Assembly: GCF_018024495.1 (NCBI RefSeq)
Contig: NZ_CP071696.1
Location: 2,356,001-2,420,000, forward strand
DNA length: 64,000 nucleotides
Direction: 5' to 3'
Origin: Agromyces archimandritae
GTDB taxonomy: Bacteria > Actinomycetota > Actinomycetes > Actinomycetales > Microbacteriaceae
Shown: positions 1-64,000 of the stretch, in pieces
Numbering within the stretch: the first letter of the stretch is position 1
Layout of the letters: every line of letters begins with the position of its first letter
Notes under the pieces: generated by a model
What the model was told of the DNA's origin: nothing
What the model saw: the letters and a program-made list of their open reading frames with translations, nothing else
Database searches by the model: none
Position numbers and translations under genes: made by a program

Positions 1-1089
1 GCCGGCACGGTGCTCGGCACCCTGCGGCCCGGCCCCGGCGACCGGCTCGTCGTCCTCGGTGCCGGCGCCGTCGGGCTCTCGGGGATGCTCGCCGCCCACG
101 TGAGCGGATGCGGCGATGTCGTCGTCGTCGAACCCGATGCCGGACGACGGACGCTCGCCCTCGAACTCGGGGCGACGGCCGCCGTCGAACCCGAGGAGCT
201 CGCCGCCCTCCTCCGCGCCACGCGGCCGGCCGACCGGGTGCTGGACACCGTCGGCACCCCGGCCGCGGTCGAGGCGGCGCTCGCCGCGCTGGCCTCGCCG
301 GGCGCCTGCGCGACGGTCGCCCTGCGGTCCGGCGCGAATCCCGTGACCGTGAGCCAGTCGCGCCTGCTCTGGGGGCGCTCGATCTCGGGTGTCATCGAGG
401 GCGACGCGCGGCCCGCCGCATTGGTCCCGATGCTCGCCCGGCTCTGGCGGGCCGGGCTCTTCCCGGTCGACCGCTTCATCCGCACCTTCGCCTTCGGAGA
501 CGTCGACGAGGCGGTCGCCGCCGCGCGCTCGGGGTCGGCGGTGAAGCCGGTGCTCGTCATGGACCCCGCCGATGCGGTGCCGCCGGCACCGGCCCCGACC
601 ACCGTCCCCGCACGCCTTCGGGCGCTCGCGGCGCCCGGTGTGCGGGCCGACGTCGACGAGCTGCTCGCGATCTGGGACGTGCTGCCGACCGTCGGCCCGG
701 CCGAGCTCCGCGGGTTCTGGCGCGGGCGTGCGTTCGACACCGGGCACGGGATGCTCCGCACGCTCGAGCGGGCCGCGTGGGTCGGCAAGCATTTCGTCTC
801 GGACGAGACGGTGCGGCCTATCGTGTGCGACGACGGCGCCGGCGGCCTCGTGGCCGACCTGCGCCTTTCCCGCGGCGGCGGGGCGAGCCTCGTGCGCATG
901 GAGCATCGCGGCCGCGTGACGGCGACGATGCTCTACGACCGGATGCCGGTGCACGACCATTTCGTGCGGGTCGACGCCGACACGCTGCTCGGCGTCATGG
1001 CGGGGGAGGGCACGCTCGACGCCGGGCGCCCGTTCCTCTTCCTGCTCGAGCGTGCGGAGGACCCGGGCGAGATCCCGAGCCGCGGCTGA
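1..1089 (+). CDS. Alcohol dehydrogenase (C-terminal half) fused to GXWXG/DUF4334 module, 5' truncated
   Basis: The frame is open from base 1, so the true start lies upstream. The first ~185 visible residues are the NAD(P)-binding half of a medium-chain zinc-type alcohol dehydrogenase: the Rossmann motif GAGAVG is at visible residues 20-25, an acidic strand end (VVVEPD) follows, and the block closes on KPVLVMDP. A Pro/Ala linker (about residues 192-203) leads into a second domain with GFWRGR (238-243) and TGHGM, ending in YDRMPVHDHFVRVD; this is the signature I know from GXWXG plus DUF4334 proteins, which are normally free-standing. The join is one uninterrupted frame, so a real fusion is likely. 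The role of DUF4334 is unknown to me. Its neighbours are acyl-CoA degradation genes, which suggests oxidation of an alcohol feeding that pathway. It converges on the SDR gene 36 bp downstream. Confidence 0.85.
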   Translation, partial: AGTVLGTLRPGPGDRLVVLGAGAVGLSGMLAAHVSGCGDVVVVEPDAGRRTLALELGATAAVEPEELAALLRATRPADRVLDTVGTPAAVEAALAALASPGACATVALRSGANPVTVSQSRLLWGRSISGVIEGDARPAALVPMLARLWRAGLFPVDRFIRTFAFGDVDEAVAAARSGSAVKPVLVMDPADAVPPAPAPTTVPARLRALAAPGVRADVDELLAIWDVLPTVGPAELRGFWRGRAFDTGHGMLRTLERAAWVGKHFVSDETVRPIVCDDGAGGLVADLRLSRGGGASLVRMEHRGRVTATMLYDRMPVHDHFVRVDADTLLGVMAGEGTLDAGRPFLFLLERAEDPGEIPSRG

Positions 1090-1125
1090 CGGCTGGGCGC
1101 CCGGCCCCGGTGACGCGGTGCCCGC

Positions 1126-1875
1126 TCAGGCCTGGAACAGGCTGCCCGGCCGGTTCACCGCCAGGCGGGGCACGGCGGCGTGCCGCGAGAGCCGGGTGAG
1201 GGCGACGGCGAGCTCGGCGATGTCGTCGGCGCGGATCATCTCCTCGGCGGGGATCTCGTCGGTCTTCCAGGCGGCGAGTTCGGTGTCGACGTATCCCGGG
1301 CAGATCGCCGTGGCGCTCACGCCGCGGGTGCCCTCTTCGAGGCACACCGATTCGCAGAGGGAGACGAGTGCGGCCTTCGTCGCGGAGTATGCGGCGAGGT
1401 CGGGTTCGGGCATGAGGCCGGCGAGCGAGGCGAGCGCGATGATGCGGGCGCCGCGCGCGTCGAGTGCGGCGGTGCGGCGCAAGAGCGGCAGCGCGGCTGA
1501 GACGAGGGCGAACGGGCCGCGGAAGTTCAGGGCGACGTGTTTGTCGACGCGGCGCAGCGGGGTCTCTGCGATGGGGCTGCCGAAGCCCATGCCGGCGTTC
1601 AGCACGAGGGCGTCGAGGCGGCCGTGCTCCGCTTCGTGCCGGGCGAGGAGCGCGGCGAGGGCATCGGGGTCGGCGGCGTCGGCGGGCACCGCGACGACGC
1701 GGGTGCCGGGGCCGGCGAGCTCGGCGGCGGCTGCTTCGAGGGGTTCCGGGGTGCGGGCCGAGAGGGTGAGCGCGTAGCCTTCGGCGGCCAGCCGCCGGGC
1801 GACGGCGAGGCCGATGCCGCGCGAGGCGCCGGTGATGAGTGCGGCGCGCGGGGCGGGCTCAGCGGGCGAGGTCAT
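1126..1875 (-). CDS. SDR-family oxidoreductase
   Basis: A 249-residue short-chain dehydrogenase/reductase. It shows the cofactor motif TGASRGIG (residues 15-22), the NAG motif (93-95), catalytic Ser150 and the YxxxK pair Tyr163/Lys167. The ATG at 1875 is chosen because GAGGAAGG sits 7-8 bases upstream; an in-frame ATG seven codons earlier overlaps that ribosome-binding site and is less likely. The start lies inside the end of the acyl-CoA dehydrogenase gene (17 bp overlap), so the two are probably translated from one mRNA. Within an acyl-CoA degradation cluster it may oxidise a hydroxy or keto intermediate, but the substrate cannot be read from sequence. Confidence 0.85.
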   Translation of the reverse strand: MTSPAEPAPRAALITGASRGIGLAVARRLAAEGYALTLSARTPEPLEAAAAELAGPGTRVVAVPADAADPDALAALLARHEAEHGRLDALVLNAGMGFGSPIAETPLRRVDKHVALNFRGPFALVSAALPLLRRTAALDARGARIIALASLAGLMPEPDLAAYSATKAALVSLCESVCLEEGTRGVSATAICPGYVDTELAAWKTDEIPAEEMIRADDIAELAVALTRLSRHAAVPRLAVNRPGSLFQA

Positions 1876-3070
1876 GGCGGCGTCCTTCCTCATGGGCGCG
1901 CACGGCGCGCCGGGCGATCGACCAGCGATGGGTTTCGCTGGATCCGTCGTAGATGCGGAACGGGCGCACCTCGCGCCAGTACCGGGACAGCAGGAGTTCC
2001 TCCGAGACCCCCTGGCCGCCGGCCAGCTGCACGCTGCGGTCGACGATGCGGCCGACGGCTTCGGCCACGAAGGTCTTGGCGATGGATGACGCCGTGCCGG
2101 CGTCCTGCCCGGCGTCGAGCAGGCGGGCGGCGTCGCGGATGAGGGCACGCGAGGCGGCGAGGTCGATCTCGGTGTCGGCGATGTGCTGCTGGGCGAGGCC
2201 GAGGTCGGCCAGCCGCGCGCCGAACCCGCGGCGTGCGGTGACGTGGGCGAGCGCGAGGTCCTGCGCGCGGCCGGCGAGGCCGAGCCAGCGCATGCAGTGG
2301 GTGAGGCGGGCCGGCGCCAGCCGCACCTGTGCTGCGCGGAAACCCTCGTCGACGTCGCCGAGCACGCCGTCGTCGGGCACGAAGCATCCGTCGAAGCGGA
2401 GCAGGCTGTGCCCGCCGTAGAGGCCGGCGTCGAGGGTGTGCACGTCGCGTTCGACGGTGAGGCCGTCGGCGTCGCCGGGCACGAGGAACATGGTCGCCCC
2501 GCCGGCGTCGCCCGGCTCGCCGGAGGTGCGGGCGAGCACGATGACGAGGCCGGCTTCGCGGGCGCCGGTGATGAACCACTTCTCGCCGCTCAGGCGCCAG
2601 CCGCCGGGCACGCGTTCGGCGCGGGCGGTGAGGGCGCGAGGGTCGCTGCCGGTGCCCGGCGGCGGTTCGGTCATGCCGAAGGCGGAGTGGATGCGGCCGG
2701 CCGCCAGCGGCCGGAGCCAGCGTTCGCGCTGCTCGGGCGAGGCGGCGTGCAGCAGCAGGTGCATGTTGCCCTCGTCGGGGGCGGCGATGTTCAGGGCGAT
2801 CGGGCCGAAGAGCGAGTAGCCGGCCGCCTCGAACACGGCCGCCTGCTCGAGTGCGGTGAGACCGAGGCCGCCCCATTCGACCGGCAGCTGCGGGGTGGCC
2901 AGGCCGGCATCGCGGCCGGCGTCCTGCAGTTCGGCGCGGAGCGCGCGTTCCCGCGGGTGGATGCCGGGCCCGTCGTACGGGCGGTGGAGTTCGCCGTGTT
3001 CGCGTTCTTCGACGGGGATGACGGTCTCGCGCACGAAGTCGCGCACGCGTTCGGTGGGTTCGGTGGCCAT
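1859..3070 (-). CDS. Acyl-CoA dehydrogenase family protein
   Basis: A 403-residue flavoenzyme-fold protein in the size range of acyl-CoA dehydrogenases. The FAD-binding stretch FGMTEPPPGTGSDP and the motif GEKWFITGA are clear, and the C-terminus carries a YDGSSETHR segment, resembling the ACAD10/11-like branch rather than short-chain enzymes. It would introduce a double bond into an acyl-CoA thioester, passing electrons to an electron-transfer flavoprotein not encoded here. The start at 3070 is preceded by AAGGACG. It is first in a two-gene operon with the SDR and is transcribed away from the second acyl-CoA dehydrogenase across a 183-bp AT-richer intergenic region, so both operons probably share control. 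Confidence 0.85.
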   Translation of the reverse strand: MATEPTERVRDFVRETVIPVEEREHGELHRPYDGPGIHPRERALRAELQDAGRDAGLATPQLPVEWGGLGLTALEQAAVFEAAGYSLFGPIALNIAAPDEGNMHLLLHAASPEQRERWLRPLAAGRIHSAFGMTEPPPGTGSDPRALTARAERVPGGWRLSGEKWFITGAREAGLVIVLARTSGEPGDAGGATMFLVPGDADGLTVERDVHTLDAGLYGGHSLLRFDGCFVPDDGVLGDVDEGFRAAQVRLAPARLTHCMRWLGLAGRAQDLALAHVTARRGFGARLADLGLAQQHIADTEIDLAASRALIRDAARLLDAGQDAGTASSIAKTFVAEAVGRIVDRSVQLAGGQGVSEELLLSRYWREVRPFRIYDGSSETHRWSIARRAVRAHEEGRRHDLAR

Positions 3071-3163
3071 GCGCGTCCTTGCGTCGGTGGTGCTCTTTCA
3101 TGGCGATTCAAAAACGCCCGGGTCGATTCTCCGATACCACACGGCGGGCGGCAAGGGTCTCGC

Positions 3164-3210
3164 GCATTTTTTTCTAATCTGTTGTAAAAAATGCGGTTCC
3201 GCCATACACT
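3164..3210 (+). promoter_or_regulatory. Promoter of the acyl-CoA degradation operon with overlapping inverted repeat
   Basis: TTGTAA (3182-3187) and TACACT (3205-3210) are separated by exactly 17 bp, a good vegetative promoter spacing, and lie 44 bp before the start at 3254. An inverted repeat with 9-bp arms, GCATTTTTT (3164-3172) and AAAAAATGC (3186-3194), spans the -35 element with a 13-bp spacer. This is the most AT-rich stretch in the neighbourhood and looks like an operator. The regulator is unknown; the TetR-type gene at 9350-10033 is one candidate, although its own upstream repeat is different. Confidence 0.6.
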
Positions 3211-3253
3211 CGACCGCAACGGGGAGACCAATCGGATCGAAGGAGATCGACAT

Positions 3254-4426
3254 ATGCCTGAGACGCTGCAGGCCGCGGACCGGGTCCGGGCCGTCTACGA
3301 CGAAGAACACGAGGGGTTCCGCGAACTCGTCCGCGACTTCGTCGAACGCCATGCCCGCCCGAACGCCGACCGTTGGGACGCCGAGGGCCGGGTGGACCGG
3401 CGGCTCTTCGAGCTCGCCGCCGAGACCGGGATCCTCGGTTTCACGATCCCCGAGGAGTTCGGCGGCGGCGGCGCGAACGACTTCCGCTTCAACGCCGTCA
3501 TGGGCGAAGAACTCGCCCGCAACCCCGTCTCGAGCGGCATGGCCGGCATCGCCCTCTCCAACGACATCGTCATCCCCTACTTCCTGGAACTCACGAATGA
3601 CGAGCAGAAGGCGCGCTGGCTGCCCGGCATCGCCGCCGGCACCCTCATCACGGCCGTCGCCATGACCGAGCCCGGCACCGGCAGCGACCTCGCCGGCATC
3701 CGCACCTCCGCCGTGCGCGACGGCGACGACTACGTCGTCAACGGTTCGAAGATCTTCATCTCCAACGGGCAGAACGCCGACCTCGTCGTCACCGCCGTCC
3801 GCACCGGCGACGACCCGCACAAGGGCCTCAGCCTCCTCGTCGTCGAAACCGACCGGCCCGGCTTCAGCCGAGGCCGCAACCTCGAGAAGGTCGGCCTGCA
3901 CGCGCAGGACACGAGCGAGCTCGTCTTCGAGAACGTGCGCGTGCCCGCCGGCAACCTCCTCGGCGAAGAGGGCCAGGGCTTCCTCGGCCTCATGCGCAAC
4001 CTGCCCCAGGAACGCCTCTCGATCGCGGCGGCCGCCGTGGCATCCACCGAGGGCGTCGTCGAACGCACCATCGCCTACGTCACCGAACGCCACGCCTTCG
4101 GCAAGCCCGTCGGCTCCTTCCAGAACACCCGCTTCGAACTCGCCGAGATGCACACCGCCGCCCAGGTGAGCCGCGCATACATCGACCAGTGCATCCTGCG
4201 CCACACCCGCGGCGAACTGTCGGCCGAAGACGCCGCGGCCGCGAAGTTCTGGACCACCGAACAGTACGTGCAGACCGTGAACCGCTGCCTGCAACTCCAC
4301 GGCGGCTACGGCTACATGCGCGAATACCGCATCGCGCGCGACTACGAGGACGCGCGGATCACCACCATCTACGGCGGCACGACCGAGATCATGAAAGAGA
4401 TCGTCGGCCGGAGCCTCGGACTCTGA
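3254..4426 (+). CDS. Acyl-CoA dehydrogenase
   Basis: A 390-residue acyl-CoA dehydrogenase with the full set of family marks: [11 protein letters not shown] for flavin binding, [10 protein letters not shown], and the C-terminal [10 protein letters not shown] segment whose Glu378 matches the catalytic base of long-chain and isovaleryl-type enzymes. It catalyses the first oxidation of beta-oxidation. The ATG at 3254 is chosen over an in-frame ATG at 3191 because AAGGAG (3240-3245) precedes it and the earlier ATG lies inside the promoter. The thiolase follows after 10 bp, then FadB-type and nitronate-monooxygenase-like genes, a single operon supplying most of a beta-oxidation cycle. Confidence 0.93.
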
Positions 4427-4436
4427 CAGGACGCAC

Positions 4437-9349
<4,913 letters not shown>

Positions 9350-9363
<14 letters not shown>

Positions 9364-10033
9364 GGGGTGCGCCGAGGCCGTGCCGGACGAGTTCCTGGGT
9401 GGCGGCGACGAGGTCTTCGAGGGTGCGGTGCCTGGGGTTCCACCATTCCGCCGCCCAGTTCATCGCGCCGAGCAGCAGGAACCGCGACACGGTCACATCC
9501 AGATCCGCCCGCAGCTGCCCGGCCTCCTGCGCCGCGATGAGCAGATCGCGCCAGAGCCGCGCGTATGCGGCCTCCTCGGCCGCCGATTTCGCGCGCAGCT
9601 CCTCGGGCACCTGGTTCGCGTTGCGGATGGATGCCGTCGTGTAGTCCGAGATCGCCAGCTCGTAACGCAGGTGCTCCTCGACGGCCTTCAGGATGCGCTC
9701 CAGCGGGGTCGCCTCGGTCGGCAGCGCGTCGAGTTCGGCGACGACATGCGCGTGCACGCGCGCCGCACCGACCCACATGACCTCTTCGATGAGTTCGTCG
9801 CGCGAGGCGAAGTGGTAGTAGATCGCCGGCGCCTGCACGCCGGCGTGCGCGGCGACGTCGGCGAGGCGCGTGCCGGCGTAGCCTTTGCGGCTCAGGACGT
9901 GCGCGGCGGCGTCGAGGATGCGTTCGCGGGTGCGGGCGGATTTCGTGGGGGCGGGCTTGGCGGCATCGGGTGCGGATGCCGCGGCGCCCCGCACCTCGGG
10001 GGCGTCACCGGCATCCACTCGCGCTCGCTCCAT
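9350..10033 (-). CDS. TetR-family transcriptional regulator
   Basis: A 227-residue TetR-type repressor. After a ~28-residue Ala/Pro-rich N-terminal extension comes the helix-turn-helix domain (TRERILDAAAHVLSRKGYAG ... IYYHFASRDELIEEV, about residues 34-85). The C-terminal half is the variable ligand-binding part. Its last five residues (PPPVE) and stop codon come from the adjacent repeat unit. No Shine-Dalgarno sequence precedes the ATG; a TAAGAT hexamer ends 8 bases before it, so a leaderless or very short leader is possible. Its position beside the beta-oxidation operon makes it the likely local regulator, sensing an acyl-CoA, though this is inference. Confidence 0.85.
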
Positions 10034-10037
10034 GGTT

Positions 10038-10058
10038 TCGAATCTTAGTTAAATTCGA
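10038..10058. promoter_or_regulatory. Candidate TetR autoregulatory operator
   Basis: An inverted repeat TCGAAT (10038-10043) - 9 bp - ATTCGA (10053-10058) lies immediately upstream of the TetR start, over the probable -10 element (TAAGAT on the minus strand). Size, symmetry and position suit a TetR-family operator. The same word is not found at the 3164-3210 promoter, so a wider regulon within this window is not shown. Confidence 0.45.
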
Positions 10059-10085
10059 TGCCGGCCGCACCGTCTGGCGCAGGAT

Positions 10086-10730
10086 TCAGGGGCCTGCGCT
10101 CCAGGGCGGCACGTCGTAGCCGAGGAGGCGGATGCGGGGCCGGTGCACCGCGCGCGACTCCGTCGCCCACGGGTAGACGACCGTGGTGACGGTGCAGTTG
10201 CCGAGCACGGGCAGCAGGTCGCGGTAGCCGTCCGGATCCATGCCGGCGAGTTCGCAGAACAGCAGCCGGATGAGGGTGGCGTGGGCCACGATGAGCACCC
10301 GCCCGTCGGGGAACTCCTCGGCGAGTTCGTTGAAGACCGGCAGTGCGCGGGCGACGCCGTCGCGCCCGCTCTCGCCGCCGGGGAACGGCTGCGTGGCCGG
10401 CGCTTCGCGGAACGCAGCCCACGCTTCCGGAAGCCGCGCTTCCAGTTCGGCGGGGGAGAGCCCCTCGGCCTCGCCGAAGTCGATCTCGGTGAGCCGGGCA
10501 TCCACTCGCAGCTCGAGGCCGGTGGTCTCGGCGGACGGGGCCGCCGAGCGCTTCGCGCGACTGAGGGGCGAGGCGACGATCGCGTCGAGCGCGGCATCCA
10601 CCGCCCACGCCCCGAGGGCGGCCGCCTGCCCGAGGCCGTGCCGGGTGAGCGCCACGTCCGAGTTGCCCGCGTAGCGATGCTCGGCGTGCCAGACCGTCTC
10701 GCCGTGCCGTGCGAGGAAGAAGGTCGTCAT
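10086..10730 (-). CDS. Histidine phosphatase family protein
   Basis: A 214-residue member of the phosphoglycerate-mutase-like histidine phosphatases. The N-terminus LARHGETVW gives the phospho-accepting His9 in the RHG motif; the second catalytic His150 is in IVAHATL. Arg-rich SPLSRAKRSA supplies the conserved SPLxRA element. The family covers cofactor-dependent mutases, alpha-ribazole phosphatases and broad phosphatases, and the substrate cannot be assigned. TAGCCT lies exactly 6 bases before the ATG, fitting a leaderless transcript. It is transcribed away from the DEAD-box helicase gene. Confidence 0.88.
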   Translation of the reverse strand: MTTFFLARHGETVWHAEHRYAGNSDVALTRHGLGQAAALGAWAVDAALDAIVASPLSRAKRSAAPSAETTGLELRVDARLTEIDFGEAEGLSPAELEARLPEAWAAFREAPATQPFPGGESGRDGVARALPVFNELAEEFPDGRVLIVAHATLIRLLFCELAGMDPDGYRDLLPVLGNCTVTTVVYPWATESRAVHRPRIRLLGYDVPPWSAGP

Positions 10731-11024
10731 TCCGCCAGGCTACGCCCCGGCGCCCACGGCATCCGCGCACGGGCATCCACCGCGTCGCATCCGTGCGCGG
10801 CATCCGGCCCCGCCGCCTGGTGCCCGCCGCTTGCTACGGCGGTCGCGCCTGCGCTCCGCCGGGGGAACCGGCCGAGACGCCGCGCGCATCCGCCGCACGA
10901 CGGCGTTTCGGCCGGGTTCCCCGACGGGCGGATGCCGCGCCGGCCGGAGCGTCAGGGGCCGACGGCTCGCGGCGGTGGGACCCGCACCGGTGTTCCCACA
11001 GGGCGAGCGACTACCGTTGAGTGC

Positions 11025-13385
11025 ATGAGCGCAATGGATGCCCAGAACGAGGCGGATGCGCCACAGAACGATGCGGCGACCGCCGAGCCGGCGGAGGCTA
11101 CGTCGGCCGAGCCGACTACCGAGCCGACGAGCGAGTCGACGAGCGAGTCGACCGCTGGGCCGACCGAGGCCGCGCCGGCCGAGTCGACCGAGCCGGCGGC
11201 GACCGACGCCGAACCGTCCGACGCGGAGTCGTCGCCCGCTGAACCTGCCGCGACCCAGGATGCGCCGCCCGCGTCCGAGTCGCCGTCCGTGCCCGAGGAC
11301 GCCGGCTTCGCCGGCCTCGGCCTCGACGACCGCGTCCTGAAGGCCCTGAAGGACGTCGGCTACGAGACGCCGTCGGCGATCCAGGCCGCGACGATCCCGC
11401 CGCTGCTCGCCGGCCGCGACGTGCTCGGCACCGCCCAGACCGGCACGGGCAAGACGGCCGCGTTCGCGCTGCCGATCCTGTCGCGACTGGATCCCGCGCA
11501 GAAGGCCCCGCAGGCCCTCGTCCTCGCGCCCACCCGCGAGCTCGCCCTGCAGGTGTGCGAGGCGTTCGAGCGGTACGCCGCACACCTTCGCGGCGTGCAC
11601 GTGCTGCCCGTGTACGGCGGCCAGGGCTACGGCGTGCAGCTGTCGGCGCTCCGGCGCGGCGTGCAGATCGTCGTCGGCACCCCGGGCCGCATCATGGACC
11701 ACCTGGACAAGGGCACCCTGGATCTCTCCGAGCTGAAGTACCTCGTGCTCGACGAGGCCGACGAGATGCTGAAGATGGGCTTCGCCGAGGACGTCGAGAC
11801 GATCCTCGCCGACACCCCCGACGACAAGCAGGTCGCCCTGTTCTCGGCGACGATGCCCCCGGCGATCCGCCGCATCTCGTCGCGGTATCTGAACGACCCC
11901 GAAGAGATCAACGTCAAGGCGAAGACGACGACCTCGGCGAACATCGCCCAGCGCTACCTCGTCGTCTCGTACGCCCAGAAGGTGGATGCCCTGACGCGCA
12001 TCCTCGAGGTCGAACCCTTCGACGGGGTGATCGTCTTCGTCCGCACGAAGAACGAGACCGAGACGCTCGCCGAGAAGCTGCGGGCGCGCGGCTACTCCGC
12101 CGCCGCGATCTCGGGCGATGTCGCGCAGGCGCAGCGCGAGCGCACCGTGAACCAGCTGAAGGCCGGCAAACTCGACATCCTCGTCGCCACCGACGTCGCC
12201 GCCCGCGGCCTCGACGTCGACCGCATCAGCCATGTCGTCAACTACGACATCCCCATCGACACCGAGTCCTACGTCCACCGCATCGGCCGCACGGGCCGCG
12301 CCGGCCGCTCGGGCGAGGCGATCAGCTTCGTCACGCCTCGCGAGCGCCGCCTGCTGAACTCGATCGAGCGGGCGACTCGGCAGCCGCTCACGCAGATGCA
12401 GCTGCCGAGCGTCGACGAGGTCAACGCGACCCGCCTGGCGCGTTTCGACGACGGCATCACCGCCGCGCTCGGCGAGACGAACCGCATCGAACGGTTCCGC
12501 GAGATCATCGCTCACTACGTCGAGCACCACGACGTTCCGGAGGCGGATGTCGCAGCCGCCCTCGCCGTGCTCGCCCAGGGCGAGGAGCCGCTGCTGCTCT
12601 CGCCGGAGGACGACCGCCCGTTCCGCGAGCAGCGCCGACGCGACGACCGCGCCGGCGGCCGCGACGACCGCTTCGACCGCGGCGACCGCTTCGATCGCGA
12701 CGACCGCGACCGCCGACCGGACCGCCGTGCCCGGCCCGCGTCGGGCTTCGCGAACTACCGCATCGCCGTCGGCCGGCGCCAGCGGGTGGATCCGCGCCAG
12801 ATCGTCGGCGCCCTCGCCAACGAGGGGGGCCTGCGCCGCGAGGACTTCGGCGCGATCGACATCCGCCAGGACTTCTCGCTCGTCGAGCTGCCCGCCGACC
12901 TCCCGCAGGAGGTCTTCGACCGGCTCGGCGGCACGCGCATCAACGGCCGGCCCATCGAGCTGCGTGTGGATCGCGGCCGCCCCTCGCGGGCCGACCGCGG
13001 CGGGCGTTCCGACCGGGATCGTTCCGACCGCGACGGGGATCGCGGAGGCCGATACGGGCGCGACGGCGACCGCGGGGGCCGATACGACCGGGATGCGGAT
13101 CGCGGCGGCCGATACGGCCGGGATCGCGACGGGGACCGCGGCGACCGATACGGCCGGGATCGCGACGGCGACCGGGGCGGCCGATACGGCCGGGATCGCG
13201 ACGGGGACCGCGGCGACCGGTACGATCGCGGGGGCCGATTCGAACGCGACGACCGCCGTCGCGACGACCGGAGCGACCGCGACGATCGCGCCGACCGCCG
13301 GGACGACCGGGATCGCCCCGAGGCCCGCGACCACGATGACCGCCCGGCCCGCAAGCCCCGGCACAAGCCCTCGCGCGACGCCTGA
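11025..13385 (+). CDS. deaD: DEAD-box RNA helicase with DbpA-type RNA-binding domain
   Basis: A 786-residue helicase. Residues 1-90 are a low-complexity Ala/Glu/Ser/Thr/Pro acidic tail. The helicase core then shows AQTGTGKT (motif I), PTRELA, TPGR, DEAD in LVLDEADEM, SAT, and ARGLD / HRIGRTGRAGR (motifs V and VI). A DbpA/CsdA-type RNA-binding domain (about 570-650) precedes a long Arg/Asp/Gly-rich tail whose DNA repeats every 36 bp (GRDRDGDRG...). Such enzymes remodel structured RNA in ribosome assembly, cold adaptation and mRNA turnover. TACCGT ends 7 bases before the ATG and there is no clear Shine-Dalgarno, so leaderless translation is possible; an in-frame ATG three codons later is an alternative start. 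Confidence 0.92.
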   Translation: MSAMDAQNEADAPQNDAATAEPAEATSAEPTTEPTSESTSESTAGPTEAAPAESTEPAATDAEPSDAESSPAEPAATQDAPPASESPSVPEDAGFAGLGLDDRVLKALKDVGYETPSAIQAATIPPLLAGRDVLGTAQTGTGKTAAFALPILSRLDPAQKAPQALVLAPTRELALQVCEAFERYAAHLRGVHVLPVYGGQGYGVQLSALRRGVQIVVGTPGRIMDHLDKGTLDLSELKYLVLDEADEMLKMGFAEDVETILADTPDDKQVALFSATMPPAIRRISSRYLNDPEEINVKAKTTTSANIAQRYLVVSYAQKVDALTRILEVEPFDGVIVFVRTKNETETLAEKLRARGYSAAAISGDVAQAQRERTVNQLKAGKLDILVATDVAARGLDVDRISHVVNYDIPIDTESYVHRIGRTGRAGRSGEAISFVTPRERRLLNSIERATRQPLTQMQLPSVDEVNATRLARFDDGITAALGETNRIERFREIIAHYVEHHDVPEADVAAALAVLAQGEEPLLLSPEDDRPFREQRRRDDRAGGRDDRFDRGDRFDRDDRDRRPDRRARPASGFANYRIAVGRRQRVDPRQIVGALANEGGLRREDFGAIDIRQDFSLVELPADLPQEVFDRLGGTRINGRPIELRVDRGRPSRADRGGRSDRDRSDRDGDRGGRYGRDGDRGGRYDRDADRGGRYGRDRDGDRGDRYGRDRDGDRGGRYGRDRDGDRGDRYDRGGRFERDDRRRDDRSDRDDRADRRDDRDRPEARDHDDRPARKPRHKPSRDA
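13030..13235 (+). repeat. In-frame coding repeat in the helicase tail
   Basis: Near-identical 36-bp blocks (with a shorter 30-33-bp variant upstream) encode GGRYGRDRDGDR-like units at the C-terminus of the DEAD-box helicase. The period is a multiple of three, so copy number can change without breaking the frame. The product is a charged, RGG-like disordered tail of the type that binds RNA and promotes condensates. Confidence 0.6.
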
Positions 13386-13447
13386 GCGGGCCGTTCGCGC
13401 GACCCGCCATCCACCCGCCCCGATCCACCCGACCCCCAGGAGCACCT

Positions 13448-14041
13448 GTGACGATCACCGCAGCCGCCGACGGATCCGCCCTCGGCAACCCCGGGCCCGC
13501 CGGCTGGGCCTGGTACGTCGACGAGGGCACGTGGGCGGCCGGCGGCTGGCGGCACGGCACGAACAACATCGGCGAACTGACGGCGGTGCTCGAGCTCTTC
13601 CGCGCGACCGCCCACCGCGACGAGGACCTCGTCATCCTCTGCGACAGCCAGTACGTCATCAACTCGGTCACGAAGTGGATGCCGGGCTGGAAGCGCAAGG
13701 GCTGGCGCAAGGCAGACGGCAAGCCCGTCATGAACGTCGAGATCCTGAAGCAGCTCGACGAGGCGATCCAGGGGCGCCGCTACCGCTTCGAGTGGATCCG
13801 CGGCCACACCGGACACCCGCTGAACGAAGCCGCCGACGAGCGTGCCCGCGGGGCGGCGATCGCCTACCAGCGCGGTTCTGCGGTGGATGCCGGACCGGGC
13901 TTTCCGGGCGAGCCGCGCAGGGCGGTCGCGCCGGGCGGAGCGGATGCCGGTGCGCAGCCGCATGCCGCCGCGCCGGATGCCGCCGCTCCGGGCGCCGGTC
14001 GTACCGGCGGCCCGTCGGCCCCCGCGGCGACGCTCTTCTGA
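13448..14041 (+). CDS. rnhA: Ribonuclease HI
   Basis: A 197-residue protein with a complete RNase HI active site: Asp8 in ADGSALGNPG, Glu43 in IGELTAV, Asp66 in LCDSQYV, His120 in IRGHTGHP and Asp130 in NEAADERA. It cuts the RNA strand of RNA:DNA hybrids. The catalytic domain ends near residue 140; the remaining ~57 residues are an Ala/Pro/Gly-rich extension without a recognised domain. The GTG start is supported by AGGAG (13438-13442). The N-terminal strand reads AAADGS rather than the more usual YTDGS, so the protein starts almost at the first catalytic residue. It follows the helicase by 62 bp and may be co-transcribed with it. Confidence 0.93.
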   Translation: MTITAAADGSALGNPGPAGWAWYVDEGTWAAGGWRHGTNNIGELTAVLELFRATAHRDEDLVILCDSQYVINSVTKWMPGWKRKGWRKADGKPVMNVEILKQLDEAIQGRRYRFEWIRGHTGHPLNEAADERARGAAIAYQRGSAVDAGPGFPGEPRRAVAPGGADAGAQPHAAAPDAAAPGAGRTGGPSAPAATLF

Positions 14042-14059
14042 GCGGGCGCCCGCGGCATC

Positions 14060-14084
14060 CGCACTCCGCGGCGCACGGAGTGCG
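14060..14084 (+). terminator. Candidate terminator hairpin after rnhA
   Basis: CGCACTCCG (14060-14068) and CGGAGTGCG (14076-14084) form a perfect 9-bp stem with a 7-base loop, 18 bp after the rnhA stop. There is no U-run. The next gene's TACCTT -10 hexamer begins 6 bp later, so the hairpin cleanly separates the two transcription units. Confidence 0.5.
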
Positions 14085-14102
14085 AGCCGGTACCTTCGGA
14101 GT

Positions 14103-14591
14103 ATGGATGCGAGCCAACGCGATGACGAGGTCGATCTGCTGATCGACGCCTGGTCGCGGCGACTGCCCGCCGTCGACCTCACGCCCCTCGACGTCATGTC
14201 GCGCCTGCGCCGTGCGGCGAACCGTCTCGCGAAGCTGCGCGGCGAGGCGTTCAAGTCCGCCGGGCTCGCCGCATGGGAGTTCGACGTGCTCGCCGCCCTC
14301 CGTCGTGAGGAGCCGCCGCACGAACTCAGCCCGGCCCAACTGATCGCGGCGACGATGATCGGCAGCGCCGCGATGACGAACCGCATCGAGAACCTCGTGC
14401 GCCGCGGGCTCGTCGAACGCCGCCCGAACCCCCGCGATGGGCGCAGCGTGCTCGTCCGCATCACCGCCGAGGGAGTGACGCGGGTCGACGAGGCGATGCG
14501 CGGACTCGCCGAACGCGAAGCGATCGAGCTCGCCGAACTCACCGCCCAGGAGCAGGCGACGCTCGCCGCCCTCCTCCGTCGCCTCGCGTAG
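14103..14591 (+). CDS. MarR-family transcriptional regulator
   Basis: A 162-residue MarR protein: helical N-terminus with RLRRAANRLAK, winged helix with QLIAATMIGSAAMTNRIENL for recognition, and the wing RRPNPRDGRSVLVRIT, followed by the dimerising C-terminal helices. These regulators usually repress an adjacent gene and release DNA on binding small phenolic ligands. No obvious target is divergent to it; the downstream gene is convergent. TACCTT sits exactly 6 bases before the ATG, supporting this start and a leaderless mRNA. Confidence 0.87.
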   Translation: MDASQRDDEVDLLIDAWSRRLPAVDLTPLDVMSRLRRAANRLAKLRGEAFKSAGLAAWEFDVLAALRREEPPHELSPAQLIAATMIGSAAMTNRIENLVRRGLVERRPNPRDGRSVLVRITAEGVTRVDEAMRGLAEREAIELAELTAQEQATLAALLRRLA

Positions 14592-14598
14592 GCAAGCT

Positions 14599-14640
14599 GC
14601 TCGCGCAGGCACCTGCTCGCGCACGCACCCGCTCGCGCAG
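14599..14640. repeat. Short 16-bp tandem repeat between convergent genes
   Basis: GCTCGCGCA recurs at 14599, 14615 and 14631 (period 16 bp) in the gap between the MarR gene and the convergent cyclase-like gene. No coding or secondary-structure role is evident. Confidence 0.6.
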
Positions 14641-14694
14641 TAGGCGTCGCGTCGGCGGCGGTCCGCGTGGACGGCGGCTCGGCGCGGCTGCGCC

Positions 14695-15615
14695 CTATCG
14701 CGCCCAGTCGAGCACGCGTAGCGCGCGCAGGGTGTTCCACGGGCTGGGGCGGCCTTCCGGGGCATCCACCGCGAAGTAGACCTCGCCCTCCCACGGCGCA
14801 CCGGCCGGCCATGGTCCGTCGGCGTCGCGGGCGTGCAGGAGGAGTTCGATGGCCGGGCCGATGCGGGGGTCGGGCGGATCGCCGGTGCCGCGGAAGTAGT
14901 CGAGGGCGCGCAGCACGTCGTACGTCCAGTACGGCGGGAACGCGAAGTTCGCGTACCGCGGCAGCACGATCTCGCCCGTGCTGAGCCGGCGGTAGAGGTT
15001 GCGTTCCAGCAGGTACTCCTCGCCGCGGCGGCGTGCCGTCTCGACGTCGGGGCGGGTGGATGCCGTGGCCCGCTCGAACTCGGCGAGCCCTTCGAGCACG
15101 CACAGCGTCGAGTCGAACGAGGAGCGTTGCGACTCGGGGGCGTCGCAGTTCCATCCGCCGTCATCGAGCTGCTCCGACAGCAGCACGTCGATGAGACGGT
15201 CGGCGCCGTCCAGCACCCCGAAATACGCGCCGAGGGCGAGCACGCCGCCGTTGATGCAGGCTTCGACCTCGCCCTCGAAGTACGGGAGCCCGCCCTCCTG
15301 CTCGCGCCAGTGCACGCCGGTGCGCACGCGTTCCACGGCCTCGCGCACCGGCGCTTGGGCGGGGTCGATCCCGAGGCGGCGCAGCAGGTGCAGGGTCCAG
15401 GTGACGCTCCGCCGGTCGCCGTTCTCGCCGTAGACGTCGCCGCCCCAGCATCCATCGGCCGGCTGCAGGGCGAGCAGACGCGCACCCCAGCCCTCCGTGG
15501 CGACCTTCGCCCGTTCGGCGGCCACCTCGGCCGGCGGCGAACCGCCCAGGTCGCGCATCGCCTGCCACCGGATCGAGGGGTCCTCCGCCTCGAGCAACCA
15601 CGCCACGGTATCCAT
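14695..15615 (-). CDS. Squalene-cyclase/prenyltransferase-fold (alpha-toroid) protein
   Basis: A 306-residue protein resembling one half of a terpenoid-cyclase alpha6/alpha6 barrel. QW-like repeats are visible: LQPADGCWGGDVY, EQLDDGGWNCDAPES and a C-terminal DGPWPAG. It is less than half the length of a squalene-hopene cyclase and I see no DXDD protonation motif, so cyclase activity is doubtful. Proteins of this size in actinobacteria are usually hypothetical. No isoprenoid genes lie nearby. CAGGAT sits exactly 6 bases upstream of the ATG at 15615, fitting a leaderless mRNA. The upstream 465 bp hold only repeats. Confidence 0.7.
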   Translation of the reverse strand: MDTVAWLLEAEDPSIRWQAMRDLGGSPPAEVAAERAKVATEGWGARLLALQPADGCWGGDVYGENGDRRSVTWTLHLLRRLGIDPAQAPVREAVERVRTGVHWREQEGGLPYFEGEVEACINGGVLALGAYFGVLDGADRLIDVLLSEQLDDGGWNCDAPESQRSSFDSTLCVLEGLAEFERATASTRPDVETARRRGEEYLLERNLYRRLSTGEIVLPRYANFAFPPYWTYDVLRALDYFRGTGDPPDPRIGPAIELLLHARDADGPWPAGAPWEGEVYFAVDAPEGRPSPWNTLRALRVLDWAR

Positions 15616-15714
15616 GCGCCCATCCTGCCCGCCCCCACCGACACTCCCCGCCCGCCCCGCCGCCCGCGCTCGCCCCGCCGCCCTCTCCTCCTGCGCATTC
15701 GCCGCCCCTTCCTC

Positions 15715-15802
15715 CTGCGCAATGCAGGAGCGCAGTCGTGTCGCGGGCGGTGCTGCCGCATCGCAGGGTGCGACACACCGTGTGCGTTCCTGCATTGCGC
15801 AG
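15715..15802. repeat. Long inverted repeat with 20-bp arms
   Basis: Arms 15715-15734 and 15783-15802 are complementary at 19 of 20 positions (CTGCGCAATGCAGGAGCGCA and its near-complement), with a 48-base loop. It lies between two divergent genes, about 100 bp upstream of the cyclase-like start. The core TGCAGG resembles the GAATGCAGGG core of the twin palindromes at 20073 and 26704, but the elements are not otherwise alike. Confidence 0.7.
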
Positions 15803-15873
15803 AAGTGCGACGCCCGGAGTGCCGGCCCGACCACCGCGCCGCCGGATGCCGGTGGTGGCCCGGCGGAGGTCGA

Positions 15874-16020
15874 CCGGCGGCGGCCCGTCCGGCGGCGGCC
15901 CGTCCGACGGCAGCCCGTCCGGCGGCGGCCCGACCGGCGGCCGACCGGTGCCCGGAGGTGCCCGACCGGCGCCCGGAGGTGCCCGACCGGCGCCTGGCCG
16001 ATGCCCGACCGGCGCCCGGC
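15874..16020. repeat. GC-rich minisatellites in a 465-bp non-coding region
   Basis: The gap between the cyclase-like gene and the thioesterase-like gene contains first a 15-bp repeat (CGGCGGCGGCCCGTC, about 15874-15945) and then a 21-bp repeat (GTGCCCGACCGGCGCCCGGAG-like, about 15949-16020). Units are imperfect. I see no gene in this stretch; open frames there are by-products of its composition. Confidence 0.65.
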
Positions 16021-16081
16021 CATTTGGCCGAACCGCACAACGGGTTCGCACCGGCATCCATTCGCGGGCATGATCGTGCCC

Positions 16082-16537
16082 ATGCGCATGACCCCGAGAC
16101 GACTCGCCGTCGGCATGAGCCTGTGGATCCCGAACCTGTTCAGCGGCATCCGCGTCAGGCGGTTCGCCGACGACTGGACGAGCGCCGACGTCGAACTGCA
16201 CGTCAACGTCTTCACCCGCAACTTCGTGAAGACCGCGTTCGGCGGTTCGATGTCGGCGATGACCGACCCGTACTACTTCATGCTCGTCATGCACCAGCTC
16301 GGCCGCGACTACATGGTGTGGGACACGCGCGGTGAGATCGAGTTCGTCAAGCCGGGCCGCGGTGTGCTGTCGGCGCATTTCGAGGTGCCCCGAGCCAAGG
16401 CCGAGGAACTGCGCGAGCGTGCCCGCGGGGGCGCGAAAGTCCTCGAATGGTTCGAGACCGAGATCACCGACCGGGAGGGCGACGTCGTCGCCCGCGTGCG
16501 ACGAGAGGTCTACGTCCGCGAGAAGCGTCGCGCCTGA
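16082..16537 (+). CDS. DUF4442-like hotdog-fold thioesterase-family protein
   Basis: A 151-residue protein matching my memory of DUF4442/PaaI-like hotdog proteins: RLAVGMSLWIPNLFSGIRV, then NVFTRNFVKTAFGGSMSAMTDPYYFMLV, and a strand-rich C-terminus ending VRREVYVREKRRA. Family members are suspected acyl-CoA thioesterases; no catalytic assignment is possible. Starts at 16070 or 16088 are also in frame; 16082 is preferred because CATGAT ends 7 bases before it. The last 11 codons and stop are copied in a 47-bp tandem duplication immediately downstream. Confidence 0.72.
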   Translation: MRMTPRRLAVGMSLWIPNLFSGIRVRRFADDWTSADVELHVNVFTRNFVKTAFGGSMSAMTDPYYFMLVMHQLGRDYMVWDTRGEIEFVKPGRGVLSAHFEVPRAKAEELRERARGGAKVLEWFETEITDREGDVVARVRREVYVREKRRA

Positions 16538-16606
16538 CGCGGCCGAGGCGGCGAGACGCGAGGTCTACGTCCGCGAGAAGCGTCGCGCCTGACGCGGCCG
16601 AGGCGG
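16505..16606. repeat. Tandem duplication of a gene's 3' end
   Basis: A 47-bp block (16505-16551) covering the last codons and stop of the thioesterase-like gene is repeated identically at 16560-16606, 55 bp apart. A decayed third piece (CGTCGCGCGTGACGCGGCCG) follows at about 16612. The second copy has no start and is not a gene. Confidence 0.9.
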
Positions 16607-16670
16607 GCGGAACGTCGCGCGTGACGCGGCCGACCGGGCTTCGGTGGGCGGCCGGGCCTGACGCGCCCGG

Positions 16671-16731
16671 GGTCTCGCGGAGCGCCCGGCTTCAGGGCCC
16701 GGTGCGGGTCTCGCGGAGCGCCCGGCTTCAG
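16671..16731. repeat. Direct repeat of 25 bp at the end of the AraC-type gene
   Basis: A 25-bp block beginning GGTCTCGCGGAGCGCCCGGC is present at 16671-16695 and 16707-16731 (period 36 bp). The second copy overlaps the TGA stop of the AraC-type gene on the other strand, so the C-terminus of that protein was shaped by the repeat or its duplication. Confidence 0.75.
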
Positions 16732-17594
16732 CGCTCGGCGCGGGCCTCGCGAGCGTAGCGGCCGGGCGGCACGCCGATGACCGTGCGGAACTCGCGCGTG
16801 AAATGCGCCTGATCGGCGTATCCGATGGATGCGGCGAGTTCGGCCAGCGGCGGATGCCCGGGCTCGGCGAGCCGCGCGGACGCCTCCTGCAAGCGGTAGC
16901 GGCGGATCAGCCACTTCGGTGTGAGCCCGAGCTCCTCGCGGACGAGGCGTTCGAGCCGGCGCACCCCCGTCCCGGCGATCTCCGCGAGCTGCTCGACCCG
17001 CACGATGCCGCGGTCGTCCTCGGCGCGCGCCACGAGCTCGCGTACGAGCCGCGCCCGGGGCGCCGGTTCGAGACCCAGCCCGCCGAGCCAGCGCTCGAAC
17101 GTCGCGATCGCGGCATCGTCGTCGCCGCCCGCTATGGATGCCGCGACGCCCGCCGCCATCCGCTCCGCGCCGGGGGCGGACACCGGCGCCGATCGGCCGA
17201 TCAGCTCGCGCGGCGCGATGCCGAGCAGCGCGCGGGCCGTGCCGGGTTGCAGCAGCACGCCGAACGCCCACCCGTCGCCCTCGAGTGCCCGGGTCGACAT
17301 CCCGGGCGAGGGGCCGTGCACGATCGCGCGCCGATCGCCCGATTCGACGACGAGGTTCGTCGACGGATACTCGAGCACCCGCTGCGCGACGCTCGCCCCG
17401 GGCGGCAGCCGCCAGCGGGGGATCCAGACGTGCCGCACGAGCTCCGCGAGCCCGGGCGCGGGCGGGCGCCGGCTCATGCGCACCGGCTGCCGGTCGTCGC
17501 CGTCGACGGCGAGCGCGGGCTGCCCCGGCTGTGCGGCAAGCACCCCGCGACTCCTCGGCGCGCCCGCGCGCGCCCGCCAGTGCCGGTCGTCCAT
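16728..17594 (-). CDS. AraC-family transcriptional regulator
   Basis: A 288-residue regulator. The N-terminal ~150 residues (RHVWIPRWRLPPGASVAQRVLEYPSTNLVVE) resemble the DUF6597-type sensor found in many actinobacterial AraC proteins. The C-terminal ~100 residues hold two helix-turn-helix units, VEQLAEIAGTGVRRLERLVRE and PLAELAASIGYADQAHFTREFRTVIGVPPGRYA, the latter typical of AraC. Upstream in-frame starts exist, but CATACT lies exactly 6 bases before the ATG at 17594, so this start and a leaderless mRNA are preferred. It is divergent from the SRPBCC gene, which could be its target. Confidence 0.87.
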   Translation of the reverse strand: MDDRHWRARAGAPRSRGVLAAQPGQPALAVDGDDRQPVRMSRRPPAPGLAELVRHVWIPRWRLPPGASVAQRVLEYPSTNLVVESGDRRAIVHGPSPGMSTRALEGDGWAFGVLLQPGTARALLGIAPRELIGRSAPVSAPGAERMAAGVAASIAGGDDDAAIATFERWLGGLGLEPAPRARLVRELVARAEDDRGIVRVEQLAEIAGTGVRRLERLVREELGLTPKWLIRRYRLQEASARLAEPGHPPLAELAASIGYADQAHFTREFRTVIGVPPGRYAREARAER

Positions 17595-17878
17595 GGCCCC
17601 AGTATGGATACCCCCACCGACATCGCCCGCCGCGCCCGGCGGCATCCACTCGCGCCGCCACGACAGGCTGGGACGCGCCCCACCGTCACGGAAGCAGGCC
17701 ATCCCGTCGCCGGTGCGGTCGATTCGGCCTGTTTCGGTGCCACCCGGTCGATTCGGCCTGCCTTTCGCGCCGCCCGCCCCGCGCCGCCGCCCGGCCCCGC
17801 GGCCCCCGCCGCCCGACACCGCCCCCGCTGTCGCGTTCGTGCAAGACGGGCGCCCCGCGGCATCCATACCGTCGGAGC

Positions 17879-18349
17879 ATGACCGAAATCGCAGAAGACA
17901 CCGCATTCGAATCCACCTTCTTCGTCGCCGCCGAGCCGCAGACCGTGTGGGACGCGATCACGGGCGACGCCGGCAATCGCGCCGTCATGTGGGGCAGCGT
18001 GCTGCGCGGCGAACTCGCCCCCGGCGGTCGCTACGAGTACGTCGGCCCGGGCGAGGACGGCGCGGAGACCGTGCACGTCTACGGCGAGGTGCTGCAGGCC
18101 GAGGCGCCGCGCATCCTGCAGCTCGTCGAGCACCCCGGGCCGAGTTACCGCGACAACCACGCCGAACTCACCAGCCGGATGACCTGGCGGATCGAGCCGG
18201 CCGGGCCCGGCCTGTCGAAGGTCGTGTTCACGAACGACGAGTGGAGCCCCGGCAACCCCGCCCGCGAGCATACGAGCGAATCGTGGCCGCTCGTGCTGTC
18301 GAGCTGGAAGAGCTACATCGAGACGGGCCGCGCCCTGCCGATGGGCTGA
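17879..18349 (+). CDS. SRPBCC-domain (START/AHSA1-like) protein
   Basis: A 156-residue protein with the START-like fold: FVAAEPQTVWDAITG near the N-terminus, the strand VMWGSVLRGELAPGGRYEYVG, and the C-terminal helix ESWPLVLSSWKSYIETG. Such proteins bind hydrophobic ligands or act as activators of ATPases; AHSA1-like ones are frequent in actinobacteria with unknown function. TACCGT lies exactly 6 bases before the ATG, suggesting leaderless transcription; the GGAG directly before the start is too close to act as a ribosome-binding site. It is divergent from the AraC-type regulator. Confidence 0.82.
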   Translation: MTEIAEDTAFESTFFVAAEPQTVWDAITGDAGNRAVMWGSVLRGELAPGGRYEYVGPGEDGAETVHVYGEVLQAEAPRILQLVEHPGPSYRDNHAELTSRMTWRIEPAGPGLSKVVFTNDEWSPGNPAREHTSESWPLVLSSWKSYIETGRALPMG

Positions 18350-18385
18350 GTTCCGGGGTGTGGATGCCGTGGCGCGCGGCCGCGT

Positions 18386-18743
18386 CGGCGCGCCGCTGCC
18401 CGGTCGGCGACCCGCAGGAGTGCCGATCTCCCGTGAACGCTCGCCCAGGAGTGCCGATCTCCCGTGAACGCTCGCCCAGGAGTGCCGATCTCCCGTGAAC
18501 GCTCGCCCAGGAGTGCCGATCTCCCGTGAACGCTCGCGTAGGAGTGCCGATCTCCCGCAGGAGTACCGAAATCCCGGCACTCCTGCGGGAGGTTCGCACT
18601 CCTGCATGCTGAGGTCGGGACGTGGTGCGCGGGTCCAGGTGTGGATGCCGGAGGGCACGGACGCCGAGCGTCGAAGCCCGAGCGCATGGCTGCCCCGGCG
18701 CGCCGATGCCAGGTCGGCGACCCGCAGGAGCGCCGATCTCCCG
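18386..18743. repeat. Repeat-rich 480-bp intergenic region with five 31-bp tandem units
   Basis: Units starting AGGAGTGCCGATCTCCCG occur at 18416, 18447, 18478, 18509 and 18540, exactly 31 bp apart, then break into a hairpin variant ending near 18610. There are no variable spacers, so it is not a CRISPR array. A 48-bp block just before the array (18386-18433) recurs at 18696-18743 with three differences. The AGGAGTGCCGATCTCCCG word is shared with 43729-43890 and 52943-53006. I see no gene between 18350 and 18831. Confidence 0.88.
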
Positions 18744-18831
18744 GTGGAGTTCTCGAATCCCGGCACCAGGAGATCGGGCCTTCGAGGGCGAGTTCGGCCG
18801 CGCCCCAGCGGCGCCGCCTAGCATCGAGGGC

Positions 18832-20046
18832 GTGCATCCGGCATCCACCCCCGAACCCGCGCAGGCGCCCACAGGCGGCCCCGACCCCTCGCGCGGCATC
18901 GTGCGGGTGCCGAATCCGCCGATCGCGGAGGCCGGCCCGCCGCGCATCGGGGAACGCGTCGTGCGAGGCGGGCGTGCGTACCGCGCGGTGACGTTCTCGT
19001 GGGCGGATGCCGACCCGCGCGCCCGCGTGCTGCTCCACGTCAACGGGCTCACCGATCAGCATCGTGCCGATGTGACGCCGGCGCTTCTGGAACGGGTCGC
19101 GCCGGGGGTGCTCGCGGCGACCGTCCTCATCGACGAGCGGGCGGCGGCCAGCTACCGCTTCGCGAGCGATCCGGAGCTGCCGGTGGATGCCGGCCGCACG
19201 CGCGACGGCTGGCGCCGGGTGCACCGTCTCGGCGTCCCAGATCCGCATGGCGCCGAGCGCATCCCGAACCCCCTCGGCGACGCCTCGTCCGTGCTTACGA
19301 TGCCGGCCGCGCCCGTGCACCCGGCCTGGGCGGCCGGCGCGCCCGTGCGCACACCCGGCACGCTCCGAACGCTCGTCGCGCACGACCCCGAGCACGGCCC
19401 GCGCAGCATCCGGGTGTGGATGCCGGAGGGCGCCCGCCCCGGCCGCCTGCTCGTCCTGTTCGACGGCGAGACCTGGCATGGGCTGGGCATCGCCGACGCC
19501 CTCGTGCGCCGCGAGGGTCCGCCGTTCGCCGTCGCCCTGGTCGATGCGATCTCGCTCGATGTGCGCGCCCGCCAACTGCCCGATCCGGTCGCCGCCGCCG
19601 CGCTGCTCGAGACGCAGGTGCTGCCCGCGCTCGCCGGGGCGGGCATCCGGTACGCCGCGGAGCACACGGTCGTGTCGGGGGAGAGTTTCGGCGGGCTCGC
19701 CGCAGCGGGCATCGCCATCACGCGCCCGGATCTCGCCGGCACGGCGATCGCCCGCAGCGGCTCCTTCCACTTCCGGGCCGACGCCGCGGATCCGGGCGGG
19801 CGCCCGGGCGCCGCGGGGGAGCCGGGCACGGGCGACCTCGCCGCGCGGCTCGACCGGCATCCGCCCGCCGCACGGCTCATGCTGAGCGCCGGCGACTGGG
19901 AACCGGTCATCGCCCCGCACGCCCGCCGCTTCGCGGAGCTCGCCGCCGCGCGCGGCTTCGACGCCGCCTTCACGCCCTATGCCGGCGGGCACGACTACGC
20001 GTGGTGGCGGCACGAACTCTTCCGCAGCCTCGACGCCCTCCGCTGA
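18832..20046 (+). CDS. Enterochelin (Fes)-like esterase
   Basis: A 404-residue protein with the Fes layout: an N-terminal beta-rich domain (about 40-160, AVTFSWADADPRARVLLHVNG) followed by an alpha/beta-hydrolase domain of the esterase-D type. The nucleophile elbow is GESFGG and the likely catalytic His is in YAGGHDYAWW. Fes enzymes hydrolyse ferric tri-catechol siderophores in the cytoplasm to free iron; no signal peptide is seen here. The GTG at 18832 is the first plausible start, with TAGCAT ending 7 bases before it. No iron box was found upstream, unlike the siderophore-interacting protein at 35952. It may alternatively act on other esters. Confidence 0.78.
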   Translation: MHPASTPEPAQAPTGGPDPSRGIVRVPNPPIAEAGPPRIGERVVRGGRAYRAVTFSWADADPRARVLLHVNGLTDQHRADVTPALLERVAPGVLAATVLIDERAAASYRFASDPELPVDAGRTRDGWRRVHRLGVPDPHGAERIPNPLGDASSVLTMPAAPVHPAWAAGAPVRTPGTLRTLVAHDPEHGPRSIRVWMPEGARPGRLLVLFDGETWHGLGIADALVRREGPPFAVALVDAISLDVRARQLPDPVAAAALLETQVLPALAGAGIRYAAEHTVVSGESFGGLAAAGIAITRPDLAGTAIARSGSFHFRADAADPGGRPGAAGEPGTGDLAARLDRHPPAARLMLSAGDWEPVIAPHARRFAELAAARGFDAAFTPYAGGHDYAWWRHELFRSLDALR

Positions 20047-20072
20047 CGCGCACCCGGGCGCGCGTCCGCGCC

Positions 20073-20146
20073 GCACCCCGCGGAACGTGAGTGGACAAGA
20101 ATGCAGGGTGCGGGCGCGGCGCAACCCTGCATTCTTGTCCACTCAC
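20073..20146. repeat. Twin palindrome, copy 1 (74 bp)
   Basis: Perfect 23-bp arms (20087-20109 and 20124-20146; GTGAGTGGACAAGAATGCAG...) surround a 14-base loop. The whole 74 bp, including 14 bp of left flank, is identical to 26704-26777. Here it lies between the convergent ends of the Fes-like gene and the peptide-transport operon, where the hairpin can terminate transcription from both sides. Confidence 0.92.
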
Positions 20147-20164
20147 GGTGCGATGGGCGTCGTC

Positions 20165-20225
20165 GTCGATTCGTCACCGAGGAACAGTGCGAGTGGGCGT
20201 CGACTGTCGAGAGTGACGAATCGAC
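20165..20225. repeat. Inverted repeat with 13-bp arms
   Basis: GTCGATTCGTCAC (20165-20177) pairs perfectly with GTGACGAATCGAC (20213-20225) across a 35-base loop. It follows the twin palindrome in the same convergent gap, so two stacked hairpins separate the Fes-like gene from the importer operon. Confidence 0.75.
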
Positions 20226-20269
20226 AGCGGCCAGGGCGCGGCGTAGGGACGCGCGCCGCGCCCGGCCCG

Positions 20270-21115
20270 CTATGCGCCGGTGTACACGGCCGGGGCGTCC
20301 GCCCAGGCGGCGCGTTCCTCGGTGCTGGGCGCGCGAGGGATGCGCCCGGCGCCGTCCGGTTCGGGCACCGCCGCGAGCAGGGCCCGAGTGTACGGATGCG
20401 TCGCGCCGGCCCAGACGCGGTCGGTCGGCCCCGACTCGACGACGCGGCCCGCGTACATCACGTGGACGTCGTCGGCGATGCGGCGGACGACCGCGAGGTC
20501 GTGCGAGATGAACAGCATGCCCGCGCCGATCTCGGCGACGAGGTCGCGCATGAGCTGCGCGACGCTCGCCTGCGTCGACGCGTCGAGGGCGGAAATGGGT
20601 TCGTCGGCGACGAGGAGGCGGGGTCGGGCGGCGAGCGCACGGGCGATCGCGATGCGCTGCTTCTGCCCACCGGAGAACGCGTGCGGGTAGCTGGCGACGG
20701 CCGCCGCCGGAAGGCCGACGCGTTCGAGCCACTCCTCGGGGGTGCCCGGCTGCTGTCCTCGCGCCGCGGCTGCGCGGGCGCCGTCGGCGATCTGATCGCC
20801 GATGCGGCGCCTGGGGTTCAAGGAGGTCGACGGGTCCTGGAACACCATCTGGATACCGGTGAACGCACCCGTCCGGCGTCGCAGCCCGAGCGGCGGCACG
20901 GGGGCGCCGTCGAAGCGCACCTGGCCCTCGGCGGGCCGTTCGATGCCGACGACGGCGCGTGCGAGGCTCGACTTGCCCGATCCGCTCTCCCCGACGAGGG
21001 CGACGGTGCGACCGGTGCCGACTTCGAGGGAGACGCCGTCGACGGCGGTCACGGGCGGGTGCCCGGGGTAGCGGACGACGAGCCGTTCCACGTCGAGGAC
21101 CCGGGTCCCGGTCAT
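20270..21115 (-). CDS. Peptide ABC importer, ATP-binding subunit (DppF type)
   Basis: A 281-residue ABC ATPase: Walker A GESGSGKSS, signature SGGQKQRIAIARAL, Walker B LLVADEPISALD, and switch His in ISHDLAV. The C-terminal segment AGATHPYTRALLAAVPEPD is the oligopeptide/dipeptide-type extension. It is the last gene of a five-gene operon and overlaps the previous gene by 4 bp. With the DppD-type subunit it powers uptake of peptides or a similar cargo. Confidence 0.92.
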   Translation of the reverse strand: MTGTRVLDVERLVVRYPGHPPVTAVDGVSLEVGTGRTVALVGESGSGKSSLARAVVGIERPAEGQVRFDGAPVPPLGLRRRTGAFTGIQMVFQDPSTSLNPRRRIGDQIADGARAAAARGQQPGTPEEWLERVGLPAAAVASYPHAFSGGQKQRIAIARALAARPRLLVADEPISALDASTQASVAQLMRDLVAEIGAGMLFISHDLAVVRRIADDVHVMYAGRVVESGPTDRVWAGATHPYTRALLAAVPEPDGAGRIPRAPSTEERAAWADAPAVYTGA

Positions 21116-21921
21116 CGGCCGGCCTCCTGTTCGCTGCCGTCGCTCCCGCCCCGGCCCGAGCCGGGCAGGGCGGCGAGCAGCTGACGGGTGTAGTCGTGCT
21201 CCGGCGCGGTGAAGAGGGCCGCGCGCGGTTGCGACTCGACGATGCGGCCGTCGCGCATGACGGCGACGTCGTCGGCGATCGCGCTCATCACGCCGAGGTC
21301 GTGGGTGACGAGGAGCATGGCGAGCGAGCGTTCGACGGCGAGTTCGCGCAGCAGGGCGAGGATGCCGGCCTGCACGGTCACGTCGAGGGCGGTCGTCGGT
21401 TCGTCGGCGAGCAGCACGTCGGGGTCGCAGGCGAGCGCGGACGCGATGGCGATGCGCTGACGCTGCCCGCCCGAGAACTGGTGCGGGTACCTCCGCAGCG
21501 CCGCTGCCGGATCGGGCAGCTGCACCCGGTCGAGGAGCGCCTCGGCGCGGGAGCGAGCGGCGGCCCGACCGAGCCCGAGGTGGGTACGGATGTGGTCGGT
21601 CAGCTGGTGGCCGACGGTGAGCTGCGGGTGCAGCGCTGACGAGGGATCCTGGAACACCATCGCGATGCGGCGCCCGCGGATCGCGTTCAGGCGTCGCCCG
21701 GGCAGACCGAGCAGTTCGGTCTCGTCGAGGCGGATCGAGCCCGACACCCGCATGCCCCGCGGGAGCAGCCCGAGCACGGCGAGGGAAGTGAGGGTCTTGC
21801 CCGATCCGGATTCACCGGCGAGGCCCTGCACCCGACCGGGCCGCAGCTCGAGGTCGACACCGCGGACGAGGGGGCGGCCGCCGTGCTCGATGCGGAGGTC
21901 GTCTATGACGAGTGCGCTCAT
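21112..21921 (-). CDS. Peptide ABC importer, ATP-binding subunit (DppD type)
   Basis: A 269-residue ABC ATPase with Walker A GESGSGKTLT, signature SGGQRQRIAIASAL, Walker B VLLADEPTTALD and VTHDLGV. The C-terminus APEHDYTRQLLAALPG marks the Dpp/Opp class. The frame is open far upstream, but the ATG at 21921 overlaps the permease stop (ATGA) and gives a normal N-terminus (MSALVIDDLRIEHGG). It overlaps the downstream ATPase gene by 4 bp. Confidence 0.92.
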   Translation of the reverse strand: MSALVIDDLRIEHGGRPLVRGVDLELRPGRVQGLAGESGSGKTLTSLAVLGLLPRGMRVSGSIRLDETELLGLPGRRLNAIRGRRIAMVFQDPSSALHPQLTVGHQLTDHIRTHLGLGRAAARSRAEALLDRVQLPDPAAALRRYPHQFSGGQRQRIAIASALACDPDVLLADEPTTALDVTVQAGILALLRELAVERSLAMLLVTHDLGVMSAIADDVAVMRDGRIVESQPRAALFTAPEHDYTRQLLAALPGSGRGGSDGSEQEAGR

Positions 21922-22892
21922 GAACGACCTCCGTCGGGTCCGGCCGCCGGCAGCCCGGGCGCGAGCGGCGAGGCGCCGGCGGACTCGGCGGCCTCGACCG
22001 CCCCGTCCGAAGCCGGCCCGGTCGCGATCTCGCGTGCAACTTCGGAGGCGGGGTCGAGCACGTCGCGCAGCGCATCGCCCAGGAAGTTGAACGCCAGGAC
22101 GACGGTGAGGATCGCCAGGCCCGGGAAGAGGCCGAGCCACCAAGCGTCGAAGTTCTGCATGGCCGAGGAGATCATCGAGCCCCACTCCGCCGTCGGCGGT
22201 TGCGCGCCGAGGCCCAGGAAGGAGAGCCCGGAGAGCAGCAGGATGGCAGTGCCGACGTCGAGGGTTGCGAGCACGACCACCGGGCCGGCGATGTTCGGCA
22301 GGATGTCGCTCCAGAGGCTGCGGAGCGGCGAGTGCCCGAGGAGGCGACCGGCGACGACGTAGTTCTGTGAGCGGAGCGAGAGCACGATACTCCGGGTGAG
22401 TCTCGCATATTGCGGCCACGACACGACGACCGCCGCGATGACGGCGTTGTACAGCGACGGCCCGAGCGACGCCGTGACGACCATCGCGAGGATCACGGTG
22501 GGGAAAGCCATTACGAGGTCGGTGACGCGCATGAGCACCTCGTCGATCCAGGCGCCGAAGTAGCCGGCGACGGCCCCGACGACCGTGCCGATGACGAGGG
22601 CGGCGACGACGAGGATGAGTGAGAGCGGAATCGTGACGGTCGCTCCGCTCATGAGGCGCGAGAAGACATCGCGTCCGGTGCCGTCGGTTCCGAGGATCGT
22701 GGCGACGCCGGGCTCCTGCAGGCGCGGCAGCACCTGTGCGTTCGGCGGGTACGGCACCCACCACTGCGCGGTGAAGGCGATCACGATCCATACGATGACG
22801 ATGACGGCCCCGATGATGCCGAGGGGGCTGCGCCAGGCTTGGGGCCAGCGGCGAGCGGTCCAGCGTGCCGGGCGGGCGGGACGAGTGGTCAT
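21918..22892 (-). CDS. Peptide ABC importer permease (DppC type)
   Basis: A 324-residue inner-membrane permease. One membrane segment near residues 25-45 is followed by LGTDGTGRDVFSRLMSGA, the DppC-class motif before the transport core, and about five further hydrophobic segments; the loop SQNYVVAGRLLGHSPLRSLWSDILPN is the EAA-type contact with the ATPases. The ~40-residue Ala/Glu-rich C-terminal tail is an extension. ATGA overlaps join it to both neighbours. Confidence 0.92.
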   Translation of the reverse strand: MTTRPARPARWTARRWPQAWRSPLGIIGAVIVIVWIVIAFTAQWWVPYPPNAQVLPRLQEPGVATILGTDGTGRDVFSRLMSGATVTIPLSLILVVAALVIGTVVGAVAGYFGAWIDEVLMRVTDLVMAFPTVILAMVVTASLGPSLYNAVIAAVVVSWPQYARLTRSIVLSLRSQNYVVAGRLLGHSPLRSLWSDILPNIAGPVVVLATLDVGTAILLLSGLSFLGLGAQPPTAEWGSMISSAMQNFDAWWLGLFPGLAILTVVLAFNFLGDALRDVLDPASEVAREIATGPASDGAVEAAESAGASPLAPGLPAAGPDGGRS

Positions 22893-23950
22893 GCGAGTCT
22901 CACCCTCGGGTCGAGCACGCCGTAGAGGAGGTCCACGATGAGGTTGATGACGAGGTAGACGAGCCCGACGACGAGGCCGACGCCCATGATGGCGCTGAGG
23001 TCGAGGTTCGCGGCCGCGTTGTACGCGTACGTGCCGAGGCCGGGCCAGGCGAACACCGATTCGACGAGCACCGTTCCCGACAGCAGCGCCCCGAAGGCGA
23101 CGCCGGTGACGGTCAGGATGGGCAGGGCCGCTCCTCGGAGCACGTAGTCGAAGACGACGCGGGCGCCCGAGAGCCCCTTGGCCCGTGCGGCCCGCACGTA
23201 GTCGCTCGAAAGCACCTCGAGCACGGCGGTGCGGATGAAGCGGGTCAGCAGCCCGGTGGTGACGAGCGAGAGCACGAGCACGGGCAGGGCGAGGTGTGCG
23301 AGGGCGTCGAGGAAGCCCACCGGGTCGCCGTTCAGCAGGTAGTCGACCGTGTAGAGGCCGGTGATCGTCGGCGGTGGCGTGATCGCGGGTGAGATGCGGC
23401 CGGAGCCGGGCGCGATGCCGAGCTGGAGGAAGAAGAACGAGAAGCACAGCAGCGCGAGCCAGAACGTCGGGATGCTGAGGCCGACGAGGGTCACGACGCG
23501 AACGATCTGGTCGGTGACGAGCCCGCGGCGATAGGCGGCCAGGGTGCCGAGGAGGATGCTCAGGGCGAGGCTCACGACGATGGCGCAGACGGCGATCTCG
23601 AGGGTCGCCGGCACCGCGGTCGCGAGGTCGGCGGAGACGGGCCGACCGGTCACGATCGAGCGGCCGAGGTCGCCCTGCAGGAGATTGCCCATGTACAGGA
23701 AGTATTGGGCGACGGCTGGCTGATCGAGCCCGTGCTCGCGGATGAAGGCCTCGCGCGTGGCCGGGTTCTGGGATGCGCCCTCGCCGAGCGCGGCCGAGAC
23801 CGGGTCGCCCGGCACAAGATTCGTCAGCGCGAAGGTCACGATCGTCACGCCCACCATGAGCAGGATCGACGTTCCGAGCCGGCGCAGGAGGAACCCGGCC
23901 AGGGGAGACCCGGCCGGGCGCCTGCGCGTCGTGGGTGCGGCGGTGCTCAC
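22889..23950 (-). CDS. Peptide ABC importer permease (DppB type)
   Basis: A 353-residue permease with six predicted membrane segments, the N-terminal FLLRRLGTSILLMVGVTIV block typical of DppB, LVPGDPVSAALG, and the EAA loop SSDYVRAARAKGLSGARVVFDYVLR. It forms the translocation channel with the DppC-type partner. The start is GTG at 23950, six bases after the binding-protein stop, confirming a single operon. Confidence 0.92.
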   Translation of the reverse strand: MSTAAPTTRRRPAGSPLAGFLLRRLGTSILLMVGVTIVTFALTNLVPGDPVSAALGEGASQNPATREAFIREHGLDQPAVAQYFLYMGNLLQGDLGRSIVTGRPVSADLATAVPATLEIAVCAIVVSLALSILLGTLAAYRRGLVTDQIVRVVTLVGLSIPTFWLALLCFSFFFLQLGIAPGSGRISPAITPPPTITGLYTVDYLLNGDPVGFLDALAHLALPVLVLSLVTTGLLTRFIRTAVLEVLSSDYVRAARAKGLSGARVVFDYVLRGAALPILTVTGVAFGALLSGTVLVESVFAWPGLGTYAYNAAANLDLSAIMGVGLVVGLVYLVINLIVDLLYGVLDPRVRLA

Positions 23951-23956
23951 GCGAGC

Positions 23957-25558
23957 TCAGCCGGCGGGCGTGATCTCGGCGATGTCCACGTCCCAGACCG
24001 AGTTGTACACGGCTCCCGCGACGGTGTCGGCCGTGGCGATGTTGCGTCCCGGGACGATGAGCGGTACGAACGGGCCGTCCGCCTGCATGGCCTCGGCGAA
24101 CGCCGTGAAATCGGCGGTGCGCGTCTCGGGGTCGGTCGCCGAGGCGGCGGTCGCAGCCAGGCCGGCGATCTCGGGGTTCGCGTCGGCGGCCCAGCCGGCG
24201 CGGAGACCGACCTTCAGACCCGGAGCGAACGGCAGGAAGTTCGCCGAGTCCGCATAGTCGGGGCCCCAGAACCAGAGGCCGAATCCCTCGGTGCCGTTGA
24301 CGTAGGCGTCGAGCTCCGTCGCGAACGGGGCAGGCGCCAGTTCGACGTCGAGGCCGATGCCGGCGAGCTGGTCTTGGATCCGCTCGGCGAGCGGGGTGAA
24401 TTCGACGCCGCCGACGGGGTAGTCGTTCGGGAACTGGAGGGTGAGCTTCTGACCCGCGTAGCCGGATTCGGCCAGGGCCGCCTTCGCACGCTCGAGGTCC
24501 TGGGCGACGCCGTCCTCGAGGGCGCCTTCGAAGCCGGTCGGGATGACGCCGGTGGCCTGCGTGGCGCCGGCCCCGGCGAGCTCGAGGAGCGCGTCATAGT
24601 CGAGGCCGTAGCGGATCGCCTCCGCGATCTTCACGTTCGCCAGTTCGCCGGCGATATCGGCCGACTGGTTCAGCAGCAGGAAGATCGTCTGGCCCGACGG
24701 CACCGAGTCGACCGTGAAGCCGTCGCCGAGGCCCTCGACCTGGTCGCCGTTCAGGTCGAGTGCGACCATCGAGTCGCCGCCTTGCAGGTTGATGAGCTGC
24801 GTGGCGCTCTCGGTGACGTTGCGGATGACGACGCGGTCGTAGGCCGACTCCTCGTCGCCGTTGTACTTCTCGTTCTTCGTGAGTACGATCTGCGAGGTCA
24901 GGTCGAGCGAGTCGAGCACGAACGGACCGGAGCCGGCCGACTCGCCGTCGAGGAACGACTGGGCGCTGTCGTCGGCGTCGCCGCTGCCGCCGTTGGCCTG
25001 GGCGACTCCGGCGTTGACGATACCGAGGGCCGGGTTGGCGAGGATCGCCGGCAGCTGCAACAGCGGCGTCTCGGTCGTGAAGCGAACGGTCTGCTCGTCG
25101 ACGGCCTCGATGGTGATGCCGTTCAGCAGGAAGTTCGGCTTCGCCTCGGCCATCCCCTGTACGCGGGTGAGCGAGTAGACGACGTCGTCGGCGGTGATGG
25201 GGCTGCCGTCCGAGAAGACCCGTCCGTCTTCGAGGGTGAAGGTGAACTCGGTGGCCGCGTCGTTCTCCGTCCAAGTCGCGAGCCCGGGCACCGGGGTGGA
25301 CACGTCGGAGCCTTCGAAGTCGACGAGGGTCTCGTAGAGCGCTTTGGCGAGCATGTTGCCCGTCGGGTCGTACGTGTGGCCCGGGTCGGCGGTCTCGATG
25401 GAGAACGCGGTGTCGATGACGAGGGAGCCGGCGGCGGCTCCTTCGTCGTCCTTCGTGGCCGAGTTGCCGCCGGAGCAGCCGGCGAGGACGAGAGCCGTGG
25501 CCGCAGCGAAGGCCACGGCGGCGGCGGAGCGGGTGCGGAAGCGGGCGGAAGCGCGCAT
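23957..25558 (-). CDS. Peptide ABC importer, substrate-binding lipoprotein (family 5)
   Basis: A 533-residue lipoprotein. The signal peptide ends in the lipobox LAGC with lipid-modified Cys28. The body is a family-5 extracellular solute-binding protein (SIETADPGHTYDPTGNMLAKALYETLV; FTLEDGRVFSDGSPITADDVVYSL). It captures peptides or comparable cargo outside the membrane for the permease pair. AGGAGG lies 5 bases before the ATG, the strongest ribosome-binding site of the operon. Ligand specificity cannot be read. Confidence 0.92.
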   Translation of the reverse strand: MRASARFRTRSAAAVAFAAATALVLAGCSGGNSATKDDEGAAAGSLVIDTAFSIETADPGHTYDPTGNMLAKALYETLVDFEGSDVSTPVPGLATWTENDAATEFTFTLEDGRVFSDGSPITADDVVYSLTRVQGMAEAKPNFLLNGITIEAVDEQTVRFTTETPLLQLPAILANPALGIVNAGVAQANGGSGDADDSAQSFLDGESAGSGPFVLDSLDLTSQIVLTKNEKYNGDEESAYDRVVIRNVTESATQLINLQGGDSMVALDLNGDQVEGLGDGFTVDSVPSGQTIFLLLNQSADIAGELANVKIAEAIRYGLDYDALLELAGAGATQATGVIPTGFEGALEDGVAQDLERAKAALAESGYAGQKLTLQFPNDYPVGGVEFTPLAERIQDQLAGIGLDVELAPAPFATELDAYVNGTEGFGLWFWGPDYADSANFLPFAPGLKVGLRAGWAADANPEIAGLAATAASATDPETRTADFTAFAEAMQADGPFVPLIVPGRNIATADTVAGAVYNSVWDVDIAEITPAG

Positions 25559-25629
25559 GGGACCTCCTGGTGCAGGGTCGACGTCGCCGATGGATGCTGT
25601 GGACGACGAGCGTTAGAGTGTCACGAACC

Positions 25630-25650
25630 GACGCGATATGTCCAATATCA
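25630..25650. promoter_or_regulatory. Candidate Lrp-type operator between importer operon and regulator
   Basis: GATAT (25635-25639) - GTCCA - ATATC (25645-25649) is a perfect 5-bp-arm palindrome. It overlaps TTGGAC on the minus strand, a fair -35 element for the importer operon (17 bp to a weak GACACT). The position between a divergent Lrp-family gene and its probable target suits autoregulation and operon control. Confidence 0.45.
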
Positions 25651-25699
25651 GCCGTCATCATGTGAAGCGATGTCGCGGCGGAGGGGAGAAGGCGGCAGA

Positions 25700-26293
25700 A
25701 TGTCCACTCGCGAACCGGGTACGGGTCAGGTTCCTGGACGAAGTGCGCAGGCCCTCGACGACGTCGCGTACGAGATCCTCGGCGTGCTCCGCGAGCACGG
25801 GCGGATCTCGATCGCCGCCCTCGCCGAGCGCGTCGGCATCTCGCGCGCCAGCGCGTATGCGCGCGTCGAGGCCCTCACCCGCGACGGCGTCATCACGGGC
25901 TTCTCGGCCCGGGTCGACCCGGGCCGCGCCGGTCTGGCGATCTGCGCGCTCGTCTTCGTCACGATCCATCCGCAGGCCTGGGGCGTCTTCCGCGCTGCGC
26001 TGGCCGAAATGCCCGAGGTCGAGTACTGCGCGATCACGACCGGCGAACACGATGCGATGCTGCTCGTGCGTGCGACCGATGTCGCCGGAATCCACGATTT
26101 CGCGACGGGGGTGGTCGCGCAGGTGCCGGCGGTGAAGGCGGTCGTCAGCGTCGTCGTCCTCGACGAGGTGATCCGCTTGCCGTACGTGCTGCCGACGGAT
26201 GTTCCGGCGCGGCCGGACATCGCGCGGCTCGGCATGACGAGATGGACCCCCGCGGCCGCGGGCCGCGACGGGTTCCCGCCGCGGGGGGCGTAG
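25700..26293 (+). CDS. Lrp/AsnC-family transcriptional regulator
   Basis: A 197-residue single-unit Lrp/AsnC protein. A helix-turn-helix lies at about residues 22-70 (YEILGVLREHGRISIAALAERVGISRASAYARVEAL), followed by the RAM ligand-binding domain (ALVFVTIHPQAWGVFRAALAEMPEVEYCAITTGEHDAMLLVRATD). GGAGGGGAGAAGG precedes the ATG. It is divergent from the peptide importer, which it probably controls in response to an amino acid. The last ~40 residues are an extension beyond the usual ~150-residue length. Confidence 0.88.
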   Translation: MSTREPGTGQVPGRSAQALDDVAYEILGVLREHGRISIAALAERVGISRASAYARVEALTRDGVITGFSARVDPGRAGLAICALVFVTIHPQAWGVFRAALAEMPEVEYCAITTGEHDAMLLVRATDVAGIHDFATGVVAQVPAVKAVVSVVVLDEVIRLPYVLPTDVPARPDIARLGMTRWTPAAAGRDGFPPRGA

Positions 26294-26296
26294 CCG

Positions 26297-26647
26297 TCAG
26301 GCGACTTCGACGCACACGCTCAGCTGCGGCCTGCCGTCCGCCTCGTAGTGCTCGACGAGGCGCAGTACCCCGGCCTCCGACTCGATGTCGCTCTCCCCGG
26401 TGCCGGTGACGACTTCGCCGCCGGCGGCGAGCACGTGGCCGAAGCTGATGGCGATGCGGTCGCCCTCGCGGCGCCCGACGAAGCGCCCGAGAGCGACGGT
26501 GTCGCCCGTGTATTCGCCCCAGACGAGGCCGTCGCGTTCGCGGTAGCGGAAGATGCTCGGGGCGTCGGGGTCGACGGCCGAGGTCGTCGACGAGACCATG
26601 CGGAACCGGCGGCCGTCCAGCGACGGCTGTCGTGCAGAAGCGTTCAC
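26297..26647 (-). CDS. Small conserved protein (N-acetylglutamate-synthase-annotated beta-barrel family)
   Basis: A 116-residue protein with strands rich in charged residues: DGRRFRMVSSTTSAVDPDAP, YRERDGLVWGEYTGDTVALGRFVG, then HYEADGRPQLSVCVEVA. I recall similar small proteins wrongly carrying the name N-acetylglutamate synthase; no acetyltransferase motif is present. Function is unknown. The GTG at 26647 is chosen because CATAAT ends 7 bases upstream (leaderless pattern); the longer frame would run into the twin palindrome. It converges on the Lrp gene with a 3-bp gap. Confidence 0.68.
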   Translation of the reverse strand: MNASARQPSLDGRRFRMVSSTTSAVDPDAPSIFRYRERDGLVWGEYTGDTVALGRFVGRREGDRIAISFGHVLAAGGEVVTGTGESDIESEAGVLRLVEHYEADGRPQLSVCVEVA

Positions 26648-26703
26648 CCAGCCGATTATGCCCGCATGACGCGGTCGCCTCCCGCGCCGCCCCCCTGTGC
26701 CCG

Positions 26704-26777
26704 GCACCCCGCGGAACGTGAGTGGACAAGAATGCAGGGTGCGGGCGCGGCGCAACCCTGCATTCTTGTCCACTCAC
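26704..26777. repeat. Twin palindrome, copy 2 (74 bp)
   Basis: Identical over 74 bp to 20073-20146, with 23-bp arms at 26718-26740 and 26755-26777. Here it lies between the 3' end of the importer ATPase gene and the upstream side of the small conserved gene, so it is not restricted to convergent gaps. Confidence 0.92.
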
Positions 26778-26833
26778 CTGCGGGGGCGCGGTGAGCGGGG
26801 GCGGGCGGGGCGGGAGGAGGGGAGAGAGCGCGC

Positions 26834-27658
26834 CTACGCGGCGCGGCCCGCCTCGGCCTTCGCGCGCTGGATCTCCTCGAAGACGTGGGTGCGCAGCTCG
26901 GCGAACTCGGGCAGGGAACGGGTGCGGAGCTGGTCGCGCTCGCCGGGCAGCTCGATGCGCACGTCGTCCTGCACGACGGTGGGGGCCGCCGAGAGCACGA
27001 TGACGCGCTGGCCGAGGTAGACGGACTCGTCGATGTCGTGGGTGACGAAGAGGATGGTGATGCCGAGCTCGCGCCAGATCTTCAGGACGAGGTCTTCGAG
27101 GTCGGCGCGGGTCTGCGCATCCACTGCGGCGAAGGGCTCGTCCATCAGCAGCACTTCGGGGCGGTAGGCGACGGCGCGGGCGATCGCGACGCGTTGCTGC
27201 ATGCCGCCGGAGAGCTGCCACGGGTATTTGGCGCCGGCGTCGGCGAGGCCGACCTGTTCGAGGGCTTCGGCGGCGCGCGCCCGGCGTTCGGCCTTCGGCA
27301 CGCCCGCGCTCTTCAGGGGGAGCTCGACGTTGGCCGACACGCTCATCCACGGGAAGAGGCTGCGGCCGTACTCCTGGAACACGACGGCCATCGTCTTCGG
27401 CGGGGCCGTGATGTCCTTGCCGTGGAGTTCGAGCACGCCCGCGGTGCGCGGCAGGAGGCCGGCGACGCATTTCAGGAGCGTCGTCTTGCCGGCGCCGGAG
27501 GGGCCGACGATGCAGGCGAGCTGGCCGGCGGGCACCTCGAAGGTGAGGTCGCGGATGGCTTCGAAACCGCCGCCGGCGGTCGGGTACACCTTGCGGAGCC
27601 CGGCGACCTTGAGCATGGCCCCCTCGTGGGCGGGGGTGGACGTCGTGTCAGCTTTCAC
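26834..27658 (-). CDS. NitT/TauT-type ABC importer, ATP-binding subunit
   Basis: A 274-residue ABC ATPase of the SsuB/TauB/NrtD type: Walker A GPSGAGKTT, the Q-loop VFQEYGRSLFPWMSV, signature LSGGMQQRVAIARAV, Walker B VLLMDEPFAAVD, and FVTHDIDESVYLGQRV. These importers take up sulfonates, nitrate, pyrimidine precursors or aromatic acids such as phthalate. The GTG at 27658 has GAGAGG upstream and overlaps the permease gene by 11 bp. It ends a four-gene operon whose promoter carries the same operator candidate as the gal-like operon. Confidence 0.9.
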   Translation of the reverse strand: MKADTTSTPAHEGAMLKVAGLRKVYPTAGGGFEAIRDLTFEVPAGQLACIVGPSGAGKTTLLKCVAGLLPRTAGVLELHGKDITAPPKTMAVVFQEYGRSLFPWMSVSANVELPLKSAGVPKAERRARAAEALEQVGLADAGAKYPWQLSGGMQQRVAIARAVAYRPEVLLMDEPFAAVDAQTRADLEDLVLKIWRELGITILFVTHDIDESVYLGQRVIVLSAAPTVVQDDVRIELPGERDQLRTRSLPEFAELRTHVFEEIQRAKAEAGRAA

Positions 27659-28421
27659 GCTGCACCTCTCTCAGACCGTAGTACCAGCGCAGGATGCGTC
27701 GTTCGACGACGCGGAAGACGAGGGCCAGCCCGAGCCCGATGAGCCCGAGCACGAGGATGCCCGACCACATCTCGGGCACCGCGAAGGTGCGCTGGAACTG
27801 CACGATCGTGAAGCCGAGGCCGGAGGAGCTGTAGAACATCTCCGAGATGACCATGAGGATGAGGGCGATCGACAGGGACTGCCGCACGCCCGCGAGGATC
27901 TGCGGGCTCGCGGCCGGCAGGGTGAGGTAGCGGAGCCGGTCGAGGCGGCGGATGCCGTAGCTCGCGCACGTGTCGCGTTGCACCTCGTCGGTGGCGCGCA
28001 CGCCTTCGACGGTGTTCAGCAGGATCGGCCAGATCGATCCGGAGACGATCACGATGACCTTCATGAAGTCGTTGATGCCGAGGAAGAGCATGAGCAGCGG
28101 GATGAGCACGACGGGCGGCACGGCGCGGAAGAACTCGAGCAGGGGCTCGGTGAGCTGCCGCAGCCGTTTGACCGAGCCGATGAGGATGCCGAGGCCGACG
28201 CCGAGCACGATCGCGAGGACGATGCCGACGAGGAGGCGCCCGAGGCTCGGCAGGATGTCCTGCTGGAATCGGGGGCCGAACCAGGTGTCGACGAAGGTGG
28301 TGACGAGTTCGCCGGGGGTCGGCGCGAAGAAGCTCGTGGTGCCGATGGTCGCCCACCACCACCAGAGGATGAGGAGGACGGGCAGGGCGAGCAGGTAGGC
28401 GAGGTTCTTCAGGGCGGTCAT
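27648..28421 (-). CDS. NitT/TauT-type ABC importer permease (1)
   Basis: A 257-residue permease with six hydrophobic segments and the EAA loop CASYGIRRLDRLRYLTLPAASPQILAG in part. The start is ATG at 28421, sharing one base with the upstream permease stop (TGATG). Two different permeases in one operon suggest a heterodimeric channel, which is uncommon in NitT/TauT systems where one permease usually forms a homodimer. Confidence 0.9.
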   Translation of the reverse strand: MTALKNLAYLLALPVLLILWWWWATIGTTSFFAPTPGELVTTFVDTWFGPRFQQDILPSLGRLLVGIVLAIVLGVGLGILIGSVKRLRQLTEPLLEFFRAVPPVVLIPLLMLFLGINDFMKVIVIVSGSIWPILLNTVEGVRATDEVQRDTCASYGIRRLDRLRYLTLPAASPQILAGVRQSLSIALILMVISEMFYSSSGLGFTIVQFQRTFAVPEMWSGILVLGLIGLGLALVFRVVERRILRWYYGLREVQRES

Positions 28422-29260
28422 CACACGAGCTCCGTCCGCACCGAGGTGTGCCATTTCAGCGCTCGTCGTTCGACGAGGCGGGCCAGGAGGTTGATCGCCA
28501 CGCCGATGAGGCCGGTGGCGAGGATGAGCGCGTACATCGCGGTCACGTCGCCGCCGTCTTTGGTGTCGGCGATCTGCTTGCCGAGGCCGGGGGTGCCGAT
28601 GACGAGTTCGGCGGTGATCGCGAGGACGAGGGCGACGGTCGCGGCAAGGCGGATGCCGGTCATGAGGTAGGGCAGGGAGGTCGGCCAGACGACGTGGACG
28701 ATGCGCTGCCAGCGGTTCAGGCCGTAGCTCTTCGCGGTGGCGTCGGCGACGGGGTCGACGTCTTGCGTGCCGTAGATGACCTGGATGAGCACCTGCCAGA
28801 ACGAGGCGTAGACGATGAGCAGCAGGCTGGATTCGATCTTGATGCCGAACAGCAGCACGGCCAGGGGGATGAGGGCGACGGAGGGGATGGGGCGCAGGAA
28901 CTCGATCGTCGAGCGGGTGGCGTGCTCGAGGAAGCGGCTGGATCCGATGGCGAAGCCGAGCACGGCGCCGGCGACGATCGAGATGGCCAGGCCGATCGCC
29001 CAGGCGGTCATGGTTTCGCCGACGTCGCGCCAGAAGGCGAGGTCGCGCAGGTATTCGGCGAAGCGGATGACGACGCTGTGGGCGGGCGGGAGGAACCGGG
29101 GGTCGACGAGGCCGGTGAGGCTGACGAGTTCCCAGACGAGGAGGAAGACGATGACGCCGGCGAGGCCGAGGAGGCTGCCGAGGGCGGCGCCCGGGCGGCG
29201 GCGCGATGGCCGTCGCTCGGGCGCCGCGGGGGCGACCGTCGGGGGTTCGGTCGTGCTCAC
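28421..29260 (-). CDS. NitT/TauT-type ABC importer permease (2)
   Basis: A 279-residue permease with an extra ~25-residue Pro/Arg-rich N-terminus before the first membrane segment; the EAA loop is AKSYGLNRWQRIVHVVWPTS. GTG at 29260 (MSTTEPP) is the chosen start; a TTG six bases earlier, overlapping the binding-protein stop, is possible. It pairs with the 27648-28421 permease. The two share fold and motif order but differ widely in sequence, arguing for an old duplication. Confidence 0.88.
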   Translation of the reverse strand: MSTTEPPTVAPAAPERRPSRRRPGAALGSLLGLAGVIVFLLVWELVSLTGLVDPRFLPPAHSVVIRFAEYLRDLAFWRDVGETMTAWAIGLAISIVAGAVLGFAIGSSRFLEHATRSTIEFLRPIPSVALIPLAVLLFGIKIESSLLLIVYASFWQVLIQVIYGTQDVDPVADATAKSYGLNRWQRIVHVVWPTSLPYLMTGIRLAATVALVLAITAELVIGTPGLGKQIADTKDGGDVTAMYALILATGLIGVAINLLARLVERRALKWHTSVRTELV

Positions 29261-29262
29261 GG

Positions 29263-30237
29263 TCAAGGCAGCAGGGCGTCCAGGTCGGGTGCGGCGGTGA
29301 GGGCGCCGTACTTCACGGCGTCGTCGCCGAGCTTGGCTGCGGCGTCGCGGTCGATCTCGCTCGGGTACTTCGGCAGCACCATCTTCGCCAGCACCTCGGC
29401 GTCGGTCTTCGTGTAGGTGCCGATGATGTCGCGCACGGCGTCGGAGTCGTCCTGCGCGGCCTTCAGGGACTTGGCCATCGCCTGCTGGAAGGCTTCGACG
29501 ATCTCGGGGTTCTCGTCGGCGTAGGCCGCGGTGGTGAAGTAACTGGCGATGTCGAGGCTGTCGTCGAATTCGGCGTAGGCGTAGCTGACCACCCGGTCGC
29601 CGGCTTCGAGGGCGGCGGTGACGAAGGGTTCGACGACGAATCCGGCGTCGACCTGGCCGTTCTCGACGGCGGCGATGGTGTCGGGGAAGGCGACTTCGAC
29701 GAATTCGGCGGTGGATCCGTCGCCGCCTGCGGCGTCGATGGCGGCGCGGGTGACGACCTCGTTGATGTTGCCGACGGTGTTGCTGGAGATCTTCTTGCCG
29801 GCGAGGTCGGCGGGGGACTGGATGGGGCTGTCGGCTGTGACGATGACGGCGCCCATGTCGGCGGAGGTGTCGCCGGTGGTGGCCACGGCCGCCGAGACCG
29901 ACTTCAGGCCGAGGCCCTTCTCGTTGGCGACCATGAGCGAGAGCATGTTGCTGAAGCCGAACTGGTAGTCGCCGGCGACGACGGCGGGGGCGATGGCCGC
30001 GCCGCCGGTGGCGGTTTCGATGGTGAGGTCGAGGCCGGCGTCTTCGAAGTAGCCGAGGGATTCGCCGAGGTAGAGGGCTGCGGTGTCGGCGACCGGCATG
30101 AGCCCGACGGTGATGGGCGTGAGCTCGCCGCCGCCGTCGGAGGGCGCGGCGGAGCCGCCGGCGTCGGAGTCGGTGCAGCCGGACAGGGCCAGGACGGCGG
30201 CTGCCGCGACCGCGAGGGTGCGCAGGGTGTGCTTCAT
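29263..30237 (-). CDS. NitT/TauT-type substrate-binding lipoprotein
   Basis: A 324-residue ABC binding protein. The lipobox LSGC gives lipidated Cys21. The body matches the SsuA/THI5-like class: ITVGLMPVADTAALYLGESLGYFEDAGLDLTIE, and VENGQVDAGFVVEPFVTAAL. GGAG lies 5 bases before the ATG. It is first in the operon and the upstream 100 bp hold a TTGACA promoter and an operator candidate. Linkage to aromatic catabolism suggests an aromatic carboxylate as cargo; that is inference. Confidence 0.9.
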   Translation of the reverse strand: MKHTLRTLAVAAAAVLALSGCTDSDAGGSAAPSDGGGELTPITVGLMPVADTAALYLGESLGYFEDAGLDLTIETATGGAAIAPAVVAGDYQFGFSNMLSLMVANEKGLGLKSVSAAVATTGDTSADMGAVIVTADSPIQSPADLAGKKISSNTVGNINEVVTRAAIDAAGGDGSTAEFVEVAFPDTIAAVENGQVDAGFVVEPFVTAALEAGDRVVSYAYAEFDDSLDIASYFTTAAYADENPEIVEAFQQAMAKSLKAAQDDSDAVRDIIGTYTKTDAEVLAKMVLPKYPSEIDRDAAAKLGDDAVKYGALTAAPDLDALLP

Positions 30238-30300
30238 GTCACTCCGTTGTGATCGGACGGCCGGCGGGTGCCGGGCCGTGGTGCGAACCGAACTGGGGCG

Positions 30301-30355
30301 ACCTTACGACCACCGAGGAATCGCTGTCAATTCCGGCGACGAAATTGTCAGCAAT
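30301..30355 (-). promoter_or_regulatory. Importer operon promoter with GntR-type operator candidate
   Basis: On the minus strand TTGACA (30330 to 30325) and TAAGGT (30306 to 30301) are 18 bp apart, 64 bp before the binding-protein start. ATTGTCAGCAAT (30344-30355) lies 14 bp upstream of the -35 element and differs at one position from the reverse complement of ATTGTTGACAAT at 31481-31492, in the divergent gntR/galB region. The shared word links importer and catabolic operon. Confidence 0.6.
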
Positions 30356-30439
30356 CCGGGGAACGCCGGTCCTGACGAGACTACGACGGGCCGGCCGACG
30401 CCGTCCCGCGCGAGCGGAAGGGATGCACGAATCGCCGGA

Positions 30440-30775
30440 TCCGGCGATTGAGGAGGCGCGCCAGTGCCGTATCCGCCGGTTGAGGAGGCGCGCAAGCGCC
30501 GTATCGAAACCTCGCACGGATCGCCGGGAGCGCGCGATCCGCCGGTTGAGGAGGCGCGCCAGCGCCGTATCGAAACCTCGTGAGCGTGCTCGCCGGAGCC
30601 GGGCAGGCGCCTCGCCGGGTTTCGATACGCTCGTTCCTCGCTACTCAACCGCCGGGTTTCGATACGGCGCCGGGGGCGCCTACTCAACCGGCGGGTTTCG
30701 ATACGGCGCCGGGGGCGCCTACTCAACCGGCGGGTTTCGATACGGCGCCGGGGGCGCCTCCTCAACCGGCGGGTG
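30440..30775. repeat. Second cluster of GGTTGAG...GTATCGAAACC repeat units
   Basis: Three left halves (about 30447, 30478, 30543) in plus orientation face four inverse halves (GGGTTTCGATACG ... CTACTCAACC, about 30617, 30653, 30691 and 30730). The last three are a 39-bp tandem with GGCGCCGGGGGCGCC hairpins inside. This is the same family as 8866-9363. The cluster fills the space between the importer promoter and the 3' end of the GntR gene; I see no gene between 30238 and 30794. Confidence 0.88.
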
Positions 30776-30794
30776 GGGGAGGCGACCGGCGGGG

Positions 30795-31424
30795 TCAGCG
30801 GTCGCCGGTGGCGAGGGTCTCGATGACGCTCCGCACATGCGCCGACATCGCGGCGGCGGCGGCCTCGGGGTCGCGTGCGCACACGGCATCCACGATCGCG
30901 AGGTGCTCGGGCAGGGAGACGGCGGGCCGCCCGGGGTAGAGGGAGAGGCGGAACTGGTGCCGGACCATCTGCCCGTTCAGCTGCTCGAGGATGCGGGCGG
31001 CCGTCGCATGGTCGGCGATCTCGCGCACGCGCGAGTGCAGTGCGGCGTTCAGGTCGGAGTAGCGCATGAGCTCGCCGGCGGCGACGGCCTCGCTCATCTG
31101 CGCGCCGAGATCCCGGAGCTCGGCGATCTGCTCGTCGTCGATGCGTTCGGCGGCGCGGGCGGCGACGAGCCCCTCGACCGTCTGGCGGATCTCGGTGATC
31201 TCGATGGCCTCGTCGACGCCGATCTCGCGCACGCGGGCCCCGCGGTTCGGCTGCAGCTCGACGAGCCCGTCGGCGGCGAGCTGGATGAGGGCGTTGCGGA
31301 TCGCGAACCTGCTGGCGTCGTACTCCTCGGCGAGGTCGGCCTCGATGAGGCGCTGCCGGGGCGCGTAGTCCCCGCGGAGGATGGCACTGCGCAGCCTCGT
31401 CCGCACGTCCTGCACATCGGTCAC
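30795..31424 (-). CDS. GntR-family (FadR/FCD-type) transcriptional regulator
   Basis: A 209-residue regulator: winged helix at residues 5-70 (LRSAILRGDYAPRQRLIEADLAEEYDASRFAIRNALIQLAADGL) and an all-helical FCD ligand domain with RYSDLNAALHSRVREIA and PEHLAIVDAV, the likely metal-ligand histidines. GTG at 31424 has GAGAGGA upstream. It is divergent from galB. An operator palindrome of FadR-type geometry lies over both promoters, so it probably represses this operon and the importer until an aromatic acid or pathway intermediate binds. Confidence 0.9.
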   Translation of the reverse strand: MTDVQDVRTRLRSAILRGDYAPRQRLIEADLAEEYDASRFAIRNALIQLAADGLVELQPNRGARVREIGVDEAIEITEIRQTVEGLVAARAAERIDDEQIAELRDLGAQMSEAVAAGELMRYSDLNAALHSRVREIADHATAARILEQLNGQMVRHQFRLSLYPGRPAVSLPEHLAIVDAVCARDPEAAAAAMSAHVRSVIETLATGDR

Positions 31425-31451
31425 GGGTCATCCTCTCGTCGGATATCCGCT

Positions 31452-31513
31452 ATTCTGTCGCAGCGCATGTCGTCAGCAAAATTGTTGACAATCATGGTGA
31501 CGACGTGCATAGC
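31452..31513. promoter_or_regulatory. Divergent gntR/galB promoters with operator
   Basis: Plus strand: a perfect -35 TTGACA (31485-31490) is 17 bp from CATAGC (31508-31513), ahead of the galB start at 31541. Minus strand: TTGCTG (31479 to 31474) is 16 bp from CAGAAT (31457 to 31452), ahead of the GntR gene. The palindrome ATTGT-TG-ACAAT (31481-31492) covers the plus -35 and abuts the minus -35, so a bound repressor would shut both. Confidence 0.65.
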
Positions 31514-31540
31514 ATGTTCCGACACGTACTTGGAGGTTCA

Positions 31541-32272
31541 ATGTCGAATCAGTCGCCGCTTCTCGTCGTCACGGCGCACCCCGGTGATTTCGTCTGGCGC
31601 GCGGGCGGGGCGATCGCCCTGGCCGCACACCGCGGTCAGCGCGCCGTCATCGCCTGCCTGAGCTTCGGGGAGCGCGGCGAATCCGCCAGTGCCTGGCGCG
31701 CCGGCAAGACGCTCGAGGAGATCAAGGAGCTGCGCCGCACCGAGGGGCAGACCGCCGCCGACGCGCTCGGCGCCGAGGTGCGCTTCTTCGACGCCGGCGA
31801 CTACCCCCTCGTCGAGACGCCCGAACTCGTCCAGCAGCTCATCGACCTCTACCGCGAGCTGCAGCCCTCGGTCGTGCTCACCCACGCCGCAGCCGACCCC
31901 TACAACATGGACCATCCGAAGGCCGCCGAGATCGCCATGCGCGCCCGCGTCCTCGCCCAGGCGCCCGGCGTCGCCGGCCCCGGCGAGGTCATCGGCGCCC
32001 CGCCCGTCTTCTGCTTCGAACCCCACCAGAGCGAGGTGTGCGGCTTCACACCCGACGTGCTCCTCGACATCACCGAGGTGTGGGATCGCAAAGTCGCCGC
32101 GATGAACGCCCTCGGCGCTCAGGGCCACCTCGTCGAGTACTACACCGACCTCGGCAAGCGCCGCGGCGTGCAGGCCAAGCGCAACAGCGGCCCGAACCTC
32201 GGCCTGCCGGTGAACACCCGCGCCGAAGCCTTCCAGCGCGTCTACCCGCAGGTCGCCTCGGAGCTGGCCTGA
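31541..32272 (+). CDS. galB: 4-oxalomesaconate hydratase-like PIG-L/LmbE protein (GalB type)
   Basis: A 243-residue PIG-L-fold protein. Most LmbE proteins read AHPDDE; this one reads AHPGDFVWRAGGAIAL, followed by CLSFGERGESASAW and ending EHL/HLVEYYTDLGKRRGVQAKRN. That is the pattern I recall for GalB of Pseudomonas putida gallate degradation, which hydrates 4-oxalomesaconate to 4-carboxy-4-hydroxy-2-oxoadipate. The start at 31541 has GGAGG 5 bases upstream; an in-frame ATG at 31505 lies in the promoter. It is the first gene of an operon with galC- and galD-like genes, which supports the assignment. Confidence 0.82.
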   Translation: MSNQSPLLVVTAHPGDFVWRAGGAIALAAHRGQRAVIACLSFGERGESASAWRAGKTLEEIKELRRTEGQTAADALGAEVRFFDAGDYPLVETPELVQQLIDLYRELQPSVVLTHAAADPYNMDHPKAAEIAMRARVLAQAPGVAGPGEVIGAPPVFCFEPHQSEVCGFTPDVLLDITEVWDRKVAAMNALGAQGHLVEYYTDLGKRRGVQAKRNSGPNLGLPVNTRAEAFQRVYPQVASELA

Positions 32273-32976
32273 TGCCCGCCCGCCACCTCGTCGTCCGCGA
32301 GATCGACCGGGCCGAGGCCGCCGTCATCGACCGCCTCGGAGCCGCCGGGGTCGCCACGGCCCACGAGGCCGCCGGCCGCATCGGCCTCCTCGGCCCGCAC
32401 GTCCTGCCCCGCCAGCAGGGCGCCGCCATCGCCGGCAGCGCCGTCACCGTGCTCTGCCAGCCGGGCGACAACCTCATGATCCACGCCGCCGTCGAGGTCT
32501 GCCGCCCCGGCGACGTGCTCGTCGTGGCCACCACGAGCGAGTCGGTCACGGGCATGTTCGGCGACCTGCTGGCGACCTCGCTCGCCGCCCGCGGCGTCCG
32601 CGGCCTCGTCACCGACTCGGGCGTGCGCGACATCGCCGTGCTCCGCGAGGCCGGCTTCCCCGTCTGGGCGCGCGGCGTGCACGCCCAGGGCACGGTCAAA
32701 GCCAGCGCCGGTTCGGTGAACGTGCCCGTCGTCGTCGACGGATGCCCCGTCCGCCCCGGCGACATCGTCGTCGCCGACGACGACGGGGTGCTCGTGCTGC
32801 CGATCGAACGCGGCGCCGAGGTCGCCGACGCCGCCGAGGCCCGAATCGCGGGCGAAGAGGCCAAGCGCGCGCAGTTCGCCGGCGGCGCCCTCGGCGTCGA
32901 GCTCTACGGGCTCCGGCCCCTGCTGGAGCGCCTCGGCGTCGAATACGTCGACCGCCTGCCCGAGGGGGAGCGATGA
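32272..32976 (+). CDS. galC: 4-carboxy-4-hydroxy-2-oxoadipate aldolase-like RraA-fold protein (GalC type)
   Basis: A 234-residue RraA-family protein. The catalytic stretch GVRGLVTDSGVRDI places Arg119-Asp120 where class II pyruvate aldolases bind substrate and metal, and GDLLA (97-101) gives the pyruvate-binding loop. In gallate and protocatechuate 4,5-cleavage pathways this enzyme splits 4-carboxy-4-hydroxy-2-oxoadipate into pyruvate and oxaloacetate. Its ATG shares one base with the galB stop (TGATG), and it overlaps the next gene by 4 bp. Confidence 0.86.
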   Translation: MPARHLVVREIDRAEAAVIDRLGAAGVATAHEAAGRIGLLGPHVLPRQQGAAIAGSAVTVLCQPGDNLMIHAAVEVCRPGDVLVVATTSESVTGMFGDLLATSLAARGVRGLVTDSGVRDIAVLREAGFPVWARGVHAQGTVKASAGSVNVPVVVDGCPVRPGDIVVADDDGVLVLPIERGAEVADAAEARIAGEEAKRAQFAGGALGVELYGLRPLLERLGVEYVDRLPEGER

Positions 32977-33782
32977 CGCGCGTCGCGATCCTCGGCCTCG
33001 GCGAGGCGGGGCGGATGTTCGCCCGCGCCCTCGCCGGCACGGCCGAGGTGACCGCCTGGGATCCGTTCGCCGCCCCCGAGATCGACGGGGTGCGGCTCGC
33101 CGCCGACGCGGCCGAGGCGGTGTCGGGTGCGGATGCCGTACTCGCCCTCACGACGGCCGCCCACTCCGCCGAGGCCCTGGCATCCACCCGCGAACACGCC
33201 CCCGCCGGCGCCCTGCACGGCGACTTCGCCACCGGCGGCCCCGCCGGCAAACGGGACCTCGCCGAACGCGCCGCGGCCGGCGGCATCCGCTTCGCCGACG
33301 CGGCCATCATGGCGCCCGTGCGCCGCGGCGCTGCAGGTACCCCCGTGTTGGTCTCGGGGGATGGGGCCGGCGATCTCGCGGCGATCCTCACCGCCGCGGG
33401 CCTGCCCGTCGAGGTCCTGCCCGGCCCGCCCGGCACCGCCGCCGCCCGCAAACTCCTCCGCAGCCTGCTCGTGAAGGGGCTCACGGGCGTCATGATCGAA
33501 TCCCTCCGCGCCGCCGAACGCGAGGGGCTCGGCGACTGGTTCGGCGAGCACCTCGTCGACACCCTCACCGGCCTCGACCGGGCAGCCCTCGCCGGCTTCC
33601 TCGACGGCACGGCCACGCACGCCGGCCGCCGTATCGAGGAGATGGAGGCCGCCGCCGACATGGCCGAGGCCGCAGGCGGCCGCGCCGACATCGCCCGCGC
33701 CGTCGCCCGCGTGCTCGCCCTGGTCGCCGGCGACCCGGCGGCCGGCGAGGGCGGCGAGGCCGTGCCGAGGCTCGCACCGTGA
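32973..33782 (+). CDS. NAD(P)-binding 6-phosphogluconate-dehydrogenase-like oxidoreductase (DUF1932 type)
   Basis: A 269-residue protein with an N-terminal Rossmann fold (VAILGLGEAGRMFARALAG, residues 4-22) and a helical C-terminal half that fits DUF1932 proteins related to beta-hydroxyacid dehydrogenases (LLRSLLVKGLTGVMIESLRAAEREG). The GDFATGGPAGKRDL stretch replaces the usual substrate-binding DAPVSGG motif. The role is unknown: it could oxidise or reduce a hydroxy/keto dicarboxylate of the gal-like pathway, or act where LigC acts in protocatechuate 4,5-cleavage. ATGA and GTGA overlaps with both neighbours show tight co-translation. Confidence 0.82.
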   Translation: MTRVAILGLGEAGRMFARALAGTAEVTAWDPFAAPEIDGVRLAADAAEAVSGADAVLALTTAAHSAEALASTREHAPAGALHGDFATGGPAGKRDLAERAAAGGIRFADAAIMAPVRRGAAGTPVLVSGDGAGDLAAILTAAGLPVEVLPGPPGTAAARKLLRSLLVKGLTGVMIESLRAAEREGLGDWFGEHLVDTLTGLDRAALAGFLDGTATHAGRRIEEMEAAADMAEAAGGRADIARAVARVLALVAGDPAAGEGGEAVPRLAP

Positions 33783-34867
33783 CCGCCGGCATCCCGTGCA
33801 TGCTCATGCGCGGCGGCACCTCGAAAGGGGCCTACTTCCTCGCCGACGAACTGCCGGCCGACCCCGCCGAACGCGACGGGCTGCTGCTCCGCATCATGGG
33901 CTCGCCCGACGCGCGCGAGATCGACGGGCTCGGCGGCGGGCATCCGCTCACCAGCAAGGTCGCCGTCGTCTCGCCCTCGGCAGACCCGGACGCCGACGTC
34001 GACTACCTCTTCCTGCAGGTCGTGCCCGACCGCCCGATCGTCTCCGACGCGCAGACCTGCGGCAACCTGCTCGCCGGCGTCGGCGCCTTCGCGATCGAAC
34101 GCGGCCTCGTCGCCGCCGGCCCCGAGACGACGACCGTGCGCATCCGCCGCGTGAACCCCTCGCCGGCGCTCGTCGTCGCGACCGTGCAGACCCCCGGCGG
34201 CCGGGTCGACTACGACGGTGCCGAGGAGATGAGCGGCGTCCCGTTCCCCGCCGCGCCGGTGCGGCTCGAGTTCCCCGGCGACGGCACGCCGTTGTTCCCG
34301 ACGGGGCGGCTCGTCGACCGTTTCGACGGCCTCGAGGTGTCGTGCGTGGATGCCGGGATGCCGGTCGTCCTCATCCGCGCCGCCGACCTCGGGCTCGCCG
34401 GCGACGAGGCGCCCGCCGTGCTCGAGGGCGACGCGGCCCTGCGCAGCCGCCTCGAAACCGTGCGCCTGGCCGCAGGAACGGAGATGGGCCTCGGCGACGT
34501 GACCCGGCAGACCGTCCCCAAGCTCTCCATCTGCTCGCCCGCCCGCCACGGCGGCCTCGTCGCCACCCGCACCTTCATCCCGCACCGCGTGCACGAAGCC
34601 ATCGGGGTGCTCGGCGCCGTCTCGGTCGTCGCCGGCGTCCGCACCCCCGGCACCGTCGTGTTCGACCCGGCCGCAGCAGGCCGCCCCGCGCTCGTCGAGC
34701 ACCCCACCGGAGCCTTCGCCGCCGAGGTGACGCTCGCCGGGAGCGGGCCGGAGACCTCGCTCGCGGCATCCACCGTCGTCAGAACCGCCCGCAAGATCAT
34801 GGACGGGCGCGTCTTCCCGCGCCCGCCGGAACCCGAGGAGGCGCAGGCGGCGCCATCCACTCCCTGA
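33779..34867 (+). CDS. galD: 4-oxalomesaconate tautomerase-like PrpF-family protein (GalD type)
   Basis: A 362-residue PrpF-family isomerase with the N-terminal signature MRGGTSKG (residues 10-17) and QTCGN with Cys94 in the diaminopimelate-epimerase-like active site. GalD interconverts keto and enol forms of 4-oxalomesaconate; other PrpF members isomerise aconitates, so the assignment rests partly on galB and galC in the same operon. It starts with GTG overlapping the preceding stop. Confidence 0.86.
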   Translation: MTAGIPCMLMRGGTSKGAYFLADELPADPAERDGLLLRIMGSPDAREIDGLGGGHPLTSKVAVVSPSADPDADVDYLFLQVVPDRPIVSDAQTCGNLLAGVGAFAIERGLVAAGPETTTVRIRRVNPSPALVVATVQTPGGRVDYDGAEEMSGVPFPAAPVRLEFPGDGTPLFPTGRLVDRFDGLEVSCVDAGMPVVLIRAADLGLAGDEAPAVLEGDAALRSRLETVRLAAGTEMGLGDVTRQTVPKLSICSPARHGGLVATRTFIPHRVHEAIGVLGAVSVVAGVRTPGTVVFDPAAAGRPALVEHPTGAFAAEVTLAGSGPETSLAASTVVRTARKIMDGRVFPRPPEPEEAQAAPSTP

Positions 34868-34916
34868 CCCGCCGCGCCCCGGCATCCACACCCGAATCAC
34901 GCACCCCAGGAGCACC

Positions 34917-35891
34917 ATGAACGTCGAAGCAGCCCTCACCCACGACCCCGAACGCCGCCGGGATCTCGCCCATGTCGGCCCCGTCGAGCTGTACACGCCC
35001 GTGCTCGAGGCCAGCCGCGACTTCTTCGTGAACCAGATGGCGCTCACCGAGGTCGGCCGCGACGAGCGCTCCGTGTACCTGCACGCCTGGGACGATTACC
35101 AGTCGTGGACGCTGCGCCTCATCGAACGCGAGCAGGCCGGCGTCGGCACGACGTTCCTGCGGGCGGCGAGCGCCGGGGCGTACGAGCGGATGCGCGCCGC
35201 GATCGAGGCGAGCGGGCAGCGCGTCGACCTCGACGACGGCGTGCGCGGGCTGGGGGAGGTGACCCGCTTCGCCGACCCGGACGGGCACCCGATGGCCGTG
35301 TACTGGGACGTCGACTGGTACGAAGCGGGCGATGGCGACCGGCCGTCGCTGAAGAACCAGGCCGCAGCCTTCCCGGGCCGCGGGGCGAACGTGCGCCGCC
35401 TCGACCACGTCAACTACCTCACGAAGGACGTGCCGAACACGAGCCGCTTCCTCTCCGAGGTGCTCGGCGCCCGGTGCACCGAACGCATCGTCACCGATGA
35501 GGGCGAGGATGCGGCGATCTGGTACAGCCTCGGCAACAAGAGCTACGACCTCGTCTACACCGAGGATTGGACGGGCGCGAACGGGCGCCTCCACCACATC
35601 GCCTTCGCGACCGATACGCGCGAGGACATCCTGCGCGCCGCCGACGTCATGCTCGAAGCGGGCATCCACATCGAGACGGGGCCGCACAAGCACGCCATCC
35701 AGCAGACCTTCTTCCTGTACGTGTGGGAGCCGGGCGGCAACCGCATCGAGCTGTGCAACGCGGGCGCGCGCCTCATCCTCGCCCCCGACTGGAAGACGAT
35801 CTCGTGGACGGCCGCCGAACGCGCGAAGGGTCAGGCGTGGGGGTTGAAGACGATCGACACCTTCCACACGCACGGCACGCCCCTCGTGTGA
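34917..35891 (+). CDS. Type I extradiol dioxygenase (catechol 2,3-dioxygenase-like, VOC fold)
   Basis: A 324-residue two-domain VOC protein. The iron ligands align with those of XylE: His164 (RLDHVNY), His227 (LHHIAF) and Glu278 (NRIEL), with nearly the same spacing. Second-sphere His259 and Tyr268 also match. The position of XylE His199, a proton-transfer residue, is Tyr210 here (NKSYDLVY). It would open an ortho-diphenolic ring next to the hydroxyls. AGGAG lies 5-6 bases before the ATG, 49 bp after galD, so it probably belongs to the operon. Gallate pathways known to me use a LigB-type dioxygenase instead, making the substrate an open question. Confidence 0.88.
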   Translation: MNVEAALTHDPERRRDLAHVGPVELYTPVLEASRDFFVNQMALTEVGRDERSVYLHAWDDYQSWTLRLIEREQAGVGTTFLRAASAGAYERMRAAIEASGQRVDLDDGVRGLGEVTRFADPDGHPMAVYWDVDWYEAGDGDRPSLKNQAAAFPGRGANVRRLDHVNYLTKDVPNTSRFLSEVLGARCTERIVTDEGEDAAIWYSLGNKSYDLVYTEDWTGANGRLHHIAFATDTREDILRAADVMLEAGIHIETGPHKHAIQQTFFLYVWEPGGNRIELCNAGARLILAPDWKTISWTAAERAKGQAWGLKTIDTFHTHGTPLV

Positions 35892-35919
35892 GGGCTGTTG
35901 CGCCGGTACGCATGTCGGC

Positions 35920-35938
35920 TAAGGTGAGGCTTACCTAA
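35920..35938 (+). promoter_or_regulatory. Iron box (DtxR/IdeR-type operator)
   Basis: TAAGGTGAGGCTTACCTAA matches the remembered actinobacterial consensus TWAGGTWAGSCTWACCTWA at 18 of 19 positions. It ends 13 bp before the siderophore-interacting protein start, over the expected promoter, so that gene should be repressed when iron is plentiful. Confidence 0.85.
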
Positions 35939-35951
35939 AGAGGAGGCCCGG

Positions 35952-36740
35952 ATGGCGTCGAGCAACATCACCATCACCCACGCCGAGACCGGCGTCGTCA
36001 CGGCCGAGGTCGTCGAGGCCCGGCGGATCTCGCCGAATTTCGTGCGCCTCACCCTCGCCGGCGAGCAGCTCGCCGACTGGCGCCACGTCGGCTTCGACCA
36101 GTGGTTCCGGCTCGCGGTGCCGACGAACGACGGCACCCGCTTCGACAACCTCTCCGGCACCTACGACATGGCCGGCTACCTCCGCTATCTCACGCTGCCG
36201 CGTGCGACACGCCCCGTCATCCGCAACTACACCGTCCGCGAGTTCCGCGCCGAGGCCGGCGAGCTCGACATCGACTTCGTGGTGCACGGGTCCGATGGCG
36301 TCGCCGGGCCGTGGGCGGCGGGCCTGCCGCTCGGTGCGCACGTCGCGCTCATCGACCAGGGCGCGGGTTTCTCCCCGGTGGATGCCGCACGCACCCTCCT
36401 CGTCGGCGACGAGTCGGCGATGCCGGCCGTGCTCGGCATCCTCCGCGACCTGCCCCGCGACACCGCCGGCGACGCCCTCATCGAGCTCGCCGACGAGGGC
36501 GACCGGCAGCCCGACGAAGCCCCCGACGGCGTCGAGGTGCACTGGATCGTCCGCGAGCCCGGGCAGGCGCCAGGCGTCGCAGCCCTCGAGCATCTGCGCG
36601 AGCTGGCCGTCGACGAGTCCGTCACCGCCTTCGCCGCCGGGGAGTCGAAGCTCGCCACCGGCGCCCGCCGCCACCTCGTCGGCGAGCGCGGTGTGCCGAA
36701 GCAGGCCGTCACCTTCTGCGGGTACTGGCGGGCCCACTGA
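35952..36740 (+). CDS. Siderophore-interacting protein (ferric-siderophore reductase)
   Basis: A 262-residue protein of the SIP/ViuB family. The FAD-binding motif RNYTVR is at residues 91-96 in a ferredoxin-reductase-like beta-barrel; the C-terminal half is the NAD(P)H-binding domain ending VTFCGYWRAH, a family hallmark. It reduces ferric siderophores in the cytoplasm. AGGAGG is 5 bases before the ATG and a near-perfect iron box lies just upstream. It is a single gene, and the Fes-like esterase at 18832 could act on the same siderophore class. Confidence 0.93.
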   Translation: MASSNITITHAETGVVTAEVVEARRISPNFVRLTLAGEQLADWRHVGFDQWFRLAVPTNDGTRFDNLSGTYDMAGYLRYLTLPRATRPVIRNYTVREFRAEAGELDIDFVVHGSDGVAGPWAAGLPLGAHVALIDQGAGFSPVDAARTLLVGDESAMPAVLGILRDLPRDTAGDALIELADEGDRQPDEAPDGVEVHWIVREPGQAPGVAALEHLRELAVDESVTAFAAGESKLATGARRHLVGERGVPKQAVTFCGYWRAH

Positions 36741-36770
36741 CCGAACGTCGCCGGGCCCCGCGCGCCTCGA

Positions 36771-37163
36771 TCAGAGCAGCACGTACACGAGGCTCTGCAG
36801 CCCGACCACGATCCCGTCGAAGACGATGACGGCGCCGAGCACCGTCGCCGCGGCCGGCCAGCCCTTCGGGGCGCCCGTACGGGTGAGGGCGACGATGCCG
36901 AGCACGAGGCCGATGAGGCCGAGCGCCGTCGCGATCGCGAACAGCACCGACTGCACGTTCGCGGCGATCGCCAGCTGCTCGTAGCCCTGCATGAGCAGTG
37001 CCGCATAGACGAGGCTGCCGACCGCGTTCAGCAGCACGCCGAGCACGCCGAGGGCGAAGCCGACGAGCGCGAGGACCCGGCCGGGTTTCGGCGCGCCGGC
37101 GGTTCCGGATGCCGGGACGGATGCCGGCACACCTGCCGGCTCTGACTGCTGCGGAGTGCTCAT
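36771..37163 (-). CDS. Small integral membrane protein, DUF4190-like
   Basis: A 130-residue protein: a ~28-residue Pro/Ala-rich cytoplasmic N-terminus, then hydrophobic segments at about 30-55, 67-95 and 104-128 (LALVGFALGVLGVLLNAVGSL; VLFAIATALGLIGLVLGIVAL). Layout fits DUF4190-type proteins of unknown function. CACGAT lies exactly 6 bases before the ATG, and GGGGAT occupies the gap. It converges on the siderophore-interacting gene. Confidence 0.72.
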   Translation of the reverse strand: MSTPQQSEPAGVPASVPASGTAGAPKPGRVLALVGFALGVLGVLLNAVGSLVYAALLMQGYEQLAIAANVQSVLFAIATALGLIGLVLGIVALTRTGAPKGWPAAATVLGAVIVFDGIVVGLQSLVYVLL

Positions 37164-37289
37164 ATCCCCATCGTGCCGGAGTCGCGGGATCCGCGCACCG
37201 TTCCCACCGCGACCCCCGAATCGGGTCTAAGGTGTGAGGCGGTCACGCGGCCGGCTCGGTGCCGGCGGCGGCGATGAGAGGAGCACGCG

Positions 37290-38042
37290 GTGAGGATCGC
37301 GGTCGCCGGGGGAACCGGCACCATCGGAGCCCACGCGGTGGATGCGGCACGCGCCGCAGGGCATGACACGGTCGTCCTGGCCCGTTCGGCGGGCGTCGAT
37401 CTCATGTCGGGCGCCGGCCTCGACGAGGCCCTCGAGGGCGTCTACGCCGTCATCGACACGAGCAATCTGAAGACGCTGTCGGAGCGCGCCGCGAGCGAGT
37501 TCTTCACGACGGCGAGCTGCCGTCTGCTCGCCGCGGAGGGCCGGCACGGCGTCGGCCATCATGTGGCGCTGTCGATCGTCGGCATCGACCGGGCCCCGTA
37601 CGGATACTACGAGGCGAAGCTCGCGCAGGAGCACGTCATCGAGGCCGGCGACCGGCCGTGGACGATCCTCCGGGCCACGCAGTTCCACGAGTTCGCCGAG
37701 CAGATGCTCGCCGGGTACGGGTTCGCCGGCATCCACTTCGCCCCGAAGGCGCGCTCGCAGCCCGTCGCCGCACGCGAGGTCGGCGAGCGGCTCGTCGCCC
37801 TGGCCGCGGCGGATGCCGTGGGGCATGCCCGCGACCTCGCCGGGCCGCGCGAGGAGCAGATCGACGACATGGTGCGGCGGCTGGCGAAGGCGAAGGGGCT
37901 GCGCGGGCCCGTGGTCGGCGTGTCGCTGCCGGGCAAGCAGTACCGGGCGATGCGCGAGGGCGCGGTGCTGCCGGGGCCGGATGCGGATCTCGGCACGCAG
38001 ACCTTCGAGGAGTGGCTCGGCGAGGCCGTGCCGGCCCGATGA
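37290..38042 (+). CDS. NmrA-like NAD(P)-binding epimerase/reductase
   Basis: A 250-residue Rossmann protein of the atypical SDR/NmrA class: AVAGGTGTIGAHAVDAARA at the N-terminus, no complete Tyr-x-x-x-Lys catalytic pair beyond GYYEAKLAQEH (Tyr-Glu-Ala-Lys), and RATQFHEFAEQ. These proteins often sense redox state or modify flavonoid-like substrates. GTG at 37290 is supported by AGAGGAG 7 bases upstream. It overlaps the GMC oxidoreductase start by 4 bp, so the two probably act together. Confidence 0.82.
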   Translation: MRIAVAGGTGTIGAHAVDAARAAGHDTVVLARSAGVDLMSGAGLDEALEGVYAVIDTSNLKTLSERAASEFFTTASCRLLAAEGRHGVGHHVALSIVGIDRAPYGYYEAKLAQEHVIEAGDRPWTILRATQFHEFAEQMLAGYGFAGIHFAPKARSQPVAAREVGERLVALAAADAVGHARDLAGPREEQIDDMVRRLAKAKGLRGPVVGVSLPGKQYRAMREGAVLPGPDADLGTQTFEEWLGEAVPAR

Positions 38043-39670
38043 CCCGCTACGACGTCGTCGTCGTGGGAGCGGGCGCCTCGGGGGCGCCGCTCGCGGCGCG
38101 CCTGTCGGAGGACCCGGATCGCAGCGTGCTGCTGCTGGAGGCGGGTGCGGATGCCGCCGCGCGCCGCGACTACCCGCGGGAGCTGCTCGACGCCTCGGTC
38201 ATGAGCGCGGCGATGCCCGGCCACCCGGCGAACTGGGGCTTCACCGCCGAGCTCGCGCCGGGGCTGCCGTACACGGTCGCGCGCGGCCGGGTGCTCGGCG
38301 GGTCCACGGCGCTGAACGGCGGCTACTTCATCCGCGCCCGCGACACCGACCTCGCCCGCTGGGCGGCCGCCGGCAACCCCGCGTGGGCGCCCGAACGCGT
38401 GCTGCCGGTCTTCCGCGCCCTGGAGCGCGACCTGGATTACGGCGAGACGGGCATCCACGGCGGCAGCGGGCCGATGCCCGTGCGGCGCGAGCTGGCCCGC
38501 CCGGCCCGCCTCACGACCCTCTTCGACGCCGCCGCCCGCGAGCTCGGCTTCGCCGACGACCCCGACAAGAACGACCCGTCGACCCTGGAGGGCATCGGCC
38601 CGCTGCCGGTGAACATCGTCGACGGCGTGCGTATCAACACGGGTCTCGGCTATGTGGATGCCGTGCGGGCGACCCGCCCGAACCTCACCGTGCAGGGCGG
38701 CACGCTCGTGCACCGGGTGCGGATCGCCGGCGGCCGCGCGATCGGCGTCGTCGCCGAGACCGACGGGCGCCTCGAGGAGATCGACGCGGGCGAGGTGGTG
38801 CTCGCAGGCGGCGCGATCAAGTCGGCGCACCTGCTGATGCTCTCGGGGGTGGGGCCGGCCGGGCAGCTGGGCGGGGTCGGCGTGCCCGTCGTCATGGACG
38901 CGCCCGTGGGGGCCGCCTTCAGCGACCATCCCGACATCACCCTGAACTTCCGGCCGGCCGGGCGCCTCGACGCGGCCCGGCCGGCGCAGCTCTTCGAGAG
39001 CGTGCTGCACCTGACCGCTTCGGGCTCGCCGACGCCCGGCGACCTCGAGATCATGCCGATGCTCAGGCCCCTCGGCCGGGCGATGGCCGCAGGCGGCGGC
39101 ATCGCCGGGGCGCTCTCCCGCCCGTTGGAGACCCTGAAGGGCTTGCGGGGCGTGTCGAAGAAGCGGCTCGCGCAGCAGGCCATCCACGCCGACGATCTCA
39201 GCCTCATCGTCGCCGTGCAGCAAGCGGTCGGGCGCGGGGTCCTGGAGCTCGTCTCCTCCGACCCGCACGCGATGCCGGCGATCGCCTACCGCTATCTCGA
39301 AGAGGAACGCGACCGCACCCGCATGCGCGAGGCCCTGCGCACGGGCGCGCGGCTCCTGGCCGCCGACGCATTCGCGGAGCACGTCGCCCGCCTCACCGAA
39401 CTCGACGAGGCGACCCTCGGCGACGACGCGGCGCTGGATGCCTGGGCGCGCGGGCACCTGGGCACCGCGATCCACATGTGCGGCACCGCGCCCATGGGGC
39501 CGTCCGGCGACCCTGCGGCCGTCGTCGACCAGTTCGGGCGGGTGCACGGGGTGACCGGCCTCCGCGTGGCCGACACCTCGATCCTGCCCGATACGCCGAG
39601 CCGCGGCCCGGCCGCCACGGCCGTCATGATCGGCGAGTTCATCGCCGCCGCGATGCGGCGCGGGGACTGA
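38039..39670 (+). CDS. GMC-family FAD oxidoreductase
   Basis: A 543-residue GMC oxidoreductase: dinucleotide motif VVVGAGASGAPLAARLSEDP, the GMC signature 1 region ARGRVLGGSTALNGGYFIRARD, and signature 2 LAGGAIKSAHLLMLSGVGPAG in part. The C-terminal active site has HMCGTAPMG and VADTSILPDTPSRGPAATA. The last motif resembles MftG of the mycofactocin system as I remember it, but no mycofactocin genes are nearby, so an alcohol dehydrogenase of unknown substrate is the safe call. ATGA overlap with the NmrA-like gene. Confidence 0.85.
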   Translation: MTRYDVVVVGAGASGAPLAARLSEDPDRSVLLLEAGADAAARRDYPRELLDASVMSAAMPGHPANWGFTAELAPGLPYTVARGRVLGGSTALNGGYFIRARDTDLARWAAAGNPAWAPERVLPVFRALERDLDYGETGIHGGSGPMPVRRELARPARLTTLFDAAARELGFADDPDKNDPSTLEGIGPLPVNIVDGVRINTGLGYVDAVRATRPNLTVQGGTLVHRVRIAGGRAIGVVAETDGRLEEIDAGEVVLAGGAIKSAHLLMLSGVGPAGQLGGVGVPVVMDAPVGAAFSDHPDITLNFRPAGRLDAARPAQLFESVLHLTASGSPTPGDLEIMPMLRPLGRAMAAGGGIAGALSRPLETLKGLRGVSKKRLAQQAIHADDLSLIVAVQQAVGRGVLELVSSDPHAMPAIAYRYLEEERDRTRMREALRTGARLLAADAFAEHVARLTELDEATLGDDAALDAWARGHLGTAIHMCGTAPMGPSGDPAAVVDQFGRVHGVTGLRVADTSILPDTPSRGPAATAVMIGEFIAAAMRRGD

Positions 39671-39683
39671 CCGGGCGCGCGCC

Positions 39684-39775
39684 GGCATCCGCTCGGGGCA
39701 CGATGCGGGCGCGCTCGGGCATCCACTCGGGGCACGATGCGGGCGCGCTCGGGCATCCACTCGGGGCACGATCTG
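39684..39775. repeat. 34-bp tandem repeat
   Basis: Units beginning GGCATCC[G/A]CTCGGGGCACGA start at 39684, 39718 and 39752, exactly 34 bp apart; the third is incomplete. The array lies just after the GMC oxidoreductase stop and before the next promoter. The first unit differs at one base. Confidence 0.85.
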
Positions 39776-39809
39776 GTGGCGGGCATCGCCGGTCCTCTAT
39801 GCTTCCGCC

Positions 39810-40181
39810 ATGCCGATCGTGCTGGGGCTTCTGCCGCTCGTCCTCATGCTCGCCGCGCTCATCGACCTCATCATGCGGGGCGATGAGCAGGTGCGGCACA
39901 TGCCGAAGTTCGTGTGGATCCTGCTCGTCGTGCTGCTGCCGCTGATCGGTTCGATCCTGTGGTTCGCGATCGGCCGTGAATACGGCGGCTCCGACGGCGG
40001 TGCGCGGATGCCGTGGGGCCGCGACCGGGCATCCGCACCCGCGCCCATGCGCGCCCCGGCGCCCGCCCGCACCACCGAGGAGCAGCTCGCCGACCTCGAC
40101 CGCGAGATCGAGGAGGAGCGGTTGCGTCGCGCGATCGCCGAACGCCGCCGGGAGCTCGAAGGCCAGCCCGGCGACGGCTGA
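39810..40181 (+). CDS. Small membrane protein with PLDc_N-like domain
   Basis: A 123-residue protein with two hydrophobic segments (about 2-22 and 34-54) and the motif PKFVWILLVVLLPLIGSILWF followed by GREYGG, as in the N-terminal membrane domain found before phospholipase D-type cardiolipin synthases and, alone, in short actinobacterial proteins. The C-terminal half is a charged, helical, probably coiled region (EEQLADLDREIEEERLRRAI). TATGCT lies exactly 6 bases before the ATG and there is no Shine-Dalgarno, a clear leaderless case. Confidence 0.8.
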   Translation: MPIVLGLLPLVLMLAALIDLIMRGDEQVRHMPKFVWILLVVLLPLIGSILWFAIGREYGGSDGGARMPWGRDRASAPAPMRAPAPARTTEEQLADLDREIEEERLRRAIAERRRELEGQPGDG

Positions 40182-40204
40182 GCTCGGTCCGGCGGCGCGG
40201 TCCG

Positions 40205-40501
40205 CTATCCGGCGGCCGCCGGATTGCTCGCCGCGCCGTCGAGCCAGAGCGTGTCGGAGGCGTCGCCGTGCGGCCCGGCCTTGCCGACGTGCTTCGCGCC
40301 GATCTTCGGGCCCTTCGTGATGACGTGCGCGAGGGCGGCGGCGTGGCCGTGGCCGAGCCCGTGAGCCTCCTTCAGCCAGGCGATGACGGGGCCGGCCTTC
40401 GCGCCCTCCGCGAATCCCTGTTCGCGGGCGAGCGCGATGAACTGCCGGGGGGTGAGACCGGTCTGGGCCTCGGCATTGTCGAGATACGCCTGGAACGACA
40501 T
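40205..40501 (-). CDS. DUF4287-domain protein
   Basis: A 98-residue helical protein: MSFQAYLDNAEAQTGLTPRQ, then EAHGLGHGHAAALAHVI, the DUF4287 pattern as I know it. Function is unknown; some members are fused to DUF5655, a transport-associated domain. It lies 2 bp after the cupin gene and is probably co-transcribed with it. Confidence 0.78.
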   Translation of the reverse strand: MSFQAYLDNAEAQTGLTPRQFIALAREQGFAEGAKAGPVIAWLKEAHGLGHGHAAALAHVITKGPKIGAKHVGKAGPHGDASDTLWLDGAASNPAAAG

Positions 40502-40503
40502 GA

Positions 40504-40902
40504 CTACTCCTGTGCGTCTGCGAAGGTCTGGATGATGACGGGGGAGGCGTGGATGCAGAGCATCCGCAGCCGGCCGGGGCCCGCGTTCACGAAGCGGTGC
40601 CAGATGCCGGCCGGAGCCGTGACGGTGTCGCCGACGGCGGCGGTGAGCTCGTGCTCGCCGATCGTGATGCGCGGGGTGCCGCCGAGCACCACCCACGTTT
40701 CGGCGTACGGGTGCCAGTGCAGCGTCGGGCCGAAACCGATCTCCTCGTAGTCGACGAAGAAGTACGAGGCCCCGGCGCCGTGGTCGCGGCCGACGAAGCG
40801 GCGGGTGCCGCGGTCGCCGACGGCGAGCGCCTCGGCCGGGATGACCTCGGGCGGTGGCGTCTCGAAGCTCGGTTCGATGAGGATCTGCGTCGTGTAGTCC
40901 AT
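40504..40902 (-). CDS. Cupin-domain protein
   Basis: A 132-residue single cupin. Motif 1 is LHWHPYAETWVVLGGTPRI, with the metal ligands H-x-H-x(4)-E and a following Gly; motif 2 is DTVTAPAGIWHRFVNAG with the last His. It may bind a metal and act as a small sensor, isomerase or dioxygenase; no substrate can be given. A weak ACGAG precedes the ATG at 40902. It is divergent from the DUF5937/ArsR-type regulator, a possible controller. Confidence 0.82.
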   Translation of the reverse strand: MDYTTQILIEPSFETPPPEVIPAEALAVGDRGTRRFVGRDHGAGASYFFVDYEEIGFGPTLHWHPYAETWVVLGGTPRITIGEHELTAAVGDTVTAPAGIWHRFVNAGPGRLRMLCIHASPVIIQTFADAQE

Positions 40903-41022
40903 GACTCGTCTTTCGCCGGTGGATGCCGCCCCGCCGGCATCCGGTGGATGCCGCGTGCCCGGCATGCGCTGCCGGTCCCCTCAGGCTCGCGCCCCGGCAT
41001 CCACCCCCGATACCTTTTCGAT

Positions 41023-42009
41023 GTGGATCGAAACGTGGTGGAGTTCCGGCTCGCGCCGGACGATGTGTCGGCGATCCGGTTCGGGCTCTCGCCCGGGCAC
41101 GAGCTCGCCCATGCGGTGCGGGTGCTGCAGCGCCCCGCCGAGCATCCGATGCAGTGGGGGTGGCTGCGCGCCGTGCGCGGCCGGGTGCCGCAAGGCGCGT
41201 TCGACACCCTCGCGGTGCTGATCGGCCCGAGCGGGTACTTCCCCGACTTCCTCACCGCCGAACCGGAGTGGGATCTGGATGCCGCTGGCGAACTGGAGCG
41301 CTTGCGTGCGGCATCCATCGACGGGATGCGGGTCGACCTCGGCAAGATGCTCGTGCGCACGACCGGCGCCCGGCACGATGCGGTGCGGGGGATGCTCGCC
41401 GACCCGGTCGTCTGGCGGGCGCGCATCGCCGACGCGTGGGAGGCGGTCTGGGCGGCGCTGCTCACCCCCGTCTGGACGCAGCTCGAACGCATCCTCCGCG
41501 CCGACGTCGCCGTGCGTTCGCGGCGCATCGCCCTCGGCGGCATCGCCGCGATGGCCGCCGAACTGCACCCGCGGGTGTCGTGGTCGGCCGACGCCGTCCG
41601 CGTCGAACTCGCCGCCCACCGGGAGATCGTCGACTGCCGCGGCAGCGGGCTGCGGCTCGTGCCGTCGGTGTTCTCCGGCGGATGCTCGGTGCTCACCGAA
41701 GCGCCCGTGCAGCCGACCCTGTTCTACCCGGCCGAGGGGGTGACCGAGTCGTGGGCGCGCCGGACGGCATCCGCCGCCGCCGCGCTCGCCGCCCTGCTCG
41801 GCCCGGCTCGCGCCGGCATCCTGCTGGCCTCGGGGGAGCCGCGGACGACGAGCCGGGTCGCAGCGGATGCCGGCCTCGCGGCCTCGACCGCCTCGCACCA
41901 CCTGAGCGTGCTCCGCGACGCCGGCCTCATCGCGAGCCGCCGCGACGGCCCGCGCGTGCTGCACCTGCGCACACCCCTCGGCGAGGCCGTCATCGGCGCG
42001 CGGCTGTGA
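41023..42009 (+). CDS. DUF5937 + ArsR-type winged-helix regulator
   Basis: A 328-residue protein. The first ~240 residues match my recollection of DUF5937 (EFRLAPDDVSAIRFGLSPGHELAHAVRVL). The C-terminal ~70 residues are an ArsR-like winged helix (LGPARAGILLASGEPRTTSRVAADAGLAASTASHHLSVLRDAGLI). No metal-binding cysteines are present, so metal sensing is unlikely. The GTG at 41023 has TACCTT exactly 6 bases upstream (leaderless pattern); GTGs at 41035 and 41038 are alternatives. Confidence 0.82.
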   Translation: MDRNVVEFRLAPDDVSAIRFGLSPGHELAHAVRVLQRPAEHPMQWGWLRAVRGRVPQGAFDTLAVLIGPSGYFPDFLTAEPEWDLDAAGELERLRAASIDGMRVDLGKMLVRTTGARHDAVRGMLADPVVWRARIADAWEAVWAALLTPVWTQLERILRADVAVRSRRIALGGIAAMAAELHPRVSWSADAVRVELAAHREIVDCRGSGLRLVPSVFSGGCSVLTEAPVQPTLFYPAEGVTESWARRTASAAAALAALLGPARAGILLASGEPRTTSRVAADAGLAASTASHHLSVLRDAGLIASRRDGPRVLHLRTPLGEAVIGARL

Positions 42010-42033
42010 CCGGCGCCACGCGACGCGTGCCCG

Positions 42034-42279
42034 CTATTCGAGGTTGTCGACGGGCGTCGTCGGGTCGAGGGCGTCGCCCTCGCTCGCACTGGTGACCTGC
42101 GTGCCGTCGGCGGCGTCCGGGCTCGGGCCGGGGCGGGTCTCGGCGGCCTCGTTCTCGGCCTCGCGCCGCTCGGCCTCGCGGCGCGCCTCGAAGGCCTCCT
42201 CGGCCCCGGCGTCGGGCGGGGTCGCCGCAGCCCGGTCGGCGGCGTAGGGCTCTTCGAGCGGGTCGACGAAATCGGTCAT
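42034..42279 (-). CDS. Small acidic disordered protein
   Basis: An 81-residue protein almost wholly made of Ala, Glu, Asp, Arg, Pro and Thr (FEARREAERREAENEAAETR), predicted disordered with one charged helix. GGGGAG precedes the ATG. I do not recognise a family. It converges on the DUF5937 regulator with a 24-bp gap and is divergent from the SDR gene at 42447. Confidence 0.6.
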   Translation of the reverse strand: MTDFVDPLEEPYAADRAAATPPDAGAEEAFEARREAERREAENEAAETRPGPSPDAADGTQVTSASEGDALDPTTPVDNLE

Positions 42280-42400
42280 GGTCTGCTCCCCTCTGCAGGC
42301 TTCCACGCTAACCCGGTCGCCGCGGCGCCGCCCGATTCGGTGGACGGATGCCGTCGGTCGCGCCCGGGCATCCATCCCGGTCACCGAGAGCCACGGCGCG

Positions 42401-42406
42401 TAGAAT
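42401..42406 (+). promoter_or_regulatory. -10 element for the SDR gene
   Basis: TAGAAT lies 40 bp before the ATG at 42447. No convincing -35 element is seen 16-18 bp upstream. The leader contains AGAAGGAG (42433-42440), so this gene, unlike many neighbours, has a conventional 5' leader. Confidence 0.4.
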
Positions 42407-42446
42407 CGAGTCGACACCCGGGTCATCCCGAGAGAAGGAGACAGGC

Positions 42447-43460
42447 ATGGCCGAGCACAAGGCGCTCACCGCGAACAGCACGATCGGGGAATGGCTCGAT
42501 CACCCGGACGGCGGCCCGCTCGTGCGCGGCCTCCTCGCCCAGAGCGGCGCCTCGGAAGAGACGCTCGAGCCGATCAAGGGGCTGCCGCTGCAGCAGCTCG
42601 TCGCCCTCAGCCAGGGGCAGATGCCGCAGTCGGTCGTCGACGATCTGGTGCTGAAGGTCAACGGCGGCGTCATGCCCGAGGAGACCGAGTCGGGCGCTTG
42701 GACCGAACAGGTCACCGCGGGCCGCTTCTCGGGCCGCACGATCATCGTCACGGGCGCCGCCTCCGGCATCGGCCGCGCCACGGCATCCCGGATCGCCCGG
42801 GAAGGCGGCACGGTCGTCGCCGTCGACATCTCGGCCGACAAGCTGCAGGAGTTCGCCGGCACCTTCCCCGAGGGGCAGGTCGTGCCCGTCGCCGCCGACG
42901 TCACGAAGCAGGACGACCTCGACCGCGTCATCGCCGCGGCCGGCGACCGCATCGACGGCCTCGCGAACGTCGCCGGCGTCAACGACGACTTCTCTCCGCT
43001 GCACGAGACGAGCGACCAGATCTGGGACCGCGTCATCGGCATCAACCTCACCGGCGTCTTCAAGCTCACCCGCGCGGTGCTGCCGAAGATGCTCGAAGCC
43101 GGCCGCGGCTCGGTCGTGAACGTCGCCTCCGAAGCCGGCATCCGCGGCAACGCCTCCGGCAACGCCTACACGGTCTCCAAGCACGGCGTCGTCGGCCTGA
43201 CCCGCAGCGCCGCCTTCATGTACGGCCCCAAGGGCATCCGCGTGAACGCCGTCGCCCCCGGCGGCGTCGCCACCGGCATCCCGTTCCCGCCGAACGTCTC
43301 CGAGGCCGGCAGTGCCCGCCTGGCACCGTTCCAGCAGATGATCCCGGGCCTGGCGACCGCCGAGCAGCTGGCCGCCTCGATCACCTTCCTGCTGAGCGAG
43401 GACGGCACGAACATCAACGGCGTCGTGCTGCCCTCCGACGGCGGCTGGTCGGTGCAGTAA
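42447..43460 (+). CDS. SDR oxidoreductase with extra N-terminal helical domain
   Basis: A 337-residue protein. The SDR core begins near residue 93: TGAASGIG at 102-109, Ser228, and Tyr241/Lys245 in YTVSK, with NAYTVSKHGVVGLTR and GTNINGVVLPSDGG at the C-terminus. Before it lies an ~85-residue helical domain (STIGEWLDHPDGGPLVRGLL ... LPLQQLVALSQGQMPQSVV) that I associate with small all-helical domains next to some hydrolases and SDRs; its role is unknown. The long frame begins at 42348, but ATG 42447 has AGAAGGAG upstream. A perfect 36-bp palindrome follows the stop. Confidence 0.88.
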   Translation: MAEHKALTANSTIGEWLDHPDGGPLVRGLLAQSGASEETLEPIKGLPLQQLVALSQGQMPQSVVDDLVLKVNGGVMPEETESGAWTEQVTAGRFSGRTIIVTGAASGIGRATASRIAREGGTVVAVDISADKLQEFAGTFPEGQVVPVAADVTKQDDLDRVIAAAGDRIDGLANVAGVNDDFSPLHETSDQIWDRVIGINLTGVFKLTRAVLPKMLEAGRGSVVNVASEAGIRGNASGNAYTVSKHGVVGLTRSAAFMYGPKGIRVNAVAPGGVATGIPFPPNVSEAGSARLAPFQQMIPGLATAEQLAASITFLLSEDGTNINGVVLPSDGGWSVQ

Positions 43461-43476
43461 CCCCGCACGCGGGTTC

Positions 43477-43512
43477 GCGGGTGGATGCCGGTGCGCACCG
43501 GCATCCACCCGC
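43477..43512. terminator. Perfect 36-bp palindrome after the SDR gene
   Basis: Two 18-bp arms (GCGGGTGGATGCCGGTGC and its exact complement) meet without a loop, 17 bp past the stop. It would form a very stable hairpin and is built around the GGATGCC/GGCATCC word that recurs across the window. No U-run follows, as is usual in high-GC actinobacteria. Confidence 0.65.
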
Positions 43513-43645
43513 GCTGTGTTTCCGGGGCGCGCGGCGCCGCGCGCTCCGCCCTTCGCGCGCCCCGTCGCGTCGTTCGTGCGCGCCGCCGCGCGCCATCCTT
43601 CGCACGCCCCGTCCGGCAGTCGCCCCCTGCGCCCCCACGATGTGC

Positions 43646-43715
43646 TTCCGGGGGTCATATCCTGCCACCTGCATCACGGTTTCGGCGTGGATGTGGCAGG
43701 AAACGACCCCCGGAA
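43646..43715. repeat. 70-nt inverted repeat, family TTCCGGGGGTC, copy 1
   Basis: TTCCGGGGGTC (43646-43656) and CCTGCCAC pair with GTGGCAGG and GACCCCCGGAA (ending 43715). Inner arms are separated by a short G/C loop. A diverged second copy of exactly the same length is at 43912-43981, 266 bp away in the same orientation. Confidence 0.85.
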
Positions 43716-43728
43716 CGGAATCGACGTC

Positions 43729-43890
43729 CAGGAGTACCGATCTCCCGCCGGAGTACCGGGAAGTGCGTACTCCGGCGGGAGATCGGCACTCCTGCGGGAG
43801 GGCCGGGCGTGAGATCGGCACTCCTGCGGGAGGGTCGCGCGGGAGATCGGCACTCCTGCGGGAGGGCCGGGCGTGAGATCGGCGCCGCCC
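43729..43890. repeat. Hairpin plus 32-bp tandem array, AGGAGTGCCGATCTCCCG family
   Basis: Arms 43729-43756 and 43767-43794 pair at 27 of 28 positions. The right arm then continues as a tandem array in which GAGATCGGCACTCCTGCGGG starts at 43779, 43811 and 43843, with a truncated unit at 43875 (period 32 bp). The same words form the 31-bp array at 18416 (opposite orientation) and the hairpin at 52943. Confidence 0.88.
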
Positions 43891-43911
43891 CCCTGCGCCC
43901 CCATGATCCGC

Positions 43912-43981
43912 TTCCGGGGGCCATTTCCCGCCATCCGCCTCACGGATTCGGCCTGGAGGTGGCAGGAAACGACCCCCGGAA
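43912..43981. repeat. 70-nt inverted repeat, family TTCCGGGGGTC, copy 2
   Basis: Same outer arms as copy 1 (TTCCGGGGG ... CCCCCGGAA) and the same GTGGCAGGAAACGACCCCCG right side, but the left inner arm is degraded (CATTTCCCGCCAT). The 585-bp gap 43461-44045 is filled by these repeats; I see no gene in it. Confidence 0.82.
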
Positions 43982-44045
43982 AGATCGGGGCCCCGGTGCG
44001 GCACGCCGCCTTCCCAGCGGCGCGCGCCGCGTTTCAGGGCCGCGC

Positions 44046-45077
44046 TCAGCCCACCGCGTAGTCGCCGACGTTCGTCGGCACGAAGCGTTCCCAGCGGCCG
44101 CTGTCGTCGAGGACGTTGCCGAGCCGCTTGGCGATCCGGGGCGTCAGCCAGCGGTCGGTGATCGTCAGCCGCGGGAAGACCTTGGTGAGCTTGCCCTCGA
44201 TGTCGTCGAGTTCGTCGAGATCGCGCAGCCACAGACTCGCCATGAGGTTCGCCGGGCCGGCGACGGAGGCGCACCAGCGCACCTGAGGCAGCAGGCAGAG
44301 CGAGGCGGCGACCTTCTCGAGTTCGGCCTGGGGGACGGCGAGCCAGATCGTCGCCGAGGCGTCCCAGCCGACGAGATTGTGCGCGAAATCGACGCGCCAC
44401 CGCACCCACGGCGCGCCGAGCAGGGTGTCGATGCCGCGTGAGACGGCGGCGAGCGACTTGCCGAATTCGGCGCTGACCGCCGATACCGGCCGGCGGACGT
44501 CGCGGCTGAGCGCCTCGATGAGTTCGAGGTGCGCGCGGGTCGGCACCGCCCGGGCGATCGGATCGGGCAGGGACGCCTCGAGAGCACGGCGCTGCCTGGG
44601 CGCGAGGGCGTTCAGACGCCAGCTCGCGCCGTCCTGGAAGGTCGTGCGGATGTAGTGCGTGCGCGTTGCGAGGATGCCGTCGATGACGTCGCCGAGCCCG
44701 TCGACGTATCGGTCGATCGCGAGCAGACCGGGCGCGAAGATCGTGAGGTAGAGGTCGCGGGCGCCCGAGGTGCAGTGCACGCTCGAGATGTGCGAAAGCT
44801 CGCTCATCGCCCGGATGACGGCTTCCCGGCGCCCGGGGGCGCAGACGATCTCGACGATCGCACCGCGCACCCGCATCTCGAGGGGCACCTGCGAGCCGTG
44901 CGCCGGCACGGCCGCGTACACGCAGGTCGTCCACACCACATGGTCGTCGACGAGGCGGTGCCAGCGGCGCGAGAGCGTCGACGGATCAGAGTTCAGGATG
45001 GGCGCCAGCTGCGCCCACGGGATGCGCGGGGCCAGCTGAAGCGCGTTCATGAGTTCGAAATCCAGGATGTCCGCCAC
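44046..45077 (-). CDS. Double-unit Lrp/AsnC-family regulator
   Basis: A 343-residue protein with two Lrp units in tandem: a helix-turn-helix near the N-terminus (MNALQLAPRIPWAQLAPILNSDPSTLSRRWHRLV), a RAM-like domain, then a second helix-turn-helix (HLELIEALSRDVRRPVSAVSAEFGKSLAAVSRGIDTL) and a second RAM-like domain. GTG at 45077 is chosen because an ATG at 45134 would put the upstream operator candidate inside the gene; ATG 45050 is also possible. It is divergent from a peptide import/hydrolysis operon, its likely target. Confidence 0.78.
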   Translation of the reverse strand: MADILDFELMNALQLAPRIPWAQLAPILNSDPSTLSRRWHRLVDDHVVWTTCVYAAVPAHGSQVPLEMRVRGAIVEIVCAPGRREAVIRAMSELSHISSVHCTSGARDLYLTIFAPGLLAIDRYVDGLGDVIDGILATRTHYIRTTFQDGASWRLNALAPRQRRALEASLPDPIARAVPTRAHLELIEALSRDVRRPVSAVSAEFGKSLAAVSRGIDTLLGAPWVRWRVDFAHNLVGWDASATIWLAVPQAELEKVAASLCLLPQVRWCASVAGPANLMASLWLRDLDELDDIEGKLTKVFPRLTITDRWLTPRIAKRLGNVLDDSGRWERFVPTNVGDYAVG

Positions 45078-45081
45078 GGCA

Positions 45082-45129
45082 AGAATCGTGCAGCACGCCG
45101 GGCTCCGGATCAAGAATCCTGACGATTCT
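45082..45129. promoter_or_regulatory. Candidate operator between Lrp-type gene and peptide operon
   Basis: AGAATC (45113-45118) - CTGAC - GATTCT (45124-45129) is a perfect 6-bp-arm palindrome; another AGAATC half site is at 45082-45087, 31 bp away, about three helical turns. Arrays of half sites on one DNA face are usual for Lrp proteins. Confidence 0.45.
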
Positions 45130-45252
45130 GACATCGCTCTGCAACCAGGCGGAGAGCTGCTCCATCGTAGGTGTCAATCTCATGGCCGAAGGGCGTGCCC
45201 CAGCGCACGCCCGCCACCCCGACAACGCCGGCGCGCCGGCAGGAGGTCCGAA

Positions 45253-46803
45253 GTGAACCGACGCTCCATCCTCGTCACGGCCGCCGGCACGGCGGCGGTG
45301 CTCGCCCTCACCGGCTGCGCCGGCGGATCCGCCGACGGCGCGGCATCCGTCGACACCATCAACGCGCAACTCGTCACCGACCCCGGCGGCTTCGACCCGG
45401 CGCTCGCCCGGGCCGCCGACGACTACGTCGTCTCCCGCATGCTCTATGACACGCTCGTCCGCCGCGACGCCGACAACACGCTCGTCGGCGGCATCGCGAC
45501 CGACTGGGAGGCGGTCAGCGCCTCCGAGTACGTCTTCACGATCCGCGACGACGCGACGTGCGCCGGCGGCACCGCCATCACCCCCGGGATCGTCGCCGAC
45601 TCGCTGAACCGCCTCGCCGATCCGGAACTGGCATCCACCGCACGCTCGCTCGCATTCGGCCCGAACGAGGCCGCCTTCACCGCCGACGACGACGCCGGCA
45701 CCGTCACCGCCGAGCTCTCCGGGCCCTGGTCCGACTTCCTGTACGGCATGGCGCTGCCCCACACGGGCATCGTCTGCCCGGCCGGTCTCGATGACCCGGA
45801 GGGCCTCATGGCCGGCACCGTCGAGGGCGCCTTCTCGGGCCCGTACACGCTGACCGCCGCCGAACCGGCCGTGAAGTACGAGATGACCCTCCGCGACGAC
45901 TACGACGCCTGGCCCGAGTTCGCCGAGCCCCTCGAAGGCGTGCCGGCGAAGACGGTGAACTTCGCCCCCGTCGCCGAGTCGTCGACGCTCGCCACCCAGC
46001 TGCTGTCGGGCGGGATGGACGTCGGCACGATCACCGGCGAGGAGATCAGCCGCTTCACCGACGACGGCTACGCGAAGCACGAGCTGTCCACGATGACCTC
46101 CTACCTCGTCTTCAACCAGCGCGAGGGATCGGTCTTCCGCGAGCAGCCGGAGCTGCGGCACGCGGCCGCGCAGGCCGTCGACCCCGTCGCATTCACCGAC
46201 ATCGCGACCGCCGGCCTCGGCGTGCCGATCGCCTCCGTCTCGGCGCCCGGGGTGCTGTGCGTCAGCGAGGACGAGTCGCGCCTGGCCGGGTTCGACGTGG
46301 ATGCCGCGTCGAAGACGCTCGCCGGGGTGAAGATCCGCCTCGTCGGCACCACCCTGCTCTCGCAGGGCAACGAGTACGTCGCCGAGATGCTCCGCAAGGC
46401 CGGCGCCGAGGTCGACTACACCGAGATGGACAACGCGAACTGGTCGACGACGACGGGCACGAACGGCCCGTGGGATGTGACGGTGCAGGGCGACATCAAC
46501 CTGCTCGGCACGATGACCTCCTCGCTGCTGCGCGTCATGGGCCCGTACTCCGACGAGGGCGGTCGCAACAAGACGGGCGTGCCGAACGACGAGGGCTACG
46601 GGCTGCTGAACGAAGCCATGACGATCGTGGATGCCGAGGCGCAGTGCCCGGTGATCGACCGGGCGTTCCAGACGGTGCTCGATCGTAGCGACGCCGCGCC
46701 CATGGCATCCATCGTCGCGACCGCGGTCGCCGCCCCGGGCTTCGACGTGCGCGTCTTCGGCGACTACCTCGACCCGTCGACCATGCGCATCACCGAGCGA
46801 TGA
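45253..46803 (+). CDS. Peptide ABC importer, substrate-binding lipoprotein (family 5)
   Basis: A 516-residue lipoprotein with lipobox LTGC (Cys22) and a family-5 solute-binding body (LVTDPGGFDPALARAADDYVVSRMLYDTLV). Two Cys residues (DDATCAGG and GIVCPAG) may form a disulfide. GTG at 45253 has AGGAGG 6 bases upstream. It is the first of seven overlapping genes for peptide uptake and breakdown. It differs widely from the 23957-25558 binding protein, so the two systems probably take different peptides. Confidence 0.9.
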   Translation: MNRRSILVTAAGTAAVLALTGCAGGSADGAASVDTINAQLVTDPGGFDPALARAADDYVVSRMLYDTLVRRDADNTLVGGIATDWEAVSASEYVFTIRDDATCAGGTAITPGIVADSLNRLADPELASTARSLAFGPNEAAFTADDDAGTVTAELSGPWSDFLYGMALPHTGIVCPAGLDDPEGLMAGTVEGAFSGPYTLTAAEPAVKYEMTLRDDYDAWPEFAEPLEGVPAKTVNFAPVAESSTLATQLLSGGMDVGTITGEEISRFTDDGYAKHELSTMTSYLVFNQREGSVFREQPELRHAAAQAVDPVAFTDIATAGLGVPIASVSAPGVLCVSEDESRLAGFDVDAASKTLAGVKIRLVGTTLLSQGNEYVAEMLRKAGAEVDYTEMDNANWSTTTGTNGPWDVTVQGDINLLGTMTSSLLRVMGPYSDEGGRNKTGVPNDEGYGLLNEAMTIVDAEAQCPVIDRAFQTVLDRSDAAPMASIVATAVAAPGFDVRVFGDYLDPSTMRITER

Positions 46804-47849
46804 CCGAGGCCGCCTCGCTCGTCGCCGCCGGCGGAGCACCATCCGCCGGCGGCGACGCCGCGCCCCGCACGGGCCGGCACGTCTCGCCGTGGCTCGGATT
46901 CGCCGTGCGCCGGATCGCGGGGCTCGCGGCGACGTTCCTCGCACTCGTCGTCCTCGCCTTCTTCATGGTGCAGCTGATCCCCGGCGACCCGGCGGTCGCG
47001 ATCGCCGGATCCGACGCGACGACCGTCGAGATCGAGGCGACCCGCACGAAACTCGGGCTCGACCTACCGCTCTGGCAGCAGTTCGCCGCCTACATCTCGC
47101 AGGTGCTCACGGGCGACCTGGGCACGAGCTTCCAGTACAACCAGCCCGTCGCCGAGATCATCGGCAACCGCTTCGCGTTCACCGCGACGATCGCCTTCAC
47201 CGGCATCCTCGTCGTCCTCGCGATCGCCGTGCCGCTCGGCATGGCCGTCGGCGTCGCGACGCGCAACGGCCGCCGTCGCGGCCTCGACGTCGCGTTCACC
47301 TCCGTCACCGGCTTCCTCGACGCGATCCCGGGCTACATCATGGCGACCTTCCTCGTCGTCGTCTTCGCGATCGGCGTCGGGCTGCTGCCGTTCTTCCCGC
47401 CCGCGTTCACCGCACGATCCGGCGCGGCGAGCTTCGTGCTGCCGATCGCGGCCCTCGTGATCGGCCCGATCTGCACCATCGCCCGGGTCGTGCGCCGCGA
47501 GACGCAGGTCGTGCTCGAGAACGACTACATCCGCACCGCACGCGGCTGGCGGCTGAAGCCCGTCGTGCTGCACCTGAAGTACGCGCTGCCGAACCTGCTC
47601 ACGACGACCCTCACGCTCTCGGGCCTCATCCTGTCGGGGATGCTCGGCGGGGCGCTCATCATCGAATCCGTGTTCGCGATCCCCGGGCTCGGTTCGGGCA
47701 TCATCAAGGCCATCCTCGACCGCGACTACCCGCTCATCCAGGGCATGGTCATCGTGCTCGGGATGCTCGCGGCGCTCATCAACCTCCTCGTCGACGTCAT
47801 CCTCGGATGCATCGACTCCCGAACCCTCGGAGGCGGCCATGCCGACTGA
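46800..47849 (+). CDS. Peptide ABC importer permease (DppB type)
   Basis: A 349-residue permease with a ~35-residue cytoplasmic N-terminus, then FAVRRIAGLAATFLALVVLAF and LIPGDPAVAIAG, typical of DppB, about six membrane segments, and the EAA loop ENDYIRTARGWRLKPVVLHLKYALPN in part. ATGA overlap with the binding protein; 11-bp overlap with the next gene. Confidence 0.92.
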   Translation: MTEAASLVAAGGAPSAGGDAAPRTGRHVSPWLGFAVRRIAGLAATFLALVVLAFFMVQLIPGDPAVAIAGSDATTVEIEATRTKLGLDLPLWQQFAAYISQVLTGDLGTSFQYNQPVAEIIGNRFAFTATIAFTGILVVLAIAVPLGMAVGVATRNGRRRGLDVAFTSVTGFLDAIPGYIMATFLVVVFAIGVGLLPFFPPAFTARSGAASFVLPIAALVIGPICTIARVVRRETQVVLENDYIRTARGWRLKPVVLHLKYALPNLLTTTLTLSGLILSGMLGGALIIESVFAIPGLGSGIIKAILDRDYPLIQGMVIVLGMLAALINLLVDVILGCIDSRTLGGGHAD

Positions 47850-49545
47850 CGCCAGACGCCGATTCCGCTGGACGCCCGGGCTCGTGATCGGCGTCGTCCT
47901 CTTCGCGGCGGTCGTGATCATCGCCGTCCTCGCGCCGTTCTTCCTCACCGGCGCTGCCGAGGAGATGGGCGAGCGCGCCGCACCGGCCTCGGCCGCACAT
48001 CCGCTCGGCACCGACCTCTCCGGTCACGACATGCTCGCCCGCAGCCTCGTCGCCGCGCGCCTCACCCTCGTGATGACGGCCGCGGCGACCGCGATCGCCG
48101 TCGTGCTCGGCGTGCTCGTCGGCACGAGCGTCTGGCTGCTGCCGGCCCGCGGCCGCGAGTTCTGCCTGCGCATCATCGATGCCGCCGTCGCCTTCCCCGC
48201 GCTGCTGCTGGCGCTCGTCGTCGCCGCCATCCTCGGCGCCGGGTCGCTCCCGGCCGTCGTGGCGATCGGCGTCGCCGGCATCCCGAACTTCGCCCGCCTC
48301 ACCGCGAACCTCGCCGCGCAGATCTCGAGCCGCGACTACCTCTCCGCCGCCCGGCTCGTCGGCGTCGGCAACCGCCGTCTCATCACCGACCACATGCTGC
48401 CGAACATGGCCGAGCCCCTCCTCGTGCTCACCGCGTCGAACTTCGCCCAGTCGCTGACGGCGCTGACCTCGTTGTCGTTCGTCGGCCTCGGCGTGCAATC
48501 GCCAGAGTACGACTGGGGCAAGCTGCTGAACGAGGCGCTGCCGTCGCTGCTCGCCGGCCGTCCCGTGCAGACCCTCGGGCCGGCGCTGCTCGTCGTCGTC
48601 ACGGCACTCGCGGCGATGCTCATCGGCGACGGCCTGGCCGCCGCGGCCGACCCGCGCGGGGTATCCCGGCCGGCATCGCTGAGGCGCGCCCTCGTGCCGC
48701 CCGCCCCGGCCGCGGCGCCCGAGGCGATCGTCGAGGTGCAGGACCTGCACGTCACCGGCCCGGCCGGCCCCCTCGTGCGCGGCGTCTCGTTCACGATCGG
48801 CCGCGGAGAGATCCTCGGCATCGTCGGCGAGTCGGGATCCGGCAAGTCGCTGACGGCGATGTCGATCGCGAAGCTCCTGCCCGACGGGCTCCAGATGGAT
48901 GCCGCGCGCCTTTCGCTCGGCGAGCTCGACCTCCGCGGCCGCGTCGACGACCGCACGATGGCGACGACCGTGAGCCTCGTCTACCAGGACCCGACGTCGA
49001 CGTTCAATCCCGCCCTCAGGCTCGGCACGCAGCTCACCGAGGTGCTCCGGACCCACTTCGGCAAGAGCCGCCGCCAGGCGCGGGCCGCGATCGTCGGCGC
49101 CCTCCGCACCGTGCGCATGACGAAGCCCGAGGAGCGCCTCCGTCAGCATCCGTACGAGCTGTCGGGCGGCATGCGCCAGCGGGCCATGATCGCGGCCGCG
49201 CTCGCCGCCGATCCGAAGCTCATCATCGCCGACGAGCCGACGACGGCCCTCGACGTGACCGTGCAAGCCGGAATCCTCCGCGAGATCACCCGCCTGAACC
49301 GCGAACTCGGCACCTCGGTGCTGTTCATCTCGCACGACATCGGCGTCGTCCGCGCCCTCTGCCACCGCGTCGTCGTCATGCACGACGGGCGCATCGTCGA
49401 GGAGATCGACGCGGAACTGCTCGACGCCGAACACGCCGGGCATCCGTACACCCGGGCGCTGCTGGCCGCGACGCCGAGCCTCGACGAGAAGCTCGACGCA
49501 CTGCCCGTGCTCGAGTGGCGCGATGAAACGGAGGCCGTACGATGA
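47839..49545 (+). CDS. Peptide ABC importer: DppC-type permease fused to DppD-type ATPase
   Basis: A 568-residue fusion. Residues 1-~275 are a DppC-class permease (LGTDLSGHDMLARSLVAARL; EAA loop SRDYLSAARLVGVGNRRLI). A Pro/Ala linker (ALVPPAPAAAPEA) leads to an ABC ATPase with Walker A GESGSGKSLT, signature LSGGMRQRAMIAAAL, Walker B LIIADEPTTALD, ISHDIGV, and the Dpp-type C-terminus GHPYTRALLAATPS. The frame is continuous with no start motif at the junction. In the window's other importer these are two separate genes. Confidence 0.92.
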   Translation: MPTDARRRFRWTPGLVIGVVLFAAVVIIAVLAPFFLTGAAEEMGERAAPASAAHPLGTDLSGHDMLARSLVAARLTLVMTAAATAIAVVLGVLVGTSVWLLPARGREFCLRIIDAAVAFPALLLALVVAAILGAGSLPAVVAIGVAGIPNFARLTANLAAQISSRDYLSAARLVGVGNRRLITDHMLPNMAEPLLVLTASNFAQSLTALTSLSFVGLGVQSPEYDWGKLLNEALPSLLAGRPVQTLGPALLVVVTALAAMLIGDGLAAAADPRGVSRPASLRRALVPPAPAAAPEAIVEVQDLHVTGPAGPLVRGVSFTIGRGEILGIVGESGSGKSLTAMSIAKLLPDGLQMDAARLSLGELDLRGRVDDRTMATTVSLVYQDPTSTFNPALRLGTQLTEVLRTHFGKSRRQARAAIVGALRTVRMTKPEERLRQHPYELSGGMRQRAMIAAALAADPKLIIADEPTTALDVTVQAGILREITRLNRELGTSVLFISHDIGVVRALCHRVVVMHDGRIVEEIDAELLDAEHAGHPYTRALLAATPSLDEKLDALPVLEWRDETEAVR

Positions 49546-50366
49546 GCACCACCACGCCGGCGACCGCCGCCGCACCCATTGAGGAACCGGCCGCGATGGT
49601 CGACATCGACCGGCTCACGGTGACGTTCGGATCGGGCCCGCGCGCTCACCGCGCCCTCGACGCCGTCTCGATGTCGATCGCCGCCGGCCGCACCGTCGGC
49701 CTCGTCGGCGAATCCGGCTCGGGCAAGTCGACGCTCGCGAAGGCCCTCGTCGGCCTCGTCCGGCCCGATTCGGGCTCGATCCGCATCGGCGGCCGGGAGC
49801 TCACCGAGATGGGCGGCCGCGAGCGGCGCGCGATGCGGCGGCGCGTGCAGATGATCCCGCAGGATCCGTACTCCTCCCTCGACCCGCGCCGCACGATCGG
49901 GCAGACGCTGGCCGAAGCGGTCGACCCGCGGCGGCCGAGCGTGCGCGCGCATCGCGAGGCGATCCTCGAGCAGTTGAGGCTCGTGCGGATGCCGGATGAC
50001 GCGATCGACCGGTACCCGCACGAGTTCTCGGGCGGGCAGCGGCAGCGCATCGCGATCGCGCGCGGGCTCGTCATCCGCCCCGAGTTCGTGATCGCCGATG
50101 AGATCACCTCGGCGCTCGACGTCTCGGTGCAGGCGGAGATCCTGAACCTCATCGGCCGGCTCCGCACCGAGCTGGGGCTCACGATGCTGTTCATCTCGCA
50201 CAACCTCGCCGTGGTGCGGCACGTCTCCGACGACGTCGTCGTCCTGTATCGCGGCGAGATCGTCGAGCAGGGCCCGGCCGAGCGGGTCTACGGCGAGCCG
50301 CAGCACCCGTACACGCGGGCCCTGCTGGATTCCGTGCCGGGTTCGCCGGGGTTCTCACTCGCGTGA
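49542..50366 (+). CDS. Peptide ABC importer, ATP-binding subunit (DppF type)
   Basis: A 274-residue ABC ATPase: Walker A GESGSGKSTLAKAL, IPQDPYSSLDPRRTI, signature FSGGQRQRIAIARGL, Walker B FVIADEITSALD (Ile replaces the more common Pro after DE), and ISHNLAV with Asn replacing the Asp after the switch His. The C-terminus QHPYTRALLDSVPG is of the Dpp type. ATGA overlap with the fusion gene. Confidence 0.92.
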   Translation: MSTTTPATAAAPIEEPAAMVDIDRLTVTFGSGPRAHRALDAVSMSIAAGRTVGLVGESGSGKSTLAKALVGLVRPDSGSIRIGGRELTEMGGRERRAMRRRVQMIPQDPYSSLDPRRTIGQTLAEAVDPRRPSVRAHREAILEQLRLVRMPDDAIDRYPHEFSGGQRQRIAIARGLVIRPEFVIADEITSALDVSVQAEILNLIGRLRTELGLTMLFISHNLAVVRHVSDDVVVLYRGEIVEQGPAERVYGEPQHPYTRALLDSVPGSPGFSLA

Positions 50367-50401
50367 CCGACGGCATCCACCCCCGCACCGAAGGCCGAAC
50401 C

Positions 50402-51670
50402 ATGACCGACCGCATCGTGCTCACCGCGGCGCGCCTCATCACGGGCGGCGCCGAGCCGCCGGTCGACGATGCCTCGCTCGTGATCGAGGGCGAGCGGATC
50501 GTGTACGCGGGCCCCGCCGCCGGCCGGCCGAGCCGGGCGGGGGAGCGGTGCGTCGAACTCGGCGGGCGCACGCTGCTGCCCGGGTTCATCGATGCGCACG
50601 TGCATTTCGGGCTCGACGCCGGCCTCGGCAGATACCACCCGCTCGACACCGACCCGGCGTTGCTCGTGCACGAGGCGGCGGCGCGCATGTCGGCGACGCT
50701 CGACGCGGGGGTGACGACGGTGCGCGACCTCGGCGGCATCTCGGCGGGGCACCGGGCGGCCGTCGAGCGCGGCCTCGTCCGCGGCCCGCGGCTGCAGGTG
50801 GCCGTGCGACTCATGAGCCACACGGGCGGGCACGGCGATTTCCATGTGCGCGGCGGAATGTTCCGGCTCGCCGGCGACGAGCTCGCGGTGCTCGCGGATT
50901 CGATCGACGAGGTGCGGCGGGTCACGCGCGAGCTGCTCCGTGCCGGGGCGGATCTCGTGAAGGTGGCGACCTCGGGCGGCATGGGCAGCCCGCACGACGA
51001 CCCCGACGACGAGGGCCTGCGCATCGACGAGGTGCGCGCGGTCGTCGACGAGCTCGAGCGGCACGGCGGCCGGCCCGTCGCCGCCCACGCGCAGGGGGTG
51101 CGCGGCATCCATGCGGCCGTGCTCGGCGGGGCGTCGAGCATCGAGCACGGGTACGGCATCGACGACGCGGCGATCGACATGATGGGCGAGCGCGGCATCT
51201 TCCTCGTGCCGACGCTCGCGACCGCGTTCCGCCCCCTCGACCGGGAGCGGATGCCCGCGTTCCACTACGAGAAGAAGTCGCGGTGGGCCGAGGCGACGAT
51301 GACGAACATCGCCCGTGCGATCGAGCAGGGGGTGCGCATCGCGATGGGCACCGACTCGGGCGTCGGACCGCACGGCCGCAACCTCGAGGAGCTCGCGCAT
51401 CTCGTCGCGCTCGGCATGTCGCCGATGGATGCCGTGATCGCCGCCACCGGCGGCGCCGCCCGGCTGCTCCGGCTCGACGGCGTCACGGGGCGTCTCGAGG
51501 CGGGCCTGTCCGCCGACGTCGTCGTGAGCGACGTCGACCCCCTCGCCCGGATCCGGGAGCTCGGCGACCCCGCACGCATCGCGGCCGTGCTGCAGGCGGG
51601 TCGTGTTGTGAAAGACCCGCACCGACTGTTCGACCCGGCCAGAGCCGGCACCCGGAAGGAGGCCGCATGA
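50402..51670 (+). CDS. Metal-dependent amidohydrolase (prolidase-like)
   Basis: A 422-residue amidohydrolase-superfamily enzyme: metal ligands HVH in PGFIDAHVHFG, Lys in LVKVATSGG (candidate carboxylated Lys), His in VAAHAQG, His in SIEHGYGID, and Asp in AMGTDSGVG, the complete ligand set. Such enzymes near peptide importers are often Xaa-Pro or Xaa-Arg dipeptidases (Sgx-type). ATG 50402 has AAGG upstream; a GTG at 50363 overlapping the ATPase stop is also in frame. It likely hydrolyses imported dipeptides in the cytoplasm. Confidence 0.86.
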   Translation: MTDRIVLTAARLITGGAEPPVDDASLVIEGERIVYAGPAAGRPSRAGERCVELGGRTLLPGFIDAHVHFGLDAGLGRYHPLDTDPALLVHEAAARMSATLDAGVTTVRDLGGISAGHRAAVERGLVRGPRLQVAVRLMSHTGGHGDFHVRGGMFRLAGDELAVLADSIDEVRRVTRELLRAGADLVKVATSGGMGSPHDDPDDEGLRIDEVRAVVDELERHGGRPVAAHAQGVRGIHAAVLGGASSIEHGYGIDDAAIDMMGERGIFLVPTLATAFRPLDRERMPAFHYEKKSRWAEATMTNIARAIEQGVRIAMGTDSGVGPHGRNLEELAHLVALGMSPMDAVIAATGGAARLLRLDGVTGRLEAGLSADVVVSDVDPLARIRELGDPARIAAVLQAGRVVKDPHRLFDPARAGTRKEAA

Positions 51671-52875
51671 GCGGCGACCCGACCATGACTCCCACGAGCA
51701 CCCTGCTCGCCGAGGCGCGCGCGATCCTGCCCGGGCTGCAGCTGTTGCGCCGCGAACTGCACGCCGACCCCGAGGTCGGCCTCGAACTTCCGCGCACGCA
51801 GCGGCGGGTGCTCGACGCCCTCGACGGCCTCGGCCTCGAGATCACGACGGGGCGGGCGACGACCTCGGTCGTCGCGGTGCTCCGGGGCGGCCGGCCCGGG
51901 CCGACGGTGCTGCTCCGCGGCGACATGGACGCCCTGCCGGTCGCCGAGGAGGCCGATGTGCCCTACCGTTCGACGAACGGTGCGATGCACGCCTGCGGGC
52001 ACGACCTGCACACGGCCGGCCTCGTGGGTGCGGCCCGTCTCCTCGCGGCGCGGCGCGAGGAGCTCGCCGGTGATGTGCTGTTCATGTTCCAGCCGGGAGA
52101 GGAGAGCTGGGGCGGCGCGAAGATCATGCTCGACGAGGGGCTGCTGGATGCGAGCGGTTCGCTGCCGGTCGCCGCCTACGCCCTGCACGTCGAACCGGGG
52201 CCGCGAGGCCTGTTCCGGGCGCGGCCGGGCGCCACGATGGCGTCGTCGAACAGCTTCTATGCGACCCTGCACGGGCGCGGCGGGCACGCATCCACGCCGT
52301 GGAAGAGCGTCGATCCGCTGCCGGCGCTCGCCGAGCTCGCCCTCGCGCTCGGCTCGCTCGTGGGTCGCCGCGTCGACGTGTTCGACCCGGCGGTGCTGTC
52401 GGTGACGATGCTGCGCGGCAGCCGCGCCCGCAACATCATCGCCGAGAACGCGGAACTCGGTTCGACCGTGCGCACCCTGTCGGATGCGGCGATCGATGTC
52501 ATCGAACGCGAGGCGGTGCGGCTGGCCGACGGCATCGCCGCCGCGCACGGGCTCGTCGCCGAGTCGCGGTTCACGCGCCACTATCCGACGACGGTGAACG
52601 ACGCGGCTGCGGTGGATGCCGTGCGCGAAGCCGTCACCGGGGTGCTCGGCGCCGGCGCCTTCGCCCCGCTGCCGAACCCGTGGATGGGTGCGGAGGACTT
52701 CTCGTTCGTGCTCGAACGCGTGCCCGGCGCCTTCGTGATCGTCGGCGCCTCGCCCGACGGCGTCGACGCCGAGACGAGCCCCTCGAACCACTCGCCGCAG
52801 GTCGTCTTCGACGACCGGGTGCTCGCCGAGCAGGCCGCGGTGCTCGCCGGCCTCGCCCTCCGCCGCCTGGGCTGA
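51667..52875 (+). CDS. M20-family amidohydrolase/peptidase
   Basis: A 402-residue M20D-type hydrolase: LRRELHADPEVGLEL near the N-terminus, LRGDMDALPV with the first metal Asp, HACGHDLHTAGLVGAA, catalytic PGEESWGGAKIML, and the dimerisation lid GRGGHASTPWKSVDPL. Related enzymes remove N-acyl or amide groups from amino acids (hippurate hydrolase, IAA-amino acid hydrolase). GGAAGGAGG precedes the ATG, which overlaps the previous stop. It completes the peptide uptake and degradation operon. Confidence 0.9.
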   Translation: MSGDPTMTPTSTLLAEARAILPGLQLLRRELHADPEVGLELPRTQRRVLDALDGLGLEITTGRATTSVVAVLRGGRPGPTVLLRGDMDALPVAEEADVPYRSTNGAMHACGHDLHTAGLVGAARLLAARREELAGDVLFMFQPGEESWGGAKIMLDEGLLDASGSLPVAAYALHVEPGPRGLFRARPGATMASSNSFYATLHGRGGHASTPWKSVDPLPALAELALALGSLVGRRVDVFDPAVLSVTMLRGSRARNIIAENAELGSTVRTLSDAAIDVIEREAVRLADGIAAAHGLVAESRFTRHYPTTVNDAAAVDAVREAVTGVLGAGAFAPLPNPWMGAEDFSFVLERVPGAFVIVGASPDGVDAETSPSNHSPQVVFDDRVLAEQAAVLAGLALRRLG

Positions 52876-52913
52876 CGGCGCCTCCGCCCTCCGATCCACC
52901 GCCGCAGCTGGAT

Positions 52914-53006
52914 GTGGCAGGAAACGAAGCGGATCTGCGCGTAGGAGTGCCGATCTCCCGCCGGAGTGCCGGGAAGTGCGTACTCCTGCGGGAGATCGGC
53001 ACTTCT
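52914..53006. repeat. Composite element: fragment of TTCCGGGGGTC family joined to an AGGAGTGCCGATCTCCCG hairpin
   Basis: GTGGCAGGAAACGA (about 52914-52927) is the right inner arm of the 70-nt family. It is followed by a hairpin (arms about 52943-52969 and 52980-53006) nearly identical to 43729-43794, including the AAGTGCGTACTCC centre. The same two families are thus neighbours at two distant loci. Confidence 0.85.
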
Positions 53007-53095
53007 GGAAGTCGCTGTGCGGCGGCCAGGCGCGGCAAGCGGCGGCACGGCGCGCGGCGCGGCGGTGCAGGATGGAGGCGGAACGAGGAGGCGGC

Positions 53096-53860
53096 ATGGC
53101 CGGACGCACCGCGGACCCCGGCGACGGGGTGCTCGCCCGCGCCGCGCGCCTCCTGGGCGCCTTCGACGACGACCACGACGAGTTGCCGCTGGCCGAGCTG
53201 GCCGCCCGAAGCGGCCTGGCCCGTTCGACGGTGCATCGCCTCGCGGTCGAGCTGGAGCGGCTCGGCTTCCTCGCCCGAACGCCGGCGGGGTGGACGATCG
53301 GGGCGGTGCTGTGGGAGCTGGGGGAGCGTTCGCCGCTGTCGATGCGGTTGCGCGAGGTCGCCCTGCCGCATCTCGGGCGACTGTACGAGGCGATCGGCGA
53401 GAACGTGCATCTGGCGGTGCTGGACGGCCCGGCCGAGCATGCCGAGGCGCTGTACGTCGCCCGACTGAGCGGCCCGCGGGCGATTCCGACGGTGAGCCGG
53501 ATGGGCGGGCGGCATCCGCTGTATGCGACAGGGGTCGGCAAGGCGTTGCTGGAGGGCGTGGATGCGGACTTCCTCGATCGGTACCTGGCGGCGGTGCCGC
53601 GCGAGCGCGAGACGGTGCATACGGTGCTGGATGCGGCGACGTTGCGCCGGCAGATCGACGAGGCGCGCGAGCGGGGGTGGGCGACGACCAGGCAGGAGAT
53701 GACGCTCGGCAACGTGTCGGTCGCGGCGCCGATTCCGCAGGTGCTGGGGTTGCCGCCGGCCGCGGTGGGCGTGGTCGCGCATATCGCGCGCGCCGATGAG
53801 CGGCGCCTGGGCCGGCTCGTGGTGGATGCGGCGCGGCAGATCGCGGCCGACCTGCGCTGA
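53096..53860 (+). CDS. IclR-family regulator of the pca operon
   Basis: A 254-residue IclR protein: winged helix with LAELAARSGLARSTVHRLAVELERLGFLAR (about residues 30-60), and an effector domain with MGGRHPLYATGVGKALLEG, the family's ligand loop. PcaR/PobR/PcaU regulators of protocatechuate genes belong here, and the pcaHGBDC genes follow 154 bp downstream in the same direction. GAGGAGG lies 5 bases before the ATG; a longer frame from 52976 would include repeat DNA. Confidence 0.88.
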   Translation: MAGRTADPGDGVLARAARLLGAFDDDHDELPLAELAARSGLARSTVHRLAVELERLGFLARTPAGWTIGAVLWELGERSPLSMRLREVALPHLGRLYEAIGENVHLAVLDGPAEHAEALYVARLSGPRAIPTVSRMGGRHPLYATGVGKALLEGVDADFLDRYLAAVPRERETVHTVLDAATLRRQIDEARERGWATTRQEMTLGNVSVAAPIPQVLGLPPAAVGVVAHIARADERRLGRLVVDAARQIAADLR

Positions 53861-53916
53861 GCGGATGCGCGGGCCGCGGGTGCGCGGGCCGCGGCGGCGA
53901 GCGCAGAGCTCCGAAG

Positions 53917-53976
53917 GCGAGTGGATGCCGGGGGCATTCCCACTCAGTGGGACGGTGCGGCCCGGCATCCACTCGC
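53917..53976. promoter_or_regulatory. Nested inverted repeats between the IclR gene and pcaH
   Basis: Outer arms GCGAGTGGATGCCGGG (53917-53932) and its exact complement (53961-53976) enclose a smaller perfect hairpin, CCCACT-C-AGTGGG (53940-53952). The structure lies after the regulator's stop and 38 bp before pcaH, so it may terminate the regulator's mRNA, hold the pca promoter, or serve as IclR operator. Confidence 0.5.
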
Positions 53977-54014
53977 GGGGTGAAAGCCTGGCACCGTCGA
54001 AGGAGACGAGACGC

Positions 54015-54812
54015 ATGACCCAGCAAGCCCCCGCACCCGAGTCGCTGCTCGCGACCGCCGTGCAAGACGAACAGTCCACCATCAGCCGCGAGATCGCCGA
54101 ACTGCACGCCGAGCGCGACCGCGGCCCCGGCACCGGCGTCGAGATCGACTTCGCACCGTACCGCTCGAGCATCCTGCGGCACCCCACGAAGAACCCGAAG
54201 CTCGCCGACCCCGAGGCGATCGAGCTCACCTCGCCGGCCTACGGGCAGCGCGACGTCGCCCGGATCGAGTCCGACCTCACCCTGCAGCACACCGGCGAAC
54301 CCCTCGGCGAACGCATCGTCGTCACCGGGCGCGTGCTCGACGGCTGGGGCCGGCCCGTCCGCAACCAGCTCATCGAGATCTGGCAGGCCAACGCCGCCGG
54401 CCGCTACATCCACCAGCGCGACCAGCACCCCGCCCCCCTCGACCCGAACTTCACGGGCGCCGGCCGCGTCATCACGGGCGACGACGGCTCGTACCGCTTC
54501 ACGACGATCAAGCCCGGCGCGTACCCGTGGAAGAACCACCGCAACGCCTGGCGGCCCGCGCACATCCACTTCTCCGTGTTCGGCAGCGCCTTCACCCAGC
54601 GCATCGTGACGCAGATGTACTTCCCCGGCGACCCGCTGTTCGCCCTCGACCCGATCTACCAGTCGATCCCGAACCAGGCCGACCGCGAACGCCTCGTCGC
54701 CGCCTACGACCACGACCTCACGAGCCCCGAGTTCTCCCTCGGCTACCGCTGGGACATCGTGCTCACCGGCCCGAAAGCGATCTGGTCCGAGCCCGAGGAG
54801 GGCGAGCACTGA
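54015..54812 (+). CDS. pcaH: Protocatechuate 3,4-dioxygenase, beta subunit
   Basis: A 265-residue intradiol dioxygenase beta chain. The Fe(III) ligands Tyr131, Tyr170, His183 and His185 are all present (GRYIHQRDQHP; AYPWKNHRNAWRPAHIHFS). It cleaves protocatechuate between the hydroxyls to 3-carboxy-cis,cis-muconate. AAGGAG precedes the ATG. The stop overlaps the pcaG start (TGATG). The N-terminal ~45 residues are longer than in the Pseudomonas protein. Confidence 0.96.
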   Translation: MTQQAPAPESLLATAVQDEQSTISREIAELHAERDRGPGTGVEIDFAPYRSSILRHPTKNPKLADPEAIELTSPAYGQRDVARIESDLTLQHTGEPLGERIVVTGRVLDGWGRPVRNQLIEIWQANAAGRYIHQRDQHPAPLDPNFTGAGRVITGDDGSYRFTTIKPGAYPWKNHRNAWRPAHIHFSVFGSAFTQRIVTQMYFPGDPLFALDPIYQSIPNQADRERLVAAYDHDLTSPEFSLGYRWDIVLTGPKAIWSEPEEGEH

Positions 54813-55366
54813 TGCCCGAACAGCTCCTGCCCACCCCCGGCCAGACCGTCGGCCCCTTCTTCGCCTTCGGCCTCGACTACCCGGCGAGCCACGAACTCGT
54901 CCACCCGCACAGCCCGGGTGCGATCGTGCTGTCGGGAACCGTGTTCGACGGGGCCGGGATGCCGGTGCCCGACGCGGTCGTCGAAATCTGGCAGCCGGAC
55001 GCCGACGGCCGCATCCCGACCGCGCGCGGCTCCCTGAAGCGCGACGGGCACACCTTCACCGGCTTCGGCCGTTCGCTCACCAGCGACGACGGGCACTACG
55101 AGTTCTGGACCGTGGCGCCCGGCGCGGTGGATGCCGGCAAGGCGCCCTACCTGCTCGTCGCGCTGTTCGCCCGCGGCCTCCTCGACCGCCTCTTCACGCG
55201 CATCTACCTGCCGGGCGACGACGCCGCGCTCGCGGCGGACCCGCTCCTTTCCTCCCTGACGGCCGACGAGCGCGCTACGCTCGTGGCACGCCGCACGCCG
55301 GCGGGCCACCTGGAGCACGATCTGCACCTGCAGGGAGCGAAGGAGACGGTCTTCCTTGAGTTCTGA
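54812..55366 (+). CDS. pcaG: Protocatechuate 3,4-dioxygenase, alpha subunit
   Basis: A 184-residue alpha chain with the family N-terminus LLPTPGQTVGPFFAFGLDYP and GTVFDGAGMPVPDAVVEIWQPDADG. It lacks the Tyr/His iron ligand set, as expected for PcaG, and forms part of the substrate pocket of the alpha-beta heterodimer. It shares one base with pcaH and overlaps pcaB by 11 bp. Confidence 0.95.
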   Translation: MPEQLLPTPGQTVGPFFAFGLDYPASHELVHPHSPGAIVLSGTVFDGAGMPVPDAVVEIWQPDADGRIPTARGSLKRDGHTFTGFGRSLTSDDGHYEFWTVAPGAVDAGKAPYLLVALFARGLLDRLFTRIYLPGDDAALAADPLLSSLTADERATLVARRTPAGHLEHDLHLQGAKETVFLEF

Positions 55367-56810
55367 ACGCGAGCCGGCGCCCGTTTTCGACGTCGGGCTG
55401 CTCTCGCCGGCGAGCGCCGACGCCGCGGTCTCCGACGAGGCGATCGCCCGCGCGCTCGTGCAGACCGAACGGGCGCTGCTGGCCGCGTACGTGCGCATCG
55501 GCTGCGCCCCGGCGGGCGTGCTCGGCGAGTTCGACGAGCGGCTCCGCCGGCGAATGGATGCCGTGAGCGCACCCGTCCTCGCGGCCGCAGCCGGCCATGG
55601 GGGCAACCCCGTGATCCCACTGGTGGGCGCCCTGCGCGAGGCCGTCGCCGGCACCGCCGCGGCCGAGTGGCTGCACCGCGGCGCCACGAGCCAGGACATC
55701 CTCGACACGGCCGTCGTCCTGCAGGCCGCCCGTGCCCTCGCCGAGGCGGATGCCGCGCTCGCCCGCGTCGAGGCGGCGCTCGCCGCGTTCGTCGCCCGGT
55801 ACCGGGCGACCCCCGCGGCCGCGCACACCCTCACCCAGCACTCGGTGCCGACGACGCTCGGCGCCCGGTACGGCCGCCGCCTCGAGGCGATCGCCGACGC
55901 TCGTGCGCGCATGGCCGAAGCGGGTGCCGCACTTCCGGCGCAGCTCGGAGGGGCGAGCGGAACGCTCGCCTCCTTCGTCGAGATCGCCGGCGCGGACGGG
56001 GCCGAGCGGCTCGCCGAGGCCTTCGCCGCAGAGCTCGGCCTGCGGGCCGCAGCTCCGTGGCACACCTCGCGCACGCCCGTGCTGCGGGTCGCGTCGGCCG
56101 CCGCCGAGACGGTCGCGGCGCTCGCCGCGTTCGCCGGCGACGTCGCCCTCGGCGCCCGCACCGAGTCCGGCGAGCTGGCCGAGGCATCCGGCGGCGGGTC
56201 CTCGGCGATGCCGCAGAAGCGGAACCCCGTGCGCGCGGTGCTCGTCCGCGCGGCGGGGCAGCGGATGCCGGGGCTCGTCTCGACCGTGCACCTCGCCGCC
56301 GCCGAGGCGACCGACGAACGCCCCGACGGCGCCTGGCACGCCGAACTGCCCGCGTTCCGCGAGGCGCTGCGCGTGCTGCTCGGCGCCGCATCCGGTGCCG
56401 CAGAACTCGCCGAGGGCCTCCGCGTCGACGAGGATCGCGTCGCCGCGAACCTCGCCATCACCGGCCCGCTCGCCGTCTCCGAGCGCCTCATGCTCGTGCT
56501 CGGCCCGCAGCTCGGCCGCGGACGGGTGCAGGAGCTCGTCGACCGCGCCGTCGGCGGCGAGGATCTTGCAGCCCTCCTGGCCGCCGAACCCGGCGTCCGC
56601 CTCGACGAGGCCGGCATCGCCGCCCTCCTCGACCCCGCCGAGTACCTCGGGCTCGCGCCGCGCATCGCCGACCGCGCCGTGCGGCGGGCGGGGGAGCAGC
56701 CCGGGCGCGCGACGGCATCCACCCCCGACGCCGCCGCGGCGCCGGCCGAGCACGCCGACGGGCGCGACCCGGCATCCACCCCCGAACCCCCGCACGAGGA
56801 CCACGCATGA
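55356..56810 (+). CDS. pcaB: 3-carboxy-cis,cis-muconate cycloisomerase
   Basis: A 484-residue fumarase/aspartase-superfamily enzyme: HRGATSQDILDTAVVLQ and the signature GGSSAMPQKRNPV with the catalytic Ser loop. It converts 3-carboxy-muconate to gamma-carboxymuconolactone. The start is TTG at 55356, inside the end of pcaG, with AAGGAG ~10 bases upstream; no better in-frame start exists nearby. A ~35-residue Ala/Pro-rich C-terminal tail is dispensable-looking. Confidence 0.92.
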   Translation: MSSEREPAPVFDVGLLSPASADAAVSDEAIARALVQTERALLAAYVRIGCAPAGVLGEFDERLRRRMDAVSAPVLAAAAGHGGNPVIPLVGALREAVAGTAAAEWLHRGATSQDILDTAVVLQAARALAEADAALARVEAALAAFVARYRATPAAAHTLTQHSVPTTLGARYGRRLEAIADARARMAEAGAALPAQLGGASGTLASFVEIAGADGAERLAEAFAAELGLRAAAPWHTSRTPVLRVASAAAETVAALAAFAGDVALGARTESGELAEASGGGSSAMPQKRNPVRAVLVRAAGQRMPGLVSTVHLAAAEATDERPDGAWHAELPAFREALRVLLGAASGAAELAEGLRVDEDRVAANLAITGPLAVSERLMLVLGPQLGRGRVQELVDRAVGGEDLAALLAAEPGVRLDEAGIAALLDPAEYLGLAPRIADRAVRRAGEQPGRATASTPDAAAAPAEHADGRDPASTPEPPHEDHA

Positions 56811-57583
56811 CCGTTCCCCGCCTCGCCGCCGTCGAACTCGGCGGCCCGCGCGACGCCCGCCCCCTGCTGCTCGGCCCCTCGCTCGGCACCTCGACGATTC
56901 TGTGGCGCGATGCGGCGCCGCGCCTCGGCATCCGCCGCCGCATCGTCGCCTGGGACCTGCCCGGGCACGGCGCGGCCCCCGCCGCCGACGCGGACTTCAC
57001 GGTCGGCGAACTGGCCGACGCCCTCGCCGGTCTGATCGACGAGCTCGGCGGCGGCCCCGCCGACGTCGCCGGCGTCTCGCTCGGCGGCGCCGTGACCCTC
57101 GAACTCGCGCTGCGGCACCCCGAGCGCGTGCGGCGCGCCGTCATCATGTGCTCCGGTGCGAAGATCGCCACCCGCGAGACGTGGACGGACCGGGCCGCGG
57201 CCGTCCGCACGAACGGCACCTCGCCGCTCGTCGTCCCCTCGGCCCAGCGCTGGTTCGCGCCCGGCTCCATGGAACGGCACCCCGTCATCGCCGGCGAACT
57301 GCTGCACGCCCTGCAGGACGCCGACGACGAGAGCTACGCCCGCTGCTGCGATGCCCTCGCCGACTACGACGTGCGCGATGCGCTCTCGGCCGTCGCGGCC
57401 CCCGTGCTCGCCGTCTGGGGCGAGCACGACCAGGTCACCCCCGAAGCCGCCGCGCGCGAGGTCGCCGACGGCGTTCCGCACGGCCGCGCCGTCGGCGTCG
57501 CCGATGCCGCCCACCTCGTGCCCGCCGAGCAGCCCGAGGCCGCCGCGGCCCTGATCGACGAGTTCCTGGAGGAGCAGGCATGA
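56807..57583 (+). CDS. pcaD: 3-oxoadipate enol-lactonase
   Basis: A 258-residue alpha/beta hydrolase with nucleophile Ser91 (GVSLGGA), acid Asp208 (WGEHDQVTP) and His236 (DAAHLVP). It hydrolyses beta-ketoadipate enol-lactone to 3-oxoadipate. In many actinobacteria PcaD is fused to PcaC as PcaL; here the two are separate genes joined by an ATGA overlap. Confidence 0.93.
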   Translation: MTVPRLAAVELGGPRDARPLLLGPSLGTSTILWRDAAPRLGIRRRIVAWDLPGHGAAPAADADFTVGELADALAGLIDELGGGPADVAGVSLGGAVTLELALRHPERVRRAVIMCSGAKIATRETWTDRAAAVRTNGTSPLVVPSAQRWFAPGSMERHPVIAGELLHALQDADDESYARCCDALADYDVRDALSAVAAPVLAVWGEHDQVTPEAAAREVADGVPHGRAVGVADAAHLVPAEQPEAAAALIDEFLEEQA

Positions 57584-57996
57584 GCGGGAAACCGGGCGAC
57601 GCGGGCGACCGCCCGCTCACCGACGCCGAACGCCACGCGCAGGGGATGCGGGTGCGCCGCGAGGTGCTCGGCGACGCGCACGTCGACCGCGCCACGGCAT
57701 CCATCACCCCCGAGACGGCCGACTTTCAGGACTTCATCACCCGCACCGCCTGGGGCGACGTGTGGAGCCGGCCGGGCCTGGACCGCCGCTCCCGCAGCGT
57801 CGCCGTGATCACCTCGATGATCGCCCACGGCCACGAGGAGGAGCTCGCGATGCACGTGCGCGCCGGCATCCGCAACGGCCTGACCCGCGAGGAGATCGTC
57901 GAGATCGTGTTGCAGTCGGCGATCTACTCGGGCGTGCCGGCCGCCAATACGGCGTTCCGCATCGTGCGGGAGGTGTTCGCGACCCTCGGCGACTGA
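57580..57996 (+). CDS. pcaC: 4-carboxymuconolactone decarboxylase
   Basis: A 138-residue carboxymuconolactone-decarboxylase-fold protein: WGDVWSRPGLDRRSRSVAVI and HGHEEELAMHVRAGIRNGLTREEIVEIVLQ, the family core. It removes CO2 from gamma-carboxymuconolactone. It ends the operon; pcaIJ and pcaF for the last steps are not adjacent. Its last 73 bases overlap, tail to tail, the open frame of the gene on the other strand. Confidence 0.94.
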   Translation: MSGKPGDAGDRPLTDAERHAQGMRVRREVLGDAHVDRATASITPETADFQDFITRTAWGDVWSRPGLDRRSRSVAVITSMIAHGHEEELAMHVRAGIRNGLTREEIVEIVLQSAIYSGVPAANTAFRIVREVFATLGD

Positions 57997-58856
57997 GGGA
58001 ACGCGGTGGCGAGGATGCGGCGGCGGAGCCGGTTGGCGCGGGTCGCGAACGCCCGCTGCCGGCGCACGTACTCGGCCTTGCCTTCCGGCGTTTCGATCGG
58101 CACCGGCTCGTGCCCCCATTCGCGGAGGTCGTAGGGGGAGGCCTGCATGTCGAAGCGGCGGATCTCGCCGGCGAGCTCGAACGCGTCGAGCAGGAGCTCG
58201 CCGGGCACGAGCGGGCCGAGCTTGACCGCCCACTTGTAGACGTCGATGTTGGCGTGCACGCAGCCGGGCTGCTCGAGTTCGGGCTGCGTCTCGCGGGTCG
58301 GCGCGTATCGGTTCTGCGGCACGGCGTCGGCGGTGAAGAAACGGAACGCGTCGATGTGGGTGCAGCGCAGCTCATGGGATTCGACGACGGCATCCGTCGC
58401 CGCCTGCCCGAGGCGGAGCGGCACGGGATGCCGGTGCTCGTCCTCCCGGTAGACCATCGCCCATTCGTGCAGCCCGAAGCACCCGAACGAGCCCTGGCGC
58501 GAGGCGGTGAGCTCGAGCATCCGCCGCACCCCGCGCAGCAGCGGCCCCTTCTCGGCCTGCATCGCCTCCGCATCGACGCGGACGCTTCCGGGTGTGGATC
58601 CCGCGGCGTACCAGCGCCAGGCGGCCCGCGGCTCGGCGCCCGCATCCGCGAGCTCGACGCCGGCGCCCGGGTGCCAGCGGCGCAGCAGGCTCGGCGCATA
58701 CGAGTAGTAGCTGAACAGGAAGTCCTCGATGGGGTGCTTCTCGCCGCGCGCGGCCCGGGCTCGGTGCCCGGCGGTGAGCGCGTCGGCGCGTGCCGTGTGC
58801 GCCGCCTCGCGGGCCCGCCACTCCGCGGCATCGAGTCGCAGGGTCGGCGTGGTCAT
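57924..58856 (-). CDS. 3-methyladenine DNA glycosylase-annotated family protein
   Basis: A 310-residue protein whose text (RARAARGEKHPIEDFLFSYYSYAPSLLRRWHPG; GCFGLHEWAMVYR; ETQPELEQPGCVHANIDVYKWAVKLGPLVPGELLLDAFELA) matches an actinobacterial family usually labelled 3-methyladenine DNA glycosylase. I see no helix-hairpin-helix glycosylase motif, so the label is uncertain. ATG 58856 has TATCCT ending 7 bases upstream. The C-terminal ~24 residues are read from DNA antisense to pcaC, so the 3' end has probably drifted into its neighbour. Confidence 0.75.
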   Translation of the reverse strand: MTTPTLRLDAAEWRAREAAHTARADALTAGHRARAARGEKHPIEDFLFSYYSYAPSLLRRWHPGAGVELADAGAEPRAAWRWYAAGSTPGSVRVDAEAMQAEKGPLLRGVRRMLELTASRQGSFGCFGLHEWAMVYREDEHRHPVPLRLGQAATDAVVESHELRCTHIDAFRFFTADAVPQNRYAPTRETQPELEQPGCVHANIDVYKWAVKLGPLVPGELLLDAFELAGEIRRFDMQASPYDLREWGHEPVPIETPEGKAEYVRRQRAFATRANRLRRRILATAFPQSPRVANTSRTMRNAVLAAGTPE

Positions 58857-59060
58857 CCATCCGAGGATAGTTCGCCTTGCGGGGCGGGCCCGGGCCGCCG
58901 CCTCGGCGGGGCGCGGATGCCGCGGCGCCCCGATGCCGCGCCGCGCCCGATGCCGCGGCGGCCCCGGATGCCGCGGCGCCCCGGATGCCGCGGCGCCCCG
59001 GATGCCGCGCCGCCACGGATCCCGCGCCGCCCCGGATGCCGCGCCGCCCCGGTGCCGCGC

Positions 59061-59144
59061 CGCCACGGAATCGGAGTTCGCCACGGTTCCGGATGCATCC
59101 CCTGGTATCCATCCGATTCCGTGGCGATCTCCGGAACCGTGGCG
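59061..59144. repeat. Interleaved inverted repeat A-B-A'-B'
   Basis: A = CGCCACGGAATCGGA (59061-59075), B = CGCCACGGTTCCGGA (59079-59093), A' = exact complement of A (59112-59126), B' = exact complement of B (59130-59144). All arms are 15 bp; the gaps are 3, 18 and 3 bases. A and B differ at two positions, so B with A' and A with B' can also pair. The order is that of a pseudoknot, not of nested hairpins. Confidence 0.92.
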
Positions 59145-59334
59145 GGCGACCCAGGTCGCCCTCCGGCGCTGGCGCACCGGGCACCGCGCGCTGGCAGCGG
59201 CCGCGGCGCGCAGTCACCGGTCGCCGCGCGCCGGCCGCTGGGCACCGATCACCCCCGCGCGCCGGTCGCCGCGCGCCGGGCGCTGGGTACCGATCACCCC
59301 CTCGCCCACTGCCCCGCGGCGCTGCTTTCTCCAC

Positions 59335-59405
59335 CACAGATTCGGGGATCGCCACGGTTCCGGATGAAATCCCCGGTATCCATCCGATTCCGTGGCGATC
59401 TCCGG
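59335..59405. repeat. Degenerate copy of the interleaved element
   Basis: TCGCCACGGTTCCGGAT (about 59349-59365) and ATCCGATTCCGTGGCGAT correspond to B and A' of the 59061 element with the same spacing; the outer A and B' positions are diverged. Same orientation, 274 bp downstream. Confidence 0.8.
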
Positions 59406-59512
59406 GATGCTGGCGAGCGCGAGCGCGGGCGCCGGCGCGCGAGGGTGCCGCCTCGGCGGGGCGCGGATGCGGGGGCGTGGATGCCGCGGCCCGTCCGTGG
59501 CATGATCGCCCC

Positions 59513-59911
59513 ATGCAGCCCGTCCCCGGCCTCCGGCTCGTCGTCGACGTCGCGAACGTCGTCGGCTCCGTCCCCGACGGCTGGTGGCGCGATCGCGCCG
59601 GTGCGGCCACCCGGCTGCTCGCGCGCCTCGCACCCCTCGTCGGAGCGACCGTCACCGGCCCGGACGGCGGGCAGCTCCGCATCGACGCCGTCACCGCCGT
59701 GGTGGAGGGCCGCGCATCCACCGCCGAGGCGCCGCCCGAGCTCGACCTCGTCGTCGCCCCAGCCGACGGCGACTCGGAGATCGTCGCGTTCCTCGGTGGC
59801 GACGGCACGGGCCTCCTCGTCATCACCGCCGACCGAGGACTGCGCGACCGACTGCCGCCGGGCACGCGCGTGGCCGGCCCCGGCTGGCTGAACGGCCTCA
59901 TCGGCCGCTGA
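59513..59911 (+). CDS. NYN/PIN-like nuclease-fold protein
   Basis: A 132-residue protein with the acidic sites of the NYN/PIN fold: VVDVANVVGSVPDGWW at the N-terminus, VVAPADGDSEIVAF in the middle and LVITADRGLRDRL near the C-terminus, placing Asp residues at the expected strand ends. Related actinobacterial proteins are sometimes mislabelled NTP pyrophosphohydrolase. It may be a small RNase. CATGAT lies exactly 6 bases before the ATG, with no Shine-Dalgarno. Confidence 0.72.
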   Translation: MQPVPGLRLVVDVANVVGSVPDGWWRDRAGAATRLLARLAPLVGATVTGPDGGQLRIDAVTAVVEGRASTAEAPPELDLVVAPADGDSEIVAFLGGDGTGLLVITADRGLRDRLPPGTRVAGPGWLNGLIGR

Positions 59912-59924
59912 TCCGCCACGGATC

Positions 59925-59986
59925 CGGAGATAACCACCGTTTCGGATGGATATCGCGGAATGCATCCGAAACGGTGGTTATCTCCG
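59925..59986. terminator. Perfect 24-bp hairpin after the NYN-like gene
   Basis: Arms 59925-59948 and 59963-59986 (CGGAGATAACCACCGTTTCG...) are exactly complementary with a 14-base loop, 13 bp past the stop. It shares the order GATCCGCCACGG / ATCCGAAACGGTGG with the 59061 family, and the flanks (GCCACGGATCCGGA, TCCGAAACAGCGGCG) look like outer arms of the same element. Confidence 0.8.
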
Positions 59987-60112
59987 AAACAGCGGCGGGG
60001 CGTGGAGCTGTGGCGGTGAGTGGGGCGGCGGGGCGGAGCGTGAGTCGGTGGCGGTGAGTGGGGGCGGTGCGGCGCCGGGCGCGGACGCCAACGAGGGCGC
60101 CGGCCGCGGATG

Positions 60113-60225
60113 CCGCCCGTCCAGGATGGGCTGCAGGGGCCGATGCCGCCCGTCCAGGATGGGCTGCAGGGGCCGACGCCGCCCGTCCAGGATGGGCTGC
60201 AGGGGCCGGTGCCGCCCGTCCGGGA
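60113..60225 (+). repeat. 33-bp tandem repeat upstream of the glyoxalase-fold gene
   Basis: CCGCCCGTCCAGGATGGGCT starts units at 60113, 60146 and 60179, with a diverged fourth at 60212 (period 33 bp). The period is a multiple of three and the frame PPVQDGLQGP(M/T/V) runs openly into the following gene, though that gene has its own start. Each unit contains the small palindrome CCAGGATGG-like core. The rest of 59912-60304 holds only the 24-bp hairpin. Confidence 0.85.
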
Positions 60226-60304
60226 TTCGGGGCGGCTGCCCGGGGGTGCGCGTAGGGTCGGCGGCGGAGGCCGCGAGAGCCGCGGCCGATCGGGGGACGG
60301 AACG

Positions 60305-60730
60305 ATGTCCGCACTCGTCGTGCACTTCGAGATCCACGGGGCGGAGCCGGAGCGGCTCGCGATCTTCTACCGGGACCTCTTCGGCTGGAAGGTCGCGCAG
60401 TTCGGCGATATGGCGTACTGGTCGATCGAGACGGGTGAGGGTTCGGTCTCCCCGGATGCGCCGGGGTACGGGATCAACGGCGGCCTGACCGTGCGCGAGG
60501 GCCCGGCGCCGGCGGCCGATGCCCCGATCAACGGCTGCAATCTGGTGGTCTCGGTCGACGATGTCGATGCGACGTTCGCGGCGGCGATCGCGCTCGGCGC
60601 AGCCGAATCCCTTCCGCCGGACGACATGCCGGGCATCGGCCGCCTCGCGTACTTCCGCGACCCCGACGGCAACCTGCTCGGCATCATCAACCCCGTCCTC
60701 TCGGACGGCACGAACACGATGGGCGGTTGA
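60305..60730 (+). CDS. Glyoxalase/VOC-superfamily protein
   Basis: A 141-residue VOC protein: LVVHFEIHGAEPERLAIFYRDLFGWKV, then NLVVSVDDVDATFAAAIALGA and FRDPDGNLLGIINP, a single-chain paired beta-alpha-beta-beta-beta unit. The first metal-ligand position is His-Phe-Glu-Ile-His and the last is Ile rather than the usual Glu, so metal catalysis is doubtful and ligand binding or resistance is possible. GGGGGACGG precedes the ATG at 60305. Confidence 0.82.
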   Translation: MSALVVHFEIHGAEPERLAIFYRDLFGWKVAQFGDMAYWSIETGEGSVSPDAPGYGINGGLTVREGPAPAADAPINGCNLVVSVDDVDATFAAAIALGAAESLPPDDMPGIGRLAYFRDPDGNLLGIINPVLSDGTNTMGG

Positions 60731-60785
60731 CGCGCGAGGTTCCCCGAGTGGATGCCGGGGCGCACCGCGCCCGCCTCGGGAGCGC

Positions 60786-61232
60786 CTACGGCCGCGGCCA
60801 GATGCGGCCGCTCAGGCGTTCGATGTCGGTGTTGAAGCGTTGGAGGGCGTGGGCGAAGGCGGCCGCCTCGGCGGGCGGCCAGCCGGCGAGGATGCGGGAG
60901 AGCGCTTCGAGGTTCACGGCGCGGTCGGCATCCACTCGGCGTTCGCCTTCGGCCGTGATGCGGAACTTGCGGGCGATGCCGCCGGCCGGGTCGGGGATGC
61001 GTTCGACGAGGCCGGCGTTCAGCATGGTGCCGGTCTGGCGGTTCAGGGTCGATTGGTCGAGGCCGAAGGCGTCGGCGAGTTCCCCGATCGACATGGGGCC
61101 GGCCATCCGGAGCCGGCTGAGCAGGGTGTAGGCGCTGCGGTCGAGGCGGCCGCGCTCGCGGCGGCCGGTGATCTCGACGAGGTGGCGGCTGAGCAGCATC
61201 GTCTCGAATTCGATGGCGCGCGTGGCATCCAC
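60786..61232 (-). CDS. MarR-family regulator
   Basis: A 148-residue MarR protein: YTLLSRLRMAGPMSIGELADAFGLDQSTLNRQTGTMLNAGLVERI is the winged helix, IARKFRITAEGERRV the wing. GTG at 61232 has GAGAGGAG 7 bases upstream, ruling out longer frames. It is divergent from an MFS drug exporter, the usual MarR arrangement; two operator-like repeats lie between them. Confidence 0.88.
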   Translation of the reverse strand: MDATRAIEFETMLLSRHLVEITGRRERGRLDRSAYTLLSRLRMAGPMSIGELADAFGLDQSTLNRQTGTMLNAGLVERIPDPAGGIARKFRITAEGERRVDADRAVNLEALSRILAGWPPAEAAAFAHALQRFNTDIERLSGRIWPRP

Positions 61233-61289
61233 TCGTGGCTCCTCTCGACCGGCGGCAGCACCAGCCTCGCACGCGGAGCCATCCACCGG

Positions 61290-61320
61290 ATATGCATGAT
61301 ACAACGGGTATGCATCATAC
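61290..61320. promoter_or_regulatory. Paired MarR operator candidates
   Basis: GTATG-CAT-CATAC (61308-61320) is a perfect palindrome; ATATGCATGATAC (61290-61302) matches it at 11 of 13 positions, 18 bp away in the same orientation. Both lie in the 109-bp AT-rich gap between the divergent MarR and MFS genes, 22-52 bp before the MFS start. Confidence 0.6.
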
Positions 61321-61341
61321 ATATCAATCTGAAGGACCTCC

Positions 61342-62811
61342 ATGCCTGACGCCGCGCCCTTGCGCAGCGGGCCGCTGATCGCGACCCTCGCCTTCTCCGG
61401 AATCGTCGTCTCCCTCACCTCGACGCTCATCGTCCCCCTCATCGGAGAGCTGCCCGCCCTCTTCGGCACCGGCGCCTCGACCGCAGCATGGGCCGTCACC
61501 GCGACCCTCCTCGCCGGCGCCGTCGCCACCCCGCTCACCGGCCGCCTCGGCGACCTCTACGGCAAACGCAAGGTCATGCTGATCGCGCTCATCCCGCTCA
61601 TCCTGGGATCTGCGGTCACCGCGCTCGCCGGCGGCATCGGGTGGATGATCGCCGGCCGTGCCCTGCAGGGCCTCGCCACCGGCGTCGTGCCCCTCGGCAT
61701 CAGCATGCTGCGCGACACCCTGCCGCCCGAACGCATCGGCTCGGCGATCGCGCTCATGAGCTCGTCCATGGGCATCGGCGCCGCCGTGGGCCTGCCCGTC
61801 GCCGCCGCCGTCGCGCAGTACACCGACTGGCGCATCCTGTTCTGGGTGATCGCCGCCGTCGGCCTCGCCTGCATCGGGCTCATCCTCTGGGCGGTGCCGC
61901 CCGTGCCGCCGATGGCCCGCGGCCGCTTCGACGCCGTCGGCACCATCGGGCTGAGCATCGTGCTGGCCGCCCTGCTCCTCGCCGTCTCGAAGGGCGCCGA
62001 GTGGGGCTGGGCGAGCCCGATCACCCTCGGGCTCTTCGTCATCGCGGCCGTCGTCGCCGTCGCCTGGGGCGCATGGGAGCTGCGGCGGGCCGACCCGCTC
62101 GTCGACCTGCGCGTCGCCGCCCGCGGCCAGGTGCTGCTCACGAACCTCGCCTCGGTGCTGATCGGCGCAGCCATGTACGCGCAGTCGCTCATCATCCCGC
62201 AGCTCATGCAGCTGCCGGCCGCGACCGGCTACGGCCACGGGCAGTCCATGCTGCAGATGGGGTTGTGGATGGCGCCGTCGGGCATCGCGATGATGGCGGT
62301 CTCGACGATCGGCGCCCGCCTCTCGCAGGCGCGCGGCCCGAAGGTCACCCTCATCGTCGGCTGCGCGATCATGGCGGTCGGTTACGGCGGGTCGACGCTG
62401 CTGACCGGCAGCCTCTGGGGGCTGCTCGCGACGACGATGGTCGCGAGCGCCGGCGTCGGCTTCGCCTACGGCGCGATGCCCGCCCTCGTCATGGGTGCCG
62501 TACCGCGCAGTGAGACGGGTTCGGCCAACAGCGTGAACTCGCTCATGCGCTCGATCGGCACCTCGGTGTCGGCTGCGGTCGTCGGCGTCGTGCTCGCGAC
62601 CATGAGCGTGGATGCCGGAGGCGGGCACGCCATCCCCACGCTCGACGGCTTCCGCGTCGGCCTCCTCATCGGCTGCGGGGTCGCCCTCGGAGCCGGGGCG
62701 ATCGCCCTCGCGATTCCGTACCGCCACGTGCCGGGGTCCGTCATCGGCCACGGCGGGGGCGGTTCGCACGGCGGGGGCGGTGCGTCCGAGTCTGAGGCCG
62801 CCCGGGCCTGA
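61342..62811 (+). CDS. MFS multidrug efflux transporter (EmrB/QacA type)
   Basis: A 489-residue transporter with about 13-14 hydrophobic segments. Motif A reads TGRLGDLYGKRKVMLIAL between segments 2 and 3, and motif C-like GAAVGLPVAAAVAQYTDWRILFW marks the drug/H+ antiporter class. A Gly/His-rich tail (GHGGGGSHGGGGAS) ends the protein. AAGGACCT lies just before the ATG. Probably repressed by the divergent MarR protein; exported compounds are unknown. Confidence 0.92.
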   Translation: MPDAAPLRSGPLIATLAFSGIVVSLTSTLIVPLIGELPALFGTGASTAAWAVTATLLAGAVATPLTGRLGDLYGKRKVMLIALIPLILGSAVTALAGGIGWMIAGRALQGLATGVVPLGISMLRDTLPPERIGSAIALMSSSMGIGAAVGLPVAAAVAQYTDWRILFWVIAAVGLACIGLILWAVPPVPPMARGRFDAVGTIGLSIVLAALLLAVSKGAEWGWASPITLGLFVIAAVVAVAWGAWELRRADPLVDLRVAARGQVLLTNLASVLIGAAMYAQSLIIPQLMQLPAATGYGHGQSMLQMGLWMAPSGIAMMAVSTIGARLSQARGPKVTLIVGCAIMAVGYGGSTLLTGSLWGLLATTMVASAGVGFAYGAMPALVMGAVPRSETGSANSVNSLMRSIGTSVSAAVVGVVLATMSVDAGGGHAIPTLDGFRVGLLIGCGVALGAGAIALAIPYRHVPGSVIGHGGGGSHGGGGASESEAARA

Positions 62812-62845
62812 GGGCGGGTCGGGCCTGAGAGCCTGCCGGCACGAG

Positions 62846-62885
62846 TGCGCCCCGGCATCCATTCGCGAGTGGATGCCGGGGCGCA
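62846..62885. terminator. Bidirectional terminator hairpin
   Basis: Perfect 16-bp arms TGCGCCCCGGCATCCA (62846-62861) and its complement (62870-62885) enclose an 8-base loop, between the convergent MFS and SDR genes. It again uses GGCATCC/GGATGCC as its core, and its right side shares a 20-bp word with 60748. Confidence 0.7.
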
Positions 62886-62926
62886 CCGCCGTGCGCGGCT
62901 CGGCGGCCCGTGCCGGCCCGCGGGGC

Positions 62927-63757
62927 TCAGCCGCGCGAGCCGCCGGTGAACACGCCGGCGACCGCGCCGCCGTCGACGAGCAGGTCGGCGCCGGTGACGA
63001 ACGAGGCCTGCGGCCCGAGGAGGAACGCGGCCGCGTTCGCGATGTCGGTCGGGGTGCCGATCCGGCCCGTGCCGGAACCGTCGATCATGCCGCGCATCTG
63101 GGTGCCGCTGTCGCTGGCGAGCTCGAGCTGGCCCATCGGGGTGGAGATCACCCCGGGGCTGATCGAGTTGATGCGCGCACCGCGCTTGCCCCAGGCAAGG
63201 CTCGCGGCCTGCACGCGCAGCTGGTTGGCGCGCTTCGCGATCGAGTACGCGGCGCCCGGGTCGAGCGGCTTCTCGGGTGCCCCGAGCGGGATGTCGAGCA
63301 GCTGCTCGGTCGGCGTGAACTGCAGCGCCTGCTGCAGTTCGGCCGGCAGGCTCGGTGCGGCCATCGTCCCGGCCATGCTCGCGATGACGACGCCGGCGGC
63401 GCCGGGCGCGACGACCTCGGCGAAGGCGTCGAGCGTGTGGGCCACGCCGAGCAGGTCGACCCGCAGGATCGCCTCGGTGGGCGCCTGGGTCGGCGACAGG
63501 CCGGCGGTGTGGATGACTTCGACGACGTCGCCTGCGGCGGCCGCGGCCTGCGCGAGCGCCTCCACCGAGGCCCGGTCGCCGACGTCGACCTGCTGGGTGA
63601 TGACGTCGTGGCCGTCGCCGCGGAGGGCGGTGGCGACCTCTTCGAGGGCGCTCGCGTTGAAGTCCGCGATGAGCAGCGTGCGGCCTGCTCCCTGCCGTTC
63701 CGCGATGAGCTTGCCCATGCCGCCGACGCCGATCACGACGACGATCTTCTTGGTCAT
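62927..63757 (-). CDS. SDR-family oxidoreductase
   Basis: A 276-residue SDR. The nucleotide site reads VVVIGVGGMGKLIAERQGAG, atypical of the TGxxxGxG pattern; the rest is normal: IADFN for the adenine ribose, SMAGTM with Ser, YSIAK for Tyr/Lys, and GQLELASDSGTQMRGMIDGSG ... VTGADLLVDGGA. An insertion of ~30 residues before YSIAK (ELQQALQFTPTEQLLDIPLG) may cap the active site. AAAGAGGAA precedes the ATG. Substrate unknown. Confidence 0.87.
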   Translation of the reverse strand: MTKKIVVVIGVGGMGKLIAERQGAGRTLLIADFNASALEEVATALRGDGHDVITQQVDVGDRASVEALAQAAAAAGDVVEVIHTAGLSPTQAPTEAILRVDLLGVAHTLDAFAEVVAPGAAGVVIASMAGTMAAPSLPAELQQALQFTPTEQLLDIPLGAPEKPLDPGAAYSIAKRANQLRVQAASLAWGKRGARINSISPGVISTPMGQLELASDSGTQMRGMIDGSGTGRIGTPTDIANAAAFLLGPQASFVTGADLLVDGGAVAGVFTGGSRG

Positions 63758-63902
63758 GATTCCTCTTTCCCTGAGATCACACCGCGCGCCTCTGAGACCG
63801 GACTGCGGTGTCCGGTTGCAGGGTATCAGCGGCCCCTGACGGCGGACCGGGAGCCGGCTGCCGGCACACGCAACGTCCGGCCGGCGACCCTAGGCTGGCA
63901 GG

Positions 63903-64000
63903 ATGCTCGCCCTCATCCGCCACGGCCAGACCGACTGGAACCTCCGAGGACTGTTCCAGGGCACCACCGACATCCCCCTGAACGACACCGGCCGGCTGCA
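63903..64000 (+). CDS. Histidine phosphatase family protein, 3' truncated by window end
   Basis: The first 32 complete codons read [20 protein letters not shown]..., with the RHG phospho-acceptor motif and the TDIPLNDTG element of phosphoglycerate-mutase-like phosphatases. The frame runs off the window. TAGGCT lies exactly 6 bases before the ATG, another leaderless-type start. It is a second, different member of the family found at 10086-10730. Confidence 0.88.

Follow-up and report, generated by a model that had tools for sequence, protein, structure and literature searches.

A VOC-fold extradiol dioxygenase as the proposed ring-opening enzyme of a putative gallate operon in Agromyces archimandritae

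Introduction

Which enzyme opens the ring of gallate, a constituent of plant tannins, in an operon that carries the lower gallate pathway together with a VOC-fold extradiol dioxygenase? This question is raised by a locus of Agromyces archimandritae, which we analysed within a 64-kb stretch of DNA (the window, to which all coordinates refer). Gallate dioxygenases are classified in the LigB superfamily (PMC4250580, excerpt). A sequence-only reading of the locus had proposed that either the VOC enzyme makes a precursor of 4-oxalomesaconate from a carboxylated catechol, or a DUF1932 dehydrogenase bridges from a ring-cleavage semialdehyde. Our analysis supports the former and sharpens it: most likely the enzyme acts on gallate, which is a carboxylated trihydroxybenzene, and forms 4-oxalomesaconate directly.

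Results

Relatives of the VOC enzyme were fetched with two peptide patterns, and the best 80 of at least 379 confirmed relatives were taken as loci. Of these 80, 18 have a flank shorter than 9 kb on one side of the VOC gene; leaving them out gave the 62-locus set, in which both flanks reach 9 kb or more. A gene is called “in the locus” when it lies within approximately 10 kb of the VOC gene. Pathway genes were counted by tblastn, because a filtered-ORF table lost real genes to shadow ORFs (GalB in L009, VOC in L010). Samples of genomes or records were hand-picked from the loci: 43 for LigB, 38 for tannase, 27 for DUF1932, 15 for LigI-like genes, and 14 for TIGR02422. In the plasmid set, 71 records matched and 14 were opened. 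Small ORF clusters in the neighbourhoods are mostly without assigned identity, and statements on neighbours cover the nameable families.

The locus is one tight plus-strand operon (31541-35891) of galB, galC, a DUF1932 dehydrogenase gene, galD, and the VOC-fold dioxygenase gene. Overlaps of 1–4 bases join the first four genes, and a gap of 49 bases separates galD from the VOC gene. galB (31541-32272, +; PF02585, 84.6 bits) encodes a PIG-L-fold 4-oxalomesaconate hydratase; no NCBIfam GalB model scored above its cut-off, and the assignment follows from similarity to the best solved relative, 4-oxalomesaconate hydratase 5cgz (261 bits, E 9.6e-77). galC (32272-32976, +) encodes an RraA-fold 4-carboxy-4-hydroxy-2-oxoadipate (CHA) aldolase that matches 3noj at 249 bits and passes the NCBIfam CHA aldolase/oxaloacetate decarboxylase model NF006731 (315.7 bits against a cut-off of 179), falling slightly under the cut-off of the narrower NCBIfam LigK model (287.3 against 304.5). 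The third gene (32973-33782, +) encodes a 6PGDH-like NAD(P)-dependent dehydrogenase (PF09130, 47.8 bits; PF03446, NAD_binding_2, 27.7 bits). galD (33779-34867, +) encodes a PrpF-fold 4-oxalomesaconate tautomerase (NF033377, 440.3 bits against a cut-off of 440) related to the solved (4E)-oxalomesaconate delta-isomerase 6p3j (333 bits); it is a single copy in this genome, where the next match reaches 19 bits. The VOC-fold (type I) extradiol dioxygenase gene (34917-35891, +; PF00903, 63.6 bits) encodes the proposed gallate dioxygenase. The gene identities and coordinates given in the sequence-only reading thus hold, with GalB, GalC, and GalD present and no LigB-fold GalA/DesB in the operon.

Divergent from the operon lie a GntR/FCD-family regulator gene (30795..31424, -; PF07729, 94.4 bits; PF00392, 53.9 bits), whose cluster has members in 53 of 85 loci examined, and an SsuABC/NMT1-type ABC importer (26834..30237, -). 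The importer consists of an ATPase (26834-27658, -), two permeases (27648-28454 and 28421-29266, -), and a substrate-binding protein (29263-30237, -), with Pfam and NCBIfam support for every component except one of the permeases. It probably takes up the pathway substrate; relatives of its substrate-binding protein and ATPase are both in the VOC locus of 29/62 relatives (best-80 set). A perfect palindrome, ATTGTTGACAAT (31481..31492, no strand), is a candidate operator in the divergent promoter region and the only TTGTNNACAA in the window. A site of the same type precedes the galB match by 50–118 bases in 9 of the 11 relatives inspected and is absent in L008 and L032.

The association of the VOC gene with the lower pathway is far beyond chance. 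In the 62-locus set, all from other genomes, tblastn found the whole lower pathway (a hydratase, GalC, and GalD) in the locus of 55 relatives. GalC and GalD each occurred in 58/62 loci, and a 4-oxalomesaconate (OMA) hydratase in 59/62, namely GalB in 34 or the unrelated LigJ in 25, never both. The LigJ representative matches the 4-oxalomesaconate hydratase 2gwg at 589 bits, and placing the LigJ label on the VOC tree requires 8 changes, at least 6 of them forced by well-supported branches. Since two unrelated hydratases for one reaction have been swapped repeatedly, OMA hydration comes after the VOC step. Within its own genus the gene is sporadic, with a VOC relative (E 1e-50) in 3/37 genomes, this one included. 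A strict DNA motif pattern matched only this genome and one of the same genus among 297 genomes of the order, and it is too strict to give a frequency. Searching from GalD (E 1e-60) picked out 9 genomes among 396 sampled from the phylum; a Tyr-type VOC gene, as defined below, adjoins GalD in 8 (this one included), and the ninth has LigB, LigI, and LigJ. Because the GalD query belongs to a VOC operon, this sample leans to VOC partners; leaving out our own genome, 6 of the remaining 8 belong to one genus. Counting against a role in gallate degradation, 2 of 13 Tyr-type loci of the plasmid set have no lower-pathway gene within 10 kb.

Tannase-family genes also accompany the VOC gene. We counted approximately 48 in 38 genomes, a total reached by manually merging 56 hit rows that include some fragments and one gene below the cut-off; 12 lie inside a VOC locus against approximately 0.1 expected, and 12/37 relatives have one in the locus. 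On an Agrobacterium pAt plasmid, galB, VOC, ligK, galD, and tannase (PF07519, 438 bits) are consecutive. PF07519 also covers feruloyl esterases and MHETase, and the solved structures nearest to the Agrobacterium protein are of these kinds, which counts against the gallate interpretation. No PF07519 gene was found in the A. archimandritae genome.

The VOC enzyme itself has no PF02900 match in a Pfam scan. Its AlphaFold2 model (pLDDT 82.2) has AphC 7q2a and 3lm4 as the closest solved folds, and Foldseek aligned it with 7q2a at E 1.6e-33 and TM 0.84, indicating a two-domain VOC fold. The solved structure most closely related to it, 9wgj, bears the label “Catechol 1,2-dioxygenase”, which counts against gallate; no paper on 9wgj was found in the open-licence literature. 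By homology, the metal ligands are His164, His227, and Glu278 (2-His-1-Glu), the same in 80/80 loci (best 80 of at least 379). The position of the catalytic His200 of homoprotocatechuate 2,3-dioxygenase (HPCD) is occupied by Tyr210, so the enzyme has no second-sphere His there. Tyr was found at this position in 80/80 loci (best 80 of at least 379 relatives), a count biased because one of the two fetching patterns contains that Tyr. It was also found in 120/120 proteins among the matches listed, in 13 of the 14 plasmid loci opened, and in all 7 VOC genes reached through GalD. A His-type enzyme of Thermus thermophilus, 41% identical, is encoded in a normal operon for catechol meta-cleavage. Without the catalytic His, the reaction itself might be different, which would count against gallate. 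In HPCD, R243 contacts the substrate carboxylate; the residue aligned with it, by manual count along the alignment, is Thr254. Open-licence literature on His200 yielded only an unrelated paper, and following a lead from an L-DOPA dioxygenase paper (PMC12311729, excerpt) gave nothing.

Discussion

We propose, with a probability of approximately 0.7, that the operon encodes a complete gallate pathway in which a type I (VOC-fold) gallate dioxygenase replaces the type II (LigB-fold) GalA/DesB. Gallate, which in some relatives could be released by a tannase-family esterase, would be imported, here probably via the divergent ABC transporter. The VOC enzyme would split the C4–C5 bond; because C5 carries a hydroxyl, the product would be the dicarboxylic 4-oxalomesaconate and not a semialdehyde, so that no dehydrogenase would be needed. 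4-Oxalomesaconate would be tautomerised by GalD, hydrated by GalB to 4-carboxy-4-hydroxy-2-oxoadipate, and cleaved by GalC to pyruvate and oxaloacetate. The complete set is present in three isolates, Antribacter gilvus, Antribacter soli, and Curtobacterium pusillum, in which no LigB, DUF1932, or LigI-like gene was found; therefore, the VOC product should be 4-oxalomesaconate itself.

The DUF1932 gene suggests another route, in which the VOC enzyme would cleave protocatechuate at the 4,5-bond, the LigC-like DUF1932 enzyme would oxidise the resulting semialdehyde to 2-pyrone-4,6-dicarboxylate, some hydrolase would open this lactone, and GalB, GalC, and GalD would finish. The gene lies within the operon, has a relative in 38/62 loci (best-80 set), a frequency that pure gallate chemistry leaves unexplained, and accompanies the VOC cluster also in Alphaproteobacteria and in Thermus. 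In Thermus oshimai, PobA (4-hydroxybenzoate 3-monooxygenase) and a Rieske oxygenase adjoin the cluster, hinting at protocatechuate there. A LigI-like gene, which would fit the lactone step and speaks against gallate, is in 3/62 loci (best-80 set) and in 4 of 13 LigB-free genomes. Against this route, 18 of the 55 complete clusters (best-80 set) lack the DUF1932 gene in the locus, and 6 of these 18 genomes have none anywhere. We thus reject the semialdehyde bridge of the sequence-only reading as a required route and find it unsupported as the general one; the DUF1932 dehydrogenase is an optional accessory, and an open-licence literature search on DUF1932 in aromatic catabolism gave nothing. The lactone hydrolase was not found in 10 of 14 genomes, including our own (no match at E 1e-10). 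This result is weak by itself, as the Roseomonas query was distant and itself no more than LigI-like: the NCBIfam model it matches best is 4-sulfomuconolactone hydrolase, whose cut-off it does not reach. LigI is carried by L111, the one actinobacterial GalD locus of the LigB type that was found, but not by the seven new VOC-type loci in the stretch fetched. Furthermore, protocatechuate 3,4-dioxygenase (TIGR02422; at 54147-54785 in the window) is encoded in 13 of 14 genomes examined, and protocatechuate therefore has a separate route there. The exception, with no TIGR02422 match, is Curtobacterium pusillum, one of the three isolates named above, which counts against gallate. We consider cleavage of protocatechuate unlikely.

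Slightly less likely is that gallate is at best a side substrate and that the enzyme cleaves another carboxylated catechol or pyrogallol, for example 3-O-methylgallate or a different ring collapsing to 4-oxalomesaconate. We infer gallate from carbon bookkeeping, which leaves room for such a substrate. Cleavage of methylgallate gives 2-pyrone-4,6-dicarboxylate, as known from SYK-6, and the LigI-like genes of the Arthrobacter loci L062 and L065 fit this product. VOC enzymes also take varied catechols, including homoprotocatechuate and 2,3-dihydroxybenzoate (PMC4250580, excerpt). However, some complete clusters consist, among the pathway families tested, of GalB, GalC, GalD, and VOC only (L032), tannase-family genes co-occur, and no O-demethylase is among the nameable conserved neighbour families, most small families being unnamed. 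A very improbable alternative is an ordinary catechol 2,3-dioxygenase beside a lower pathway whose substrate comes from a LigB-type enzyme encoded elsewhere. The best NCBIfam match is indeed catechol 2,3-dioxygenase (TIGR03211), yet below its cut-off (288.3 against 320.2); every family member inspected has another residue in place of the catalytic His, and no nameable neighbour family comes from the catechol meta-pathway, unlike the surroundings of the His-type Thermus enzyme. As for LigB, the claim that the VOC enzyme is the only ring-cleaving enzyme stands for the operon and fails for the genome, which encodes, besides protocatechuate 3,4-dioxygenase, two LigB-fold genes approximately 680 kb away. 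These speak for this alternative and against the VOC enzyme as the gallate dioxygenase, but they sit with amidohydrolases and an aldehyde dehydrogenase, and their matched stretches, cut out and scored, reach 37.7 and 45.4 against the gallate dioxygenase cut-off of 412. A PF02900 (LigB-fold) gene is present in 30 of 43 carrier genomes (at least one each) and absent from 13; these genomes, reached through loci, carry no completeness figure, and 2 of the 13 are MAGs (L008, L067). A LigB gene just outside the block, which the sequence-only reading had named as a refutation, was found by four LigB query proteins (at least 45 bits) in the flanks of only 2/62 loci (best-80 set). A hidden LigB gene, nearby or elsewhere, is therefore rejected as a general explanation; in Roseomonas (plasmid set), a LigB gene does lie beside the VOC gene, which counts against gallate.

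Taken as a type I gallate dioxygenase, the VOC enzyme adds a new variation at the ring-opening step to a known lower pathway, its activity being predicted from gene context. Searches of open-licence papers, mostly by listings, found neither a VOC-fold gallate dioxygenase nor a reported activity of this enzyme or its close relatives. We think it likely that gallate dioxygenases evolved a second time, independently, as this Tyr-marked VOC-fold (type I) subfamily, which would serve the gallate/tannin pathway of many Actinomycetota and also occurs on plasmids of plant-associated Alphaproteobacteria, Pantoea, and Thermus. If so, an unrelated protein family has taken over the opening of the ring in gallate catabolism, many public records now labelled “catechol 2,3-dioxygenase” or “VOC family protein” would be corrected, and gallate degraders would gain a further marker gene besides galA/desB. 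The conserved Tyr for His offers a natural test of the role of the second-sphere base in a well-studied enzyme class.

Several known systems can be compared with this operon. Among gallate and protocatechuate 4,5-cleavage systems, that of Pseudomonas putida KT2440 comprises galA, galB, galC, and galD with galT, galP, and galR (PMC9942251, excerpt). GalB, GalC, and GalD have relatives here with the same predicted reactions; in contrast, the LigB-fold dioxygenase there (PMC4250580, excerpt) is replaced here by the VOC enzyme, and the LysR-type GalR, GalT, and GalP by a GntR regulator and an ABC importer, with a DUF1932 dehydrogenase in addition. DesB of Sphingobium sp. SYK-6 shares the proposed reaction, ring opening of gallate, but is a type II extradiol dioxygenase (PMC3962378, excerpt), unlike the VOC enzyme with no PF02900 match. 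The protocatechuate 4,5-cleavage cluster of Pseudarthrobacter phenanthrenivorans Sphe3 is likewise actinobacterial and proceeds via 4-oxalomesaconate; however, its dioxygenase PcaA is of type II and it includes a CHMS dehydrogenase and a PDC hydrolase (PMC8431788, excerpt). Among type I enzymes, HPCD of Brevibacterium fuscum has the same fold, equivalent metal ligands, and a carboxylated catechol as substrate, but differs in its second-sphere base His200 (PMC10760822, excerpt), which is Tyr210 here, and in R243, which is Thr254. Catechol 2,3-dioxygenases (XylE, AphC; TIGR03211) share fold and overall similarity with the VOC enzyme, which is set apart by its score below their cut-off, its different neighbours, and its Tyr for His; on these grounds, we reject an ordinary catechol meta-cleavage enzyme.

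Results

The sequence-only reading had paired a gallate-type lower pathway with a type I extradiol dioxygenase of the VOC fold, and our analysis confirms this observation: galB (31541–32272), galC (32272–32976), a DUF1932 dehydrogenase gene (32973–33782), galD (33779–34867) and the VOC dioxygenase gene (34917–35891) occupy 31541–35891 on the plus strand, the first four being joined by overlaps of 1–4 bases. The genome is a single contig of 3.45 Mb, of which the window is 2356001–2420000. A GntR/FCD regulator gene (30795–31424) and an NMT1/SsuABC-type importer (26834–30237) are oriented opposite to the operon, and a siderophore-interacting-protein (FAD-binding) gene lies directly downstream of the VOC gene (35952–36740); tblastn found no relative of the latter in the other VOC loci. 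The palindrome ATTGTTGACAAT at 31481–31492, between the regulator gene and galB, is likely an operator of the divergent GntR protein, since it is the sole TTGTNNACAA in the window and, in 9/11 relatives, such a site precedes the galB match by 50–118 bases. The gap that separates the importer from the GntR gene also contains a tandem repeat (30641–30774; 39-base unit, 3.4 copies, 97%) and a weaker 32-base repeat (30433–30505).

The closest solved structures of the lower-pathway proteins were 4-oxalomesaconate (OMA) hydratase 5cgz for GalB (261 bits), CHA aldolase 3noj for GalC (249 bits) and (4E)-oxalomesaconate delta-isomerase 6p3j for GalD (333 bits). GalC clears the cut-off of NF006731 and falls just short of that of TIGR02798; GalD scores 440.3 against the NF033377 cut-off of 440, and it is the one real GalD of the genome. 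The VOC protein scored under both the catechol 2,3-dioxygenase and the HpaD cut-offs. Its nearest solved relative, 9wgj (347 bits), is labelled “Catechol 1,2-dioxygenase”, and our literature search found no paper on it. An AlphaFold2 model (pLDDT 82.2) gave AphC 7q2a and 3lm4 as the best fold matches.

HMMER alignments placed Tyr210 of the VOC protein opposite His200 of homoprotocatechuate 2,3-dioxygenase (HPCD), with no gap up to the conserved Trp. PMC10760822 describes His200 as the second-sphere base, in whose absence the rate is vanishingly small. We compared loci from a genome scan (the best 80 of 379 confirmed relatives, ~60–84% identical), and Tyr occupies this position in 80/80 of them, one of the two patterns that fetched these loci containing the Tyr itself. 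It is likewise present in 13/14 plasmid loci, in 7/7 new VOC genes reached through GalD, and in 120/120 listed database proteins, the window protein counted. Across the locus, database and plasmid sets there is no variation at the metal ligands His164, His227 and Glu278. The plasmid exception, from Thermus thermophilus, has His and is 41% identical; its operon, which includes dmpG and acetaldehyde dehydrogenase, is one of ordinary catechol meta-cleavage. The Thermus oshimai enzyme has Tyr, is 53% identical and has PIG-L, ligK and a DUF1932-like dehydrogenase as neighbors. Lys208, Arg285 and Arg302 vary little or not at all within the Tyr group, and the T. thermophilus enzyme lacks them; these residues are candidate carboxylate binders. 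In the T. oshimai plasmid locus (L098), the GntR and PIG-L genes of the VOC cluster flank a gene for a DUF6282 protein (9588–10508); this cluster has no annotated GalD and is adjacent to a 4-hydroxybenzoate 3-monooxygenase and a Rieske oxygenase.

Gene content was counted in the 62 of the best 80 (of 379) loci with at least 9 kb on both sides of the VOC gene. A hydratase was present in 59/62, GalC in 58/62, GalD in 58/62 and all three in 55/62; across all 80, the three occurred together in 65. DUF1932 was found in 38/62, a tannase-family gene in 13/62, a LigI-like gene in 3/62 and LigB in 2/62 (L014 and L066). A search for the five-gene order of the window found it kept exactly in 8/80 (L007, L008, L009, L013, L033, L035, L036 and L039). 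The hydratase was GalB, of the PIG-L fold, in 34/62 and a relative of the unrelated LigJ in 25/62, with both together in 0; a LigJ representative matched 4-oxalomesaconate hydratase 2gwg with 589 bits. On the 95-row VOC tree the LigJ label requires 8 changes, at least 6 of which are forced by well-supported branches. Two unrelated hydratase folds for one reaction were swapped repeatedly beside the same dioxygenase, which ties the VOC enzyme to OMA chemistry. In the origin table of this tree, locus L080 is listed under Cyanobacteriota and its contig title reads Rhodococcus sp.; it is probably a mislabelled bin. VOC relatives (E 1e-50) occur in 3/37 genomes of the genus, this one included.

A search starting from GalD, meant to avoid choosing loci by VOC, covered 396 genomes of the phylum and found GalD (E 1e-60) in nine. 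The VOC gene adjoins GalD in 8/9, this genome included, in a sample that is small and not neutral, as a single genus supplies 6/7 new loci and the GalD used as query belongs to a VOC operon. The remaining genome (L111) has LigB with LigI and LigJ. GalB was present in 6/7 new VOC loci (no hydratase was seen in L105), as was an MFS gene resembling an aromatic-acid-type query; DUF1932 and LigI were not seen in the stretches fetched.

PF07519 (tannase-family) genes were found in 22/38 carrier genomes, ~48 genes once fragments were merged. Twelve lie inside the VOC locus (~21 kb) against ~0.1 expected at random in the 38 genomes, and their positions agree between the locus and whole-genome searches; none was found in the genome holding the window. 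The pAt plasmid of a walnut Agrobacterium carries, in order, PIG-L, VOC, ligK, OMA tautomerase and a tannase/feruloyl esterase (PF07519, 438 bits), and plasmids of Agrobacterium vitis (grapevine) and Thioclava (mangrove soil) likewise carry the core of the first four. Membership of PF07519 is not specific to gallate: among solved structures, the protein of the walnut Agrobacterium is closest to MHETases and feruloyl esterases. In a Pantoea piersonii plasmid (L090), galB-ligK-galD-dehydrogenase is followed by a MetE-like gene (together 1296–6018), possibly linked to O-demethylation, and VOC lies ~4 kb further.

Discussion

Comparative genomics supports well the first option of the sequence-only reading, in which the VOC enzyme makes a 4-oxalomesaconate precursor from a carboxylated catechol; the enzyme would be a type I gallate dioxygenase within an otherwise known pathway. 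Whole-genome searches of 43 carriers with PF02900 (LigB) found at least one gene in 30 and none in 13, and the complete set stands at the VOC locus in 12/13 LigB-free genomes; the exception is L067, where GalD was not found. In this genome, two LigB genes lie ~680 kb from the operon, at 3068219–3080315 (L103, 3219–15315). Each is paired with an amidohydrolase, and the stretch of ~10 kb that separates the two pairs holds an aldehyde dehydrogenase and, by eye, ABC-transporter genes; these LigB-fold genes score far under the known subfamily cut-offs and would belong to another aromatic pathway.

The sequence-only reading had also offered the dehydrogenase as a bridge from a ring-cleavage semialdehyde. 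The frequency of DUF1932 favors this and counts against gallate; as a required step, the bridge does not hold, since DUF1932 is missing from 18/55 complete loci and was not found genome-wide in 6 of those 18 genomes (7/27 of all genomes searched). When protocatechuate is opened by extradiol cleavage, the product is a semialdehyde that still requires oxidation and lactone opening, and cleavage of gallate beside its third hydroxyl gives 4-oxalomesaconate directly. Three isolates, Antribacter gilvus, Antribacter soli and Curtobacterium pusillum, have VOC, GalB, GalC and GalD, and searches of them found no LigB, DUF1932 or LigI-like gene. These genomes, together with the carbon bookkeeping, therefore point to gallate as the substrate. 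Protocatechuate 3,4-dioxygenase was present in 13/14 genomes tested, this one included, and absent in C. pusillum; its beta subunit is encoded in the same window as the operon (54147–54785), and the weaker match to this family that comes after it is probably the alpha subunit. Further results count against gallate: the incomplete set in 7/62 loci (L019, L026, L038, L055, L066, L067 and L075), a LigI-like gene (29–46% identical) somewhere in 4/13 LigB-free genomes, and a LigB gene adjoining VOC in Roseomonas. Two of the 13 Tyr-type plasmid loci (L091 and L092) showed no lower-pathway gene within 10 kb; the test covered the 12 other than L100.

The new part of the gallate pathway would be the type I enzyme at ring opening, the rest being already known; PMC9942251 gives an account of the P. 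putida gal operon. Our search of the open-licence PMC literature found no report of a VOC-type gallate dioxygenase and no biochemical data on a close relative. AromaDeg (PMC4250580) assigns gallate dioxygenases to the LigB superfamily, and gallate is not among the type I substrates that it lists; PMC3962378 terms DesB type II. A type II enzyme also serves the protocatechuate 4,5-cleavage cluster known from actinobacteria (PMC8431788), whereas the operon of the window has a VOC dioxygenase.
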